This document shows, piece after piece, positions 1 through 64,000 of a stretch of DNA of 64,000 nt. Within the stretch, counting starts at the first letter, position 1; the number at the start of each line of letters is the position of its first letter. The translations under genes were made by a program, and so were the position numbers. Under the pieces are notes generated by a model, which was given only the letters and a program-made list of their open reading frames with translations, did no database searches and was not told where the DNA came from. Source of the DNA: Muribaculaceae bacterium (GTDB taxonomy: Bacteria; Bacteroidota; Bacteroidia; Bacteroidales; Muribaculaceae); contig JAFLUA010000005.1 in the NCBI GenBank assembly GCA_022508985.1, positions 62,001 through 126,000 on the forward strand, in the 5' to 3' direction.

Positions 1-583
1 TAGCTACTGTTTTGAACCCATAATTTTTTAGTTCTTGAAATCCTCCCGTAAGCCAGGTCCACGGCACAAGAAATACCGAGCCCATCGACACCCTTACAGC
101 TCTACGATTGAGTGGGTCGCACGAACTTGGTGTCAATAAGACAGCATCAATGCCAAGTGCCGCTGCACTACGGAAAATAGCTCCAATATTTGTCGTATCA
201 ACGACTCCGTCAATAACCACTACACGCCGGGCTGTTTCCAATATATCTTCGAGGCGTGGTGCTTGTGGGCGACGCATCGCACACAACACCCCTCGTGTGA
301 GTGTGTAGCCTGTGAGTTGAGATAGTAATTCGCGCGAACCTGTATAAACCTGCATATCGGGGCAACGCGCTATTATATCGGCTGCATCACCGGCTATATG
401 ACGTTCCTCACACAATAGCGCCACGGGCTCCATCCCTGCATTCATCGCCACATTTATCACCTTAGGACTCTCTGCGATAAAAAGTCCTTTTTGCGGCTCT
501 AAACGATTTCTCAACTGTGCCTCTGTGAGGGCCGAAAACACTTCGAGTTCCGGCATTTCAAGCGATGTTATGCGTGTTATCAT
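1..583 (-). CDS. TrmH/SpoU family RNA 2'-O-methyltransferase (3' end outside window)
   Basis: About 194 codons are visible from the ATG at 583-581; the C-terminus lies beyond the left edge. The N-terminal part reads like the substrate-binding domain of SpoU-type enzymes (FIAESPKVINVAMNAGMEP). The SPOUT catalytic domain follows, with motif 1 (TTNIGAIFRSAAALG, the conserved N and R) and the beginning of motif 2 (DPLNRRAVRVSMGSV). Such enzymes transfer a methyl group from S-adenosylmethionine to a ribose 2'-OH in tRNA or rRNA. The exact target cannot be told. It is divergent from the small TPR gene at 650 with only 66 bp between them. Confidence 0.85.
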   Translation of the reverse strand, partial: MITRITSLEMPELEVFSALTEAQLRNRLEPQKGLFIAESPKVINVAMNAGMEPVALLCEERHIAGDAADIIARCPDMQVYTGSRELLSQLTGYTLTRGVLCAMRRPQAPRLEDILETARRVVVIDGVVDTTNIGAIFRSAAALGIDAVLLTPSSCDPLNRRAVRVSMGSVFLVPWTWLTGGFQELKNYGFKTVA

Positions 584-637
584 ACTCTATCTAAACTTTT
601 TTGCTACCTGTCGGCGTAAAAATACCCGATTTTATCG

Positions 638-645
638 TAAATTTG
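638..645 (+). promoter_or_regulatory. -7 promoter element TAAATTTG, start codon 4 nt downstream
   Basis: TAAATTTG matches the Bacteroidetes -7 consensus TAnnTTTG. It ends only 4 nt before the ATG at 650, so the transcript may start at or next to the start codon (leaderless). No good -33 TTTG lies at the expected distance, so the call rests on the -7 box and its position. Confidence 0.45.
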
Positions 646-649
646 TGGT

Positions 650-913
650 ATGGATAAAGAACTCATACAACAATTATTCGCAAACAATAATTTGACGGAA
701 GCATCGCTATTGCTCAAAGCCGGTGCCGACGACAACGACCCCTGGGCCCTATATATGCTCGGCCGAATAGCCTGGAAAGAGGGGCGAAAAAGCGATGCTA
801 TCAGCTTATACACCGCTGCCGCCAACATCGATTCATCATCTGAAGCAGCGGTGGCTCTCGAACAGACTCGCGATATAATGGATTTTTACAATAAAGATTT
901 ATACAACCCTTAA
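650..913 (+). CDS. Small TPR-like helical protein
   Basis: An 87-residue acidic protein with no signal peptide or membrane segment. The middle (DPWALYMLGRIAWKEGRKSD, then AISLYTAAANIDSSSEAA) has the spacing of one and a half tetratricopeptide repeats: small residue, aromatic, and the A-x-x-x-Y-x-x-A pattern. TPR units bind other proteins, but no partner is indicated. It lies alone between a divergent methyltransferase and the convergent DUF4831 gene, whose stop is 15 nt away. The promoter box directly upstream and good codon structure support a real gene. Confidence 0.7.
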   Translation: MDKELIQQLFANNNLTEASLLLKAGADDNDPWALYMLGRIAWKEGRKSDAISLYTAAANIDSSSEAAVALEQTRDIMDFYNKDLYNP

Positions 914-928
914 ATCTTTGTTTTCAAC

Positions 929-2026
929 CTACTTGGAAGGTGTCGGCTCCAGTTTGACAACAGCACCTGTTGCCGGGTCAAAGACAAGAGAATAAGGCTC
1001 TTTCTTATCGGTAAACAGCGCCGGATTTAAGCCAAACACTACGCCAAGTTGTGCTAACGACACCTTCTCGGAGGCTATCCTATTACCGGCGTATGATACC
1101 GATATCTCGGCAATCCCCGGGATACAATATGCCACACCGCCCTTTGGAAACGTTTTCTTCTCTCCTTTTTCATTCAGAGGCAGTTCTCCTTCTTCTATTA
1201 CACGCATATCAACTGTTATCGGAGCTCCGGCAAGATTGTCGGCATCGACAATGCCATCGACAACCGACAAGCGGGCTATTACCTTTCCCTTCACTTCTTT
1301 GGCTTCCGGAACAAAGCTAACCTTTTCCACGATAGTGCGTGTCGTTCGCACGCCTGCAAACATTGCTGTCAAGGCAGCCTCTTGGGCTGCTATATTGTCG
1401 AGTACAAGTTTCATTGCCGCACCATCGGCCGGCGGATTATCTGCTTGACCCGATAAAATATCCGAACGCATTTCGCGGAGCTCAAAAATGCGGTTAGCGG
1501 CAAGCTCGGCTTTTTTCGACGTTGACGAGCTGCGGGCCATATCCTGGGTCACGGCCTGCTGTGCTTCCGGCGTTTCAAGGGGCGAGGAAAGCGCTTCTTT
1601 TGCAACAGGCAATGCCGGTTGATTCAACACCGGCGATGCCTCACAATTGATTGTAAGAGGAATATTATCAGGCGACAATGTCATATATGCCGATGTCCCG
1701 TTTTTGAATTGTGCAAGCCATTGCTCTTCTTTATTAGGCACGCCTTTCGGCACTACTACAACACTTAAAATCTTTGCCGACTGTCGATCGGCAACGATAG
1801 CATTATCGATACTGAGATGCTTGCGGGCATAGTTGTAGAAATCGCCGGGATGCTCTTCTGTCAACTCTGCCTCAATATATATGTCTAATGCCGTCAACGG
1901 AAGTGTATATATCAAGCCATAATCGCTTGCTTTCCCTACCGAGAGCTTTTGCGATGTCTGTGCAGTAGTTACGATATTAATGACTGACAATATCGCCAAC
2001 AGCATTACTATACGGTTCTTTTTCAT
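929..2026 (-). CDS. DUF4831 family secreted protein
   Basis: About 365 residues from the ATG at 2026, which gives a clean signal peptide (KKNR, hydrophobic run, then TTAQ). In-frame ATGs at 2032 and 2047 are alternatives; the 2047 start would overlap the nnrDE stop. The order of segments (YGLIYTLPLTALDIYIEAELTEE, later WLAQFKNGTSAYMTL, and a C-terminal YSLVFDPATGAVVKLE) matches the Bacteroidales DUF4831 family as I remember it; its function is unknown. The N-terminal signal suggests the periplasm or outer membrane. It is last in the dnaE-trxA-nnrDE unit, which says nothing specific about its role. Confidence 0.8.
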   Translation of the reverse strand: MKKNRIVMLLAILSVINIVTTAQTSQKLSVGKASDYGLIYTLPLTALDIYIEAELTEEHPGDFYNYARKHLSIDNAIVADRQSAKILSVVVVPKGVPNKEEQWLAQFKNGTSAYMTLSPDNIPLTINCEASPVLNQPALPVAKEALSSPLETPEAQQAVTQDMARSSSTSKKAELAANRIFELREMRSDILSGQADNPPADGAAMKLVLDNIAAQEAALTAMFAGVRTTRTIVEKVSFVPEAKEVKGKVIARLSVVDGIVDADNLAGAPITVDMRVIEEGELPLNEKGEKKTFPKGGVAYCIPGIAEISVSYAGNRIASEKVSLAQLGVVFGLNPALFTDKKEPYSLVFDPATGAVVKLEPTPSK

Positions 2027-2036
2027 AATCATATAT

Positions 2037-3638
2037 TTATGCGTCATTTGTACGCGGATTTAGTACATAATCTATCGCGAGCCCAACCGAATCGGCTACA
2101 TCTTCGGCCGTTGTGCCATACACACCATTATCGCGCAAGGCGATACGCCCGGCTATGCCATGTACGTAGACTGCGGCCACGGCTGCTATCTCAGGCTGGA
2201 GATTCTGTGCTACAAATCCGGCCATGATACCGGTGAGAACATCTCCGCTTCCGGCTGTCGCCAAGGCCTCCGTTGCCGACGTATTAACCACAATTTCCCC
2301 TGTAGGCCAGATTGTTAGTGTATTATGGCCCTTTAGCACTATTATAATTTTATGTTTTGCTGCCATTTCTATGGCCTTAAGTACACGAGACGAATGGGAT
2401 GTTTGAGGACCGAATAAGCGGTCAAATTCTCCTGCATGAGGAGTGATTATCGAACGCGGCGGAATAAAGTCGATCATCGACGGACGCTTTGATATACAGT
2501 TCAAGGCATCGGCATCGAGTATCAACGATTTTGATGTTGCGTAACACGACTTAAGGAACACCTCGAGCCCTATTATAGTATCTTCGGCAGTCCCTATCCC
2601 CGGACCTACGGCCACGCCCTTACTATTCTTAAGGTTCTCAAATGTGTGTATTTCACTATCACTACCATCTGTGGCAAACATGGCCGACGGGACCGACGTT
2701 TGCATCACGTCGTATGCACAGCGAGGCCCATAACACGTTACGCGGCCACAACCCGAGCGAGTGGCTGCACGCGTGGCAAGTACCGCTGCCCCAACCATGC
2801 CGTACGACCCCGCAAATATCAATGCATCACCCAAGTCGGCTTTTGAGGCTATTGCACTCCTTGTGGGCAATACCCTGCGAACAGCCTTGGCATCTATCAC
2901 ACGCGTTGTGCGGTTAACTGTTTTCAGTGCTTCACTATCGAGAGGTGTGTCTATCACCTTCCACTGCCCTACAAGCTCTGCATTTTCGGGCATAAAGAAA
3001 GATAATGTTGGGCCTACTAAGGTTAATGTCACATCGGCATGAACTATATTCCTGTTTATCATGCCAACGCCCATATCGGTAAGCATACCCGACGGCAAGT
3101 CTATTGCGATAACCTTTGCATGCTGCTCGTTGATGTGCCGAGCTACGGCCTGATAGCCACCGCGTAGCGGCTTTTTATACTCACTCCCAAAGATACCATC
3201 GACAAGAATTGTTCTACGATCTATCTCCGGCATCGTAAAGCCTAAACCGGGGTTTATTACCTCTTCAAGATATTCTGCACCGGCTTCCGATAAAAATTTT
3301 TCGCGCTCCGATAGGGTATCTTCGCTAAGGACACTGCCGCCAATATTAAATAGCACCACCTTTGCTTTACACCCTTTGCCATGCAACGCCGTGGCCGCTG
3401 ACATGGCATATGCGCCACAGATTCCATCGCCTGCAAAGACCAACACCTTAGAGGCTGAGTGGCCGCGTAGGTCTACAACCTCGCGAGCAACGCTTTCGCC
3501 CACTGCATTGATAAATGCCGCTCGCCGTCCGAGCCACAGTTCTTTCTGCGTCTCATCGAGCTTGCTAATATCTTCGAGCCGCCCTATGGTGGCTTCTACA
3601 ATACGCTCTATCTCTGCCGGTGTATAGATATTGATCAT
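2037..3638 (-). CDS. nnrDE: Bifunctional NAD(P)HX epimerase / ADP-dependent dehydratase
   Basis: A 533-residue fusion of YjeF_N (about 1-235) and a ribokinase-like carbohydrate-kinase domain (about 250-520). It repairs hydrated NADH and NADPH: the epimerase interconverts R and S forms and the dehydratase restores NAD(P)H using ADP. The dehydratase half is intact: AGSYGMVGAA (276-285), VGPGIGTAED, ITPHAGEFDRL (398-408) and GSGDVLTG (463-470) with the catalytic Asp466. The epimerase half keeps the Asp of AIDLPSG (D180), but the usual phosphate-binding loop GxGNNGGDG is replaced by AGDGICGAYA (69-78). That half may therefore be weak or inactive. It starts 16 nt after trxA. Confidence 0.93.
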   Translation of the reverse strand: MINIYTPAEIERIVEATIGRLEDISKLDETQKELWLGRRAAFINAVGESVAREVVDLRGHSASKVLVFAGDGICGAYAMSAATALHGKGCKAKVVLFNIGGSVLSEDTLSEREKFLSEAGAEYLEEVINPGLGFTMPEIDRRTILVDGIFGSEYKKPLRGGYQAVARHINEQHAKVIAIDLPSGMLTDMGVGMINRNIVHADVTLTLVGPTLSFFMPENAELVGQWKVIDTPLDSEALKTVNRTTRVIDAKAVRRVLPTRSAIASKADLGDALIFAGSYGMVGAAVLATRAATRSGCGRVTCYGPRCAYDVMQTSVPSAMFATDGSDSEIHTFENLKNSKGVAVGPGIGTAEDTIIGLEVFLKSCYATSKSLILDADALNCISKRPSMIDFIPPRSIITPHAGEFDRLFGPQTSHSSRVLKAIEMAAKHKIIIVLKGHNTLTIWPTGEIVVNTSATEALATAGSGDVLTGIMAGFVAQNLQPEIAAVAAVYVHGIAGRIALRDNGVYGTTAEDVADSVGLAIDYVLNPRTNDA

Positions 3639-3654
3639 CGACTATTTGATATCT

Positions 3655-3978
3655 TTATAGTGCAAGCAACTCCTCTATTTTTGCGCGTATACTATCTGCT
3701 TTTTGTCCTCCTACAAGGCGTAGATCGGTGCGCTGTCCGTTTTTGAAGAATAAGATTGTCGGAAGACTGCGGATTCCTACTGCGCTGCAAAACTCTGTTT
3801 CTTCGTCACAATTATATTTACCGACCAAAACCTTTCCCTCATATTCTTCTGCTATTTGATCTATTACGGGTGCCATAGCCACACACGGGCCACACCACGT
3901 AGCCCAAAAATCTATCACTACAGCTTGGCCGCCGGCGATTATCTCATTTACGTTTGAATCGGTGAATGTGAATGCCAT
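3655..3978 (-). CDS. trxA: Thioredoxin
   Basis: A 107-residue cytoplasmic thioredoxin with the classic active site WCGPC (Cys29, Cys32), the buried Asp in VIDFWA, and the cis-proline loop RSLPTILFF. It reduces protein disulfides and is itself kept reduced by thioredoxin reductase, which is not in this window. Length is normal for the family. It begins 5 nt after the dnaE stop and is followed 16 nt later by nnrDE, so all three are probably cotranscribed. Confidence 0.96.
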   Translation of the reverse strand: MAFTFTDSNVNEIIAGGQAVVIDFWATWCGPCVAMAPVIDQIAEEYEGKVLVGKYNCDEETEFCSAVGIRSLPTILFFKNGQRTDLRLVGGQKADSIRAKIEELLAL

Positions 3979-3983
3979 AAACT

Positions 3984-6900
3984 TTACTTATAAGGGTTAT
4001 TATTGCGTTTTATATTAAATTCGAGTCCGAGTTCTTTGAGCACTTCAATGAATTTCCTGTTTATATTTACTTTCATTGATGTCGAAAATGTGAGCTTTCG
4101 GCCCAATTCGGGTGCGTATACTACTATTTCAACCGGGGTCATTTGCTCTGCCGACGCTGTTGCCTGTTTGCTATCGGCATTATCAAGTAATTCTGTCAAC
4201 TGTCTTATTTCCGAGGGCTCTATTTTGATTGAAATTTCATTTATCAGCCTACCCCGTAATTTTTCTAAGGGCAAAAGGCGGTCTACGTTGAATCGCAAAT
4301 TCGACACCCCCGTCGACCGATTTACCACATTTTTACATGACCCGACCACATAAACAGGTGTGCCGGGCACACATAGGTAACCAAACTCTGCTTTTTGCTT
4401 ATCGAAGATGGTAAAATCTGTCGTCCCGGTATAGTCTTCCACCTTGACAATGGTCATAACAGAGCCCGTGGCCATTTTTCGGTCTTCAACCTCTACAACC
4501 ATACCGGCAAACACGACCGGACTTGTCGTCGGTGATGATATCTCATTTTTCTCGGCAATAGTGTATTCCACACCATGATTCACCTCCAACCAATAGGGAT
4601 CGAGGGGATGCGCCGACAAATACATCCCAACCAACTCGCGCTCCTTGTTGAGCCGCACAAGGTTGTCCCAGCGGGGTACCGACATAATTCTTGGTCGACT
4701 TGCTGCCTTAATTTCTTCATCATCGTCCCCGAAAAGCGACGTAGCCGACAGTTTCTTTTCTCGTTGACACTGTGCTCCATACCGCAGCAGCAGCTCCGAG
4801 GTCGTCTCTCCACGTTTCCCTACTACTGCCACAAAGTCTTCGCGCTTGACTCCTTCAAAACAATCAAAGGCCCCTGCCAGCACAAGGCTCTCAAAAACGC
4901 GTCTATTGATGGCCGACGAGGGCACTCGCTCTACGAAATCGTAGATATCGATAAATTTGCCTCCCTCTGTGCGTGAATCTACTATAGCGCGCACAACATC
5001 GGCTCCGACGCCTTTGATTGCCGATAGCCCGAAGCGTATCACTTGAGGCGAACTAACGCTGAAGGTCGCTATCGATTCATTTATATCCGGACCCTTTACT
5101 TCGATGCCCATTGCTTTGCACTCGTCCATATAGAACGACAGCTTTGATATATCATCGAGGTTGCGGCTCAAGACGGCGGCCATAAACTCTGCCGGGTAAT
5201 TAGCCTTCAGATAGCCCGTCTGAAACGCCACCCAACTATAACACGTAGCATGACTTTTGTTGAAGGCATACGATGCAAACTTTTCCCATTCGGCCCATAT
5301 TTTTTCGAGCACTTCTACTTTATGCCCGTTAGTCTGTCCACCCTCCAGGAATTTACCTTTAAGCTCGTTCATTTTCGCAATGAGCTTTTTACCCATCGCT
5401 TTTCGCAGCGTATCACTTTGCCCGCGTGTAAAGTTTGCCAATTGACGAGATAGTAGCATAACCTGCTCTTGATACACCGTAATGCCATACGTATCCTTGA
5501 GATACACCTCCATTTCGGGTATATCGTACATGATAGGCTCGCGACCGTGTTTACGCGCTATAAAGCTGGGTATGTTTTCCATAGGACCGGGCCGATACAA
5601 CGCATTCATCGCTATCAGGTCTTCAAACACGGTGGGCTTAAGCTCGCGCAAATAACGTTGCATTCCAGGCGACTCAAATTGGAATGTACCAACCGTTGCG
5701 CCGCGGCTATATAGCTCGTATGTCTTAGGGTCGTCGATGGGTATATTGTCAATATCGAGGTCTATGCCGTAGGATCGTTTAACATTAGCAACGGCATCGC
5801 GAATTATAGAAAGGGTTTTCAGGCCGAGGAAGTCCATCTTGATAAGACCGGTATCCTCTATCACACGCCCCTCATATTGCGTTACAAGTATCCTGTCGTC
5901 ATTCTTATCTTGTGCCGTACTGACAGGCACCCAATCGGTAATATCATCACGACATATTATGACTCCACAAGCATGGACGCCAACATTACGTATCGAGCCT
6001 TCAAGCTTTTCGGCATAGGTCATAATATCGGCAACAGCCGGGTCGCGTTCCATTTCTTCCTTAAACTCCGGCAGATACTTGATACAATTGGCGAGATTGA
6101 GTGTCAACTCTTTCGATGGATCGTTCGGGTCGAGAGGCATATGCTTAGGTATGAGCTTCGATAACCTGTTGCCTGTCGCTATCGGCTGATTCATCACTCG
6201 AGTAACATCTTTTATTGCCATCTTCGCCGCCATGGTGCCATATGTGATAATATGGGCAACATTTGCCGCACCATAGCGTTCTGTCACGTAATTAAGCACC
6301 AACTCGCGACCGTCATCGTCAAAGTCGACGTCGATATCAGGCAATGAGATACGGTCGGGATTGAGGAAGCGTTCGAAGAGGAGATCGTACTTTAACGGAT
6401 CTATTTGCGTTATTCCCAAGCAATATGCCACAACCGAGCCTGCCGCCGACCCTCGACCAGGCCCTATGCTCACGCCCATCGTGCGGCCTACACGGATAAA
6501 ATCTTCTACTATGAGGAAGTAGCCCGGGAAGCCCATCGTCTTCATTATATGAAGCTCGAAGCGGATTCTATCATCGACTTCTTTCGAAAGTGGCATAGGA
6601 TAGCGGCGTGCAGCCCCTTCGTAGGTGATTTTTCGCAAATAGTCGGCCTCGAATTTTATTCTATATAACTTTTCGTAGCCACCAAGGCGAGCTATCGTCT
6701 CCCGTCCTTCTTCTTCACTCATCACTACATTTCCGTTCTCGTCACGTGTAAACTCATCGAAGAGTTCTTGCTCCGTTATACGCTGCCGATACTCCTCTTC
6801 CGTACCAAATTCAGCAGGTATTGCGAAATTGGGCATAATCGGAGCGTGGTCTATGTCGTACTCCTCTACCTTATCGGCTATTTCAAGCGTCGTTGCCAAC

Positions 6901-7823
6901 ACTTCAGGCATATCGGAGAAAACTTGAGCCATTTCGTTCGACGTCTTGAACCACTCCTGCTTTGAATATAGCATGCGGTTCTCGTCATTTACATACTTGT
7001 TGGTCGACAGGCAGATCAATCTGTCGTGTGCCTCCGCATCGGCCTCGTCTACAAAATGCACATCGTTGGTCGCCATAACCTTTACGCCATGCTTTCCTGC
7101 CAATTCTATTAATTGAGACTCTATAGCTTTCTGCGACTTATAGGTGTCGTGATTGGCGCGTGGAACAGTTGCCTTATGGCGTTGCAACTCAATGTAATAG
7201 TCTTCACCAAACGTCTCTTTCCACCATGCAACAGCCTTGTCGGCCTCTTCGTAGTTACCGGCGCTGAGCAAGCGCGGTACTTCACCGCCAAGACATGCCG
7301 AGCACACTATCAAACCTTCGCGATGCGCCGCAAGCGAAGCCTTATCAGTTCGTGGATGAGAATAAAAGCCGTCAGTCCAGGCTTTCGACACCAACTTGAT
7401 GAGATTTTTATACCCTTTTTCATTTTTAGCGAGAACGACAAGGTGGCGGCCCGTATCTCTTTTATCGACATGCTCATACATCGTGTTCTGAGCAACATAC
7501 ATCTCACAACCGATAATAGGTTTAAGATGCTTTTTGCTCTCCGCCGCTATTTGATTTTTGGCGTCCTCTATTGCGGCGGGGTCGCCGCTTTCTTCTGCCG
7601 CGGCAAGCGCTGCCTTGGCTTTGTTTACCGCTTCTTTAACCTTGCCGTTATGCTTCTTTATATCATTAAAGAATGCTTTTACGCCAAACATATTCCCGTG
7701 GTCTGTAATTGCTAACGCCGGCATACCATCGGCAACGGCCTTTTTTACCAGGCTCGACACTGATGATAATCCGTCAAGTATTGAATACGACGTATGGACG
7801 TGCAAGTGTACAAATTTCGACAT
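3984..7823 (-). CDS. dnaE: DNA polymerase III alpha subunit
   Basis: The replicative polymerase, 1279 residues from the ATG at 7823, where the conserved MSKFVHLHVHTSYS begins; the 60 nt of open frame upstream is not part of the gene. The N-terminal PHP domain holds all nine metal ligands (H8, H10, D17, H42, E107, H127, C177, D254, H256). It also carries an Ala/Lys-rich insertion (about 58-99) that shorter DnaE proteins lack. The polymerase core has PDIDVDFDDDGRE with the catalytic Asp pair and NVGVHACGVII. Finger, beta-binding and OB-fold regions follow. Length and layout fit DnaE1, not PolC. First gene of the dnaE-trxA-nnrDE-DUF4831 unit. Confidence 0.97.
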   Translation of the reverse strand: MSKFVHLHVHTSYSILDGLSSVSSLVKKAVADGMPALAITDHGNMFGVKAFFNDIKKHNGKVKEAVNKAKAALAAAEESGDPAAIEDAKNQIAAESKKHLKPIIGCEMYVAQNTMYEHVDKRDTGRHLVVLAKNEKGYKNLIKLVSKAWTDGFYSHPRTDKASLAAHREGLIVCSACLGGEVPRLLSAGNYEEADKAVAWWKETFGEDYYIELQRHKATVPRANHDTYKSQKAIESQLIELAGKHGVKVMATNDVHFVDEADAEAHDRLICLSTNKYVNDENRMLYSKQEWFKTSNEMAQVFSDMPEVLATTLEIADKVEEYDIDHAPIMPNFAIPAEFGTEEEYRQRITEQELFDEFTRDENGNVVMSEEEGRETIARLGGYEKLYRIKFEADYLRKITYEGAARRYPMPLSKEVDDRIRFELHIMKTMGFPGYFLIVEDFIRVGRTMGVSIGPGRGSAAGSVVAYCLGITQIDPLKYDLLFERFLNPDRISLPDIDVDFDDDGRELVLNYVTERYGAANVAHIITYGTMAAKMAIKDVTRVMNQPIATGNRLSKLIPKHMPLDPNDPSKELTLNLANCIKYLPEFKEEMERDPAVADIMTYAEKLEGSIRNVGVHACGVIICRDDITDWVPVSTAQDKNDDRILVTQYEGRVIEDTGLIKMDFLGLKTLSIIRDAVANVKRSYGIDLDIDNIPIDDPKTYELYSRGATVGTFQFESPGMQRYLRELKPTVFEDLIAMNALYRPGPMENIPSFIARKHGREPIMYDIPEMEVYLKDTYGITVYQEQVMLLSRQLANFTRGQSDTLRKAMGKKLIAKMNELKGKFLEGGQTNGHKVEVLEKIWAEWEKFASYAFNKSHATCYSWVAFQTGYLKANYPAEFMAAVLSRNLDDISKLSFYMDECKAMGIEVKGPDINESIATFSVSSPQVIRFGLSAIKGVGADVVRAIVDSRTEGGKFIDIYDFVERVPSSAINRRVFESLVLAGAFDCFEGVKREDFVAVVGKRGETTSELLLRYGAQCQREKKLSATSLFGDDDEEIKAASRPRIMSVPRWDNLVRLNKERELVGMYLSAHPLDPYWLEVNHGVEYTIAEKNEISSPTTSPVVFAGMVVEVEDRKMATGSVMTIVKVEDYTGTTDFTIFDKQKAEFGYLCVPGTPVYVVGSCKNVVNRSTGVSNLRFNVDRLLPLEKLRGRLINEISIKIEPSEIRQLTELLDNADSKQATASAEQMTPVEIVVYAPELGRKLTFSTSMKVNINRKFIEVLKELGLEFNIKRNNNPYK

Positions 7824-7880
7824 ATATTTAGCTATCAAGGAAGTATTACAAACAATGAGCACCCGCGATAAACGGATGCT

Positions 7881-7888
7881 CAAAGTTA
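7881..7888 (-). promoter_or_regulatory. -7 promoter element for dnaE
   Basis: On the minus strand this reads TAACTTTG, a full match to TAnnTTTG, about 58 nt before the dnaE ATG. The expected -33 position does not read TTTG, so the promoter is supported by the -7 box alone. Confidence 0.5.
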
Positions 7889-7977
7889 CAAATTTTTCTC
7901 TAATAATTATCCCTTAAAATTGAGTCAAAAATTTGCTTTTTCTATTTTAACTTTTTAGAACAGTCTAATCGGTAACT

Positions 7978-8247
7978 TCATTCTTTTTTTGAATCAATTG
8001 TAGCCAAGGCGTGCTCTATTGCTATCGCAAATTGATCGGGACACGACGTGCCGCGGCCGCGGCAATCTGTTCCGCGTAATCGTGTGGCAACATCTCTGGC
8101 GTTCATTCCCTCGGCTAACATCGTTAGGCCTACCGTATTACCGGGGCAACCTCCGTAAAAGCGTATGTTATGCATTAATCCTTGCTCATCTATCTCAAAA
8201 TGTATCTGCTGGGAGCAAGTGCCTTGTGGCCTATATTCAAATTCCAT
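7978..8247 (-). CDS. TSCPD domain protein (TIGR03905-like)
   Basis: An 89-residue protein from the ATG at 8247. It has the cysteine pattern of the stand-alone TSCPD family: EYRPQGTCSQQIHFEID near the start, YGGCPGNTVGL in the middle and GRGTSCPDQFAIAI near the end. Related modules form a metal-binding tail on some ribonucleotide reductases; the free-standing proteins have no settled function. The open frame continues upstream through the tRNA-Leu, but that part is not protein-coding. A strong tRNA terminator sits between the tRNA and this start, so its own promoter is unclear. Confidence 0.85.
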   Translation of the reverse strand: MEFEYRPQGTCSQQIHFEIDEQGLMHNIRFYGGCPGNTVGLTMLAEGMNARDVATRLRGTDCRGRGTSCPDQFAIAIEHALATIDSKKE

Positions 8248-8283
8248 ATGATTTTTTGTTTCGTTCAACGATTGATATTTAGC

Positions 8284-8313
8284 CAAAAAATCGGCACATG
8301 TCAGCACCGATTT
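8284..8313 (-). terminator. Rho-independent terminator after tRNA-Leu
   Basis: On the minus strand a 10-bp stem (AAATCGGTGC / GTGCCGATTT, with two G-U pairs) closes a 6-nt loop and is followed by a run of T. It begins 8 nt past the 3' end of the tRNA and should end its transcript. Confidence 0.75.
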
Positions 8314-8320
8314 CTTATTG

Positions 8321-8404
8321 TACCCGAAGTGGGACTCGAACCCACACAGCCGTAATGGCCAAGGGATTTTAAGTCCCTCGTGTCTACCATTCCACCATTC
8401 GGGC
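8321..8404 (-). tRNA. tRNA-Leu (anticodon UAA)
   Basis: On the minus strand an 84-nt class II tRNA is readable. The acceptor stem GCCCGAA pairs with TTCGGGT (one G-U). The anticodon stem AGGGA/TCCCT encloses CTTAAAA, giving anticodon UAA. A long variable arm (TGGCCATTACGGCTG) marks it as leucine-type, and the T arm is GTGGG-TTCGAGT-CCCAC. The discriminator base is A, as in leucine tRNAs; a full CCA end is not encoded (ACA follows), so it must be added after transcription. It has its own consensus promoter and terminator. Confidence 0.95.
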
Positions 8405-8420
8405 AACAGTTTTTCGACTG

Positions 8421-8451
8421 CAAATTTAATCATTTTTGTTAGAACAACAAA
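8421..8451 (-). promoter_or_regulatory. Consensus promoter for tRNA-Leu
   Basis: On the minus strand TTTG (8451-8448), a 19-nt spacer and TAAATTTG (8428-8421) form a perfect Bacteroidetes sigma-70-type promoter, 17 nt before the first base of the tRNA. It overlaps the divergent promoter of the PBP gene. Confidence 0.8.
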
Positions 8452-8466
8452 AAATGAGTAATTTTG
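8435..8466 (+). promoter_or_regulatory. Consensus promoter for the class A PBP gene
   Basis: TTTG at 8435-8438, a 20-nt spacer and TAATTTTG at 8459-8466 fit the Bacteroidetes consensus. The start codon follows at 8498. The -33 region overlaps the spacer of the tRNA-Leu promoter on the other strand, so the two could compete for polymerase. Confidence 0.75.
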
Positions 8467-8497
8467 TACTCTATCTATCACGTTTTTTTATCAGACA

Positions 8498-10888
8498 ATG
8501 ACTCCAGGAGCTAAAAAAAACACCCCGTCGAATAATTCTCACGGAAAATGGGTAGCTACCACCATCAAAGTGTTGTGGATTGCGTTTGTCTTTTTCACTC
8601 TTTTTATCGGTGGTTTCTTCCTACTGATATACAACGGCGAAATAGGTTTTATGCCGCCCGTTGAAGAACTTAAAAATCCTCAAGATAAATTTGCTTCTGT
8701 AATGTACACTTCCGATGGCGTTGAACTCGGCCGATACTTCCGCAATACGGGAAATAGAGTATATGCCGATTTCGACGAAATTTCGCCATCGGTGGTAGAC
8801 GCTCTTATCGCTACTGAAGACGCGCGTTTCAACGACCACTCCGGTATTGACGTGAGGGCTATTTTCCGTGCTATGGTGAAAACCATTTTGCTGCAAAACA
8901 AAAACTCGGGCGGTGGCTCTACTATTACTCAGCAACTTGCAAAGCAACTTTACACGCCACCTTCAAAAAGCATTTTTTCGCGTGCCACTCAAAAACCTAT
9001 CGAATGGATGATTGCTATCAAACTCGAACGGTACTACTCTAAAGAAGAAATTCTCAAGATGTACCTAAACCAGTTCGACTTCCTGTATAACGCTGTGGGC
9101 ATAAAGAGCGCCGCTAAAGTTTATTTCAACAAAACGGCAGCCGAGCTCGATACTCTCGAAGCCGCCACTTTGGTCGGCATGGTTAAGAATCCGGCATATT
9201 ACAACCCTATACGTCAACACGAGCGCACACGCCTGCGACGTAATGTTGTATTAGAACAAATGTTCAAGGCCGACATGCTCACTAAAGATGAGTTAAAACG
9301 CCTGAAAGAGCAACCACTGACACTCGATTTTCAACGCGTCGACCACAAAGACGGGCTTGCGCCTTATTTCCGCGAAGAACTGCGTCACATCCTCACTGCG
9401 AAGAAACCCGACAGAAAAAACTATCCTTCATGGGACCAACAACGTTATGTCGACGACTCTATCGCTTGGGAGATTAATCCTCTGTTTGGTTGGATTGAAA
9501 AGACAAGGAAACCCGACGGAACAAAATACGACATTTACAACGACGGCCTCAAGATATACACCACTATCGACTCTCGCATGCAGAGATATGCCGAAGATGC
9601 TGTTAGAGAACACATGGAAGCGCTACAAGCTCAATTCTTCCGCGAAAAACGGGGATCGGCAACAGCGCCGTACACTTCTAATCGGGCCGAGCTCTCCGAC
9701 GCCATGCGACAGAAACTTATCAACAACGCCATCAAGCAAAGTGAACGAGGTCGAATTGCTCGTCTGAGAGGTCTGAAAGACGAAGAACTGAAAGACGAGT
9801 TCGACAGCCCTGTCGAAATGACTGTTTTCAGCTATGACGGTCCGATCGACACTATTATGTCGCCGCTCGACTCTCTGCTTTATACTAAATCTTTCTTGCG
9901 TACCGGATTTATGTCGATGGACCCCAATACTGGCTTTGTGAAAGCTTATGTTGGAGGACCCGATTTCAGGTTCTTCCAATACGATATGGTGTCGACCGGA
10001 CGCCGACAGATTGGGTCGACTATCAAACCCTTCCTCTACACTTACGCTCTTGAGACCGACGACTTCACCCCTTGCACTATGATGCTTAACGAGCAGCCTA
10101 CGCTTTACGACGAAAACGGCCGCATTTGGCAACCGCGTAATGCCAGCAACGCTCGCGTAGGCGAAATGGTTGACCTACGGTGGGCCCTCACTAACTCCAA
10201 CAACTGGATTTCGGCGCGTATTATGGATAGGTTGAGCCCGGCCGAATTGGTAAAACGCATGCATTCCTACGGTATTACTAATAAATTGCCGGCGGTGAAA
10301 TCGTTATGCCTCGGGCCGGCTGAAGTCTCTATTAAAGAGATGGTTACGGCTTACAGCGCTTTTGCAAACAAAGGCATGCGCTCCGACCCTATTTTCGTCA
10401 CTGCTATCGCTGACGCCAATGGTAATGTGATAAGCGACTTCGCTCCATCACAGACCGAAGTAATTACTCAAAAAGGATATTGGCGCATTCTTTCGTTACT
10501 GCTAAACGTTGTCGACAGCGGTACGGGTAATCGCCTACGTCGTGCTCCTTACAATATTACCGCTCAGACCGGTGGCAAAACCGGAACCACCAACGACAAT
10601 GCCGACGGCTGGTTTATGGCATTTACACCCGACTTAGTTTCTGGAACGTGGGTAGGAGGCGAAGACCGTTATATCCACTTCAACAATATGGCTCAAGGTC
10701 AAGGAGCTTCGATGGCGCTCCCGATATACGGTTTATACATCTCGAAGGTATACGCAGACAAATCTCTGCCGTATTCACAAAACGCCGTATTCGACTTCCC
10801 GCAAGGAATCGACCTTTGCCACAGCGATTTTGCCCCGGACGACGAAGACGAAACTGTGGCTGAATCTATTTCCGGTGCTTTCGATTAA
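8498..10888 (+). CDS. Class A penicillin-binding protein (PBP1A-like)
   Basis: A 796-residue bifunctional cell-wall synthase anchored by one N-terminal membrane segment (about 22-47). The GT51 glycosyltransferase domain has IATEDARFNDHSG with the catalytic Glu107, and GGSTITQQLAKQLY. The transpeptidase domain has the SxxK motif STIK (Ser507, Lys510), SNN in TNSNNW, and KTG (694-696) in GGKTGTTNDNADGWF. It polymerises lipid II and cross-links peptidoglycan in the periplasm. The acidic tail after about residue 780 (DDEDETVAE) has no obvious role. First gene of a plus-strand run with speA, truA and upp. Confidence 0.95.
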   Translation: MTPGAKKNTPSNNSHGKWVATTIKVLWIAFVFFTLFIGGFFLLIYNGEIGFMPPVEELKNPQDKFASVMYTSDGVELGRYFRNTGNRVYADFDEISPSVVDALIATEDARFNDHSGIDVRAIFRAMVKTILLQNKNSGGGSTITQQLAKQLYTPPSKSIFSRATQKPIEWMIAIKLERYYSKEEILKMYLNQFDFLYNAVGIKSAAKVYFNKTAAELDTLEAATLVGMVKNPAYYNPIRQHERTRLRRNVVLEQMFKADMLTKDELKRLKEQPLTLDFQRVDHKDGLAPYFREELRHILTAKKPDRKNYPSWDQQRYVDDSIAWEINPLFGWIEKTRKPDGTKYDIYNDGLKIYTTIDSRMQRYAEDAVREHMEALQAQFFREKRGSATAPYTSNRAELSDAMRQKLINNAIKQSERGRIARLRGLKDEELKDEFDSPVEMTVFSYDGPIDTIMSPLDSLLYTKSFLRTGFMSMDPNTGFVKAYVGGPDFRFFQYDMVSTGRRQIGSTIKPFLYTYALETDDFTPCTMMLNEQPTLYDENGRIWQPRNASNARVGEMVDLRWALTNSNNWISARIMDRLSPAELVKRMHSYGITNKLPAVKSLCLGPAEVSIKEMVTAYSAFANKGMRSDPIFVTAIADANGNVISDFAPSQTEVITQKGYWRILSLLLNVVDSGTGNRLRRAPYNITAQTGGKTGTTNDNADGWFMAFTPDLVSGTWVGGEDRYIHFNNMAQGQGASMALPIYGLYISKVYADKSLPYSQNAVFDFPQGIDLCHSDFAPDDEDETVAESISGAFD

Positions 10889-10911
10889 TAATTATTTAAT
10901 AAGATACGCTA

Positions 10912-12807
10912 ATGAGAAAATGGCGCATTGAAGACAGCGAAGAGCTGTACAACATCACCGGCTGGGGCCGGAATTACTTTTCGGTAAACGAGAAAGGGCA
11001 CGTTGTGGTGAGCCCCAGAAAGGGTTACGCTTCGGTCGACCTTAAAGACGTTATGGATGAGCTCCAAGTTCGCGACGTTTCGGCACCGGTGTTGCTGAGA
11101 TTTCCCGACATCCTCGACAATCGTATCGAAAAAATTTCCAATTGCTTCAAAGATGCCGCTTCGCAATACGATTACGAAGCTCAAAACTATATGATTTACC
11201 CTATTAAGGTGAATCAAATGCGACAGGTCGTGGAAGAAATTGTAAGCTATGGCAAAAAATTCAATATAGGACTTGAGGCCGGTTCGAAACCTGAGCTCCA
11301 TGCCGTGTTAGCAACTAACATTGCCGAAAATGCGCTTATTATTTGCAACGGATATAAAGATGCGGCCTACATCGAATTGGCGCTGTTGGCTCAAAAAATG
11401 GGCCGGCGTATATACCTCGTTGTTGAGAAACTTAACGAGCTGAGAATGATTGCCGACATCGCTAAACGGCTTAAAGTTAAGCCTAATGTGGGTATCCGTA
11501 TAAAACTGTCGAGCACTGGTTCAGGTAAATGGAGCGAAAGCGGTGGCGACCAAAGCAAATTTGGTCTTAACTCTTCAGAGCTACTGGAAGCACTCGACAT
11601 TCTTGAGCGACGCGACCTTAAAGATTGCCTAAAACTTATCCATTTCCATATCGGAAGCCAGATAAATAAAATTCGCGTTATTAAAAACGCTCTCCGTGAG
11701 GCTACGCAATTCTATGTGCAATTATCGAAACTCGGCTTCGATGTCGATTTTATCGACATCGGAGGTGGTCTCGGTGTTGACTACGATGGCACTCGTAATA
11801 GCTCGAGCGAGAGTTCTATGAATTACTCTATTCAAGAATATGCCAACGATGCAGTATATGCTATCGTCGACGCTTGCACGAAAAACAACCTAAAGCATCC
11901 GAATATCATCACCGAAAGCGGACGGTCTTTGACTGCTCACCACTCAATCCTCATTTTTGAGGTGTTGGAGACGGCCCAACTGCCTATTTGGAAAGAATCG
12001 CAAGAGATTGAAGACGACGCGCACGAACTAACTCGCGAACTATACGATATCTGGGACAATCTCGACTCTTCGCGCCTTTTTGAAAGTTGGCACGATGCGC
12101 AACAGATTAGAGAAGAAGCTCTCGATTTGTTCAGTCTCGGCATGCTCGACTTAAAGACTCGCGCTCAGATTGAAAAACTTTTCTGGAGCGTCGCACGAGA
12201 AGTGGGCGAGATAGCAGCGTCGATGAAACACACGCCCGAAGATCTGAGAAAGATTGCCAAGATGATTCCCGACAAATATTTCTGCAACTTCTCGCTCTTC
12301 CAGTCATTGCCCGACTCTTGGGCTATCGACCAACTGTTCCCTATTATTCCTATTACGCGCCTCGACGAAAAGCCTTCGCGCACATGCACCTTACAAGACA
12401 TCACTTGTGACAGCGACGGCAAAATAGCAAATTTCATATCGGCTCAGGGAACATCGTCATCACTGCCTGTTCATCCGCTAAAGCAAGGCGAACCTTACTA
12501 TATCGGCGTTTTCCTTGTTGGTGCATATCAAGAAATTCTTGGCGACATGCACAACCTTTTCGGCGACACTAACGCCGTGCATATAAGTGTTTATAAAGAC
12601 CGCTACGAAATCGACCAGATTATTGAAGGCGAAACAGTCGACGAGGTTCTCGACTACGTGCAGTTCAATCCTAAAAAACTGGTACGTAACTTAGAATCTT
12701 GGGTTACGGCTTCGATGAAATCTGGTTCTATTACGCCCGAAGAAGGAAGAGACTTTATCAGCACTTATCGCTCAGGCCTTTTCGGTTACACATACCTCGA
12801 AAAATAA
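10912..12807 (+). CDS. speA: Biosynthetic arginine decarboxylase
   Basis: A 631-residue PLP enzyme of the large SpeA type (fold III). It converts arginine to agmatine, the first step of polyamine synthesis by the agmatine route. The PLP lysine lies in YPIKVNQ (Lys99). Other family motifs are LEAGSKPEL, HFHIGSQ, DIGGGLGVDYDG, and ESGRSLTAHH in the barrel. The C-terminal beta domain carries the substrate site. No agmatine-processing gene is adjacent. It starts 23 nt after the PBP gene. Confidence 0.96.
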   Translation: MRKWRIEDSEELYNITGWGRNYFSVNEKGHVVVSPRKGYASVDLKDVMDELQVRDVSAPVLLRFPDILDNRIEKISNCFKDAASQYDYEAQNYMIYPIKVNQMRQVVEEIVSYGKKFNIGLEAGSKPELHAVLATNIAENALIICNGYKDAAYIELALLAQKMGRRIYLVVEKLNELRMIADIAKRLKVKPNVGIRIKLSSTGSGKWSESGGDQSKFGLNSSELLEALDILERRDLKDCLKLIHFHIGSQINKIRVIKNALREATQFYVQLSKLGFDVDFIDIGGGLGVDYDGTRNSSSESSMNYSIQEYANDAVYAIVDACTKNNLKHPNIITESGRSLTAHHSILIFEVLETAQLPIWKESQEIEDDAHELTRELYDIWDNLDSSRLFESWHDAQQIREEALDLFSLGMLDLKTRAQIEKLFWSVAREVGEIAASMKHTPEDLRKIAKMIPDKYFCNFSLFQSLPDSWAIDQLFPIIPITRLDEKPSRTCTLQDITCDSDGKIANFISAQGTSSSLPVHPLKQGEPYYIGVFLVGAYQEILGDMHNLFGDTNAVHISVYKDRYEIDQIIEGETVDEVLDYVQFNPKKLVRNLESWVTASMKSGSITPEEGRDFISTYRSGLFGYTYLEK

Positions 12808-12817
12808 CGGCAATACC

Positions 12818-13567
12818 ATGCGTTGGTTCATGACACTGAGCTATCTTGGCAGCCCTTTTCACGGGTGGCAACGACAACCCGGTGACGTGAGCGTTCAAAG
12901 TACTATTGAAGATGCTCTGGCTACGATTTTGCGTAAAGAGACGCCAATAACAGGGGCCGGGAGAACAGATAGCGGTGTCAATGCTCGAATGATGGTAGCA
13001 CACCTCGATTTAGACGATGATATCAACCCCCGCGACGCAATATTTATGCGTTCGCTTAACAGCCTGGTCGGCCGACACATCGCAATTGAAAGCTTTAGGC
13101 CCGTACATGCCGACGCCCACGCTCGATTCGATGCTACCGAACGCTCCTACCGCTATTTCGTCCATACTCGTAAAAGTCCCTTCGTAGGTAAATTGTCGTG
13201 GTTCTCGCCTTCTAACCTCGATTTCGACGCTATGAACTATGCCGCGTCTCTTCTGCTCGGGCGACGCGACTTTACGTCGTTCTCAAAACTGCACACCGAC
13301 GTAAAGACAAATATCTGCGACCTTCGTAGTGCCAGTTGGCGGCGCGTAAACGGCTCTGAATCGAACCAATGGTATTTTGAGATTTGCGCCGACCGTTTTC
13401 TGCGCAATATGGTACGCGCCGTCGTTGGAACGCTCGTCGACGTGGGCCGTGGTAAAATGACGCCTGAAAACGTGGTCGACATTTTACATGAATACGACAG
13501 GTGCGCGGCTGGCACTTCGATGCCCGGTGAAGCCCTTTTCCTTTGGGACATTAAATACAACTACTAA
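12818..13567 (+). CDS. truA: tRNA pseudouridine synthase A
   Basis: A 249-residue enzyme that makes pseudouridine at positions 38-40 in the anticodon arm of many tRNAs. The catalytic aspartate is Asp51 in GAGRTDSGVNA. FHGWQRQPGDVSVQ near the start, HARFDATERSYRY, and FLRNMVRAVVGTLVDVGRGK are standard TruA blocks. Length is normal. The gene begins 10 nt after speA and is followed 23 nt later by upp, so it probably belongs to the same transcript. Confidence 0.95.
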   Translation: MRWFMTLSYLGSPFHGWQRQPGDVSVQSTIEDALATILRKETPITGAGRTDSGVNARMMVAHLDLDDDINPRDAIFMRSLNSLVGRHIAIESFRPVHADAHARFDATERSYRYFVHTRKSPFVGKLSWFSPSNLDFDAMNYAASLLLGRRDFTSFSKLHTDVKTNICDLRSASWRRVNGSESNQWYFEICADRFLRNMVRAVVGTLVDVGRGKMTPENVVDILHEYDRCAAGTSMPGEALFLWDIKYNY

Positions 13568-13590
13568 TATAATACTCAAAATAACTTTAT

Positions 13591-14244
13591 ATGATAATCC
13601 ATGAATTTGCTCTAAGACCTTCGGTCGTTAGCCAATATCTCTCCGAGATGCGTAGCACTTCGGTGCAAAGCGATAGACTGCGTTTTCGCCGCAATTTAGA
13701 GAGGCTTGGTGAGATTTTTGCCTATGAGATTAGCAAAGAACTGCAATATCGCAAAGAAGATATCACAACACCTCTCGGCGTCGATGCTAAATGTGATGTT
13801 ATAGCCGACGACATTGTGCTGGCTACCATATTCAGAGCCGGAGTCCCCTTCCACCAAGGCTTCCTTCGCTATTTCGACAATGCCGAAAACGCATTCGTTT
13901 CGGCTTACCGAAAATACACCGACAACGAAAACTTCGACATCTGCATTGAATATCTCGCCTCGCCGCGTATCGATGGCAAAACGCTGATTCTTTGCGACCC
14001 AATGCTCGCAACAGGATCGTCGATGGAATTAAGCTATAAAGCCCTACTCACTAAAGGCGTGCCCGGTAAAATTCACATCGCTTCTGTGATAGCGTCGAAA
14101 CAGGCTGTCGAATTCATGGACTCTGTCTTGCCTAAAGACGCGGAACTATGGGTGGGCGTCATTGACCCCGAAATAAACGCTCACAGCTATATCGTGCCCG
14201 GCCTTGGCGATGCCGGCGATTTAGCCTACGGAACAAAAGAATAA
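13591..14244 (+). CDS. upp: Uracil phosphoribosyltransferase
   Basis: A 217-residue salvage enzyme that makes UMP from uracil and PRPP. The PRPP loop is CDPMLATGSS, the uracil-contact region near the C-terminus is YIVPGLGDAGDLAYGT, and TIFRAGVPFHQGFL is also typical. It is cytosolic and normally oligomeric. It is last in the plus-strand run and is followed by a strong hairpin terminator. Confidence 0.95.
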   Translation: MIIHEFALRPSVVSQYLSEMRSTSVQSDRLRFRRNLERLGEIFAYEISKELQYRKEDITTPLGVDAKCDVIADDIVLATIFRAGVPFHQGFLRYFDNAENAFVSAYRKYTDNENFDICIEYLASPRIDGKTLILCDPMLATGSSMELSYKALLTKGVPGKIHIASVIASKQAVEFMDSVLPKDAELWVGVIDPEINAHSYIVPGLGDAGDLAYGTKE

Positions 14245-14269
14245 CAACCTTTTACAATAGAACAAAGCA

Positions 14270-14304
14270 GCGGCGCGGTATTTTCTACCACGCCGCCGTT
14301 TTTA
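14270..14304 (+). terminator. Terminator between convergent upp and nuoN
   Basis: An 11-bp GC-rich stem (gcggcgcggta / taccacgccgc, one mismatch) with the loop TTTTC is followed by a T run on the plus strand. It ends upp transcription and may also slow the converging 17-kb respiratory transcript. Confidence 0.85.
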
Positions 14305-14340
14305 TATTTTGGGCAAAATTGCTTTTGCTATTTCAAAATT

Positions 14341-15819
14341 CTATCCGATGAAATACATGCCGATTGAACTTACCGATGCCATATCGAGCAGGCTGCTGTA
14401 GAAACAGCTAACAATACCAAGCAATATTATTCCGGCTACGGTGATCCACAACCCGATACGCTCGCTGCAAGCAGAACGGAAATGCGGTATCACACATTCA
14501 TCTTCACTTATAAACATAGCTTTTACCACGAGGAGATAGTAGTAGAGCGAAATGATTGTGTTGATAAGGGCGATAAGCACCAACACATATATCGCTATGC
14601 TGCCATTATTTATAGCACTCGTAAAGATGAAGAATTTAGAGAAAAATCCGGCGAAGGGAGGTATGCCGGCCAAGGAGAACATGGCTAACATCATACAGAA
14701 TGAGAGGCGAGGATTGGTGCGATAAAGGCCCTTATAGTCATCCATCGACACCTTGCCCGTGGCATTCTCTATTGCAGATATAACACCAAACGCGGCAAGA
14801 TTAGAGAAGATGTAAACCAAAATGTAGTACATCAGCGCTGCCATACCCATGGTATTATATGCTATCACTCCAAGCATTATATAACCGGCCTGTGAGATTG
14901 AAGAGAACGCAAGGAAGCGTTTCATATTACGCTGCCGAATAGCAAAGAGGTTACCGACTGTTATCGTCAGGATGATAAGCGCATAAAGGATTCCCTCCCA
15001 CACTTCGCTATATAATGAGCCGAAGACCTGCGCTAATATCACGAGGAAGGCAAATGCTGCTGCGCCCTTCGATATTACAGATAGATAGGAAGTAACCGTT
15101 GTTGGCGCGCCTTGATATACGTCGGCCGTCCACAAATGGAACGGAACAAGCGACAGCTTGAAGCCGATACCGGATATTACGAAGGTGAGGGCTACAACAA
15201 GTAATGTCGACATCTTACCCGTTAGGGCAAAATAGATATCTTCGAAATAAAGCGAACCTGTCAGGCCATATACAAATGATAGTCCCATCATAAATATTGC
15301 CGAGGAGAACACCGCCGTTAAGATATATTTCACTGCAGCTTCATGGCTCTCATAGCGATATTTATCAAGTGCAACCATAGCAGCAAGCGGCAACGACGCA
15401 CACTCAAGACCTATGACGAAGAGAAGGAAGTGGCGCGCCGATATCATCAGATACATACCAAACAACGTGGTTAGTAGTAACTCATAGAACTCGCCGCGAC
15501 GAACTACCATACTGTCGCTGCCGGCCCATTTTATCGATTGTATTAGCACTATAACAACACCTACATTTAAGATACCCTTGATGGCGGCTATTACAGGGGT
15601 CGTTTCATACATGCCTGCAAATGATACTACGCTATCGGCTGTGCCAAGGCAGCAAGTACAGAATCCCGCTACGGTGGCCAGCAAGGTCAGCACTATGGTA
15701 AAGACCGGAAGGCCTTTCTGAGTAGATTTCGGCATAAAGGTGTCGTAAAAGAACACCAAGACAAAGACTACCAATAAGGCAATCTCTTGTTTCATAGACA
15801 AAAACTGCGAATAATCCAT
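14341..15819 (-). CDS. nuoN: NADH-quinone oxidoreductase subunit N
   Basis: A 492-residue antiporter-like membrane subunit of complex I with about 14 transmembrane helices. The conserved centre includes ARHFLLFVIGLECASLPL with the membrane Glu in helix 5 and FKLSLVPFHLWTADVYQGAPT in helices 7-8. It carries one of the proton pathways. It is the last gene of the nuo-atp-nuo block, 20 nt after nuoM. Confidence 0.95.
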   Translation of the reverse strand: MDYSQFLSMKQEIALLVVFVLVFFYDTFMPKSTQKGLPVFTIVLTLLATVAGFCTCCLGTADSVVSFAGMYETTPVIAAIKGILNVGVVIVLIQSIKWAGSDSMVVRRGEFYELLLTTLFGMYLMISARHFLLFVIGLECASLPLAAMVALDKYRYESHEAAVKYILTAVFSSAIFMMGLSFVYGLTGSLYFEDIYFALTGKMSTLLVVALTFVISGIGFKLSLVPFHLWTADVYQGAPTTVTSYLSVISKGAAAFAFLVILAQVFGSLYSEVWEGILYALIILTITVGNLFAIRQRNMKRFLAFSSISQAGYIMLGVIAYNTMGMAALMYYILVYIFSNLAAFGVISAIENATGKVSMDDYKGLYRTNPRLSFCMMLAMFSLAGIPPFAGFFSKFFIFTSAINNGSIAIYVLVLIALINTIISLYYYLLVVKAMFISEDECVIPHFRSACSERIGLWITVAGIILLGIVSCFYSSLLDMASVSSIGMYFIG

Positions 15820-15839
15820 TGCAATTTATCCTTAAAGGG

Positions 15840-17372
15840 TTACATACCGAGCACAGCGAAAATCGCAGGGCTGAAGGTGGTGTTAATCAAGTTATTGAAA
15901 AAGTCGGGGAAGCATCCTATGGCAGCTACGCAGAGAATAAGAGTAGCTGTAGCAGTGCGTTCCCACCATGTCGCATCGGTAAGCTGGCGATGATGTTCGT
16001 CCTGTACCGGGCCGAGTAGCAATTTACCGACAACACGGAGGATATACACCGCTGTTATAACTATTGAGCAACATGCTATTATCGTAAACACAAGGCGGAG
16101 CGATCCGGCACCTGCAAGGTAGTCGGCCATACCAGCCTTAAACGACCCAACGAATATGGTCATTTCGGCAACAAAACCGCTGAGACCCGGCAAGCCGAGA
16201 GAGGCCATACCTGCAATAACATAGCATACCGAGAGGTAAGGCAAAATCTGCATCATACCGCCCATCTGTGTTATTTCGCGAGTGTGCGTACGTCCGTAAA
16301 TCATACCGATTAAGGCAAAGAAGAGGGCCGTCATCAAACCATGTGAAAGCATCTGCATAATAGCGCCTGTCATTGCCGTGGTGTTGAGCATAAGTATTGC
16401 AAAGAGCACTAAGCCGCAGTGCGATACCGATGAATACGCATTAATATATTTCAGGTCGGTCTTAACACATGCACAGAAGGCTCCATATACCACTGAGATT
16501 CCGGTTAGGATTAGGAAAATCCACGCGAGTTCTTTAGCCGCAAACGGCATCAGATATATCGCTACTCTGAAGCAGCCATATCCTCCAAGTTTCATCAACA
16601 CACCGGCGTGGAGCATTGACACTGCTGTCGGAGCGGATGCGTGACCGTCGGGGCTCCACGTGTGGAATGGGAACATAGCTCCTAAAACTCCGAAGCCTAC
16701 AAAGGTCATCGGGAATAGGAAATACTGCCAATTTTGCGGTATAGCGTTATACGATGCTATCTCTAAGATGTTCCATGTAAGCGGAGAGCCTGCTGGTGCC
16801 GAGTGATAATATATGCCGATGAGGCCGAGCATTAAGAAGGCCGAGCCGCCCATAAGCATCAAGGTCAACTTCATTGCCGAGTAGTTCTTACGTCCTGAGC
16901 CCCAAACACCGATAAGAAGATACATCGGGATGAGCGCCACTTCGTAGAACATAAACATAGTGAACATATCGACTGATATGAAGAAACCGAACACACCGGT
17001 CGACAAGAGTATCAACCACAAGAAAAACTCTTTAGGCTGCTCTATTGTCCACGACGCAAAAGAACCCGTGAAGAGGATTATCGACGACAACAAGAGCATT
17101 GCTATAGAGATGCCATCGACACCGATAGCAAGGTTGATATGCAAGGGCTCAAACCACGTCCACGAATTCACAAATAGCATTGGAGACATATCTCCGCCCG
17201 AGCGCAGGTTGAGATATCGCAACAGCACTACTACCGACAACGCTATTAGCGCGGTAGATCCTATCACGGCAACGGTGCGTATCTGTCGGATATTACGACA
17301 TAGTGCTACTCCCGCAAGCATTAGTAGCGGAATTGCTACAAAGTATAATAATATATATGTATCGGAAAACAT
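15840..17372 (-). CDS. nuoM: NADH-quinone oxidoreductase subunit M
   Basis: A 510-residue antiporter-like proton-pumping subunit with about 14 membrane helices. Typical blocks are FMFYEVALIPMYLLIGVWGSG (Glu of helix 5), FPFHTWSPDGHASAPTAVSM and CVKTDLKYINAYSSVSH. It lies between NuoL and NuoN in the membrane arm of complex I, mirroring the gene order. Confidence 0.96.
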   Translation of the reverse strand: MFSDTYILLYFVAIPLLMLAGVALCRNIRQIRTVAVIGSTALIALSVVVLLRYLNLRSGGDMSPMLFVNSWTWFEPLHINLAIGVDGISIAMLLLSSIILFTGSFASWTIEQPKEFFLWLILLSTGVFGFFISVDMFTMFMFYEVALIPMYLLIGVWGSGRKNYSAMKLTLMLMGGSAFLMLGLIGIYYHSAPAGSPLTWNILEIASYNAIPQNWQYFLFPMTFVGFGVLGAMFPFHTWSPDGHASAPTAVSMLHAGVLMKLGGYGCFRVAIYLMPFAAKELAWIFLILTGISVVYGAFCACVKTDLKYINAYSSVSHCGLVLFAILMLNTTAMTGAIMQMLSHGLMTALFFALIGMIYGRTHTREITQMGGMMQILPYLSVCYVIAGMASLGLPGLSGFVAEMTIFVGSFKAGMADYLAGAGSLRLVFTIIACCSIVITAVYILRVVGKLLLGPVQDEHHRQLTDATWWERTATATLILCVAAIGCFPDFFNNLINTTFSPAIFAVLGM

Positions 17373-17414
17373 AATTAATTACTGATTTTAAGCATTTATA
17401 CCGTTTGTGATAGA

Positions 17415-19424
17415 TCAGATTAGACAGGCAACTGCTATTGCTCCTATTGCAAGGGCGCCGATGAGATAGTACCATACATACATCTGTATCTGTCCCGATT
17501 GCAAGGGCTTGATTGCCTCCGAAGCTTTGTTGGTAAGCGTTGCAAAAGCATCCATCGTCCCATCGATTATATGACGGTCAAACCATGCCAATGGGCGACT
17601 TATGCAGTTGAATATTATCTTGTGCGTAATGAAAATGTAAAGTTCATCCCAGTAGAAACGCTTGTAGCACCATGTCCACAATGTCGGTAGTGCTCTGCGG
17701 AACTTCGCAGGCAACTCATTCTCTTTGCGGTACATCACCGTTGCCAAGCCTATACCTACAAGAGCTACAACCAAGCTTACTGTGGCTACCGACCAATTGA
17801 AATGAGCCATAAAATCGTAGGCATGGCCATTCCATGTAACAAAATTGCCGAAAGGTATAAAACCTGCCACACACGAAATAGCGGCAAGGAGTACGAGCGG
17901 CAAGGTCATTGTCCATGCTTGATCGTGAGGTGCGTGATGGCCTTCGTGAACTTTATGCTCTTTCCACCAGAAGATAAGATAGTAAAGACGGAACATATAG
18001 AATGCCGTCATACCTGCTACAAGCGACATCCACAGATATGCTACCCAGCTATATTCGTTGCAGCTGCTCAAGATTTCATCTTTAGAGAAGAATCCGGCAA
18101 AGGGTATTATACCTGCTATTGCCAAACACCCGATTAAGAATGTTATGTGCGTGATAGGCATATGCTTACGCAGACCATGCATAGCCGTATAGTCGTTCGA
18201 CCCTACTGCGTGTATCAGAGCACCGGCTCCAAGGAAGAGCAAGGCCTTGAACATTGCATGCGTAAAGAGATGGAACATAGATGCCATATAGCCAAGTCCA
18301 TGATGGAACTCCGGACGTGCGACGCCAAGTGACACCATCATAAACGCTATCTGCGAAATGGTCGAGAATGCCAACACACGCTTGATGTCTATCTGTACAC
18401 ATGCTACCATAGCGGCATACAAGGCAGTGAGAGCGCCGACTACTGTTATGATAACAAGCGAGGTCTCTTCCATTAAGTAGAGCGGGAACAGACGTGCTAC
18501 CAAGTAAACACCGGCAACAACCATCGTGGCTGCGTGGATAAGTGCCGAAACAGGGGTTGGGCCTTCCATTGCATCGGGCAACCAGATGTGTAGCGGCATC
18601 ATAGCCGACTTACCCATACCGCCCATAAAGATGAGAACCAAAGCCCACGTGAGCACAGAGCCGCCCATAAAGACCGGAGCTGCACTGTTGGCAAATATCG
18701 AGCGTACGCCTTCGGCAGTGTTGCCGCTAACCTGGAACACATTCGTCATTCCTTCTACAGGTATCGACGTGAGCTCGGTAAAGTTAAACGTTCCGGTATA
18801 GTACGAGAGTGTTAAAATACCGATAAGGAATCCGAGGTCGGCAAATCGCGTAACGATAAACGCCTTTTTCGAGGCTGAAACAGCCGACGGCTTGGTGTAA
18901 TAAAAACCAATCAAAAGGTAAGATGAAGCACCTACAAGCTCCCAGAAAATATACATCTGGAAAATATTAGGAGCTACAACAAGACCGAGCATCGAGAATG
19001 TAAAGAGCGATAGAAATGCGTAAAAACGCTGAAAACCGCGCTCATACACGCCGTGATGGTCGCGCATATAACCCATAGAGTAGAGATGCACCATAAACGA
19101 TATCGTAGTTATCACCACGAGCATCATCGCCGATATGGGGTCGAGTAGGAAGCCAAGTTTTATAACGAGTTTCTCGGTGAAGGCCAACCATGTCTGGTCA
19201 AATACCAGATACTGTAGCCGCTCGCCGGCCGCGTTAATAAACTCGGGAGCACCGCTGAAGAAATATGTAAATGCGGTGAGGTATGAAAGCACCAGGACTG
19301 TGCCCATACCCAATGTGCCAAGCGTACCTGCCAATTTATAACTCATCTTCATGCCACAAAGGCCAAGGAAGATGAACATAAAGAGCGGTATGGCAAGAAT
19401 CAGAATTGGTATTATAATGTCCAT
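17415..19424 (-). CDS. nuoL: NADH-quinone oxidoreductase subunit L
   Basis: A 669-residue distal antiporter-like subunit. It has the conserved FWELVGASSYLLIGFYYT, MPLHIWLPDAMEGPTPVSAL and QIDIKRVLAFSTISQ. The extended C-terminal part (about 490-669) carries the long lateral helix that braces the membrane arm and a final membrane anchor. It starts 5 nt after nuoK, and nuoM follows after 42 nt. Confidence 0.96.
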   Translation of the reverse strand: MDIIIPILILAIPLFMFIFLGLCGMKMSYKLAGTLGTLGMGTVLVLSYLTAFTYFFSGAPEFINAAGERLQYLVFDQTWLAFTEKLVIKLGFLLDPISAMMLVVITTISFMVHLYSMGYMRDHHGVYERGFQRFYAFLSLFTFSMLGLVVAPNIFQMYIFWELVGASSYLLIGFYYTKPSAVSASKKAFIVTRFADLGFLIGILTLSYYTGTFNFTELTSIPVEGMTNVFQVSGNTAEGVRSIFANSAAPVFMGGSVLTWALVLIFMGGMGKSAMMPLHIWLPDAMEGPTPVSALIHAATMVVAGVYLVARLFPLYLMEETSLVIITVVGALTALYAAMVACVQIDIKRVLAFSTISQIAFMMVSLGVARPEFHHGLGYMASMFHLFTHAMFKALLFLGAGALIHAVGSNDYTAMHGLRKHMPITHITFLIGCLAIAGIIPFAGFFSKDEILSSCNEYSWVAYLWMSLVAGMTAFYMFRLYYLIFWWKEHKVHEGHHAPHDQAWTMTLPLVLLAAISCVAGFIPFGNFVTWNGHAYDFMAHFNWSVATVSLVVALVGIGLATVMYRKENELPAKFRRALPTLWTWCYKRFYWDELYIFITHKIIFNCISRPLAWFDRHIIDGTMDAFATLTNKASEAIKPLQSGQIQMYVWYYLIGALAIGAIAVACLI

Positions 19425-19429
19425 AGCGC

Positions 19430-19747
19430 TTAAAATTTCATTTCGTTAAGAGAGCGCACATCGATATTCTTTGCGGCTCGGAATATGTTGATTATAATTG
19501 CGATTGCCAATGCCGTTTCGGCAGCTGCTATTGCTATTGCAAATAGGGTAAAGAACATACCCTCCATTTGCTCCGGATAGAAAAATCGATTGAAGACAAC
19601 GAAATTAATATCGACAGCATTGAGCATAAGTTCAAGCGATATTAGCATCGCAATCATATTCTTACGCGTAATGAAGCCGTAAACACCGCAGCAGAACATT
19701 ATCAGAGCGGGAACGAGATAGTATATAGCTGTTATTTCCATAATCAT
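19430..19747 (-). CDS. nuoK: NADH-quinone oxidoreductase subunit K
   Basis: About 105 residues with three membrane helices. The conserved glutamates lie in LISLELMLNAVDINFVVF and IAIAAAETALAIAIIINIF. The start is either the ATG at 19747, which overlaps the nuoJ stop as TGATG, or the ATG six bases further on (MEITAIYYL). The overlap points to translational coupling with nuoJ. Confidence 0.94.
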   Translation of the reverse strand: MIMEITAIYYLVPALIMFCCGVYGFITRKNMIAMLISLELMLNAVDINFVVFNRFFYPEQMEGMFFTLFAIAIAAAETALAIAIIINIFRAAKNIDVRSLNEMKF

Positions 19748-20262
19748 CAACGTTTACGGGCAACGACTACGCCACCTATTATACATGCGAGTAGAAGAAT
19801 ACTTACAGCCTCAAACGGCAATAGATACTGCCCATGGCCGGTCCCCAACAACGCGGTACCGACAGCGTCCATATCGGGAGCTTCCATGGCCGGCTTGGCT
19901 GCGAAAGCAACCATCGTGCGGCTCACCAAAGCATAGCCTGCTACGACAAGCATCGCTACGGCGGCTATTGCACCCAACAAGCGCGATTTTGAGGTCAGTC
20001 GCTCGGTATTATCACCGGGACGGCTGGTAAGTAGAATGGCGAAGACAAACAGCACTACTATACCTCCTGCATATACGGCTATCTGCACCGCGCCAAGAAA
20101 CTCATAATCGAGCATGAAGTAGACCACAGCGGCGGCAAACAGGGTGAATAGGAGATAGGTGGCCGCACGCAATATCTTGCGCGTTGTCACTGCCATCACA
20201 GAGAAGACTATCATCGACAAAGCGACGATAAAATACAATATTAAACTTCCAAGTGATTCCAT
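19747..20262 (-). CDS. nuoJ: NADH-quinone oxidoreductase subunit J
   Basis: A 171-residue membrane subunit with five predicted helices, including the FLGAVQIAVYAGGIVVLFVFAI stretch that forms the pi-bulge helix near the quinone-coupling region. Length is normal for the family. It starts 8 nt after nuoI and overlaps nuoK. Confidence 0.93.
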   Translation of the reverse strand: MESLGSLILYFIVALSMIVFSVMAVTTRKILRAATYLLFTLFAAAVVYFMLDYEFLGAVQIAVYAGGIVVLFVFAILLTSRPGDNTERLTSKSRLLGAIAAVAMLVVAGYALVSRTMVAFAAKPAMEAPDMDAVGTALLGTGHGQYLLPFEAVSILLLACIIGGVVVARKR

Positions 20263-20270
20263 ATTTAGGT

Positions 20271-20903
20271 TTATTTATTTTCTTCGTTGTTTTCTGTCGG
20301 AGTTTCTGACGGAGCTGCACTTTCAGCATTGCTTTCGGCCGCTTCTTTGGCTGCCTTCGCTGCTGCCGCTTTCGCCTTAGCTTCGGCTATCTTTGCTTGT
20401 CTTTCAGCTTCGATACGGGCCAATTCCTCGGGGGTCGGTTCCGGCTCCGGTTTCTCAGGCAAGTAGTTGAGAAGCTTCACAAGCTTCGAACGTGTAAATA
20501 CTGCCTGCTCGAAGTCGTTGCTGAACTCGATAGCATTGGTCGGGCAATTGGTTACACACAATTGACAGAATGTGCAACTACCCAAGTCGTATAGATACTT
20601 GTCGAGTTTTTTCTTCTTCGTTCCGGCCGGAGTCGTTACCATCTTCGTCTCGATGGTAATAGTGCCGTTCGGACAATTACGTTCACAATTGCCACAGGCT
20701 ATACATTTGTGGTTGCCTTCGTCATCGTATATGAACTTTAATTCGGCACGGAATCGGTCGGCCGCTTTGAGTGTAAGGCGATCTTCGGGATAGCACTCGG
20801 TAATCTTAGGAGTTATAAACTCTTTCCCGGTAACCTTCATGCCCTTTAGCAGGCTTGCTATACCATAGCCTAACGATGAAAAATATTCTTTTACACTACC
20901 CAT
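20271..20903 (-). CDS. nuoI: NADH-quinone oxidoreductase subunit I with long C-terminal tail
   Basis: A 210-residue ferredoxin-like subunit with two [4Fe-4S] motifs: C67-x2-C70-x2-C73-x3-C77 and C110-x2-C113-x2-C116-x3-C120. These carry electrons towards the N2 cluster in NuoB. After about residue 150 comes a 60-residue low-complexity tail rich in Pro, Glu, Ala and Lys, probably a charged helix followed by a disordered end. It is the first nuo gene after the embedded atp operon, 42 nt from the atpG stop, with no visible terminator or promoter between them. Confidence 0.95.
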   Translation of the reverse strand: MGSVKEYFSSLGYGIASLLKGMKVTGKEFITPKITECYPEDRLTLKAADRFRAELKFIYDDEGNHKCIACGNCERNCPNGTITIETKMVTTPAGTKKKKLDKYLYDLGSCTFCQLCVTNCPTNAIEFSNDFEQAVFTRSKLVKLLNYLPEKPEPEPTPEELARIEAERQAKIAEAKAKAAAAKAAKEAAESNAESAAPSETPTENNEENK

Positions 20904-20945
20904 TTGTTCGTTTGAGTATTAGTTCTGTTATTTCTATATATTGTG

Positions 20946-21842
20946 TCAATCGCGTATCTGGCCGCCGACAATGTCGAGCAACTCCGTTGTAATACTCTGT
21001 TGACGTAATTTATTATATTCGAGTTGTAATTGTTCAAGCAACTTCTGTGCATTGTCATTGGCACTTTGCATTGCCATCACCCTGGCAGCCTGCTCGCTTG
21101 CGCGATTTTGCGCAAAGGCTTCCTGCAGTACCGACAACAGATACATCGGTAGCACCGTAGCAAAAATCGTAGCGGCATCCGGCTCAAATAGATATGGACG
21201 TCCTCCTTTATTTTTGCCGGAGGTCGACGAGAGCACTTCTTGCGATACCGGCAGATAGGTGTCCGACTTGAGCCGCTGCTTGCCTGCCGAATGGAAGTGC
21301 ATATATTGTAATAGCACTCGGCCAAGGTCGCCCGTCAAGAAGCGATGCTCTAAATACTGTGCAAACTCCTTAACAGAATCGCCTTCGCTTTTCGAGTCAA
21401 TACCGCTATACGGCTTTAATTCTATTTTCGAATCCGATATAGATATTTTTTCAACCGCTTTATACATTTTCTTACCTACGGTGATTATCTCGATTTCGAG
21501 ACCTTCGCCTAACTCTTTGCGGAGGCCGGCAATGGTATCGAGCATCCCTTTGAAGATATTCACATTGTAGGCGCCACATAAGCCGTCATCGCTGCCGAAT
21601 ACTACTATTCCTACTCGATTAACTGCCACCGGTGCTTGTGTGAGGGCCGAGCTAACGGCTGCATCCGATGACAACAAATTGCCGATAATAGTCTGAACGC
21701 ACTCACGGAATGGCAACAGACGCCGCAAGACTCCCTCTGCCTTGTGCATTTTGGCAGATGAAATCATTTTCATTGCTCCCGTTATCTTCTCTGAAGATGC
21801 TACGGAGCCGATTCGGCCTTTAAGTTCTCGTAATGTCGCCAT
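20946..21842 (-). CDS. atpG: ATP synthase F1 gamma subunit
   Basis: A 298-residue central stalk subunit. The N-terminal helix (LRELKGRIGSVASSEKITGAM) and the C-terminal helix (RVMAMQSANDNAQKLLEQLQ to the end) form the rotor coiled coil inside the alpha3beta3 ring; the DGLCGAYNVNI block is the conserved Rossmann-like part. It is the last atp gene, directly before nuoI. Confidence 0.96.
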   Translation of the reverse strand: MATLRELKGRIGSVASSEKITGAMKMISSAKMHKAEGVLRRLLPFRECVQTIIGNLLSSDAAVSSALTQAPVAVNRVGIVVFGSDDGLCGAYNVNIFKGMLDTIAGLRKELGEGLEIEIITVGKKMYKAVEKISISDSKIELKPYSGIDSKSEGDSVKEFAQYLEHRFLTGDLGRVLLQYMHFHSAGKQRLKSDTYLPVSQEVLSSTSGKNKGGRPYLFEPDAATIFATVLPMYLLSVLQEAFAQNRASEQAARVMAMQSANDNAQKLLEQLQLEYNKLRQQSITTELLDIVGGQIRD

Positions 21843-21862
21843 TTAATACTTGTGTATATTTA

Positions 21863-23437
21863 TTACTGAAATCGTGCTGCTACGTCTTTTGCGGCTGCTG
21901 TCAGTTTCGCTGCTACGTCGTCGGTAAGTTTTCCTTGCGCCAATTCGGCAAGAACGTCGTCGGCGTGTTTTGCTTGGAGCAACTGCAGATATTGTTTCTC
22001 AAAATCGGCAACCTTCGACAATGGTATGTTTTCGAGCAAACCGTTTACTCCACAATATATTATCGCAATTTCTTGTTCGACTGGCATAGGACGATACTGC
22101 GGCTGTATCAGCAGGCGCTCGTTTTTCTGTCCTTTATCGATGACACGTGCGGTAACGGCATCCATATCGCCGCCGAATTTGGTAAACGACTCTAACTCGC
22201 GGAACTGTGCCTGGTCGATTTTGAGCGTACCTGCCACTTTTTTCATGGCTTTCACCTGTGCGTTACCACCAACACGCGACACCGAGATACCTACGTTGAT
22301 AGCCGGACGGATACCGCGATTGAATAGTGCTGTCTCGAGGAATATCTGGCCATCGGTAATAGAAATCACATTAGTTGGGATATACGCCGAAACGTCGCCC
22401 GCCTGCGTCTCTATAATAGGAAGCGCTGTCAACGAGCCGCCTGCCTTTACCATGGGCTTGAGCGGCGCCGGTAGGTCGTTCATTTGTGATGCCACCTCCT
22501 GGTTGTTGATAATCTTTGCGGCACGTTCAAGCAATCTTGAATGCAGATAGAAGATATCACCGGGATATGCCTCACGGCCCGACGGTCGCTTTAAGATGAG
22601 CGATACTTCGCGGTAAGCTACGGCCTGTTTCGATAGGTCATCGTATACGATTAGAGCATCACGTCCGGTATCTCTGAAATATTCACCGATAGCAACTCCG
22701 GCAAAAGGTGCAAAGTAACGCATAGCGGCCGATTCCGAAGCTGTTGCTGCCACAACTACCGTATAGTCCATGGCTCCGTTTTGACGCAATGTCTCAACGA
22801 TAGAAGCTACCGACGAGGCTTTCTGCCCTATCGCTACATAGATACAATATACCGGCTTACCGGCTTCGAATTCCTTGCGCTGATTGATAATCGTATCAAT
22901 TGCGATTGCTGTCTTACCTATCTGGCGGTCGCCGATAATAAGCTCGCGCTGTCCGCGACCTATAGGAACCATCGCATCTATTGCCTTAAGGCCCGTCTGT
23001 AACGGCTGTGTTACCGGTTGACGATATATTACACCGGGGGCTTTGCGCTCCAGTGGCAGGCGGATAAGGTCGCCGCCTATAGGTCCGCGACCATCGATGG
23101 GCTCGCCAAGAATGTTGATGACACGTCCCAGCAAACTTTCGCCCACGGGGATTGAGGCTATCTCGCCGGTACGTCGAACGGTCATATTCTCGGTAACTTT
23201 ATCTACGCTATTAAGGAGAATGACACCAACGTTACTCTCCTCAAGGTTCATTGCTACTCCTTTTACACCGTTTTCAAACTCTACCAGTTCGTTTGCGCCG
23301 ACATTGTCGAGGCCATAGACGTGTGCAACGCCGTCGCCAACTTCAAGAACGGTTCCTACCTCTTCAAAGGCTACTTTTGAATTGACGTTTTCAAGCTGTT
23401 GCTTCAATACTTCTGAAATCTCGCTGGGATTTATCAT
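21863..23437 (-). CDS. atpA: ATP synthase F1 alpha subunit
   Basis: A 524-residue non-catalytic nucleotide-binding subunit. The P-loop is GDRQIGKT (169-176), the arginine finger lies in [11 protein letters not shown], and [16 protein letters not shown] is the Walker B block. The C-terminal helical bundle is complete. It starts 42 nt after atpH. Confidence 0.97.
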
Positions 23438-23479
23438 TTGCTTGCGTGAACTTGCGTTTTACAATGGTTGGTTTGTTGT

Positions 23480-24019
23480 TTAGCCGAGTAACTGTAGCCT
23501 CAACTGTTTCAGCTGGCTGGCAACAGATACGTCGAGACGCTCGGAATTGACGGTTATGGTAAAACCTCCTATTAACGAGGCATCTACCTTGTATTCATAT
23601 TCGACACTGCCTTTACCGATATGTCCGGAAACGAAACTCTCAATACGCGTTTTCTCCGCAGTGCCCAACGTCGTGGCACTTACTACTGTTACGCGGTAGA
23701 TATTGTTCTGTCTACGATAAATATCAACAAAAGCGCGGGCTATATCCCATGCCATATCCAAGCGCCCGTTCTGCGACAGCAACTTGAGGAAATCGCCATA
23801 TAGCGCATTATCGCTTTCTCCGGCTGCTGTCACCAATAACTGCACTTTGTCCGACTCGCCTACAAAAGGATTGGCTACCGTTGCCGACAATGAGGGGTGC
23901 TGCGCAAAATTGGAATCGACACGCTGCATCAACTCATAGATAGCTTCGTTGGAGCCCTTCTCCAAGCCCGTCATATAAAGCGCTTTGGCATATCGCCGTG
24001 GGATTAGTCCGTTGTCCAT
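23480..24019 (-). CDS. atpH: ATP synthase F1 delta subunit
   Basis: A 179-residue stator subunit linking the top of F1 to the b stalk. The N-terminal helical domain begins IPRRYAKALYMTGLEKGS. The C-terminal DASLIGGFTITVNSERLDVSVASQLKQLR matches the conserved end of the family. Its gene starts 3 nt after the atpF stop. Confidence 0.93.
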   Translation of the reverse strand: MDNGLIPRRYAKALYMTGLEKGSNEAIYELMQRVDSNFAQHPSLSATVANPFVGESDKVQLLVTAAGESDNALYGDFLKLLSQNGRLDMAWDIARAFVDIYRRQNNIYRVTVVSATTLGTAEKTRIESFVSGHIGKGSVEYEYKVDASLIGGFTITVNSERLDVSVASQLKQLRLQLLG

Positions 24020-24022
24020 AGT

Positions 24023-24520
24023 TTAATTATTCTTTTCAATCTCGTCGAGCATAGCATCTACAAGTGCATTCTGCGCATTATCGCTTTGCAACTGGTTATG
24101 CACTATTTTGCCTGCTATTTCTATTGCGAAATTGCTGACTTGGTTGCGGAATTGTTGTTGTGCCTCTTTTTGTTGTTGCTGAATCTGGAGTTTTGCGTTA
24201 TCCATTACTTTCTGAGCCTCAACCTGTGCGGCAGAGCGAGCCTGCTCGATAATTTGTGTTTGCATTTTCTCGGCCTCGCGTAGCATTTCAGCTTGCTGAC
24301 GTCGCGCTTCATTGATATACGATTCGGCCTCGGTGCGCGCATTATCAAGTTGCTCTTTTGCTGCTTGCGCATATTCCACACCCTTGTCGATGAACTCGGC
24401 TCGGTCGTCGACTCCTTTCAAGATTGCAGGCCAGGCAAACTTCCACAACGCGAGGAAGAGGATGCCGAAAGCCACAAACATCCAGAATACAAGACCGAAA
24501 TCGGGAGTGAACAGTTCCAT
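24023..24520 (-). CDS. atpF: ATP synthase Fo b subunit
   Basis: A 165-residue peripheral stalk subunit with one N-terminal membrane helix (about 8-30), then a long charged coiled coil rich in Ala, Glu and Gln (about 35-150). This is the normal b-subunit shape. It lies between atpE and atpH. Confidence 0.94.
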   Translation of the reverse strand: MELFTPDFGLVFWMFVAFGILFLALWKFAWPAILKGVDDRAEFIDKGVEYAQAAKEQLDNARTEAESYINEARRQQAEMLREAEKMQTQIIEQARSAAQVEAQKVMDNAKLQIQQQQKEAQQQFRNQVSNFAIEIAGKIVHNQLQSDNAQNALVDAMLDEIEKNN

Positions 24521-24539
24521 TTAATCAGCCTTTTTCTAA

Positions 24540-24797
<258 letters not shown>

Positions 24798-24820
24798 TTA
24801 GTTATTTATTTAATTATCAA

Positions 24821-25924
24821 TTATTCTGTCACCTGCTTTTCCTCTTTATCTTCATGTGAATGATGCTCTTCGTTTGCCAACCCGATAAATATCGTTGACA
24901 ACATCGTAAACACATATGCCTGGATAAAGCTTACAAGCACATCTATCAACAACATGAAGATTGAAAATATCAACGACACAACCGTTGCTGCTCCTCCGGC
25001 TACAGGGTTGATTGCCGAGAAGATGAAAATTAGCAAGGTAAGTGTAATCACTATCATGTGACCGCCCATCATGTTGGCGAAGAGACGCACCGTCAATGCT
25101 GCTGGCTTGGTAAACATACCGAAAATCTCTATAACAGGCATTATGGGCAGTGGGGCCTTTAGCCATAGAGGCACTTCGGGCCAAAATATCTCTTTCCAAT
25201 AATGGCGGTTGGCAAAAAGATTGGTAGCCAGGAAGGTGCATATCGCCAACACCATCGTCACGGCTATATTGCCTGTAAGATTGGCGCCGCCGGGGAAGAT
25301 TACTATCAGCCCGAGGAGATTCATCACAAGGATGAAGAAAAAGACTGTCATTAGATAGGGCGCGAAACGCTTCGCATTAGGCCCGAGGATAGGCTTAACG
25401 ACGCCATCGTATACAAAGGTTACGCACACCTCAATAGCGCCAAGGCCCTTTCGCGGTGCTTTATACGGATGCTTACGATGATAGGATGCCAACCAGAATA
25501 GCAGACCGCATACTAAAAGCACGGTAATAAACAATGCACATACGTTTTTCGTGATTGAGAAATCCCACGGCCGTATTTCTTCATTGCCTACTACTTCCAC
25601 TACTTTCCCTTTGTAAGCACTGTCTTCGCCTCCGATGCGGAACAGACAATTGCCATCGGCATATTCTTGGCCATGAGATAGACGTGCCGATGAGAAACAA
25701 TGCAACCCATCGCTCGCCCACACTATAACTGGGAGCGGTATGCGATGATGGTGGTTGAATGGTACTTCCCATCCATATCCGTCGCCAAGGTGCTCGAATA
25801 TTATTTCTTTAGGATTGATGCCACTATCGGCCGACTCAGGCTCTGCGCTCGACGTCGCTGTAGCTGTCAACGACGTTATCATCGCAACAATCAAAGCCGT
25901 AAGTATTGTTCTGAGATTGGTCAT
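24821..25924 (-). CDS. atpB: ATP synthase Fo a subunit with exported N-terminal extension
   Basis: A 367-residue stator channel protein. The essential arginine is Arg280 in ALTVRLFANMMGGH, and the last helices match the family. About 125 residues precede the first Fo helix: a signal-peptide-like start (1-27, cut near TSSAEP), then a region with NHHHR (58-61) and several aromatic residues that should face the periplasm. Longer a subunits of this type are usual in Bacteroidetes. Only 6 nt separate it from atpC, leaving no room for an atpI-like gene. Confidence 0.94.
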   Translation of the reverse strand: MTNLRTILTALIVAMITSLTATATSSAEPESADSGINPKEIIFEHLGDGYGWEVPFNHHHRIPLPVIVWASDGLHCFSSARLSHGQEYADGNCLFRIGGEDSAYKGKVVEVVGNEEIRPWDFSITKNVCALFITVLLVCGLLFWLASYHRKHPYKAPRKGLGAIEVCVTFVYDGVVKPILGPNAKRFAPYLMTVFFFILVMNLLGLIVIFPGGANLTGNIAVTMVLAICTFLATNLFANRHYWKEIFWPEVPLWLKAPLPIMPVIEIFGMFTKPAALTVRLFANMMGGHMIVITLTLLIFIFSAINPVAGGAATVVSLIFSIFMLLIDVLVSFIQAYVFTMLSTIFIGLANEEHHSHEDKEEKQVTE

Positions 25925-25930
25925 AGCGGA

Positions 25931-26167
25931 TTAATATAAGCAGACGGATATTATATTATTATCAACATCGACTATTCCTCCTGTAATGTCGGTGCTTTGG
26001 GCATTACCTGCTGCATCGACATAGCGTATCTTCCCTGATGCCAATGTTGCCAATAATGAGGCGTGATTTTGCAATACAGTAAACTCGCCCATCGTGCCGG
26101 GCAACGTTACGCTTGTAACTTCGCCTGTGTATATCACTTCTTGAGCGGAGATAATCTGTAGTTTCAT
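25931..26167 (-). CDS. atpC: ATP synthase F1 epsilon subunit (short form)
   Basis: A 78-residue protein that is only the N-terminal beta sandwich of epsilon (LQIISAQEVIYTGEVTSVTLPG, then GEFTVLQNHASLLATL). The C-terminal two-helix domain that inhibits ATP hydrolysis in enterobacteria is missing. The stop is clean and the next gene begins 6 nt later, so this is a naturally short form and not a truncation. Confidence 0.92.
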   Translation of the reverse strand: MKLQIISAQEVIYTGEVTSVTLPGTMGEFTVLQNHASLLATLASGKIRYVDAAGNAQSTDITGGIVDVDNNIISVCLY

Positions 26168-26191
26168 TGCGGTAATGCCGTTTCTGTTTTA

Positions 26192-27727
<1,536 letters not shown>

Positions 27728-27730
27728 CTA

Positions 27731-28807
27731 TTAGAAGTAGAGATTGTATACGACTACAAGAGCCATCAATACTAAGTTTACGAGATTTATCGGAAGTAAA
27801 TATTTCCATTCAAGTGACAACAATTGGTCGATACGTAGACGAGGGAATGTCCACTTAAACCATATGATGACAAAAGATAGAACAAATGCTTTTCCTAAAA
27901 ACCATATTACCGATGGTATATAGTCCATTACGTTGTTAAACGCTTCCCATCCGGGTATGTGAAGCGGCATCCAGCCCCCGAAGAAGAGGAGTGCTGCGAC
28001 ACCCGACACGATGAAAAGATTGAGGTATTCGGCCAAATAGAAGAAACCGAAGTGTATACCGGAATACTCTGTGTGATATCCCGCCGTAAGCTCACTTTCA
28101 GCTTCCGGCAAGTCAAACGGGCCGCGGTTGGTTTCTGCCGTGCCTGCTATCATATATATCACAAAAGCTATTATTGCCGGCACGTGGCCTTTGAATATAA
28201 ACCAGAGATCCGATTGCTGCGATACTATGCCGTCGACCGACATTGTGCCGGCTAAACATACCATAGTTATCACCGATAGCCCGATAGACAACTCGTAGCT
28301 CACCATCTGTGCACCGGAACGTAGCGACCCGATTAGGGTAAACTTATTATTTGACGACCATCCGGCCAATAATATTCCAAGAACGCCTATCGACGATACC
28401 GCAATCAGGAAGAAGATACCGATATTGAAGTTGACTATCTGCAATCCGTTACCCCACGGGAGAACGGCAAAGGCCATCATCGACGCCGCGATAACAAGAT
28501 AGGGCGCTAAGGCAAAGAGAAAACGATCGATATGGTTCAGATGGATAATTTCTTTAATCAACATCTTAAACATATCTGCAAAACTCTGCAGTACGCCCCA
28601 CGGGCCTACGCGGTTAGGGCCAAGACGGCACTGGAAAGCCGCACATAACTTGCGTTCATAATAAATATAGAAAAGTGCAAGCAAGGCGTATACGAGCAAC
28701 AGGGCGACACCGATAAGCACGCACTCTACCGTCACTGTGAGCCAACCCGGCATATATGAACGGAGCAAGGAGTCGAGCCACGATGTTATTAATGAAAAAT
28801 CTTGCAT
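27731..28807 (-). CDS. nuoH: NADH-quinone oxidoreductase subunit H
   Basis: A 358-residue membrane subunit with about eight helices that anchors the peripheral arm and helps build the quinone chamber. Signature blocks are [22 protein letters not shown] and [26 protein letters not shown]. The next gene downstream is atpD, not nuoI, which is the odd junction in this locus. Confidence 0.96.
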
Positions 28808-28848
28808 AATGCTTTATATATTACTGATAATGCTTTGTCTTGTTTGTC

Positions 28849-30480
28849 TTATCGGTCGATATCCGGTACTATATAGTCGAGTGAACCTCCGATGGTGATA
28901 AGGTCGGCTATCTTCTGCCCGCGTGTTATGTGATCGACTACGGCCGCTTGAGGCAAGCACGGCGGGGCTATCTTCAAGCGATATGGCTTGGTAGAACCGT
29001 CACTTTCAAGATAGAGACCAAAAGCGCCACGGCAGCCTTCGGTAAGTTGGAACCACTTACCAACAGGCAATTTGAGTACTTTGGGCACTTTTACACAGTA
29101 TTCGCCGTCGGGGATATCATCGACGAGCTGGGCGAGTATCTTTGCCGATTCTTCCATTTCGCGCATACGGCATTTGAAGCGGGCCATCGAATCGCCTTCA
29201 CTCGCTACTACTTCCTCAAAATCAAGCTCGGAATAGATGCTGTAGGGCTGTAGCTTGCGCATATCGCACGCCCAGCCTGAAGCTCGTCCCGACGGGCCTG
29301 TTATAGCGTATCCGATAGCATCTTCGCGGCTCAACACGCCAACACCTTCCATACGGTTTTTGGCGATGATGTTGCCGGTGAACACTTCGTTATATTCTTT
29401 GATATTTTTCGGCAAAACTTCGAGGAGCGCCTTGACATCGGCCTGGAAGTCGGGATGCAAATCTTGCATCACGCCACCAATACAATCGTAGTTGAAGGTC
29501 ATGCGCGCACCGCACGTCTTTTCCATAATGTCGAGAATTTGTTCTCGCACGCGCAAGGCATAGAAAAGCATCGTGGTAGCACCAAGGTCCATGCAATATG
29601 TACCTATAAACAAGCAGTGCGATGCTATACGCGAAAGCTCATCCATCATCACGCGTATAACCTGGGCGCGACGGCTGATTTCTATCCCTGCAGCCTTCTC
29701 GATAAGCATGCACAACCCATGGTGGTAGTTATGTGCCGAGAAGTAGTCGAGACGATCCATATAGTGAAGCGTCTGTGGATAGGTCAAGTTCTCGCAAAGT
29801 TTTTCTACTCCGCGGTGGATATAGCCGCAATATACATCGATTTTCTTGATTGTTTCGCCATCGACTGCGGTGCGGAAACGCAACACTCCGTGCGTTGCCG
29901 GGTGCTGCGGCCCTATATTGACTACAAAATCTTCTTTCTGGAAAATGCGCTCGCTACGCTTAACTATGTTGCCATCTTCACCGAGCGTATAGATGTCGGT
30001 AAAGTCGGTTTGACGTTCGCTCTCCGTCGACACCGGATTAACTTCCGGGTCATCGTTATAATCTTTTCTCAATGGATATCCCACCCAATCGATATTAAGG
30101 AAGAGACGGCGCATGTCCGGGTTGTTCAAGAAGATTATGCCGAAGAAGTCAAATACTTCGCGCTCATATAGCGTCGCAACGGCCCACACATCGGCTACGC
30201 TCGGTATAACAGGCTGTTGTCTATCGCCTGAAGCAAGCACCTTAACGCCTATAACCTCATTAGTATGGGTCGACATCAGATAGTAGATACAACCGAGATT
30301 CTCGGTCCAATCCATACCTACTATCGTTACTAAGTAATCAAATTTAAGGTCGGCATCATTTTTGAGGGCCAAAGCCACTTCATGCCATTTGTCGTTAGCC
30401 ACTACATAAAGAGGGGTATTACTCTCCTCTATGGTGACGTCCGGAAAAAGTTGTGTTATCTTATCGGTGATATTAGCCAT
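28849..30480 (-). CDS. nuoCD: NADH-quinone oxidoreductase subunit C/D fusion
   Basis: A 543-residue fusion. The NuoC part covers about 1-145 (LYEREVFDFFGIIFLNNPDMRRLFL), a linker follows, and the NuoD part runs from about 185, beginning VVNIGPQHPATHGVLRF. NuoD supplies the quinone-site His of that motif and a Tyr further on. Fused CD forms occur in Bacteroidetes and in enterobacteria. It starts 20 nt after nuoB. Confidence 0.95.
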   Translation of the reverse strand: MANITDKITQLFPDVTIEESNTPLYVVANDKWHEVALALKNDADLKFDYLVTIVGMDWTENLGCIYYLMSTHTNEVIGVKVLASGDRQQPVIPSVADVWAVATLYEREVFDFFGIIFLNNPDMRRLFLNIDWVGYPLRKDYNDDPEVNPVSTESERQTDFTDIYTLGEDGNIVKRSERIFQKEDFVVNIGPQHPATHGVLRFRTAVDGETIKKIDVYCGYIHRGVEKLCENLTYPQTLHYMDRLDYFSAHNYHHGLCMLIEKAAGIEISRRAQVIRVMMDELSRIASHCLFIGTYCMDLGATTMLFYALRVREQILDIMEKTCGARMTFNYDCIGGVMQDLHPDFQADVKALLEVLPKNIKEYNEVFTGNIIAKNRMEGVGVLSREDAIGYAITGPSGRASGWACDMRKLQPYSIYSELDFEEVVASEGDSMARFKCRMREMEESAKILAQLVDDIPDGEYCVKVPKVLKLPVGKWFQLTEGCRGAFGLYLESDGSTKPYRLKIAPPCLPQAAVVDHITRGQKIADLITIGGSLDYIVPDIDR

Positions 30481-30500
30481 AATAAGAATGTGTTGCGTGG

Positions 30501-31109
30501 TTAGGCTTCTGTCTGCTCTACTGGGTGAAGGGCCAGAAAGTCTTTTTGTTTTTCCTTACGGTTAACGCCACCGAAGAAGCGTTCAACCTTCATTTTGCGC
30601 GATAACTGCATTATGCCGTATATCATTGCCTCGGGACGCGGAGGACATCCGGGAACGAATACATCAACGGGAACGATGTCCTGTATGCCTTTGGCTACGT
30701 GGTAGCTCTTGCGGAATGGACCGCCCGAGATAGCACACGACCCGCAGGCTATAACATATTTAGGCTCGGCAAGTTGGTCGTATAGACGACGGAACACCGG
30801 AACCATACGATGTACTATCGTACCGGCCACCATCATAAAGTCGGCTTGGCGGGGCGACGATCGCGCTACTTCCCATCCAAATCGTGCCATATCGAAGCGT
30901 GCCGCTCCTAACGACACAAACTCAATGCCACAACAGCTCGTAGCAAAGGTCAACGGCCATATCGAATTCGAACGGCCCCAGTTTATCAGCTTATCAAACG
31001 ACCCGACGATAATATTCGTGCCGTTTTCCTGCAACTCCTTGACGAGTTGCTCTATATACTCATTGTCTTTGAATGCCTCGTAAGGCATACTTTTTGTTGT
31101 TACTTCCAT
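30501..31109 (-). CDS. nuoB: NADH-quinone oxidoreductase subunit B
   Basis: A 202-residue subunit holding cluster N2, the last iron-sulfur centre before quinone. All four ligands are visible: Cys59-Cys60 (TSCCGIEF), Cys125 (CGSCAISGGPF) and Cys155 (VPGCPPRPEA). The start codon lies 10 nt inside the end of nuoA, so translation is probably coupled. Confidence 0.96.
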   Translation of the reverse strand: MEVTTKSMPYEAFKDNEYIEQLVKELQENGTNIIVGSFDKLINWGRSNSIWPLTFATSCCGIEFVSLGAARFDMARFGWEVARSSPRQADFMMVAGTIVHRMVPVFRRLYDQLAEPKYVIACGSCAISGGPFRKSYHVAKGIQDIVPVDVFVPGCPPRPEAMIYGIMQLSRKMKVERFFGGVNRKEKQKDFLALHPVEQTEA

Positions 31110-31480
31110 TCAAGTGCTCCTTTCCGCCAGGCATATACAAGACCCAGCACTAAGACGCCAAAGAAGATGGCTATACTTAATAAACCATTAACGCCGAGCT
31201 CGTTCATTCTCACTGCCCAAGGGAAGAGGAATACGGTTTCGACGTCGAACATAAGGAACAGAATTGCGAAGAGGTAGTACCCTACTTTGAATTGCGACAT
31301 ACTTTCGCCTCGCGTCGGTATTCCGCACTCATAGGCCTCTCCTTTTTGAGGATTAAACGACCTCGGCGAGATGAGCTTGGCTATCCATAATGCGAGAAAA
31401 ACCAGAGCAACGCCGGTGAGGAGGGCTGTTACACCCAAGAGGCCATTGTTCTCAATTCCAAAGATGGCTGTTGATATCAT
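31100..31480 (-). CDS. nuoA: NADH-quinone oxidoreductase subunit A
   Basis: A 126-residue membrane subunit with three helices and the conserved loop KGEAYECGIPTRGES between helices 1 and 2, which closes the quinone chamber. FAILFLMFDVETVFLFPWAV is the other signature. It is first in the 18-gene respiratory block, about 70 nt downstream of a consensus promoter. Confidence 0.95.
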   Translation of the reverse strand: MISTAIFGIENNGLLGVTALLTGVALVFLALWIAKLISPRSFNPQKGEAYECGIPTRGESMSQFKVGYYLFAILFLMFDVETVFLFPWAVRMNELGVNGLLSIAIFFGVLVLGLVYAWRKGALEWK

Positions 31481-31556
31481 ATAATATTAATTTTATTTCA
31501 ACGCTGATAGCAAGCGTATTACACATTCATTTTGCAATACGCCCCTATTCATGGTG

Positions 31557-31587
31557 CAAAGATACAATTTTTTTAACCAATATCCAA
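31557..31587 (-). promoter_or_regulatory. Promoter for the nuo-atp-nuo operon
   Basis: On the minus strand TTGG (31587-31584), a 19-nt spacer and TATCTTTG (31564-31557) closely fit the Bacteroidetes consensus. The leader to the nuoA ATG would be about 70 nt. It is the only clear promoter seen for the whole 17-kb block. Confidence 0.75.
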
Positions 31588-31683
31588 TTGTTAAAATAAA
31601 AAAATTTTCTCACTCTATGAACTAATTGCACAATAGAAACGTTTTACTATCAAAATCAAGTTTAACATTTAAATAATAGTATT

Positions 31684-31935
31684 ATGAACTTCATTTGGTA
31701 CATCCTCATCGGTATCCTTTCAGGATTCATCGCCGGCAAATTAATGCACGGTGGAGGTTTCGGCCTCTTCATCAACCTTATCGTCGGCATCATTGGCGGC
31801 GTTCTCGGTGGCTGGCTTTTCGGCCTTATCGGTATATCAACAGGCGGCATCATCGGCAGCCTTATCACATCGGTTGTGGGAGCTGTTGTCCTGCTATGGA
31901 TTGTCGGGCTATTCAGCCGTTCGATAAAACACTAA
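31684..31935 (+). CDS. GlsB/YeaQ/YmgE family membrane protein
   Basis: An 83-residue protein with three hydrophobic segments very rich in glycine (GILSGFIAGKLMHGGGFGLF, then IVGIIGGVLGGWLFGLIG, then the final helix). This is the pattern of the small transglycosylase-associated / stress-response membrane family. Members are often raised under envelope or acid stress; the molecular role is unknown. It stands alone, divergent from nuoA, with its own terminator. Confidence 0.88.
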   Translation: MNFIWYILIGILSGFIAGKLMHGGGFGLFINLIVGIIGGVLGGWLFGLIGISTGGIIGSLITSVVGAVVLLWIVGLFSRSIKH

Positions 31936-31947
31936 ATGCTCGGCAAC

Positions 31948-31986
31948 AAAAAAGGTGTAGCGGAAATCTCTGCTACACCTTTTTTA
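31948..31986. terminator. Bidirectional hairpin terminator
   Basis: The stem ggtgtagc / gctacacc is flanked by A and T runs on both sides, so it can end transcription of the plus-strand GlsB-like gene and of the minus-strand gene ending at 32005. Confidence 0.85.
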
Positions 31987-32004
31987 TTTTATGATCTACA
32001 ACGA

Positions 32005-32283
32005 TTATTTCCTTTTTCTGAACATCGGGGCTATTAATTTCACCACCTTCAAGCCCATATACGCATACTCTGCTATCGAGAATGCACCGGCGATACGCGA
32101 TATCAACGACGACGTGCCACCAAGAAAGGGCGTACGTTGCTTCATATCATCATATTGCGCCGACATTTTGAACTTCTGTATCTCCATACGCGCACGGACC
32201 AATGCTCTGCGCATCTGGATTTCCTCTAATGTATAGCCCCGCCATGATGGCTGGTCGTTATGATACGGGGGTAGATTCATCAT
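32005..32283 (-). CDS. Small conserved basic protein, unknown function
   Basis: A 92-residue protein not assigned to a family. The start is soluble (SWRGYTLEEIQMRRALVRAR), the middle is helical and charged, and the end has a moderately hydrophobic stretch (AFSIAEYAYMGLKVVKLIAP) closed by RKRK. Its start overlaps the end of the holin-like gene by 26 nt, so it is probably coupled to that gene and acts at the membrane. I do not recognise a function. Confidence 0.7.
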   Translation of the reverse strand: MMNLPPYHNDQPSWRGYTLEEIQMRRALVRARMEIQKFKMSAQYDDMKQRTPFLGGTSSLISRIAGAFSIAEYAYMGLKVVKLIAPMFRKRK

Positions 32284-32650
32284 TTTTCTGTTCGTTTTGA
32301 GGAGCCGTTAGCACCAAGCGTGAAACAAAACGGGCAATAGGATTGACAAGCAAGGGCTTGCGACATAGTATCAGTACTACTAAGACTATTACGTAAAACG
32401 AGGCCACTATTATCAATGCCCACATCGGACTGATGGCATTGGCCAACACCAATGCTATCGCCGTCGACACAAAAACAAGCGACACCACTCCTACGATGAT
32501 TAGCAACGAGCAAAAGGCAAGGGCCGACAACAGTCGTGTCAGCTTCTCGGCCATGGTTAGACGCGCATCTTCAAGGAGTAACTTAGCATACTGAACCAGC
32601 ACCCGGGCAAGCCCGGATGCCGTATTTTCTTTAGCGTCAGACTTCATCAT
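32258..32650 (-). CDS. Phage-holin-like superfamily membrane protein (YqjE/DUF1469 type)
   Basis: A 130-residue protein with an amphipathic N-terminal part (LVQYAKLLLEDARLTMAEKLTRLLS) and two strong membrane helices (about 43-73 and 78-97). This is the layout of the holin 3_6 / YqjE families, which despite the name are chromosomal membrane proteins often beside YtxH genes. No lytic or phage gene is near. It starts at the stop of the upstream YtxH gene (TAATG overlap). Confidence 0.8.
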   Translation of the reverse strand: MMKSDAKENTASGLARVLVQYAKLLLEDARLTMAEKLTRLLSALAFCSLLIIVGVVSLVFVSTAIALVLANAISPMWALIIVASFYVIVLVVLILCRKPLLVNPIARFVSRLVLTAPQNEQKNDESTPVS

Positions 32651-32841
32651 TACTGTTTGTCTTCCACTTGAGAGGCTATCATCTCAACGAGTTCGTCGAT
32701 ATCGTCGGCTTCAATAATTCCTCTTTTTTGCAGTATAAGTTTAATGCGTGCGCGCAATTCAGGTCCTGTCGTCGGTGTTAACAACGCTGTCGCAATAGCG
32801 CCTACTGCCGCACCCAATATAAAAGTTGCAAAATCTCTCAT
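32650..32841 (-). CDS. YtxH-like protein
   Basis: A 63-residue protein with one N-terminal Ala/Gly-rich membrane helix (FILGAAVGAIATALLTPTTG) and a helical charged tail (ELRARIKLILQKRGIIEADD). This is the YtxH/gas-vesicle-protein-like layout. Role unknown; envelope stress is often suggested. It forms a cluster with a second YtxH gene and the holin-like gene. Confidence 0.8.
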   Translation of the reverse strand: MRDFATFILGAAVGAIATALLTPTTGPELRARIKLILQKRGIIEADDIDELVEMIASQVEDKQ

Positions 32842-32853
32842 AGTCTTACTCGT

Positions 32854-33057
32854 TTATTTAATATCTTTAATCTCGTCGGCTATCTGGTCGGCAAGGCTTT
32901 CAAGTTCACTCGCTTTGATGCCGGGAACATGCGAGCGGATAAATTTCTTGATAGAGTCGCGCGTATCGCTACCCTTTTGAGGCGCAAACAGAAGCGCTGC
33001 AGCGGCGCCTACCAAAGCCCCTCCTATAGCTGCGATGAAAATGGGAAATCCTTTCAT
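32854..33057 (-). CDS. YtxH domain protein
   Basis: A 67-residue paralogue of its neighbour. A glycine-zipper membrane helix (FIAAIGGALVGAAAALLFAP) is followed by QKGSDTRDSIKKFIRSHVPG and an amphipathic helix with regularly placed Asp, Glu and Lys. The APQKG motif after the helix is typical of YtxH. First gene of the four-gene minus-strand membrane cluster. Confidence 0.85.
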   Translation of the reverse strand: MKGFPIFIAAIGGALVGAAAALLFAPQKGSDTRDSIKKFIRSHVPGIKASELESLADQIADEIKDIK

Positions 33058-33165
33058 AATAGTAGTTTTTTGTATTTTATTTTCTTGATTCTACTTTATA
33101 CAACGTTTATGCTCGCAAAAAAGTTCATTCCGGCACTAAATAGCACCAGAAGAACTTCGTTTATT

Positions 33166-34668
33166 TCAATCTCCGAGCGGCACTGCATAATAAGCTGCCT
33201 TACCCGTCGGATAAATTCCTGATATAAACATCACTTTATCTTCACCCGCACCCGATTTCATTATCGCACTATAAAGCGAGGTGATGTCTTCGGGCTTCGT
33301 GATACGGCTTCCGTTTATCGACAAAATGATAAACCCTTCTCGTATACCAGCTCCGGCAAATCGGCCCGACGACTCTATTTCTGTCACTGCCACGCCGTGC
33401 CTTATTTCGAGTCGGCGAGCAGTATCGCTGTCGATTGCCGCGAAAGATGCTCCCAACGACGTTTCATCACCGGCACGCGTCAGCCCTACATCGCCATGAT
33501 TGTTGCGCAACGTTGCCTCAACTTTTTTGCGTTTGCCGTCGCGGTAGAACTCTATACTCACTCTGTCGCCGGGGCTATGACCGGTGATAGCCTCTTGCAT
33601 CTCGCCTCTCGACCGAGTAGGCTTACCATTCAGCGACACTATCACATCGCCTTCTTCAAGGCCTGCCTCTCGTGCTGCCGAGCGATCGAGCACTTCGCTT
33701 ACGTAGATGCCCGACGTCGTCCCTTCGATTTTCTTTTCACTTACGAGCTCGGGGGTGAGTTCGAGGAATGAGATACCAAGTACGGCACGCTGTACTATGC
33801 CGAAGTTCTTAATATCACCGATAACTTTCTGCACTATCGACGTAGGTATAGCAAACGAGCAGCCCGCGTATGTACCTGTCTGAGAATAAATTGCCGTATT
33901 AATACCTACAAGCTCTCCTTTGAGGTTTACCAAAGCGCCGCCCGAATTACCGCTATTGAGCGCCGCATCGGTCTGGATATACGATTGAATACCGCCATCC
34001 GACGGTGTGCGCGTAGAGGCCGAGATATTTCGCGCCTTGGCACTAACGATACCCGACGTAACGGTCGACGTAAAGCCGAAAGGATTGCCAACGGCAAGCA
34101 CCCACTCTCCTACGCGCAAATCTTCGGAATTGCCCATAGGTATCACATGCAAGTCGGGGGCCTCTATTTTTATGAGCGCCAAGTCGGTGGCCGGGTCTGC
34201 GCCCACAACCGTGGCGTCGAAGTTTCTATTGTCGTTCAGCGTTACTTCAAGACGCTCTGCATCGGCTATTACGTGATTATTCGTAACGATATAGCCATCG
34301 GCACTGATGATAACGCCCGAACCGAGGCCTACCTGCTGTTGCTTGGGTTGCTCTTCATTTCTTTGCTGGCGACGAGGAGCACCAAAGAAGAATTCAAACA
34401 GCGGGTCATCTAAAAAGTTGCCTTGCATCATCTGCCGCCCTTGTGGTGTCGCATAACTCTTAACCGACACAACACCGTTGACGGTCTGCTCCGCAGCCGT
34501 GATAAAATCGTCTTGCGATATAAAGCGCGAGCTCCCCGCTATAGTTTTTTCGGCAGCGGGAGTAGCGACGCCCTCTTCTTTGGCCGAAGCCGTCATTCGT
34601 AGAGCTCCGTGTGCGGCCAAAGCCACAACGGCGCCTATGCTTAATGTAATGATTAATCCTTTTTTCAT
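33166..34668 (-). CDS. HtrA/DegP family periplasmic serine protease
   Basis: A 500-residue protease and chaperone from the ATG at 34668; the longer frame begins with TTG and is not needed. A signal segment (1-26) is followed by the trypsin-like domain with the catalytic triad His132 (TNNHVI), Asp162 (ATDLALI) and Ser242 (GNSGGA). Two PDZ domains (about 285-385 and 400-500) recognise unfolded C-termini. It degrades or refolds damaged envelope proteins. A perfect consensus promoter lies upstream. Confidence 0.94.
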   Translation of the reverse strand: MKKGLIITLSIGAVVALAAHGALRMTASAKEEGVATPAAEKTIAGSSRFISQDDFITAAEQTVNGVVSVKSYATPQGRQMMQGNFLDDPLFEFFFGAPRRQQRNEEQPKQQQVGLGSGVIISADGYIVTNNHVIADAERLEVTLNDNRNFDATVVGADPATDLALIKIEAPDLHVIPMGNSEDLRVGEWVLAVGNPFGFTSTVTSGIVSAKARNISASTRTPSDGGIQSYIQTDAALNSGNSGGALVNLKGELVGINTAIYSQTGTYAGCSFAIPTSIVQKVIGDIKNFGIVQRAVLGISFLELTPELVSEKKIEGTTSGIYVSEVLDRSAAREAGLEEGDVIVSLNGKPTRSRGEMQEAITGHSPGDRVSIEFYRDGKRKKVEATLRNNHGDVGLTRAGDETSLGASFAAIDSDTARRLEIRHGVAVTEIESSGRFAGAGIREGFIILSINGSRITKPEDITSLYSAIMKSGAGEDKVMFISGIYPTGKAAYYAVPLGD

Positions 34669-34703
34669 AACAAACAATTTTAATAGATTGTAGTGATTTG
34701 ATG

Positions 34704-34734
34704 CAAATATAATGCCATTAGTTTAATCTCCAAA
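34704..34734 (-). promoter_or_regulatory. Consensus promoter for the HtrA protease gene
   Basis: On the minus strand TTTG (34734-34731), 19 nt, then TATATTTG (34711-34704) form a perfect Bacteroidetes promoter about 36 nt before the start codon. Confidence 0.8.
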
Positions 34735-34788
34735 TAATCTTTATACTTTATTTACGTTTCAACCGCATATTTTAGTATTTATTAAACG

Positions 34789-34818
34789 CAAAAAGGCAGC
34801 TCCTTCTCAAGAGCTGCC
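34789..34818 (-). terminator. Terminator after rpoZ
   Basis: On the minus strand a perfect 8-bp stem GGCAGCTC / GAGCTGCC with an 8-nt loop is followed by TTTTT. It lies 37 nt past the rpoZ stop. Confidence 0.85.
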
Positions 34819-34855
34819 AACCAACAATATATAATTCTCTTGTGAAACTTCTCTA

Positions 34856-35188
34856 TTAAAGATTCGAACGATCTTTGTTCGATTTGTGATACACAAGCTT
34901 ATCTTCGATATACTCTTGTGTCGCTATCAATGTAGGCTTGGGGAGCCTTTCATAATAGCGCGAGATTTCTATCTGCTCGCGGTTTTCGTTTATTTCTTCG
35001 AGGGTATCGCTATAGGGCGCAAACTCCTGAAGTTTTTTCTCAAGATCGACTTTCATTTGGGCCGCTATCTGGTTGGCGCGACGTGCGATTATCGACACTG
35101 TTTCGTATACATTGCCTGTATCTTTCGACAATTCGATCATATCGCGAGTAACGGTCGTCAGCGGCGTATTATTTTTCTTGTAATCCAT
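34856..35188 (-). CDS. rpoZ: RNA polymerase omega subunit (Bacteroidetes Rpb6-like form)
   Basis: A 110-residue protein with the omega/Rpb6 core TGNVYETVSIIARRANQIA, the helix that wraps around the beta-prime C-terminus. The rest (LEEFAP-like middle, then ISRYYERLPKPTLIATQEY) is typical of the longer Bacteroidetes version. It helps assemble and stabilise RNA polymerase. It follows bamD by 41 nt and ends at a strong terminator, an arrangement familiar from other Bacteroidales. Confidence 0.88.
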   Translation of the reverse strand: MDYKKNNTPLTTVTRDMIELSKDTGNVYETVSIIARRANQIAAQMKVDLEKKLQEFAPYSDTLEEINENREQIEISRYYERLPKPTLIATQEYIEDKLVYHKSNKDRSNL

Positions 35189-35229
35189 TATTATAAATTT
35201 TGCAACGGTATTGTCTATTTTATATCTCT

Positions 35230-36033
35230 TTAATTTTCAGATACGTGTTTGCGCGCTATCTTGAATATATTGTCGGCCTCGCTGCGGTTGCGAGTATCAG
35301 GATAGTTATTTATAAACGAGTAATACTCGTCGATAACATCGCGGAATCGATCGGCCTTTTTCTCTTCTATCGAATTGACAGCCTCCTGGTAACGCGCCTT
35401 CAGTATCAGCATCTCCAAGTCTTCTTTATACTTGGAATATGGATAATCTTTAACGGCATTCTTGGCAACTATCACGGCACTCTCGTAATTGTTGCCCATA
35501 TAGTTGCCGAGATTATAATACAGCTGCGCATTTTGCAACTGCTTGAGTGTGAGCTTATCTTGCAACTCGAAGATTGCGTTTTGTGCTATCGACACTTTGT
35601 CGCTCCGTGGATAATAATCCAAAAACGTCTGCAACTCATCTATCGCCATCATCGTTATCGACTGGTCGAGTTGAGGATGGGGAGAATCTAGATAGTAGCC
35701 ATAACCACAGAAAAAACGTGCCGATTCGGCATACTTGCCCTTGGGATAACGGCCATAATATGTCCTGAAATGAAATCCCGACGACACGTAATCTTTGTTC
35801 TCATAATGACTCATACCCAACAGATAGAGCGACTCCTCTGCTTTGTCCGACCCTTTGAAAACATTAACACACTCCTGTAGTAGCGTTGCTGCTTGCAGAT
35901 ATCTTTTCTCTTCAAAAGCTCGCTTTGCATACTCGAATTTGAAGTCATAGTCAGTGCTCTTCTGCGCGCGCTGATATTCGCCGCACGAACACAATATAGC
36001 TACAAATAGTATGTAAATGAGATATTTACGCAT
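35230..36033 (-). CDS. bamD: Outer membrane assembly lipoprotein BamD
   Basis: A 267-residue lipoprotein from the ATG at 36033 (the longer frame starts with TTG). The signal ends in a lipobox-like ILCSC. Several TPR-type helical repeats follow (KFEYAKRAFEEKRYLQAA, AEESLYLLGMSHYENKDY, YPRSDKVSIAQNAIFELQ), as in BamD. It works with BamA on the periplasmic face of the outer membrane to insert beta-barrel proteins. It is followed by rpoZ. Confidence 0.9.
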   Translation of the reverse strand: MRKYLIYILFVAILCSCGEYQRAQKSTDYDFKFEYAKRAFEEKRYLQAATLLQECVNVFKGSDKAEESLYLLGMSHYENKDYVSSGFHFRTYYGRYPKGKYAESARFFCGYGYYLDSPHPQLDQSITMMAIDELQTFLDYYPRSDKVSIAQNAIFELQDKLTLKQLQNAQLYYNLGNYMGNNYESAVIVAKNAVKDYPYSKYKEDLEMLILKARYQEAVNSIEEKKADRFRDVIDEYYSFINNYPDTRNRSEADNIFKIARKHVSEN

Positions 36034-36065
36034 AATCAATTCGCAAAACTGATAGCTTCGGCTTG

Positions 36066-36073
36066 CAAAGTTA
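36066..36073 (-). promoter_or_regulatory. -7 promoter element for bamD-rpoZ
   Basis: On the minus strand TAACTTTG matches TAnnTTTG, about 33 nt before the bamD start. The -33 position is not a clear TTTG. Confidence 0.5.
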
Positions 36074-36137
36074 ATAAAAAATATGCAATGCCGCGCAGTA
36101 TCGCGCGCTTTTTGCTAATTATTAACACTTCGACAGC

Positions 36138-37025
36138 CTACATCACATTGAGCACCTGCTCTTTTATCTGCTCCAACGCGTCTTTCATCTTTACAACAAT
36201 CGCCTGCATCTCCGCATGATTGCTCTTGCTGCCGAGGGTATTTATCTCGCGACCCATCTCCTGCGCTATGAAACCCAGCTTTTTACCCTGCCCTGGCGTT
36301 GCCGACGCCATCGTTTCCATAAAATAGGCCAAATGCTTGGCAAGGCGCTGTTTTTCCTCGTTCACATCGAGTTTCTCTATATAAAAAATCATTTCCTGCT
36401 CGAGGCGGCCCTTATCATACTCGGCCACGGGTATCTTCGACAAGCTCTCTTCTATCCTCTGGCGGATTCGCATCACACGTTCTTTCTCAAATGGCTCGAT
36501 GCTTGCAAGCAACGATGATATCGTATCTATCCTTTCGCTGAAAAAACGCTCGAGCGCTTCGCCCTCTACTCGACGATGCGTCATAAGCTCTTCTACCGCT
36601 TGCGCGAGCGCCGTCATTAATGCCTCACACTCTTCTTCGTCAACCTCTTCGGCGTTATCGGCATGCACAACATCGGCAAAACGCATCAACACCGAGTACC
36701 AATCCACCGGCTCCGATATCCCAAGCGCCGCCGACGCCTGCTCTATCTGTCGCTTATATTCTCGCATCACATCTATGTTGAGGCTTGACGTCAATGCCAC
36801 CGCGACTCCGGGATGTGTTTCCGTAGTTATCGTCACATCTACTTTTCCGCGCTCAAGCCGCGAGCCTATCATCGAACGCACTTTGAGTTCATGCTCCCGA
36901 TAGCTGTAGGGCAACCTTACATTCAAATCCAACTGCTTGGAATTTAACGACTTTATCTCTACGCAGATTTTCTTTTTACTTGATTCGGCTACTGATTTGC
37001 CAAATCCGGTCATCGACATCAACAT
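36138..37025 (-). CDS. YicC family endoribonuclease-like protein
   Basis: A 295-residue protein beginning MLMSMTGFGKS with the YicC_N domain (VEIKSLNSKQLDLNVRLP) and the C-terminal DUF1732 region (GKKLGFIAQEMGREINTLGSK, close to the consensus). YicC proteins are reported as RNA-cleaving enzymes. The start at 37025 matches the usual MxxSMTGFG beginning. It is divergent from tsaB; gmk, often its neighbour, is not here. Confidence 0.92.
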   Translation of the reverse strand: MLMSMTGFGKSVAESSKKKICVEIKSLNSKQLDLNVRLPYSYREHELKVRSMIGSRLERGKVDVTITTETHPGVAVALTSSLNIDVMREYKRQIEQASAALGISEPVDWYSVLMRFADVVHADNAEEVDEEECEALMTALAQAVEELMTHRRVEGEALERFFSERIDTISSLLASIEPFEKERVMRIRQRIEESLSKIPVAEYDKGRLEQEMIFYIEKLDVNEEKQRLAKHLAYFMETMASATPGQGKKLGFIAQEMGREINTLGSKSNHAEMQAIVVKMKDALEQIKEQVLNVM

Positions 37026-37118
37026 GACTTGGATACGGTAAGCGGCGCGACCCCCGTGCTTTATGCTTCGTGCCTTTTAATTAGAGGGTTAACACCTTCG
37101 CGGTGTGTCAGCATCTGC

Positions 37119-37126
37119 AAAATTAC
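37119..37126 (-). promoter_or_regulatory. -7 promoter element for yicC
   Basis: On the minus strand TAATTTTG fits TAnnTTTG, about 94 nt before the yicC start. A small ACACC-GGTGT hairpin lies in the leader. The matching -33 box is weak. Confidence 0.45.
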
Positions 37127-37169
37127 AAAATATCATCGGTTGGCGAGCCTTTTTTATAACAAATTTTGC

Positions 37170-37177
37170 TAACTTTG
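37170..37177 (+). promoter_or_regulatory. -7 promoter element for tsaB-tsaC
   Basis: TAACTTTG matches TAnnTTTG and lies 17 nt before the tsaB ATG, implying a leader of about 12 nt. The -33 box is weak. Confidence 0.5.
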
Positions 37178-37194
37178 CGTGAAAGAATATTCCG

Positions 37195-37896
37195 ATGGCT
37201 GTCATACTTAATATTGAAACGTCTGGCGCTACTTGCTCGGCTGCACTTACAGCCGAAGGCATGGTCGTCACACATCGCGAGGAGTTTAATAGTCGCAACC
37301 ATGCTTCTATGCTTAGCGCTTTCATTAAAGATTGTCTCGACTATGCCGCCGACCATAACATCAAGCCCGAGGCTATTGCCGTCAGCATGGGGCCCGGTAG
37401 CTATACCGGCCTACGCATTGGCCTTAGCGAGGCTAAAGGGCTGGCGTACGCGCTCGATATTCCTCTAATTGGAATCAACACTCTCGAGCTTTTGGCCACG
37501 AGGGTTATGTTTTCGTCCGACGACGTCGCGCCCGATTCTATTTTCGTGCCTATGATCGACGCCCGCAGGATGGAGGTATACACCGCCGCTTATGATTTCG
37601 CCCTCGAGAGCATTATGCCGCCTACGCCGCTGATTATCGACGATAATGCCTATGCAGAAATAAAAAATTTGCACCGACCGATACTATATTTTGGCAGCGG
37701 CGCAGAGAAGGCTCGCACGTTTTTCGACGACGTCGCTGAGGCTAAATTTGTGCCGGAGGTCGACCCTCTCGCCGTCGATATGATAGCTTTGGCCGAACGA
37801 GATTTCGCCTTGCGCCGTTTTATCGATACGGCATACTCTACGCCTTTCTACCTCAAAGACTTCCAGGCCACTCAACCTAAAAACAAAGTATTATGA
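37195..37896 (+). CDS. tsaB: tRNA t6A biosynthesis protein TsaB
   Basis: A 233-residue ASKHA-fold protein with the family start ILNIETSGATCSAAL, the MGPGSYTGLRIGLSEAKGLAYAL block (about 64-86) and VPMIDARRMEVYTA. TsaB pairs with TsaD to transfer threonylcarbamoyl to A37 of ANN-decoding tRNAs. Its stop overlaps the tsaC start by 4 nt (ATGA), so the two t6A proteins should be made together. Confidence 0.95.
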   Translation: MAVILNIETSGATCSAALTAEGMVVTHREEFNSRNHASMLSAFIKDCLDYAADHNIKPEAIAVSMGPGSYTGLRIGLSEAKGLAYALDIPLIGINTLELLATRVMFSSDDVAPDSIFVPMIDARRMEVYTAAYDFALESIMPPTPLIIDDNAYAEIKNLHRPILYFGSGAEKARTFFDDVAEAKFVPEVDPLAVDMIALAERDFALRRFIDTAYSTPFYLKDFQATQPKNKVL

Positions 37897-38480
37897 ACAA
37901 ATACACCTCCGATATTCGTGCCGCCGTCGATGTCCTGCGTAATGGAGGTGTTATCCTATACCCCACCGACACGGTGTGGGGCTTGGGCTGCGATGCCACT
38001 AACAGCCTCGCCGTCAAGAAAATCTTCGACATAAAAAAGCGCTCCGACGCTAAAGCTCTTATTACTCTCGTCGGTGATATAGCCCAATTGGAGAGAACTG
38101 TCGACGCTATTCCCGATGTCGCATACCAACTTATCGAATTTAGCGACAGACCTTTAACAATCGTTTACGACAGACCGCTCCCGAGCGCCCGATTGGCACC
38201 CGAACTCATTAGCGACGACGGCACTATTGCAGTCCGTCTCTCGCATGAAACTTTTTCGGCGGGCCTCTGCAAAGCGTTTCGCAAACCTCTCGTCTCGACT
38301 TCGGCTAACATCAGCGGGGCGGCAACACCGCGCGTCTTTTCCGAAATATCTCACGAAATTATCGAGGCCGTCGATTATGTTTGCCTGTCGCGCCGAAACG
38401 AAATGGCTGTTAAGGGCTTAAAGCCCTCGTCGATTATGAGGCTATCCGAGAGTGGTGAATTCAAGATTATTCGTAAATAA
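37893..38480 (+). CDS. tsaC: L-threonylcarbamoyladenylate synthase (YrdC/Sua5 type)
   Basis: A 195-residue YrdC-domain enzyme that makes threonylcarbamoyl-AMP from threonine, bicarbonate and ATP, feeding TsaB/TsaD. The start GGVILYPTDTVWGLGCDATN and the block KKRSDAKALITLV are diagnostic. VSTSANISGAATP lies near the C-terminus. There is no Sua5 extension. The start overlaps tsaB (ATGA). Confidence 0.94.
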   Translation: MNKYTSDIRAAVDVLRNGGVILYPTDTVWGLGCDATNSLAVKKIFDIKKRSDAKALITLVGDIAQLERTVDAIPDVAYQLIEFSDRPLTIVYDRPLPSARLAPELISDDGTIAVRLSHETFSAGLCKAFRKPLVSTSANISGAATPRVFSEISHEIIEAVDYVCLSRRNEMAVKGLKPSSIMRLSESGEFKIIRK

Positions 38481-38484
38481 CAGC

Positions 38485-39909
38485 ATGAACAAACTTAGTA
38501 TACGCCGACTGGAATACTGCCTGTCCGACCTTATTACGACAGCGGCCGGGTGGCTGTGCTTCAACATCATGCGTTTCTACACCTTGCCCGACACAAGCCA
38601 ATATCATCTTCTGTCTAATTTCTTAAAACTGTCGCAGGTCCTTTTGGGACAGTTATTGATGCCGGTGTGCATGGTGTTGCTCTACGCCGTGTCAGGCTCG
38701 TATAACCGTTCGAATACTCTTTACAAATCGCGCCTCGATGAGGTTTTGAATACTTTCATTGTCTCATTCATTGGCATGCTCGGCATTTTCTTCAGCGTCC
38801 TTATTAACGACAACGTGCCCGAACGCGTAACAAACTACGAGCTGATGTTCATGCTTTTCATCTGCCTTTTCATACCTACGGCAACGGCCCGCCTGTTTAT
38901 TACGACACGCAATGCCAAGCACATTCGAAAAGGTGAATACGTCATGAACGCGCTCGCTATTGGCGCGATGCCGCAAGACGCTTTGAAACTGAAACGCATT
39001 ATCGACTCCGAGCCAAATACCGGCATTAAACTCATAGCTTGCGTCGATATCGACAACAGCGCCGGATGCTCAAGCATAAACGGCCTGCCGGTGCATACCG
39101 ATGCCGACATTGCTTCTCTCTGCAAAGATTTAGACGTGCAAGCCCTTATCGTAATGCCGTCGATGAGAGGCCTCGCTCACACTGCTAAGATTATCAATTC
39201 TCTCTACGCGCTTAATATCAACCTTTTCATCACCCCCGACCTTCACAGTCTCATGACGTCGAGGCCTCGTGTGTCGTCGGTTACCACTGAGCCGCTTATT
39301 AACATCACTAACGCGCGCATTTCGCCTTCTACTGCCAACCTCAAGAGGCTGGGCGATATTGTTGTGTCGGCTATAGCGCTCATTCTGCTTTGCCCCGCGT
39401 TTTTCTTCCTGAGCATTGCCGTTAAACTCGACTCGAAGGGCCCCGTGTTTTATCGCCAACGACGTATCGGTTATCACAAGAAGCCTTTCGACATCATAAA
39501 ATTTCGAACAATGGTTGTCAATGCCGAAGACAATGGGCCGGCTCTTACCGTCGATAACGACCCGAGAGTAACAAAAATAGGACGTGTGCTCCGCAAATTC
39601 CGTATCGACGAGCTCCCTCAGTTTTGGAATGTCCTAAAAGGCGAAATGTCGCTCGTGGGCCCAAGACCCGAACGCGAGTTTTTCATCAAGCAGATTGTGG
39701 AGAGGCATCCCGCTTATAGTCTTATTCACCAGGTCAGACCAGGTATCACTTCTTGGGGCATGGTTAAATATGGCTACGCTTCTAACATCGATGAAATGAT
39801 TGAGCGCTTGCCTTACGACTTGCTTTATATCGAAAATGTTTCTTTGGGTGTCGATCTCAAAATTCTATTTCACACGGTCAAAACTGTGTTATATGGTCGA
39901 GGGCTATAA
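38485..39909 (+). CDS. Undecaprenyl-phosphate sugar phosphotransferase
   Basis: A 474-residue polyprenyl glycosylphosphotransferase from the ATG at 38485; the open frame begins earlier with GTG inside tsaC. Four or five N-terminal membrane helices (to about 150) and a CoA-binding-like cytosolic middle are followed by the catalytic bacterial sugar transferase domain (about 285-474). That domain has SKGPVFYRQRRIG, FDIIKFRTMV, RIDELPQFWNVLKGEMSLVGPRPE and VRPGITSW. It loads the first sugar-phosphate on the lipid carrier for a polysaccharide or glycan. No glycan cluster surrounds it, so it may serve a general O-glycan or capsule path. Confidence 0.93.
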   Translation: MNKLSIRRLEYCLSDLITTAAGWLCFNIMRFYTLPDTSQYHLLSNFLKLSQVLLGQLLMPVCMVLLYAVSGSYNRSNTLYKSRLDEVLNTFIVSFIGMLGIFFSVLINDNVPERVTNYELMFMLFICLFIPTATARLFITTRNAKHIRKGEYVMNALAIGAMPQDALKLKRIIDSEPNTGIKLIACVDIDNSAGCSSINGLPVHTDADIASLCKDLDVQALIVMPSMRGLAHTAKIINSLYALNINLFITPDLHSLMTSRPRVSSVTTEPLINITNARISPSTANLKRLGDIVVSAIALILLCPAFFFLSIAVKLDSKGPVFYRQRRIGYHKKPFDIIKFRTMVVNAEDNGPALTVDNDPRVTKIGRVLRKFRIDELPQFWNVLKGEMSLVGPRPEREFFIKQIVERHPAYSLIHQVRPGITSWGMVKYGYASNIDEMIERLPYDLLYIENVSLGVDLKILFHTVKTVLYGRGL

Positions 39910-39951
39910 TAGGTGTTTTTGGTTTAGGTAATTTTTAGGATTTGCAAAAAA

Positions 39952-41760
39952 ATGTCGAAGGATAAAGATAATCACTCAATAGCACACCGCATCAGAGAAC
40001 TTTTCTTCTCTTTCTTGCTCTGGAGAGAGAGGCACATCAAAGAAAAAAACTTTGTGCTCCTACTCGCTTTTTTTGTGGGTATCTTAAGCGGCGTATCTGC
40101 TATCGTTTTGAAATTCCTGATACACTTCATATCTCACGAACTCACTCAACACGTCAATCTTGAGTCGGTCAACTATCTCTACATATTACTGCCCGCAATA
40201 GGCGTTGTTATTGTGGCCCTCTACGTAAGATATGTCGTGCGCGAAGATATTAGCCATGGCGTCACTCGCGTGCTCTACGCTATCTCGCAAAACAAAAGCC
40301 GCTTGAAAAGGCATAACATCTACACCTCAGTGTTGGCTTCTTCCGTAACGATAGGCTTCGGCGGTTCTGTCGGAGCGGAAGGCCCTATCGTTTATACAGG
40401 TGCCGCTATCGGCTCTAATCTTGGCCGCGTATTCCGTATGTCGCCGCGTATTCTTATGATTCTGGTTGGTTGCGGGGCCGCAGCCGGTATTGCCGGCATC
40501 TTCAAAGCTCCTATAGCCGGTCTCCTTTTCACTCTAGAGGTTTTGATGATCGACCTCACGGCGGTGTCGGTTATGCCTTTGCTGATTGCTTCTATCACCA
40601 GTGCAACAATCGCCTATGTCTACACTGGTTATGAATTTGAGTTTTTCTTCGCTCAGACCGAAGGCTTCTATACTTCTCGCATACCTTATGTTATACTCCT
40701 CGGCATTGTAAGCGGCTTTGCTTCGGTCTACTTCACAAGAGTGATGAATATGATGGAAAACTGGTTCCGCCGATTCAAAAACCCTTGGATGAAAACTCTC
40801 GTAGGTTGTATTATCCTTTCCGGTCTCGTGTTCTTATTCCCGCCGCTTTATGGCGAAGGGTATAGCTCTATCGTGGGACTCCTCGCCGGCGACGCTTCTT
40901 CAATTGTTAACGGCTCGCTATTCTATGGCGACAGATACGATGTCTGGTTCCTCGCTTTGTTTATAGGGCTTATTATTCTCACTAAGGCTTTTGCCACCTC
41001 TGCCACAAACGGTGCCGGTGGGGTCGGCGGCACTTTCGCCCCGTCGCTTTATGTGGGGTGTATGACAGGCTTCCTTTTCGCCTTCGTCGTAAACCACCTC
41101 GGGTGGGGCGACTTGTCGACTAAAAACTTCGCTCTGATTGGCATGGCCGGGGTGATGAGCGGTGTTATGCATGCACCGCTGATGGCCATATTCTTAACAG
41201 CCGAGCTTACAGGCGGTTACGAGCTTTTCTTGCCCTTATTGATTGTAAGCACTATTTCTTACGGAACTATTAAGATTTTCGAGCCTTATTCTATCTACAC
41301 CAAGCGTTTGGCTAAAAGAGGCGAACTGCTAACGCACGAGAAAGACAAAGCCGTGCTTACGCTACTGAAGATAAGCAATGTCATCGAAACAGATTTTATC
41401 CCTGTCTACCCGGAGATGACGCTTAAGGAGATGGTCGACACTATCGCAAAAAGCAAACGCAATTTATTCCCCGTACTAAACGAGCGTAAGGAGCTACTCG
41501 GTATAGTCTTGCTCGACGAGATTCGCAACATCATGTTCCGGCCCGACTTGTACCGACGAATGAGGGTGAGCACTTTCATGTCGATTCCTCCCGCTAAAAT
41601 TGATATCGGCGAAAATATGGATGCCGTTATGAAAACTTTCGACACAACAGGCGCGTGGAACCTGCCCGTTGTCGACAACGGAGTCTATGTAGGCTTTGTC
41701 TCTAAGAGTAAAATTTTCAATTCCTACCGTCGTGTATTACGTCACTATTGCGACGATTAA
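39952..41760 (+). CDS. CLC family chloride channel/transporter with CBS pair
   Basis: A 602-residue membrane protein. The CLC core (about 30-450) keeps the gating Glu143 (GAEGP) and the GGTFAPSLYVG filter block. Two points are unusual: the first filter motif reads SHGVT (101-105) instead of GSGIP, and the residue matching the inner proton glutamate of E. coli CLC is Val197 (LFTLEVL). The C-terminal part holds two CBS domains (about 465-600), which often sense adenine nucleotides. Its stop codon interlocks with the stop of the convergent lipoprotein gene (shared TTAA). Confidence 0.94.
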   Translation: MSKDKDNHSIAHRIRELFFSFLLWRERHIKEKNFVLLLAFFVGILSGVSAIVLKFLIHFISHELTQHVNLESVNYLYILLPAIGVVIVALYVRYVVREDISHGVTRVLYAISQNKSRLKRHNIYTSVLASSVTIGFGGSVGAEGPIVYTGAAIGSNLGRVFRMSPRILMILVGCGAAAGIAGIFKAPIAGLLFTLEVLMIDLTAVSVMPLLIASITSATIAYVYTGYEFEFFFAQTEGFYTSRIPYVILLGIVSGFASVYFTRVMNMMENWFRRFKNPWMKTLVGCIILSGLVFLFPPLYGEGYSSIVGLLAGDASSIVNGSLFYGDRYDVWFLALFIGLIILTKAFATSATNGAGGVGGTFAPSLYVGCMTGFLFAFVVNHLGWGDLSTKNFALIGMAGVMSGVMHAPLMAIFLTAELTGGYELFLPLLIVSTISYGTIKIFEPYSIYTKRLAKRGELLTHEKDKAVLTLLKISNVIETDFIPVYPEMTLKEMVDTIAKSKRNLFPVLNERKELLGIVLLDEIRNIMFRPDLYRRMRVSTFMSIPPAKIDIGENMDAVMKTFDTTGAWNLPVVDNGVYVGFVSKSKIFNSYRRVLRHYCDD

Positions 41761-44700
41761 TTGCCGGTGGCTCGCTTCAGCAACCGCTGCACCTGCGTGT
41801 TATCCTTCGGTCGGTCGCCCCAGTAGAATGTCTGTTCTACTACGCTATCAGGTGTCGCATATTCAGCACCATCGACCTGGGTCCAATACCAGTCGTCGTA
41901 TACGCATCTTACGGCCGGAGATTCATTAGAATTCTTTATATCTTTTTCTTCCATGAGCGTTACACTATTATCCGACGCTGTTACGGCCACCAAACCGCTC
42001 GCCGACCAATAGGGAGCACGATCTCCGGGATTCGCGTGATTACCAAACAATTGGGGTATACGCCCATCTGTCGACAACTGCACCAGATATTTTATCTCTG
42101 CCATCGTCGGAACACGCCAGCGGCCGGCTGGGCGTCCGGCCTCCTGATAGATCGCACAGCGTCGACGAGCCTGCGACTTACTTTTATTTCCATAGTCAGA
42201 GCTATTCGTGTTGGTTGTATAGCTAAGTGTAACCTTACCCAATGATGAGGCTATGCGGAATACAGGCGCTATAAAATTCTCTTTAGAGCCTGGACCCGTC
42301 GACTCATCGGTGGGATAATAGTAACACAGATTGTTTTTATGGTTGACAAAATCCCAATCTATATGATTTGGAATAACATATTCACTTTTAGACGTATTTG
42401 GATCAGCACTCACCGGTTTATACTCTGGATATAGCGATGGTACCACTTTATAATTGCTATACGAAAAATTAATTCCACCCCAATAAACATTTCCGACATA
42501 ATCTCTGGAGAGCCACCATGCAGGCCCTTCCGAATTATATCCATCTATATCCTGACGCCCGTTTGTGTCATATGTTCTTATTGGCAGCCCTTCTGTAATG
42601 TTTGCATTACTCCATCTCAAAGGTGTTCCATTAGATTCTGTATTCGAGCTCTTATAATTCACAAAGCTACTATTATCTAATATATTGTTGTAATACAAGG
42701 TTCTGGGGTCGCCCAAGTCATATAACACTTCGTTTTCTTCCGATAGCTGTGTGGTATGTATCACATACATGTTCGGGTTGTTGTTAATGGCACCGAAATA
42801 TCTTACCCATCCCGTTGTTTCATACCAATTTGTCGTTACGTCAAACATATTATCGGTGTTGTCGGTCGTATTACCATTAACGATGACATATTCATTACCA
42901 CGATTTGAAGACGACTTAAAAACGCCGCCATAGTCGTGCGACACTTCTACATACATTGCCGGATACTGGGTGATATAGATTGTCTCTTCAAAAAGATGAT
43001 CTTCACTGCTGTTCCAGTCGGCGTGCTTTATCTTGATAACTATCTCGCAACGTGAGAACTCGTCCCACAAGCGATTGGTTCGCGTATTCATCTCCGGAAC
43101 ATATTTCACTATAGGGCCGGTCTTGGCATTGTCGTTCTGCCTTACTGCTTTCCACTGAACAAGCGGGTGCTTAAACGTGATTATACCTTTTTCATCATTT
43201 ACATCGCAGGTATAGACGGCATTTATATTATCATACTTTGTGTTGTATTCTTTCCAGTTTGATTTCTCATCGGCATTCATTCCGGAGCCTCCATTGTACT
43301 CTATGAGCGATTCTTTGAATGTCATCGGGTGCTCGTGACCTATATAGTAATAGAAATCTTTCTTAACATTATCGTAAAAATACTTCTTCTTGTAATATAG
43401 CACATCTCCCGTTTTCCCATCAAAGTCAGCTGTTATTAGTCCTTCGCCATTATTTCGGCCTCCGCGTAGCGTATCGGCCGCTGCAAGCCAATTGGTAAAC
43501 TCATTTTTGTTATGTGGTTCTTTTTGGTCGGAATCTACATATGTGTCACTGGCTTTGCCCCATGCATCATCATCATAGCGGAAATACGTAACATAGCATG
43601 CTACCTTTTTCACTTTATGACTCGAATAGAACGGTATCTCAAGGGTATAAACATTGTTCATCACCCATTCTGTCTGGTTAACAACGAGATAACGACGGTC
43701 TTTGATACTTACGTCAACATCGGCAGAGCGCCAATCTACGACCTCACAGCTCGCATCAACCTCTATCGGGTCGCCCAGATTCTTGCTGCCAAGCATGCCG
43801 AGGTTGATCTTTATGCGGTAGTAACGGTTAGGATCGAGTCGTTCTGCTAAGCCCTGCGAGCCTTTAAGAGCATTGATGGGCACAAGGTAGTAGCACACCT
43901 GAAATAATTCGTTGCCATCCTCATCCTCGCTGGTCCATGGCATCGATATCACAAGGTAGGTCTGATGCTCCTCGCTCGGTTTGGAGGCATCCCAGATGTT
44001 GGGATAGGAATAATACGCCACCGAGTGCGAATATGGATAATTATCATCTTTATCGGCCTCTCGCAATTCGGCTTTGGTGCTGAGGAGGCGGACCGACGAC
44101 TCGTATTCTTTGCGACGATCGATGTTGTCAAAACCCAAGTCGGCGCGGTTCTCTAAGTCGCCGCCGATATACGAGTCAAGACGCGACCGCGTAGCAAGGT
44201 TATAGAGATAAAGCTTTACGTTCGACGACCCATCTTTCTCATTTTTGGGCACGGGAGTCCACTTTATAGCCTCTTCCTGTCGCTTCTTAAAGTCGGCGTC
44301 AGATTCGCCGTCCTTTTGATAGATCGTCTTTCCGTTTTCATCGACATAAATTTCATCGGGTATGCTGGCCCACAAGCGTATCTTCGAAGCCAGGCGCTCG
44401 AGCAAGATCACACCCGACACCGTCATTATACCTTCTTTCGACCCTACAAGGTCGACAGTCTGGCCGCCGCGCATTACAAAACTACTCGGGCCGCCCGGCG
44501 AAATGAAATCTACTTGGCTGTTCACCCACACGTTTTTGATATTGCCGAGGGTAGCGGCTTGGCCATTTATCTGGCCATTGCTACCGTCTTTGGCCGTGTA
44601 CGTCACCTTAACTTCTTCCGGCAGATTGACAAGAGCATAGATATAAGCTTTATCGTCCTCAAATTTATCAGCCAAATCCATCGGAACCTTTACCGTCAAG

Positions 44701-45023
44701 TCGGCATAGGTAGCCTTCGATATATTCTTAACCTCATAGGTGAAAAACGGGGCCTCCTTGCTTTCCTCCGACGCGAAGAAAAAGAGGTCGACTCTACTTA
44801 TAGCCTCTTCGGCGCGCTCGGAATATGGGTCGGAAGGTACATCATCGGGGTGTTCATCGGCGCGCGAGAACGACGAACCGGTCGAAAGTCGCAGTACGGG
44901 GCCTCCGGGATTTTCCTCGGGAACGACAAACGCAGGCTCATCGACACACGAGGGTAAAAGCAATAAAATCAGCGCAATAAGTGCGTTGATAGTGATATTC
45001 TTATTGTGAAAAATTGCAGTCAT
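41757..45023 (-). CDS. Large surface lipoprotein, DUF4906 / fimbrillin-like
   Basis: A 1088-residue exported lipoprotein: a hydrophobic start (about 9-25) ends in the lipobox LLPSC, and mature Cys26 would be lipidated. The N-terminal half (RVDLFFFASEES, YIYALVNLPEEVK, ILLERLASKIRLWA) has the beta-sandwich pattern of Bacteroidales fimbrillin / Mfa-like proteins. The long middle looks like DUF4906-type adhesion-associated proteins. The end (CAIYQEAGRPAGRWRVPTMA, then APYWSASGLV and SPAVRCVYDDWYW) resembles the Fib_succ/DUF1566-type module. It is probably exposed on the cell surface, perhaps as a fimbrial tip or solitary adhesin. No other fimbrial gene is adjacent. Confidence 0.75.
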   Translation of the reverse strand: MTAIFHNKNITINALIALILLLLPSCVDEPAFVVPEENPGGPVLRLSTGSSFSRADEHPDDVPSDPYSERAEEAISRVDLFFFASEESKEAPFFTYEVKNISKATYADLTVKVPMDLADKFEDDKAYIYALVNLPEEVKVTYTAKDGSNGQINGQAATLGNIKNVWVNSQVDFISPGGPSSFVMRGGQTVDLVGSKEGIMTVSGVILLERLASKIRLWASIPDEIYVDENGKTIYQKDGESDADFKKRQEEAIKWTPVPKNEKDGSSNVKLYLYNLATRSRLDSYIGGDLENRADLGFDNIDRRKEYESSVRLLSTKAELREADKDDNYPYSHSVAYYSYPNIWDASKPSEEHQTYLVISMPWTSEDEDGNELFQVCYYLVPINALKGSQGLAERLDPNRYYRIKINLGMLGSKNLGDPIEVDASCEVVDWRSADVDVSIKDRRYLVVNQTEWVMNNVYTLEIPFYSSHKVKKVACYVTYFRYDDDAWGKASDTYVDSDQKEPHNKNEFTNWLAAADTLRGGRNNGEGLITADFDGKTGDVLYYKKKYFYDNVKKDFYYYIGHEHPMTFKESLIEYNGGSGMNADEKSNWKEYNTKYDNINAVYTCDVNDEKGIITFKHPLVQWKAVRQNDNAKTGPIVKYVPEMNTRTNRLWDEFSRCEIVIKIKHADWNSSEDHLFEETIYITQYPAMYVEVSHDYGGVFKSSSNRGNEYVIVNGNTTDNTDNMFDVTTNWYETTGWVRYFGAINNNPNMYVIHTTQLSEENEVLYDLGDPRTLYYNNILDNSSFVNYKSSNTESNGTPLRWSNANITEGLPIRTYDTNGRQDIDGYNSEGPAWWLSRDYVGNVYWGGINFSYSNYKVVPSLYPEYKPVSADPNTSKSEYVIPNHIDWDFVNHKNNLCYYYPTDESTGPGSKENFIAPVFRIASSLGKVTLSYTTNTNSSDYGNKSKSQARRRCAIYQEAGRPAGRWRVPTMAEIKYLVQLSTDGRIPQLFGNHANPGDRAPYWSASGLVAVTASDNSVTLMEEKDIKNSNESPAVRCVYDDWYWTQVDGAEYATPDSVVEQTFYWGDRPKDNTQVQRLLKRATGN

Positions 45024-45058
45024 TGAGTAAGATGTTTTTGCTAATGATTTTGATCGTA

Positions 45059-45066
45059 CAAAGATA
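45059..45066 (-). promoter_or_regulatory. -7 promoter element for the surface lipoprotein gene
   Basis: On the minus strand TATCTTTG matches TAnnTTTG, with a leader of about 30 nt to the ATG at 45023. The -33 box is poor, which could mean an activator is needed. Confidence 0.5.
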
Positions 45067-45153
45067 ATATTTAAGCACTACCAAGCCCTTGTTTTTAACC
45101 CATTTTAACACAATCACACACCACTGCCGCGTCGCGATGCGTCGTGAGGTCGG

Positions 45154-45173
45154 GTCGGAGATTCGACAATGTC
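45154..45173 (+). repeat. 20-bp repeat, copy 1 (3' end of histidine kinase gene)
   Basis: The 20-mer GTCGGAGATTCGACAATGTC here is identical, in the same orientation, to the one at 46576-46595. This copy overlaps the last two bases of the histidine kinase gene and lies in its downstream region. Confidence 0.8.
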
Positions 45174-46386
45174 ACCCCCGCTTTATCGGTAACTCGATAC
45201 GGAAAGTCGTGCCTTGACCCGGCACCGATTGCTTGACAAAAATCTTGCCTTGATGATACTGCTCTATGATGCGCTTGGCTAAGGTGAGACCAAGACCCCA
45301 CCCGCGACTCTTCGTAGTAAAGCCGGGATTGAAGACAGCCTTGTGATTCTTGCGACTGATACCCTTTCCGGTATCGGCTACTTCAATAAATGCCATTGCC
45401 GCTCCACCTCCCATCGACACATCTATGCTGCCGCTGCCGTCCATGGCGTCGACGGCATTCTTGATTAGATTCTCTATAACCCATTCAAGGAGAGGCGTAC
45501 ACGCCTCGACCGGCAGGATATCACGTGCCGGTGCATACGTCAAACTTATCCGCTGTGATATGCGCGTATGCATATACCCCACCGCCTCTCCTACTATTTC
45601 GTTGAGGTCGGCCGACATCATTGCAGGAGCCGATCCTATCTTCGAGAACCGTGATGCAATAGTGCTGAGTCGGTTCACATCTTTGTTCATCTCGGTGAGA
45701 GTATCGGCATCGACCCCCAGGTCGGGCAGCAGTTCCATCCATGCCATTAACGATGATATCGGGGTGCCGAGCTGGTGTGCCGTCTCTTTCGACAACCCCA
45801 CCCACACCTTATTTTGCTCCGCTTTCTTCGTCGAGAGGACGGCAAAGTAGACAACAGCGATAAACGCGAGCATTACGAGCAATTGTATGTAGGGGTAGAT
45901 GCTCAAGCGCTTCAACAAGGTGGAGTCCTCATAGTAGAGATACTGCGAAATGCCATCGGCGATATTTATTTCGATAACGTTTGGCGAACGTTTGAGAGCC
46001 TCCAATTTCTTCTCGAGGAAAGACACATTGCGCGGATTTGACGGCATGCCAAACGAACTACTATCGGCCTCGACCGGCAGCGAGAAATTACGTTGCTGCA
46101 GGATATTGCCATCCTGGTCGGTGAGCAGCACCGGTATCGTTGTGTTACTCTGGATAATACCTAGGAGAAAATCTATGTCGGTAGCCGGAGCGCTATCGTC
46201 GTCCGACATCGTTGACGCTGCTATTTCCTTCGTGGCATCGGCCCATAGCTGCATCCTCTCGCGTTCCACTGCCGACAGGTCTCGTATCAGACCGTCGGAG
46301 AAGTATAGGAAAAGCGCCACCACAGCCACCGAGGCTATGAGGAAGGCAATCTTGCCATATCTCCGCAATTCGTAGATGTTTGCCAC
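45172..46386 (-). CDS. Membrane sensor histidine kinase (orphan)
   Basis: A 404-residue kinase if translation starts at the GTG at 46386 (ANIYELRRYGK). The longer frame starts at a TTG that lies inside the -7 promoter box and is unlikely. Membrane helix 1 (about 10-28), an extracytoplasmic sensor part of about 135 residues and helix 2 (about 164-184) are followed, without a clear HAMP domain, by the H-box SKETAHQLGTPISSL with phosphoacceptor His204. The ATPase domain has NLIKNAVDAM, DTGKGI and GWGLGLTLAKRI. No response regulator is adjacent. Its signal is unknown. Confidence 0.88.
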   Translation of the reverse strand: MANIYELRRYGKIAFLIASVAVVALFLYFSDGLIRDLSAVERERMQLWADATKEIAASTMSDDDSAPATDIDFLLGIIQSNTTIPVLLTDQDGNILQQRNFSLPVEADSSSFGMPSNPRNVSFLEKKLEALKRSPNVIEINIADGISQYLYYEDSTLLKRLSIYPYIQLLVMLAFIAVVYFAVLSTKKAEQNKVWVGLSKETAHQLGTPISSLMAWMELLPDLGVDADTLTEMNKDVNRLSTIASRFSKIGSAPAMMSADLNEIVGEAVGYMHTRISQRISLTYAPARDILPVEACTPLLEWVIENLIKNAVDAMDGSGSIDVSMGGGAAMAFIEVADTGKGISRKNHKAVFNPGFTTKSRGWGLGLTLAKRIIEQYHQGKIFVKQSVPGQGTTFRIELPIKRG

Positions 46387-46407
46387 GCCTATCTTGTTTC
46401 TCTGATG

Positions 46408-46439
46408 CAAAATTAATTAAATGCCGCATACTTTGCAAA
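46408..46439 (-). promoter_or_regulatory. Consensus promoter for the histidine kinase gene
   Basis: On the minus strand TTTG (46439-46436), 20 nt, then TAATTTTG (46415-46408) match the Bacteroidetes consensus. The transcript would start near 46402, so translation must begin downstream, at the GTG at 46386. Confidence 0.7.
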
Positions 46440-46500
46440 TTTCCAGCCGCGTCACTATGTGGTCTTCGCCCCACGTCCCACTGCCTCCTCACGGGTCGCC

Positions 46501-46516
46501 TCGGAGAGACGACAAT
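46501..46516 (+). repeat. Degenerate copy of the 20-bp repeat
   Basis: tcggagaGAcgacaat matches 14 of 16 bases of the repeat core tcggagaTTcgacaat seen at 45154 and 46576, and is likewise preceded by a CGGGTCG motif as at 45151. Confidence 0.5.
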
Positions 46517-46524
46517 AAGGAAAC

Positions 46525-46544
46525 CCCCAGTCGATAGGCTGGGG
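46525..46544. repeat. Short inverted repeat in polA-kinase spacer
   Basis: CCCCAG (46525-46530) and CTGGGG (46539-46544) form a 6-bp stem with an 8-nt loop in the 279-bp spacer between polA and the kinase gene. No T run follows on either strand, so a simple terminator is unlikely. Confidence 0.45.
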
Positions 46545-46575
46545 TCTGCTGCGACATCGCATATAAACATGTCGA

Positions 46576-46595
46576 GTCGGAGATTCGACAATGTC
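46576..46595 (+). repeat. 20-bp repeat, copy 2 (upstream of histidine kinase gene)
   Basis: Identical to the 20-mer at 45154-45173. Together the two direct copies bracket the kinase gene. This copy leads directly into a hairpin at 46586-46611. Confidence 0.8.
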
Positions 46596-46611
46596 CCCAC
46601 CGACATTGTCG
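46586..46611. repeat. Inverted repeat CGACAATGT / ACATTGTCG
   Basis: A perfect 9-bp stem (46586-46594 with 46603-46611) with the loop CCCCACCG. The right arm is itself part of a small palindrome, CCGAC-ATT-GTCGG (46600-46612). It lies 55 nt past the polA stop and might act on the polA transcript, but no T run follows. Confidence 0.65.
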
Positions 46612-46665
46612 GCTCGCCGAGCCTTATTTACCGCCAAATGGAAAAGCCTCGGAGCGGGCTACGTC

Positions 46666-49440
46666 TTAATGTGCCTCGAGCCAATTGTCACCGACGCCGG
46701 CGGCGACTACCATGGGCACGCGACCGGAGTAGGCGCCTTCCATCGTTTTCACCACTACCTCGCGTAAGAGATCCAACTCCTCGGGATAGACGTTGAACAC
46801 CAATTCGTCGTGAACCTGCAGAATCATCTTTGAGCGCAGACCGAGACGCTTTATCTCGGCGTCGAGCCTTACCATAGCCACCTTGATAATATCGGCGGCG
46901 CTACCTTGCAAGGGCGCGTTGATGGCGTTTCGCTCGGCATAAGAGCGGACGGTGTTGCTCCGCGACGTGATATCGGGGAGGTATCGGCGACGTCCCAAGA
47001 TAGTTGAAACATAGCCGTCTACGCGGGCCTGCTCTATTGCTTTTTGCATATAAGCGGCAACACCCGGGTATGTAGTTAAATATCCGTCGATGAGCTGTTT
47101 AGCCTCAGCTCGTGGTATGGCGAGACGCTCCGACAAACCGAAGGCGGAGATGCCATAAATGATTCCAAAATTGGCCGTCTTGGCATTTCGCCGCTGATTA
47201 TCAGACACTTCCAATATCGGCAAATGATAAATTTTGGCTGCAGTCGAGCGATGTATATCTTCACCCGAAAGAAAAGCCTCGATCATGGTGGCATCGCCAC
47301 TCAAGTCGGCCATCAGGCGCAATTCTATCTGAGAATAGTCGGCCGACAACATAACACACCCATTATCAGGTACAAAGGCTCGTCGGATATCGCGACCATC
47401 GGCCGTACGGATAGGTATGTTCTGCAGGTTAGGATTAGCCGATGAGATGCGTCCTGTGGCCGTAACAGTCTGATTATAGGTCGTATGCAATTTTCCCGTC
47501 GCCGGATTTATCAACTTGGGCAAAGCCTCAACATAGGTAGCCAACAGTTTGCGCAACCCTCTTATGTCAAGAATAAGCTGCACCAAAGGCACATCCCTAC
47601 TATATTTTTCCAACACATCTTCAGCTGTCGACCATGCTCCCCCCTTAGTCTTCCTCGCTTTGGGATCTATTTTAAGTTCATCGAAAAGAATCTGACCGAC
47701 CTGCATTGGAGAGCTCACATTGAAAGGCCGTCCTGCAATCTGATAGGCCTTAGACTCGAGTTCGGCGAGCCGCTCCGTTAGCGTGGCGGCAAGGCGACGG
47801 AGCTCAGCGGTGTCGATGCGAACGCCCTCCCACTCCATCGATGCCAACACCGACACGAAAGGCAGCTCGACATCATTAAGCAGAGATAACTGGCCCTTTT
47901 GCGTGGCCTCATCAACGAGCAAAGGCATCAGTTGCAACACCAAGACAGCCGTCTCGCACATAGCTCCAAGAGGGTCGAGAGGCGCCGTTTTACGTTCTGC
48001 CGGCGCCATAGAGTAGTCATAACTCGTATATGAAAGATACGACATCGCCAAGACGCTCAAGTCGTGTTTCTGCTCTGGCTGGCACAGATAGTGCGCCACC
48101 GAAACATCAAACCAAGAAGCTTTTGTAAACTCAATGCCAAAACGACGGAGAATAAGCATATCGCGCTTGATGTCGGCGCCCACGATTGTTACCTGCGAGT
48201 TAAATAGCGTGCGCAAGCAATCGATTATAGCGCCACGCGCCTCCGTGGTGTCGGGCAACGGGATATATGCCGCCTTAAAAGTTCCGGCTTCACTTTTCTC
48301 GTAGGCCAGCGCAAGGCCGTAGAGCGAAGCCGTCATTGCCTCGGGCCCCACGCTGTTTAGCGATATGCCTATTTTTTTACAACGGGAAGCCTCAGCTACA
48401 AAAGCGGCAACGTCGGCGGCGGTATTTAGTTCTGCTGTTTGCCAATCAGATGATGCAACATTTTTAGCAGCAACCGGGTGGTCGGTCTCATCAATAAAAT
48501 CGAAGAGCGACGGAGTCGCATTAGAGGGTTGAGGCGTCGCCGGAGCAACCGGTTCTGCTGAAATGTTGGCGCTATATTTTGTTATATACGACTTAAACTC
48601 GAGTTCCTTAAAAATCGACAAAAGCATTTGCGTGTCGGGGTCTTTACGGCGAAACAGTTCTTCATCAAAATCAACCGGCGCATCTGTTACGATAGTAACG
48701 AGATACTTCGACAAACGAATCTGCTCGGCATTTTCTAAGATTTTATTCTGTAAGGCACCTTTTATTGAATGGGCATTAGCGAGCAGATTTTCTACCGAAC
48801 CATACTCTGTTATTAGTTTTGCCGCCGTTTTTTCGCCGACACCCGGGCAGCCCGGCACATTATCGGAAGCATCACCTTCGAGAGCGAGCAAGTCGATAAC
48901 TTGTGCCGGCGACGAGATGCCATATCGCTCGCAAACCTCTTTTGGCCCCCTTATTTCGAAGCCTTGACCTTTTATTGAAGGGCGATACATAAACACTTTA
49001 TCTGTAACCAGTTGGCCATAATCTTTGTCGGGAGTCATCATATAGGTCGTAAAACCTTTGGCCTCGGCCTTGCGCGATAGAGTGCCAATAACGTCGTCGG
49101 CTTCATATTGAGGCACTTCGACAACTGGAATTCTAAACGCCTCAAGAATAGATTTAATATACGGAATTGCGATAGTAATATCTTCGGGTTGCTTGTCGCG
49201 CCCGGCTTTATACTCGGCATAATCATTGTGGCGGAAGGTCTTGCCATGAGCCGGGTCGAAGCAAACAGCTATATAACCGGGATTTTCTTTGCGCAATAAA
49301 TCCTCGAGAGTATTCACAAAGCCGAAAACGGCCGAAGTATTCATACCCGATGATGTTACCCTTGGCGACCGCATCATAGCATAATAAGCACGGTATATTA
49401 GCGCATAAGCATCGAGCAAAAACAACTTTTTATCTTCCAT
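46666..49440 (-). CDS. polA: DNA polymerase I
   Basis: A 924-residue repair polymerase. The 5' nuclease domain (1-290) is complete (QYEADDVIGTLS, TPDKDYGQLV, LEGDASDNVPGCPGVGEKTA). The polymerase domain has motif A (LSADYSQIELRLMADLSGD), the O helix (RRNAKTANFGIIYG) and motif C (QVHDELVF). The 3'-5' exonuclease fold (about 340-480) is present, but the DxE of the usual DTET motif is missing: the place reads GISLN (358-362). Proofreading by this enzyme is probably lost. It removes RNA primers and fills repair gaps. Confidence 0.96.
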   Translation of the reverse strand: MEDKKLFLLDAYALIYRAYYAMMRSPRVTSSGMNTSAVFGFVNTLEDLLRKENPGYIAVCFDPAHGKTFRHNDYAEYKAGRDKQPEDITIAIPYIKSILEAFRIPVVEVPQYEADDVIGTLSRKAEAKGFTTYMMTPDKDYGQLVTDKVFMYRPSIKGQGFEIRGPKEVCERYGISSPAQVIDLLALEGDASDNVPGCPGVGEKTAAKLITEYGSVENLLANAHSIKGALQNKILENAEQIRLSKYLVTIVTDAPVDFDEELFRRKDPDTQMLLSIFKELEFKSYITKYSANISAEPVAPATPQPSNATPSLFDFIDETDHPVAAKNVASSDWQTAELNTAADVAAFVAEASRCKKIGISLNSVGPEAMTASLYGLALAYEKSEAGTFKAAYIPLPDTTEARGAIIDCLRTLFNSQVTIVGADIKRDMLILRRFGIEFTKASWFDVSVAHYLCQPEQKHDLSVLAMSYLSYTSYDYSMAPAERKTAPLDPLGAMCETAVLVLQLMPLLVDEATQKGQLSLLNDVELPFVSVLASMEWEGVRIDTAELRRLAATLTERLAELESKAYQIAGRPFNVSSPMQVGQILFDELKIDPKARKTKGGAWSTAEDVLEKYSRDVPLVQLILDIRGLRKLLATYVEALPKLINPATGKLHTTYNQTVTATGRISSANPNLQNIPIRTADGRDIRRAFVPDNGCVMLSADYSQIELRLMADLSGDATMIEAFLSGEDIHRSTAAKIYHLPILEVSDNQRRNAKTANFGIIYGISAFGLSERLAIPRAEAKQLIDGYLTTYPGVAAYMQKAIEQARVDGYVSTILGRRRYLPDITSRSNTVRSYAERNAINAPLQGSAADIIKVAMVRLDAEIKRLGLRSKMILQVHDELVFNVYPEELDLLREVVVKTMEGAYSGRVPMVVAAGVGDNWLEAH

Positions 49441-49601
49441 ATACTCGTTGGATAAATTAAATTTTTAACATTCTATATATACGCCTGTAAACCCTAAATC
49501 TTTTCTCGATGAAAAAGGCCGGATAATCATTGTCGGGTATTTCAATATAATTCGAGAAAGAGTTTTAATTGATCCGTTGCATCTAATATCACCAAATAGA
49601 A

Positions 49602-49650
49602 AGGGATTTGAAATTTTGAGTGCAATCGGCACCTCAAAGCTCAAATCCCT
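49602..49650 (-). terminator. Long hairpin terminator after asnS
   Basis: A 10-bp outer stem (AGGGATTTGA / TCAAATCCCT) with partial inner pairing (TTTTGAG with CTCAAAG) lies 52 nt past the asnS stop. On the minus strand it is followed by TTTCTATTTGG. It is a probable terminator between asnS and polA. Confidence 0.65.
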
Positions 49651-49701
49651 CATACATATTGTAAATATAACTAATTATAGTGCGCTAATAAGCATGCGCA
49701 A

Positions 49702-51090
49702 TTAGAATTCCGCATTATTAGGTGTTCGCGGGAACGGTATGACATCACGAATGTTAGTCATGCCGGTAACAAATAATATAAGTCGTTCAAATCCAAGACC
49801 AAACCCGCTATGAGGAACAGTACCGAAACGACGAGTATCGAGATACCACCACATATCTTTCATCGGGATATTGAGTTCTTCGATTCGAGCCATAAGCTTA
49901 TCGTAGTCGGCCTCACGCTCCGAGCCACCTATAATCTCACCAATTTTAGGGAACAACACGTCCATAGCGCGCACAGTGCGACCATCGTCGTTTTGCTTCA
50001 TATAGAAAGCCTTGATGTCGCGCGGATAATCGGTTAATATAACAGGTTTCTTGAAGTGTTCTTCAACGAGATATCGCTCGTGTTCGCTCTGAAGGTCGGT
50101 GCCCCAGTCGACAGGGAATTCAAATTTCTTGCCCGACGCTTTGAGAATCTCAACACCTTCGGTATAAGTAAGACGTACGAAATCGTTATGGAGGACAAAT
50201 TCGAGACGAGGAATGAGCTCTGAGTCGAAATGTTCAGCCAAAAATTCGATATCGTCACGGCAGTTGTCGAGCGCATATTGTATGCAATACTTAACGAACT
50301 CTTCAGCGAGATCCATGTTGTCGGTGATATCGTAGAATGCCATTTCGGGTTCTATCATCCAGAATTCGCTCAAATGTCGCGGCGTGTTTGAATTTTCGGC
50401 ACGGAAAGTAGGGCCAAAAGTATAAATAGCGCCCAAAGCAGTAGCGCCAAGTTCACCTTCGAGTTGGCCTGAGACAGTTAGAGCTGTAGGTTTGCCAAAG
50501 AAATCTTTGGTATAGTCAACAGATCCGTCGTCATTCTTAGGTAATTTATCGAGCGGCAGAGTCGTCACCTGGAACATAGCACCGGCACCTTCGCAGTCAC
50601 TTGCCGTGATAAGAGGGGTATTTAGGTAGAAAAATCCCTTTTCATTGAAAAATTTATGGATAGCAAAAGCGAGAGTGCTGCGAATGCGAAGGACAGCACC
50701 GAAAGTTGCCGTTCGTGGGCGTAGATGTGCCTTTTCACGAAGGAACTCGAGTGTATGTCCTTTTTTCTGCAGGGGGTATGCCTCTGGGTCGGCAGTGCCA
50801 TAAATTTCGAGAGTGTCGGCTTGCACTTCGCAAGATTGTCCTTTACCCATCGACTCAACGAGCCGCCCCGTTACGTGTATCGACGAGCCTGTTGTGACGG
50901 GTTTGAGCTCCTCGTCGGAGAACTGAGATAAATCGAATACAATCTGAAGATTACGGACCGTAGAGCCGTCGTTAAGTGCTACAAACTGCACATTTTTATT
51001 TCCACGGCGAGTGCGGACCCAGCCTTTAACACTAACTTCCGAACCAATGAGCTCGGGAGAGAATATATCAACTATTTTAGTGCGTTTCAT
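49702..51090 (-). CDS. asnS: Asparagine-tRNA ligase
   Basis: A 462-residue class IIb enzyme. The N-terminal OB fold ([23 protein letters not shown]) binds the anticodon. The catalytic domain has motif 2 ([26 protein letters not shown]) and motif 3 ([27 protein letters not shown]). The asparagine-type residues fit AsnRS rather than AspRS. It makes Asn-tRNA directly, so the amidotransferase route is not needed for asparagine. Confidence 0.97.
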
Positions 51091-51123
51091 CGTATAATAA
51101 ATTGTTCAAACTGTTTTAATACA

Positions 51124-51154
51124 CAAAGGTACGTTTTTTTCTGTAATCAACAAA
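51124..51154 (-). promoter_or_regulatory. Consensus promoter for asnS
   Basis: On the minus strand TTTG (51154-51151), 19 nt, then TACCTTTG (51131-51124) form a perfect Bacteroidetes promoter about 34 nt before the asnS start. Confidence 0.8.
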
Positions 51155-51158
51155 TGTC

Positions 51159-51533
51159 TTATTTCATAAACACAAAGTATACCGCAGCTATAAGACAGGC
51201 AAAAGCGGCAAAATGATTCCAATGCAAAGCTTCGCCTCTAAAGAAAACGACGGTAAAGAGAGTAAAGACAATCAGCGTTATAGCCTCCTGTATTACTTTC
51301 AGTTGCATCAGCGAAAACACGCCACCATTTCCTATAAATCCTATTCGATTAGCGGGCACTTGACAAGTATATTCGGCCAATGCGATACCCCATGATAACA
51401 GAATTACAGCATATAGCGGAGTGTTGCTGCTAATTATTTTCATTTCTTGAAGCTTCAAGTGCCCATACCAAGCAAAAGTCATGAAAATATTAGAAACAAT
51501 AAGCAGAGCTATAGTGAAAAAAGCGTTTTTCAT
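51159..51533 (-). CDS. DMT family small membrane protein (DUF486)
   Basis: A 124-residue protein with four membrane helices and the DUF486 blocks TFAWYGHLK, SWGIALAEYTCQVPANRIG and FSLMQLKVIQEAITLIVF. Single-domain members of the drug/metabolite transporter superfamily probably work as dimers; no substrate is known. It sits between rluB and asnS on the same strand, with the asnS promoter starting right after its stop. Confidence 0.9.
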   Translation of the reverse strand: MKNAFFTIALLIVSNIFMTFAWYGHLKLQEMKIISSNTPLYAVILLSWGIALAEYTCQVPANRIGFIGNGGVFSLMQLKVIQEAITLIVFTLFTVVFFRGEALHWNHFAAFACLIAAVYFVFMK

Positions 51534-51550
51534 ATCTCTTATAATTTGGA

Positions 51551-51628
51551 GGGCGCCTCTAAATTAGAAACTCTGAGGCACCCCCTAAAGGTTTTATGAC
51601 TATCTCGTAGCTGAGGCATTGTGCCTCA
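51551..51628. repeat. Two adjacent hairpins between rluB and the DMT gene
   Basis: GGGCGCCTC (51551-51559) pairs with GAGGCACCC (51575-51583) with one mismatch, and TGAGGCA (51612-51618) pairs perfectly with TGCCTCA (51622-51628). Both stems are built from the same GAGGCA/TGCCTC word, so they may be an RNA processing or repeat element. Neither has a clear T run. Confidence 0.5.
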
Positions 51629-51649
51629 AGCTCGCGTTACGCTAAGCTG

Positions 51650-53083
51650 TTATTCGAAGGAACCCATTTTGAGGTAGTTAACTTCCTCTTGAGTGAGGTA
51701 ACGCCAACGCCCTCGCGGCAGGTTTTTCTTTGTCAAACCGGCAAAATACACGCGGTCAAGTTTAGTAACGTGATATCCAAGAGATTCGAAAATGCGTCGC
51801 ACGATGCGATTTCGACCGGAGTGAATTTCGATACCTGCTTGGTTTCGATCTGTCTCGGTGGCGTAGCTGATAGCATCGGCATGGATAGGACCGTCTTCAA
51901 GTTCGATACCGTCGGCTATGCGCTGCATATCATCTTCTGAGATATCGCGGTCGCACCACACATGATATATTTTCTTCTTCACATATTTTGGATGCGTGAG
52001 CTTAGAAGCGAGGTCGCCATCGTTAGTCAAAAGAAGGACGCCGGTGGTATTGCGGTCGAGTCGTCCAACGGGGTATATACGCTCGGGACATGCACCTTTT
52101 ACAAGATCCATCACTGTTAGGCGCCCATTGGGGTCATCGCTCGTTGTTACGCAATCTTTTGGTTTATTCAGCAAGATATAACATTTGCTCTGCAAAGTAA
52201 CCACCTTTTCATCGTATTCAACGATATCGTTATGTGTTATCTTCGTACCGAGCTCCGTAACGACCTGACCGTTAACTTTAACGAGGCCTTGCTGTATAAA
52301 TTCATCAGCTTCGCGACGAGAACATATACCGGCGTTGCTCATATATTTATTCAAGCGAACTTGTTCGTTAGGATCGGGTATCGGCATTTCATACTCAATG
52401 CGTTTTGGGCGCGGCGTAAAGCTTTTTCCACGTCCGGGGAATCCGTTATTGTTGTATTGCTGTCGATTGTTGTATCCACCTTGACGGTTGTAACCGCCCT
52501 GATTGTTGTAGGGGCGCTGTTGACGTTGCCCGTTATTATAGTTGTTGTTATAACCGCCTTGACGGTTGTAGCCGCCTTGGTTGTTATAGGGACGTTGCTG
52601 GCGTTGCCCATTATTATAGTTGTTGTTATAACCGCCTTGACGGTTGTAGCCGCCTTGGTTGTTATATGAGCGCTGCTGGCGCGGTCCGTTGTTATAGTTG
52701 TTATAATTATTATACTGACGACGCGGCTGATATTGACGTTGCTGATAAGCTTGATTTTCAGCGCCTTCAGCATTTTTTTCACCTTCAGCCTGATTGTTGA
52801 AATCGTTGTTTTGAGGGCGTTGCTGATATGGACGATGATAGTTGTTATAAGCCCCACGATTGCCATATCCACCTTGACGGCTGTAACCGTTATTCATTCT
52901 CTGGCCGTAGGGTCGATTTTGTCGATACGAGGCATTTTCGCCATTTTCATCATTAGCATTAGACGCATCACCGGCTGGATAGTTGTTGTAACGCGGACGT
53001 TCATCGTTAGTTCCTTCCGACGTATGGAACTGCTGCCCGATACGAGGGCGTTTAGGTTTTCTTTCTTCAGAATTAGAGTCCAT
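51650..53083 (-). CDS. RluB-type 23S rRNA pseudouridine synthase with repeat-rich N-terminal tail
   Basis: A 477-residue protein. Residues 1-220 are low complexity, rich in Asn, Gly, Gln, Tyr and Arg, with three 26-residue tandem units. An S4 RNA-binding domain (about 241-290, VRLNKYMSNAGICSRREADEFI) and the RsuA/RluB catalytic domain follow. The catalytic Asp is in YPVGRLDRNTTG, and GRNRIVRRIFESLGY is near the end. The enzyme part modifies the 23S rRNA; the basic, RGG-like tail probably adds loose RNA binding. Low-complexity tails of this sort are known on Bacteroidetes RluB proteins. The leader is about 140 nt. Confidence 0.92.
   Translation of the reverse strand: MDSNSEERKPKRPRIGQQFHTSEGTNDERPRYNNYPAGDASNANDENGENASYRQNRPYGQRMNNGYSRQGGYGNRGAYNNYHRPYQQRPQNNDFNNQAEGEKNAEGAENQAYQQRQYQPRRQYNNYNNYNNGPRQQRSYNNQGGYNRQGGYNNNYNNGQRQQRPYNNQGGYNRQGGYNNNYNNGQRQQRPYNNQGGYNRQGGYNNRQQYNNNGFPGRGKSFTPRPKRIEYEMPIPDPNEQVRLNKYMSNAGICSRREADEFIQQGLVKVNGQVVTELGTKITHNDIVEYDEKVVTLQSKCYILLNKPKDCVTTSDDPNGRLTVMDLVKGACPERIYPVGRLDRNTTGVLLLTNDGDLASKLTHPKYVKKKIYHVWCDRDISEDDMQRIADGIELEDGPIHADAISYATETDRNQAGIEIHSGRNRIVRRIFESLGYHVTKLDRVYFAGLTKKNLPRGRWRYLTQEEVNYLKMGSFE
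52463..52696 (-). repeat. Three 78-bp tandem repeats inside rluB
   Basis: Copies at 52463-52540, 52541-52618 and 52619-52696 encode 26-residue units built on GGYNRQGGYNN and RQQRPYNNQ. The repeat length is a multiple of three, so copy-number change keeps the frame. The two right-hand copies are nearly identical at DNA level; the left one has diverged. Confidence 0.85.
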
Positions 53084-53229
53084 AATGTTGATTTTTTAAT
53101 CTTTCTTTACAGAACCACCTCTCGGCGGTAATTAAATAATTATGTGTTAGCTAAAAATAATTACAATTAAAATATTTCCATCCTTTGATGTCGTTTACAA
53201 GAAACGAAGCAAGATAGGTTTATGCGTTG

Positions 53230-53237
53230 CAAAGGTA
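53230..53237 (-). promoter_or_regulatory. -7 promoter element for rluB
   Basis: On the minus strand TACCTTTG matches TAnnTTTG. The leader to the start codon at 53083 would be about 140 nt, longer than most here. The -33 box is weak. Nothing else was recognised in the 283-bp divergent gap apart from this box and the one at 53321. Confidence 0.5.
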
Positions 53238-53320
53238 GCAATAAAACGTTAGTTTTGTTGTTAAAAAGACTTAATTTTAATCGAAATTATTGTCTTTATT
53301 GCCGAATGAAAACAAATTGC

Positions 53321-53328
53321 TAATTTTG
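53321..53328 (+). promoter_or_regulatory. -7 promoter element for the DAHP synthase gene
   Basis: TAATTTTG matches TAnnTTTG, 38 nt before the ATG at 53367. The -33 position reads ATTG, a partial match. Confidence 0.5.
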
Positions 53329-53366
53329 TAGCACAGCACAAAACAAATATTTGTTATCGCAATATC

Positions 53367-54470
53367 ATGCGAATAGACCAGCTACAGCCACTTTTTTCAG
53401 CCGATATAATGGGAGCGAAACCCATTATAATGGCCGGCCCGTGCAGTGCTGAAAGTGAACGGCAGACCCTCGAAACAGCGCAAGCCCTTGCCGGATGCGG
53501 GATAAAAATTTTCCGTGCAGGAGTATGGAAACCGCGTACCAAGCCCGGTGGATTTGAAGGAGTTGGCGCACTGGCGCTTGAATGGTTATCAAAAGTAAAG
53601 GCACAGACCGGCATGCTCATCGCCACAGAAGTAGCCACGAGCCGTCATCTGCAAGAGGCCATAGATGCCGGCATTGATGTAATCTGGCTTGGAGCGAGGA
53701 CGACAACCAACCCGTTTGCGGTACAAGAAATAGCTGATGCCCTATCTACTTTAGCAAGAGAGAAGAGAGAATCCCTGGCAGTTTTAGTTAAAAATCCCGT
53801 TAATCCCGACCTCGAGTTATGGATAGGGGCGTTAGAGCGCATTTATGGAGCCGGCGTTCGCCGTCTTGGAGCAATACACCGCGGCTTCAGCAGCTATGGC
53901 AAACACGTCTACCGCAATCAACCTCGGTGGGGCATCCCCATCGAATTACATCGACGACACCCTGCCCTCCCAATCATTTGCGATCCGAGCCACATTGGCG
54001 GCAAACGCGAGTTGATAGCGCCATTGTCGCAACAGGCCCTCGACATGAACTTCGATGGTCTGATCGTAGAATCGCATTTCGCGCCGGATGAAGCCTTGAG
54101 CGATGCATCGCAACAAGTTACCCCTAAAGAATTGTCGCGCATCATCGGTGGACTGATAATGCCTACCGAGACACAGAGTACAGAGAGTATCGGCCGTCTT
54201 CGGCAACAAATAGACAGACTCGACGACGAGCTCCTCGATTTGCTATCAAAGCGTATGCGTATATCGCGCGAAATAGGTCGTTTCAAGCGTGAACACAATA
54301 TGCCGATAGTTCAGGCTCATCGCTATAACGACCTAATGCAGAAGCGCGTTGCAGCAGGAAGCGCCTTAGATATGTCGGCCGATTTCATACGCCGCGTCTT
54401 AGCTGCAATCCACGAAGAATCGGTGAGACAACAAATCGAAATAAACGCGGCAGAAGACAAGGAAGAATAA
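53367..54470 (+). CDS. DAHP synthase / chorismate mutase fusion
   Basis: A 367-residue bifunctional enzyme. Residues 1-265 are a type I-beta DAHP synthase (IIMAGPCSAESERQ, FRAGVWKPRTKPGGFEG, LPIICDPSHIGGKREL) that joins PEP and erythrose-4-phosphate, the first step of aromatic amino acid synthesis. Residues 275-357 are an AroQ-type chorismate mutase (LRQQIDRLDDELLDLLSKRM, then ISREIGRFKREHNMPI). The mutase is C-terminal, as in Bacteroidetes, the reverse of the Bacillus order; it may give prephenate or chorismate feedback. Confidence 0.95.
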   Translation: MRIDQLQPLFSADIMGAKPIIMAGPCSAESERQTLETAQALAGCGIKIFRAGVWKPRTKPGGFEGVGALALEWLSKVKAQTGMLIATEVATSRHLQEAIDAGIDVIWLGARTTTNPFAVQEIADALSTLAREKRESLAVLVKNPVNPDLELWIGALERIYGAGVRRLGAIHRGFSSYGKHVYRNQPRWGIPIELHRRHPALPIICDPSHIGGKRELIAPLSQQALDMNFDGLIVESHFAPDEALSDASQQVTPKELSRIIGGLIMPTETQSTESIGRLRQQIDRLDDELLDLLSKRMRISREIGRFKREHNMPIVQAHRYNDLMQKRVAAGSALDMSADFIRRVLAAIHEESVRQQIEINAAEDKEE

Positions 54471-54498
54471 TTCTATAAAACCACTATAACACCAAACG

Positions 54499-55800
54499 AT
54501 GATGAAAAAGACTATAATCGCCACGCTATCACTATTTATAGCCGCGTCGGCTCTCAACGCCGAGACGCCGGTACGTTATGGCACAGGTCTTCCGGCTACA
54601 GGGTCGGACAAACCGGTACATACCATATTTACCAACCCCGGCGAAGACTGCACGACAGAGATGAACATCAGCTTTGCCACTCCAGTGGGCACAACAGCAT
54701 ATGTAATGCTCAGCGATGGTGTTGACAGCACATTGATAGAATCGAAAGGCGTTATCTGCACTTCGTTCGATTCAATAAACTCGAAATTAGGCGACAATGC
54801 CGATGTCTACGAACGCCATGTTTTCGACAAGCATTACGTTGGTTTAGTGAATCTTAAAGCCGACACCAAATATAGCTACCAAGTTGGCACCGGGCCTCTC
54901 GACAATATAGTCTACGGCGACACCCACGAATTTCGCACCGCCGGAGCCGAATCATGGAAGGCCGCTATAATCAGCGATTTCCACCACTACTCACCACTAT
55001 GGCATCGCCTTGACTCCTCAATGGGTATGCTTGATGTGCTCGATAAAGTGTCGGGCGGCTACGATTGGGTGTTGTCGCCGGGCGACCAATGCGCTTGGGG
55101 CGGCAGCTACAATTATTGGACGGAGCTTGCCGAGCAACCTGCTTACAAAAAATATATGTGGGGAGCCGTCGAAGGCAACCACGACCACATGACACGCGAC
55201 AACGATAAAAGCGATATTTTCTTCCGCGACACACATGCCAATCCACTAAACGGCTATTCAGGCCAAGAAGGAGTTGTTTACTGGTTTAAATATGGCGACG
55301 TGCTGTTTTTAATGCTTAACAATGAAGCAATGCGCACCGCCGATAGCCTTAAGCCCGTTTTTTCATGGATGCGAGAAGTAGTGGCTAAAAATCCCGCAAA
55401 ATACATAGTAGCCGTAGAGCACTACGAATGGCTTATCGGCACCAATGGCGTCAATAGCCAATTAGATAGGTTCCGCGATATTTTTGATGAATTAGGTGTC
55501 GACTTAGCAATTTCGGGAAACAACCACGCTTATCTGCGCACTCCGGCACTACGTAATAGGCAAGCGGTAGCAGGCGGCAAGGGCACGTTCTATGTAGTAT
55601 GCTCGTCGAGCGACGATAGCCGAGGCCGTGAATTAAAGCCGTTAGAAGCTAACGATGATGTAATATCGATGCGTTGGAGCGAGGGAGCGAAAACAATCGG
55701 TGGCATGATTATGGATGTTAATCCGTCGCGCATCGTTATGACTCTTTACGACCGAAATGGCTCAATCTGTGACACATTTACAGTTCCGGCCGTAAGATAA
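54499..55800 (+). CDS. Secreted metallophosphoesterase (purple acid phosphatase-like)
   Basis: A 433-residue exported protein with a signal peptide (1-21, cut near LNAETP). An N-terminal fibronectin-like domain (TEMNISFATPVGTTAYV to the DTKYSYQVGTG motif) is followed by a calcineurin-like metallophosphoesterase domain. Its metal-site motifs are IISDFHHYSPLWH, SPGDQCAWG, EGNHDHMTRDN, AVEHYEWLIG and GNNHAYLR, a slightly altered version of the usual D-x-H / GDxx / GNHE / GHxH set. It probably cleaves phosphomonoesters in the periplasm or outside the cell. It begins 28 nt after the DAHP synthase. Confidence 0.88.
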   Translation: MMKKTIIATLSLFIAASALNAETPVRYGTGLPATGSDKPVHTIFTNPGEDCTTEMNISFATPVGTTAYVMLSDGVDSTLIESKGVICTSFDSINSKLGDNADVYERHVFDKHYVGLVNLKADTKYSYQVGTGPLDNIVYGDTHEFRTAGAESWKAAIISDFHHYSPLWHRLDSSMGMLDVLDKVSGGYDWVLSPGDQCAWGGSYNYWTELAEQPAYKKYMWGAVEGNHDHMTRDNDKSDIFFRDTHANPLNGYSGQEGVVYWFKYGDVLFLMLNNEAMRTADSLKPVFSWMREVVAKNPAKYIVAVEHYEWLIGTNGVNSQLDRFRDIFDELGVDLAISGNNHAYLRTPALRNRQAVAGGKGTFYVVCSSSDDSRGRELKPLEANDDVISMRWSEGAKTIGGMIMDVNPSRIVMTLYDRNGSICDTFTVPAVR

Positions 55801-55804
55801 ATTT

Positions 55805-55857
55805 TAGAAAAACCAAAGAGGGTATTTTTGAAGTTAAACGCTTCAAGATACTCTCTC
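55805..55857 (-). terminator. Terminator between mutS and the convergent phosphoesterase
   Basis: GAGGGTATTTTTGAAG (55818-55833) pairs with CTTCAAGATACTCTC (55841-55855) with small irregularities. On the minus strand a T-rich stretch follows, so it mainly serves mutS. Confidence 0.75.
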
Positions 55858-55866
55858 AAAATGTCG

Positions 55867-58512
55867 TTAAACACCGTCGTGTTTTCCGGTGAGGATACCC
55901 CTTATGTGATGCAATTTAGTGAGAGCTTCGAGCGGCGTAAGGTTGTTAATATCAACGCCAAGCAATTCGTCGCGGACTTGGCTTAAGACCGGGTCGTCGA
56001 GTTGGAAGAAAGATAACTGCATACCGTCGACCATATCGTGCGCCGGAGCTGATATACGCGACTTCGATTTCTTTTTTGCTTTTTTGTCGGTAGCGTCTTC
56101 GGCAGCTTCTTCGAGTTGCGCCAGCACTTCATCGGCGCGTCGCACAATCGATGCCGGCATACCGGCAAGTTTGGCTACGTGTATACCGAAACTATGCTCA
56201 CTACCGCCACGGGCAAGTTTGCGTAGGAACACCACCTTCCCATCTATTTCTTTGACCGACACATTAAAGTTTACGATACGGCCATAGGAGCGTTCCATAT
56301 CGTTTAATTCGTGGTAATGCGTTGCAAATAGTGTTTTGGGGTGCATATTGGCGTACTCGTGTATGTGCTCTACAATAGCCCAGGCTATTGAAATGCCATC
56401 GTAAGTAGAAGTACCGCGACCAAGTTCGTCAAAAAGGATGAGAGAGCGCTCACTCATATTATTGAGAATCGATGCGGCTTCGTTCATTTCAACCATGAAA
56501 GTCGACTCACCCAAAGAGATATTGTCGCTCGCACCTACGCGCGTAAAGATTTTATCAACAACGCCTATTTTAGCACTTTCCGCCGCCACGAAACACCCTA
56601 TTTGAGCCATTATGACATTGAGCGCCGTCTGTCGGAGCAAGGCAGACTTACCGGACATATTAGGCCCTGTTATCATCATAATCTGCGTTGCATTGTTGTT
56701 TAGCTCTACTGTATTTGTTATATAAGGCTCTCCTGGCGGCAACTGCCTTTCAATCACCGGGTGACGCGCTTCAACGAGCTTAAGATCGAGCGAGTCGTCG
56801 ACTATAGGACGATTATATTTATTTTCGATAGCCAAGCGAGTAAAAGCATTCAAAATGTCGAGCCGTGCCAACATTGTTGCATCGAGCTGTATGGCCGGGA
56901 TATATTGGGCTACAGCCGCTACCAACTCGGCGTAGAGCCTATTCTGTATGGCTTCGATTTTTTCTTGCGCACCCAAAATCAGTTCTTCATATTCTTTTAG
57001 CTCGGGCGTAATATAACGTTCGGCGTTAACGAGAGTCTGCTTTCTAATCCATTGAGGCGGCACTTTGTCTTTGTGGGTATTTGTAACCTCTATATAGTAT
57101 CCAAAAACGTTATTATATCCTATTTTGAGCGACGAAATGCCTGTTTGTTCAATTTCACGCGCTTGAAGTCGAGCCAGATAATCTTTACCCTGATATGCAA
57201 TATCGCGCAAGCGGTCGAGCTCGGCATCAACTCCGCGGTTGATAATATCGCCACGCGAGGCCGTTCCGGCGGCATCGGATGGAATTTCGCGTTCAATCCT
57301 CTCTCTCACCACGTCGCACGGGTTAAGCTGGTCGGCGATAGCCACAAGTTGGGGCACGTCGGCCGACTTACAAATATTTTTGAGAGGCGATATTACAGCG
57401 AGTGCGTTTTTTATCTGAATGAGTTCTCTCGGAGAAATGCGCTCACATGCTACTTTTGTAGCAAGGCGCTCGAGGTCGCCCACTTGCTTTAGTAGTTCGG
57501 CAACGGTATCGCGCGCCTCCGGATTACGGAAGAAATATTCGACGACATCGAGGCGCTCGTTAATAGCTTTCGGGTCGCGCAAAGGCATTTGTAACCAACG
57601 GCGCAACAAGCGCGCCCCCATAGGAGATAGCGTGCAGTCGATTATACCGAGCAAACTTTTGCCATCGCTATCGAGAGGTTGAAAAAGTTCGAGATTACGG
57701 ATTGTAAATCTGTCGAGCCGTACGTAACGTTCTTCCTCGATTCTCGATATAGAATTTATGTGAGAATTTCTGGTGTGCTGAGTAAGGTCGAGATAATGGA
57801 GAATTGCACCGGCAGCTATTATAGCCGCATGCATCGTATCTATTCCGAAGCCCTTCAATGATGTAGTACCAAACTGCTTGCGAAGCCTCTCGTCGGCCGC
57901 CTCGAGCGTAAAAAGCCAATCTTCCATTTCGTAGCATAGATATTGCTGCGAAAGCACCTCGGAGGCGTGAGCTTTTAAGCCTCGTTGCAGTAGCAATTCT
58001 TTTGGGGCAAGCGTACCCAATGTTTTATCGATGTAGTCGATAGCACCCTCTGCTGCAAGGAACTCCCCGGTGGAAATATCGAGCAAAGCGAGGCCACAAG
58101 CTGTTTTGCCAAAATGCACTGCCGCGAGGAAATTGTTTTCGCGCCGCGACAACACATTGTCGTTCATTGCGACACCTGGCGTCACCAACTCGGTAATACC
58201 TCGTTTGACGAGTTTCTTAGTAAGTTTAGGGTCTTCCAGTTGCTCGCAAATAGCGACACGTCTACCGGCCCTAACCAACTTAGGCAAATAAGTGTCGAGG
58301 GCATGATGCGGGAAACCGGCAAGCTCGACAAACTGTGCAGAGCCATTAGCACGTCGAGTAAGAGTTATGCCTAAAATTTCGGATGCAGCGATAGCATCGT
58401 CGGAGAAAGTCTCGTAGAAATCGCCCACGCGGAAAAGCAATATAGCATCGGGATGTTTTGCCTTCATCTCGGTGTATTGCTTCATCAATGGTGTTTCTAC
58501 ATACTTTGCCAC
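55867..58512 (-). CDS. mutS: DNA mismatch repair protein MutS
   Basis: An 881-residue mismatch sensor. The mismatch-wedge motif Phe-x-Glu is Phe32-Tyr-Glu34 (GDFYETF). The connector, core and clamp domains follow. The ATPase domain has Walker [10 protein letters not shown] (about 615-625), [14 protein letters not shown] and ATHYHEL. The helix-turn-helix tail with Lys-rich segment [10 protein letters not shown] and the C-terminal dimer region are present. It starts 4 nt after a small membrane protein gene at the end of the alaS unit. Confidence 0.97.
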
Positions 58513-58515
58513 GTC

Positions 58516-58959
58516 TTACTGATCTTTAGAATTTTCGTGTTCGAGTTTTGTTTCACGCAATGGGATCGCTATTGAGGTGTAAATCTGTATAGCTGCACCG
58601 GCAAGGGTAAAGGCGAGCCAATCGCGCAACGCGGCCGACTGATAGAATAGAAAGAAGGAAGCGACACAGAAAAACAAAGCGCTCCAGCTCTCAATGCGGT
58701 GAAGACGTTTGAGTCGAAAGTCGGGGCCTTTATATGGTGTGAACAAGCGCACTAAAAATAACGCGGCGGCACCTATTGCATAGATATAGCGATAAGCAGG
58801 GTCGGTCCACGCTATTCCATGCAAAAAGAAGGGCACTAAGGTTGCGAATAGCACCAATAAAAGTGCCATAGGCGCGCCAATAGTGGCGACTTGAGCATTT
58901 TTAACGCTGTTGGCCCCTTGTTTATAACTATCAGTCTTCAATTGGTTGTGGTGTTTCAT
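58516..58959 (-). CDS. Small membrane protein, unknown function
   Basis: About 147 residues from the ATG at 58959 (the longer frame begins with GTG). It has four membrane helices (about 29-50, 56-75, 89-105, 108-127). A basic loop between helices 2 and 3 (RLKRLHRIESWS) and a charged C-terminal tail suggest an inner membrane location. Its start overlaps the ftsB-like gene by 29 nt, and mutS follows 3 nt after its stop. I do not recognise the family. Confidence 0.8.
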   Translation of the reverse strand: MKHHNQLKTDSYKQGANSVKNAQVATIGAPMALLLVLFATLVPFFLHGIAWTDPAYRYIYAIGAAALFLVRLFTPYKGPDFRLKRLHRIESWSALFFCVASFFLFYQSAALRDWLAFTLAGAAIQIYTSIAIPLRETKLEHENSKDQ

Positions 58960-59257
58960 TGAAAATAAATACATCTTCGCTTGCACGCTTCATTCCATAT
59001 TGCTCGCGCACCACTTGCTCCATCAAAGCAGGGTCGGAAGCCAAGCGACGATTCAAATCGCGATAGTATAACATAGTGTCGCGGTTGGCAGCGAGCTCTG
59101 CTCTAAGGCTGTCGATAGTGCGATCGTATTCGATACTGCGAAACACAGAATTTTCTCCGGCAAAAATAATATATGCCACCACGATGATACATATTATCGT
59201 CACTGGCGAGAGAAAGCGCTTCGACCAACTTAGGAATGATGAAAGATTTTTGTTCAT
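58931..59257 (-). CDS. FtsB/DivIC septum formation initiator family protein
   Basis: A 108-residue bitopic protein. A short cytosolic start and one membrane helix (about 16-34) are followed by a periplasmic coiled coil (DRTIDSLRAELAANRDTMLYY) and the family's final EQVVREQYGMKRASEDVFIF. FtsB-like proteins join FtsL and FtsQ in the division complex. It has its own -7 promoter box directly upstream and overlaps the next gene. Confidence 0.9.
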   Translation of the reverse strand: MNKNLSSFLSWSKRFLSPVTIICIIVVAYIIFAGENSVFRSIEYDRTIDSLRAELAANRDTMLYYRDLNRRLASDPALMEQVVREQYGMKRASEDVFIFNETPQPIED

Positions 59258-59261
59258 AACG

Positions 59262-59269
59262 CAAAGGTA
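59262..59269 (-). promoter_or_regulatory. -7 promoter element, start codon 4 nt downstream (ftsB-like)
   Basis: On the minus strand TACCTTTG lies 4 nt before the ATG at 59257, the same spacing as for the TPR gene at 650. It suggests a leaderless internal transcript for the ftsB-like gene, the membrane protein and mutS. The -33 box is weak. Confidence 0.45.
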
Positions 59270-59280
59270 AACAAAAATTT

Positions 59281-60864
59281 TTATTCGTGTTTAGTCGGTG
59301 CCGGCGGATAGTCGATAGTGTAATGCAGGCCTCTTGACTCATGGCGCTCTTTGGCCTGTCGCATAATAAGATATCCGACGTTAATGATATTTCTCAACTC
59401 GCATATCTCCCTTGAAGCTTTAGAGCACTTGAAGAGTTTTTCGGTTTCTTCGTAAAGAATATCGAGACGATTCCAAGCTCTGTCGAGGCGCAGATTAGAA
59501 CGCACGATACCTACATAAGTACCCATAATCTGGTTTACTTCTCTAATGCTCTGCGTTATCAACACCATTTCTTCGTTGTGTCGTGTTCCATCGTCGTTCC
59601 AATCGGGGATATCAGTGCGGAAGGAGATGTGACCAATTTGGTCGGAGGCATGGCGGGCTGCTGCGTCGGCATAGACTACAGCCTCTATAAGCGAGTTGGA
59701 CGCCAATCTATTACCGCCGTGCAAACCGGTGCACGAGCATTCGCCCAGTGCATAAAGTCTACTTATCGACGACTCGCCATTAAGGTCTACCTTTATTCCG
59801 CCGCAGAGGTAGTGAGCAGCCGGAGCCACCGGGATGTAGTCTTTTGTTATATCAATGCCGAGCGACAAGCATTTACGGTAAATATTCGGGAAATGCTTCT
59901 TAGTCTCTTCGGGGTCTTTGTGAGTAACATCGAGGTAAACATGGTCGTCGCCATAAAGTTTCATTTCCGAGTCGATGGCACGAGCTACAATGTCGCGAGG
60001 AGCGAGCGATAGTCGCTCGTCGTATTTGTGCATAAATTCCTCGCCTTTGAGGTTTCTAAGGACAGCTCCATACCCTCTCATGGCCTCGGTGATGAGGAAT
60101 GAGGGTCTGTCGCCGGGATGGAACAAGGCTGTCGGGTGGAACTGAATAAATTCCATATCGGCAACTGTTCCCTTAGCGCGATAAACCATTGCGATACCAT
60201 CGCCTGTAGCGACAAGAGGGTTAGTGGTGGTGAGGTAAACAGCGCCCACGCCACCTGTTGCCATAACGGTAACTCTTGCCTGGAACGTGTCGACGCGGCC
60301 TTTCGCTAAGTCGAGGACATATGCTCCATAACAAGTTATGTCGGGAGTGCGACGTGTTACTATCTTGCCGAGGTGGTGCTGCGTGATAATTTCAATAGCG
60401 AAATGATTTTCAAATATGTCGATATAAGGACATTTCTTCACAGCCTCGATAAGGCTTTCTTGAATTTCGAAACCGGTGTTGTCGGCATGGTGAAGGATGC
60501 GAAATTCCGAGTGCCCACCTTCGCGGTGAAGGTCGAAAGAGCCATCTTCTTTTTTATCAAAATCGACGCCCCACTCAAGGAGTTGGCGAATCTGTTCGGG
60601 CGCTCCTTTCACTACTTTTTCGACGGCTTTAGGGTCGCTGAGCCAATCACCGGCTACCATAGTGTCGTGAATATGTTTTTCGAAATCGTCTACTTCGAGG
60701 TTGGTAACCGAAGCAACTCCTCCTTGAGCCAAAGCAGTATTAGCCTCGTCGAGAGTCGTTTTACATACCAAAGCAACACGGACGCCTTCGTGAGCCACTT
60801 TCAAGGCAAAGCTCATGCCTGCAATGCCAGAACCTATTACAAGATAGTCGTATTCGTATCTCAT
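59281..60864 (-). CDS. nadB: L-aspartate oxidase
   Basis: A 527-residue flavoenzyme that oxidises aspartate to iminoaspartate, the first step of NAD synthesis. The FAD loop is VIGSGIAGM (9-17). ALAQGGVASV, the active-site block HREGGHSEFRILHHAD, FHPTAL and GEcSCTGLHGGNRLASNS-type sequence (GECSCTGLHGGNRLASNSL) are present. The C-terminal three-helix domain is complete. nadA and nadC are not adjacent. It follows alaS by 28 nt. Confidence 0.95.
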   Translation of the reverse strand: MRYEYDYLVIGSGIAGMSFALKVAHEGVRVALVCKTTLDEANTALAQGGVASVTNLEVDDFEKHIHDTMVAGDWLSDPKAVEKVVKGAPEQIRQLLEWGVDFDKKEDGSFDLHREGGHSEFRILHHADNTGFEIQESLIEAVKKCPYIDIFENHFAIEIITQHHLGKIVTRRTPDITCYGAYVLDLAKGRVDTFQARVTVMATGGVGAVYLTTTNPLVATGDGIAMVYRAKGTVADMEFIQFHPTALFHPGDRPSFLITEAMRGYGAVLRNLKGEEFMHKYDERLSLAPRDIVARAIDSEMKLYGDDHVYLDVTHKDPEETKKHFPNIYRKCLSLGIDITKDYIPVAPAAHYLCGGIKVDLNGESSISRLYALGECSCTGLHGGNRLASNSLIEAVVYADAAARHASDQIGHISFRTDIPDWNDDGTRHNEEMVLITQSIREVNQIMGTYVGIVRSNLRLDRAWNRLDILYEETEKLFKCSKASREICELRNIINVGYLIMRQAKERHESRGLHYTIDYPPAPTKHE

Positions 60865-60892
60865 TTTGTAAGGATTTATCTCACAATAAAAC

Positions 60893-63520
60893 TTATCCTA
60901 TAGTATTAATCATCTGGTTAAGCGCGTCTTGGATGCCGCTGGCATCTTTACCACCGGCTTGTGCAAAACCGGGTTGTCCGCCGCCACCGCCTTTGATATT
61001 TTTCGCAGCTTCACGCACTATAAGCGACGCATTAAGGCCACTCTTAGCGAGGTCGTCGGTGAGAGCTACCGTTAGGAGTGGTTTATCGGCATTGTCAACC
61101 GTTGCAGCCACAAAAGCCGTTGCCTCGGTCGATATATAACGTACGGCAAAAGCGACACCTTTTACCACATCGGGAATTTGCTTGCCGGAGAGAGTTACAA
61201 GCTTAATTCCGGTAGCGGTTGTTGCGGCATTGTCGACGAGTTTTCGAGCCACCGCATCAATACGTTCTTTCACATGCTCTTCAACCTGACGTCGCAAATC
61301 GGCATTTTCTTCAATTGACTTACGAAGTGCGCCGAGGAGGTCGGGGGTGTTATTGAATAGTGCCGCGATATTTTTGAGCGTGCTCTCTATTTCGTGCAAC
61401 ATTTTTTCGACAGCGGGCCCTGTTATAGCCTCGATACGACGTATTCCGGCAGCAATGCTCGATTCAGATATTATTTTAATCATACCTATATTGCCGGTAT
61501 TATCAACGTGGGTGCCACCGCACAGCTCAACCGAGTCGCCATATCGGATAACTCTCACTTCGTCGCCATATTTTTCGCCAAAGAGAGCCATAGCGCCCAT
61601 TTCGCGTGCGTCGGCAATAGGTACGCATCGTTTTTCGTCACGCGGTATTGCAAGTCGTACATAAGCATTGGCTTTCCGCTCTACTGCCTCTATTTCTTCA
61701 GGAGTGAGCTTCTGGAAATGTGAGAAGTCGAAACGCAAGATGTCGGGAGATACCATCGAGCCTTTTTGTTCGACATGAGTACCGAGCACCTCTCGAAGGG
61801 CGTGGTGCAGCAGGTGCGTCGCCGTATGATTTCGCGACACAGCCTCGCGCGCCTCGGCATTGATGGCGGCTTTGAATGTAGCATTGACATCTGCCGGCAA
61901 TGCTTTTACGAGGTGCACGCCAACACCGTTTTCACGTTTTGTATCGAAAACTTCTACGACGGCACCGGTAGCGATATCGGTAAGGGTACCTCGGTCGCCA
62001 ACCTGACCGCCCATTTCGGCGTAAAACGGAGTCGCTGTCAAAATTATCTGATAATACTCTTTATTTTTTTGTTTGACATGGCGATAACGCAAGATTTTAG
62101 CCTCACATTCAGCGTTGTCATATCCCACAAACTCTTGTTCGCCTTCGTTTACGATAACCCAATCGGCAGCCTCAACGGCGGCGGCGCTACGAGCACGCTC
62201 TTTCTGTGCTGCCATTTCTTTATCGAAGCCGTCGAGGTCGGCAGTCATGCCGTAATCTTTTAATATCAATTGAGTTAGGTCGAGCGGAAACCCATAGGTG
62301 TCGTAGAGTGTAAATGCTTGTTTTCCGGATATTTCGGTTTTACCTTCGGCTTTAGCCGCCTTTACAGCTTCGTCAAGCAGATGAATACCGTTTTCGAGGG
62401 TGCGCAGGAACGCATCTTCTTCCTCTTTTATAACTCTCATAATGAGGTCTCTGTTAGCGGCTAACTCAGGGTAAGCATCGCCCATATTTTCGATCAAAGT
62501 GTCGACAAGGCGATACATAAATGCCTGCTTTTGCTCTAAGAAGGTGTAGGCGTACCGAACGGCACGGCGTAATATGCGTCGGATTACGTATCCGGCTTTA
62601 GCATTCGACGGCAGTTGGTTGTCGGCGATGGAGAAGGCGATTGTTCTGATATGGTCGGCAATTACTCTCATTGCCACGTCGACTTGTCGATCTTTGCCAT
62701 ACACTTTACCGGATAGCGATGCTATTTTAGCGATAAGAGGAGTGAAAACATCGGTATCATAGTTAGATGTTTTTCCTTGCAGCGCCATGCAAAGTCTTTC
62801 AAAGCCCATGCCTGTGTCGATAACTTTTTCGGGGAGAGGTTCGAGCGAGCCATCAGCTTTGCGATTATACTGCATAAACACTAAGTTCCATATCTCTATC
62901 ACCTGGGGGTTATCACTGTTTACGAGCGAAGCGCCGTCGACGGCAGCGCGTTCGCTGTCGCTACGAAGGTCGATATGTATTTCCGAGCAAGGGCCGCAAG
63001 GGCCGGTGTCGCCCATCTCCCAGAAGTTATCGTGCTTGCTGCCATTCAGGATATGGCTTTGGGGGAGGTGCTTGGCCCATATTGCAGCTGCTTCGTTATC
63101 TCTGTCGAGACCTTCGTCGGGAGCTCCCTCAAAGACTGTTGCATACAGTCTTTCGGGGTTAAGACCCAGAACATCAACAAGATATTCCCATGCCATATCA
63201 ATAGCCTCGGCCTTGAAATAATCGCCAAACGACCAATTGCCGAGCATCTCGAACATAGTGTGGTGATAAGTGTCGAGGCCAACCTCTTCGAGGTCGTTAT
63301 GCTTACCGCTAACGCGCAGGCACTTCTGCGAGTCGGCAACGCGTCGGTATTTAGGCACCACGGTGCCCAAAATAATATCCTTAAATTGATTCATTCCGGC
63401 GTTGGTAAACATCAGCGTCGGGTCGTCTTTGATAACCATAGGTGCCGATGGCACGATACGGTGTGATTTCGATTCAAAAAAATCTTTGAACGATTGGCGT
63501 ATTTCCTTTGCGGTAAGCAT
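60893..63520 (-). CDS. alaS: Alanine-tRNA ligase
   Basis: An 875-residue class II enzyme. The catalytic domain has the motif region [31 protein letters not shown] at its start and DTGMGFERL further on. The editing domain has the zinc motif HTATHLL (about 567) and [13 protein letters not shown] (about 665), which clear Ser and Gly mischarging. The C-terminal C-Ala domain with [16 protein letters not shown] is complete. First gene of alaS-nadB-ftsB-like-membrane protein-mutS. Confidence 0.97.
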
Positions 63521-63569
63521 ATTATATATGTTTTTCAGATTTTAGCTCTACAAATTCATGCAAATTTGT

Positions 63570-63577
63570 TATCTTTG
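63570..63577 (+). promoter_or_regulatory. -7 promoter element for the M23 peptidase gene
   Basis: TATCTTTG matches TAnnTTTG, about 87 nt before the GTG start at 63664. The -33 box is weak. Confidence 0.5.
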
Positions 63578-63589
63578 CAATTCAATCGG

Positions 63590-63597
63590 CAAATTTA
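63590..63597 (-). promoter_or_regulatory. -7 promoter element for alaS
   Basis: On the minus strand TAAATTTG matches TAnnTTTG, with CTTG 20 nt upstream as a partial -33 box. The leader to the alaS ATG would be about 65 nt. Confidence 0.5.
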
Positions 63598-63663
63598 CTC
63601 CAATTTTTGCACATCTGCAAGAGTAAACAAACGGCCTTTTAATTAATAAATTTGCTACGATAA

Positions 63664-64000
63664 GTGAGTCAAAAAGTATTCTACCGATACAACCCCGCCT
63701 CCGAGCAATATGAGCGCGTCTATCCCGACCGTAGAAAGCGTATAGCGACAGTTATGCGTCCTTATCTATGGGCAGTGCTTATCGTTGCCTCCTTTGCCAT
63801 AGGCTTGTATTATATGGTAGAACTACCGCGCGAACGAGCTTTACGCGAACGAACCGAGCATCTGCAACGGCGTGTAGAACTTCTCAACCGCCGAGCCGAC
63901 CATGCCCTCGCCGTTATGGAAGACCTTGCAGAGCGCGACAACAACTTCTATCGCGTAATGATGCAGGCCGAACCTCTTACCCCGGCGCAACGATATGCGG
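63664..64000 (+). CDS. M23-type cell-wall peptidase, N-terminus only
   Basis: An open frame from GTG at 63664 runs off the right edge with 112 codons visible. A short basic cytosolic start (VFYRYNPASEQYERVYPDRR) is followed by one membrane helix (about 33-50) and then a periplasmic coiled coil (LRERTEHLQRRVELLNRRAD). This is the usual beginning of Bacteroidales M23 (LytM-type) peptidases that lie divergent from alaS. The catalytic domain is outside the window, so the call rests on layout and context. Confidence 0.7.
   Translation, partial: MSQKVFYRYNPASEQYERVYPDRRKRIATVMRPYLWAVLIVASFAIGLYYMVELPRERALRERTEHLQRRVELLNRRADHALAVMEDLAERDNNFYRVMMQAEPLTPAQRYA

Follow-up and report, generated by a model that had tools for sequence, protein, structure and literature searches.

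A complete ATP synthase operon nested in an 11-subunit-type complex I operon in Muribaculaceae and other Bacteroidales families

The operons for complex I (nuo) and ATP synthase (atp) are normally separate units. In the window considered here, a 64,000-nucleotide stretch of a Muribaculaceae genome, they form one continuous run of genes, which raises the questions of how one operon came to lie inside the other, how widely this order is found, and whether pump and synthase are read from one promoter.

Gene content of the nested block

The first-pass annotation had described an atp operon embedded in a nuo operon on one strand, no gap exceeding 42 nt, and the gene table bears this out. Eighteen intact ORFs lie head to tail on the minus strand at 14341–31480 in the order nuoA-B-CD-H, atpD-C-B-E-F-H-A-G, nuoI-J-K-L-M-N (Table 1). 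The spacers from nuoA/nuoB to nuoH/atpD are an overlap of 10 nt followed by 20, 41, and 36 nt; those from atpD/atpC to atpA/atpG are 24, 6, 38, 19, 3, 42, and 20 nt; and those from atpG/nuoI to nuoM/nuoN are 42, 8, a 4-nt overlap of nuoJ with nuoK, 5, 42, and 20 nt, so that the longest gap is 42 nt. Ten of the proteins were assigned to families by Pfam and the rest, together with nuoCD and nuoH for a second time, by NCBIfam. At least one curated NCBIfam cut-off is exceeded by each of nuoK, nuoL, nuoM, nuoN, nuoCD, nuoH, atpA, and atpG; the best models of nuoI and nuoJ score under their curated cut-offs, and these two genes were assigned also by position and neighbors.

Table 1. Features of the nested block, listed from its nuoA end
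Feature	Position in window	Strand	Match or remark
Predicted promoter of the 18-gene unit, Bacteroidetes −33/−7 type	31557..31588	-	TTG ... TATCTTTG; leader ~70 nt
nuoA	31100..31480	-	PF00507, E 2.3e-36
nuoB	30501..31109	-	PF01058
nuoCD (fused)	28849..30480	-	PF00329 + PF00346
nuoH, final nuo gene ahead of insertion	27731..28807	-	PF00146, E 3.3e-118
nuoH-atpD junction, 36 nt	27695..27730	-	
atpD (beta)	26192..27694	-	PF00006
atpC (epsilon, 78 aa; N-terminal domain only)	25931..26167	-	PF02823
atpB (a)	24821..25924	-	PF00119, sole match in genome
atpE (c)	24540..24782	-	PF00137
atpF (b)	24023..24520	-	PF00430
atpH (delta)	23480..24019	-	PF00213
atpA (alpha)	21863..23437	-	TIGR00962, E 1.7e-225
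atpG (gamma)	20946..21842	-	TIGR01146 over cut-off
atpG-nuoI junction, 42 nt	20904..20945	-	
nuoI	20271..20903	-	Best model TIGR01971, E 2e-27, below cut-off
nuoJ	19747..20262	-	Best model NF005168, E 2.1e-24, below cut-off
nuoK	19430..19750	-	NF004320 over cut-off
nuoL	17415..19424	-	TIGR01974 over cut-off
nuoM	15840..17372	-	TIGR01972 over cut-off
nuoN, last gene	14341..15819	-	TIGR01770 over cut-off
Candidate terminator: strong hairpin, 13 pairs (9 G-C), weak T tail	14268..14298	-	After nuoN; consensus match only

The F-type ATP synthase is complete, with intact genes for a, b, c, alpha, beta, gamma, delta, and epsilon, and there is one a-subunit gene per nested genome. A fused atp unit in the order beta-epsilon-a-c-b-delta-alpha-gamma is known from Bacteroides and Prevotella, where it is described as a unit of its own (PMC5709465). 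The nested genes have the same eight-gene order and belong to the same atp subclade as un-nested fused operons, but they are enclosed by nuo genes and show no conserved promoter box of their own. Splits and fusions of the atp locus, Bacteroidetes included, are covered by surveys (PMC4154653, PMC5709465), and neither gave a hit for "nuo" in an in-text search. Among the open-access literature matches listed, we recognized no description of an atp operon nested in nuo.

The complex I genes are of the 11-subunit type, with all 10 genes (nuoA, B, CD, H, I, J, K, L, M, and N) present, and within the operon the nuoE, nuoF, and nuoG genes of an NADH-oxidizing, 14-subunit complex are absent. Genome-wide, PF01512 has one match (C13, 448 aa), which adjoins a PF03116 match; we read this pair as a putative RnfC beside RnfD. 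The nuo operon of Bacteroides fragilis likewise has ten genes and no NADH module (nuoEFG), and is reported to be poorly expressed and dispensable in mice (PMC7002350). In the 47 un-nested loci on which the 11-subunit-type comparison rests, nuoH is followed by nuoI, whereas nested loci have eight atp genes between the two.

Distribution and history

Nesting of atp behind nuoH was found in all 136 Muribaculaceae genomes examined (at least 95% complete), which places the gene order far beyond chance. In 129 of them nuoH and atpB lie 2.1–2.8 kb apart on the same contig and strand, in six a contig break falls inside the block with nuoH-atpD still visible, and the last (G324) was read directly. Among 80 named loci, atpD follows nuoH in 79 (78 at a stricter cut-off), the other locus ending inside nuoH, and the whole block through nuoI is visible in 54.

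Across Bacteroidales, 71 nuoH loci were read (70 fetched with flanks plus the source locus), and representing 64 of the 96 genomes in which NuoH had a match. They derive from 80 NuoH matches above 250 bits, nine of which were left out (two fragments at contig ends and seven complete genes, for the most part second copies). Twelve loci, from seven families, are nested; in the other 59, from 41 families, nuoI is the next nuo or atp gene, and no family among the 71 loci mixes the two arrangements. The un-nested loci comprise 47 of the 11-subunit type (nuoCD before nuoH), 11 without nuoCD there, and one distant relative (L158). A nested order universal in Bacteroidales is rejected by these counts. 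The first-pass statement that the two operons are separate in this order is correct for 41 of the 48 families read and fails for seven, including every Muribaculaceae genome examined. The survey of nuoH-atpD adjacency proposed with it finds most families separate, but also extends the arrangement beyond the source genome to seven families, probably through one old event.

Outside Bacteroidales, the sample comprised 79 other Bacteroidota genomes, of which 71 have a NuoH match. After seven weak NuoH rows were omitted, along with six rows for a second a-subunit, 28 same-contig pairs of NuoH and a-subunit remain, the source included, and none but the source lies within 3 kb, with adjacency across contig ends possible elsewhere. 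The nearest pairs are 13.5 kb apart in G169, with opposite-strand genes between, and 15.2 kb apart on opposite strands in G149.

The nested genomes form one clade in the RpoBC tree (support 100/100; 11 nested of 29 rows), in a ribosomal tree that includes one spurious 97-residue antisense ORF among seven (100/100; 12 nested of 30 rows), and in the Nuo and Atp trees (SH-aLRT 100 and 98; 8 nested of 22 rows each). The rows of the latter two were chosen from 61 and 55, respectively, in larger FastTree runs that also recover the clade. G080 branches deepest among the nested genomes in the Nuo and Atp trees; it has no RpoB match and so is absent from the RpoBC tree. A single clade in all four trees makes one insertion the simplest history. 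The nested atp genes fall within the fused DC-BEFHAG group of Bacteroidales, and nesting appears to be the second of two joinings, the fusion of atpDC with atpBEFHAG, a step already described in the literature (PMC5709465), having come first.

Given the gene order, distribution, single clade, and promoter-motif pattern (see below), we consider it likely that a fused atp operon moved once into the nuoH/nuoI joint and has stayed there. In this history, the eight-gene operon, already joined from atpDC and atpBEFHAG, would have moved in an ancestor shared by seven or more Bacteroidales families, Muribaculaceae among them, and would have landed in an 11-subunit-type operon of 10 genes without nuoEFG. 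Its own promoter would then have been lost or silenced, leaving 18 genes to be read as one unit from the nuoA promoter in an arrangement kept since. Apparently, one event merged the nuo and atp operons of these families, every one of the 136 Muribaculaceae genomes included.

Promoter boxes and joint expression

The consensus of the Bacteroidetes-type −7 box is TAnnTTTG. A promoter had been placed at 31557–31587, and an exact box is indeed present there: the minus strand at 31588–31557 reads ATTGGATATTGGTTAAAAAAATTGTATCTTTG. The box is conserved in nested loci: 69 of 80 have an exact TAnnTTTG no more than 200 nt before nuoA (10.0 expected). Upstream of atpD, by contrast, it is rarer than expected (3/90 nested loci versus 8.8), and upstream of nuoI it occurs in 1 of 66 (1.5 expected), the exception being L100. 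Un-nested atpD genes have the box in six of nine cases (1.4 expected); the un-nested nuoA control (1/3) is a tiny sample. Strict −33/−7 scoring over 150 nt gives 21% at nuoA versus 0–5% elsewhere, a less clear picture than the exact −7 box within 200 nt, and a sigma-70-type scan (29 sites versus 30.7 expected) is uninformative for this phylum.

The two junctions had been described as free of hairpins and promoters, a description that survives: in the source genome neither nuoH-atpD nor atpG-nuoI has a called terminator-like site on the minus strand, and relatives have no conserved box there. A T-run preceded by a hairpin at −8 kcal/mol or more stable was found after nuoH in 0 of 96 loci of relatives and after atpG in 1 of 68 (some genomes counted twice), although the scan also returned 0 of 10 after nuoN and thus has no positive control.

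The block has the sequence features of a single operon, namely one strand, short gaps, conserved order, and no conserved internal promoter or terminator. The exceptions are boxes before atpD in G080, L039, and L109 and before nuoI in L100, and an excess before nuoL (12/65; 4.4 expected) and nuoM (12/63; 4.5 expected). The contrast between nuoA and the two junctions favors a single promoter, and the 18 genes are probably one transcription unit read from nuoA. A shared transcript would place nuo and atp under joint regulation. The fixed joint output of pump and synthase proposed in the first-pass annotation would be a further step, and Nuo/Atp ratios can still be set by translation.

Codon usage, as a proxy for matched expression, was compared between nested and un-nested genomes; the tests disagree and neighboring genes share composition anyway, so no conclusion is drawn. 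The atp-nuo difference gave p = 0.025 for GC3 and p = 0.16 for NNC (12 nested, 27 un-nested); relative to rpoB (11 nested, 14 un-nested), distance gave p = 0.34, and NNC minus rpoB gave p = 0.046 for nuo and p = 0.40 for atp.

If the only F-type ATP synthase is under the nuoA promoter, either nuo would be expressed at the level of ATP synthase or translation or RNA processing would determine the ratios. ATP synthase would then hang on a complex I promoter, and the B. fragilis counterpart of this complex is reported to be poorly expressed and, in mice, dispensable (PMC7002350). With atp downstream in the nuo unit, we predict that blocking nuo with polar effect would cost the nested clade its ATP synthase as well. 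Nesting thereby makes testable whether pump and synthase outputs must be tuned independently, and what role the NuoEFG-less complex I has in Bacteroidales. One could go further and propose that pump and synthase form one regulated, perhaps co-assembled unit, in which a NuoEFG-less complex I that is accessory in Bacteroides has become obligatory and highly expressed, the order being selected for co-translational placing in the same membrane patch; this we regard as rather unlikely.

Competing explanations

We infer that selection, and not simple lock-in, keeps the nesting. The main rival, which challenges selected coupling and not the single insertion, is that a harmless accident without functional benefit became locked in, and we give it nearly even weight. 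Excision would have to spare both multigene units and supply atp with a promoter, and a single clade with no reversal seen within it is what an accident hard to undo would leave. B. fragilis without nuo colonizes mice normally (PMC7002350), and codon usage gave no clear sign of matched expression. However, the genes that flank the block in the source genome almost never do so in the other nested genomes tested, yet all 136 family genomes retain an unbroken nuoH-atp joint, which points to constraint. Much of that constraint would, though, follow from each operon having to remain intact.

Alternatively, atp could be driven separately from within nuoH by a promoter of a type other than TAnnTTTG, or by one too weak to be recognized, so that two units overlap and nesting matters little for regulation. 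In favor of this, cells normally need more ATP synthase than complex I, and box-like sites do stand before atpD in G080 (at −109 and −51) and, one each, in L039 and L109, a sign that some loci may have internal promoters. Because atpD boxes fall below expectation when nested and are common when un-nested, we find this explanation improbable.

A further possible source of the inserted block is a foreign atp operon, acquired by the stem lineage from outside and landing in nuo, with the native atp lost. In the Atp tree a long stem (0.33) is common to the nested block and the un-nested operon of G096 (f96), a grouping opposed by the RpoBC (AU p = 1.7e-6), ribosomal (1.4e-10), and Nuo (2.2e-4) markers, which place G096 apart. 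However, transfer the other way, into G096, fits the same trees, a faster rate would likewise lengthen the stem, and within Bacteroidales the nested atp still branches among the fused DC-BEFHAG operons; a foreign origin is therefore doubtful. The nuo genes of G096 are also out of place in the Nuo tree.

Many of the genomes are MAGs, but an assembly or binning artefact is rejected because the nested order recurs across 136 family genomes and seven families, including Paramuribaculum intestinale DSM 100749 (L036) and the single-contig assemblies G324 (3.3 Mb) and G306.

Gene order in the window and its spread

The window's source genome (G000:C14) is 2.07 Mb and 99.9% complete. The first-pass annotation had described a complete ATP synthase operon embedded in the complex I operon, and this description holds: 18 intact ORFs on one strand run in the order that it gave, with intergenic gaps of at most 42 nt and overlaps at two gene pairs. 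The assignments of nuoI and nuoJ have profile scores under strict cut-offs. AtpC is a 78-residue protein consisting of the N-terminal domain alone (Pfam); according to an excerpt of PMC4154653, Bacteroidetes and Chlorobi are known to lack the C-terminal half.

Features of the block and of its surroundings
Feature	Position	Strand	Basis
nuoA, nuoB, nuoCD, nuoH; atpD, atpC, atpB, atpE, atpF, atpH, atpA, atpG; nuoI, nuoJ, nuoK, nuoL, nuoM, nuoN	31480-14341	minus	profile matches
atpC	25931-26167	minus	Pfam
Small YtxH-like and holin-like genes upstream of nuoA	32005-33057	minus	named by eye
ORFs after atpG in genome G096, contig C8, similar to the window's YtxH-like and holin-like genes	33580-34669	plus	by eye

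The genome has a single F-type a-subunit gene and three PF00006 matches: the alpha and beta subunits and, elsewhere, an ORF of 646 residues that we take, from its size, to be Rho. The nested operon thus encodes the sole F-type ATP synthase of the cell; if the ORF is Rho, a V-type enzyme is absent.

Within the window's family (f1; 136 genomes at least 95% complete), nuoH and atpB lie 2133-2777 bp apart on the same contig and strand in 129 genomes. In six others they are on separate contigs, and every nuoH contig enters atpD and stops within the block; in G324, direct reading of the locus confirmed the junction. Adjacency of nuoH and atp is therefore 136/136, unlike the atpG-nuoI joint, which was read just in loci with fetched sequence. 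On one contig (G228:C11, L291), nuoI meets a run of Ns and then unrelated genes, with nuoJ-N absent from the following 8 kb; this is probably a scaffold join but could be a real break.

By NuoH, the best 80 of 250 named relatives share 79-92% identity with the window. Paramuribaculum intestinale DSM 100749, Muribaculum sp. and many "Muribaculaceae" MAGs are among them, as are some entries under other submitter labels. In 79 of the 80, atpD directly follows nuoH (78 at a stricter cut-off). The remaining locus ends inside nuoH, and the whole block through to nuoI is visible in 54. Five nested loci labelled Clostridium, Bacteroides or Barnesiella (L027, L024, L037, L040, L045) have nuoH 80-84% identical to the window's; these labels look doubtful.

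Across 148 Bacteroidales genomes (109 family codes), 96 have a NuoH-family match. We read 71 loci from 64 genomes, comprising 70 of the 80 matches above 250 bits, fetched with flanks, and the window. The nested order, far from universal, occurs in 12 loci of seven families (f1, f18, f24, f54, f61, f80, f99). The other 59 loci represent 41 further families, and in each of these loci nuoI is the first nuo or atp gene encountered after nuoH. This bears out, for most families read, the first-pass statement that the two operons are separate in Bacteroidales. Counting only the 11-subunit type (with nuoCD, without nuoEFG), 12 loci are nested versus 47 un-nested. No family among the 71 loci has both orders. 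Elsewhere in Bacteroidota, 71 of 79 sampled genomes have a NuoH match and none has nuoH and atpB within 3 kb on one contig; most pairs are on different contigs. In one distant genome (G169:C2, L333), nuoH and atpB share a strand but are separated by 13.5 kb that includes opposite-strand genes, and they are not nested.

Origin of the nested order

Nesting of the ATP synthase operon within the complex I operon is clade-wide and, as far as literature searches show, a new gene-order variant. Nested genomes form one clade in trees of RpoBC (100/100; 11 of 29 rows nested), ribosomal proteins (100/100; 12 of 30), Nuo proteins (SH-aLRT 100; 8 of 22), and Atp proteins (support 98; 8 of 22), and nesting is best explained by a single event.

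The genes atpBEFHAG stand without adjoining atpDC in most un-nested Bacteroidales whose atp stretches were read (21 genomes, including G116, whose contig starts just upstream of atpBEFHAG) and in ten class-level outgroups; G002 carries atpDC at the opposite end. A fused but un-nested atpDC-BEFHAG is found in families f9, f16, f20, f26, f37, f53, and f96, and nested genomes have the same eight-gene block inside nuo. Family f83 has a split atp despite its position within the fused subclade. For Bacteroides and Prevotella, the atpDC-BEFHAG fusion has already been published (PMC5709465, in excerpt). The nested order probably arose in two steps, with fusion of atpDC to atpBEFHAG followed by entry of the fused block into nuo.

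A foreign origin of the inserted block is possible. On contig C8 of genome G096 (f96; L159, L179), the nuo and atp operons are un-nested and separated by about 11 kb, on opposite strands. The atp of G096 is sister to nested atp with a shared stem of 0.33, its nuo groups with that of G019, and by RpoBC and ribosomal proteins the genome lies outside the nested clade. Because these three placements differ, transfer of one or more energy operons, in either direction, is probable. A grouping of G096 atp with G019, G008, and G145 was rejected (AU p 8.6e-55). G008 (f9; L140, L161, L277, L317) adjoins f53 in Nuo and Atp but joins G103 in RpoBC and ribosomal proteins; since its informational branches are long, this conflict may be a tree artefact, or it may reflect another transfer. 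The window's flanking ORFs have few scattered, mostly weak matches beside the block in other nested genomes (flanks up to 17 kb).

Promoter and terminator signals

We counted exact TAnnTTTG boxes within 200 nt upstream of starts in de-duplicated nested loci, with expectations from shuffles. The box precedes nested nuoA in 69/80 loci (10.0 expected; median position -136), nested atpD in 3/90 (8.8 expected), and nested nuoI in 1/66 (1.5 expected). Un-nested controls gave 6/9 at atpD (1.4 expected), 21/36 at atpB (5.1 expected), 1/3 readable loci at nuoA, and 3/64 at nuoI (10.3 expected). Because the box is rare at nested atpD and common at un-nested atpD and atpB, the nested atp genes seem no longer to have a transcription start of their own, and from these motif counts the ATP synthase of the nested clade appears to be under the nuo promoter.

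The main pattern favours the proposal of one promoter without internal signals, but not in its strict form. G080, which branches first among nested genomes in Nuo and Atp trees, carries two boxes ahead of atpD; L039 and L109 carry a single box there, and L100 (G054) carries one ahead of nuoI; boxes also exceed expectation at nested nuoL (12/65 versus 4.4) and nuoM (12/63 versus 4.5). The latter excess could stem from coding constraint or from internal promoters in the later part of the unit, and all of these boxes count against a strict single promoter. The reported lack of hairpins at nuoH-atpD and atpG-nuoI extends to relatives, in which terminator-like hairpins are absent or nearly so, but the same scan found a terminator after nuoN in 0/10. 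The window itself has a 13-pair hairpin after nuoN.

Complex I function and expression

The window's complex I operon lacks nuoEFG, like that of Bacteroides fragilis, a complex of the same kind. For the latter, an excerpt of PMC7002350 reports no NADH:quinone activity, poor nuo expression in rich medium, and no colonisation cost of nuo deletion. Neither sequence nor codon usage discriminates between two readings of the nested unit: nuo may be either a main, steadily expressed pump or carried along, with ratios set by translation and RNA processing. The genome's single 51-kDa-type gene adjoins a PF03116 gene, and we read the pair as Rnf; a further PF03116 gene is consistent with NqrB.
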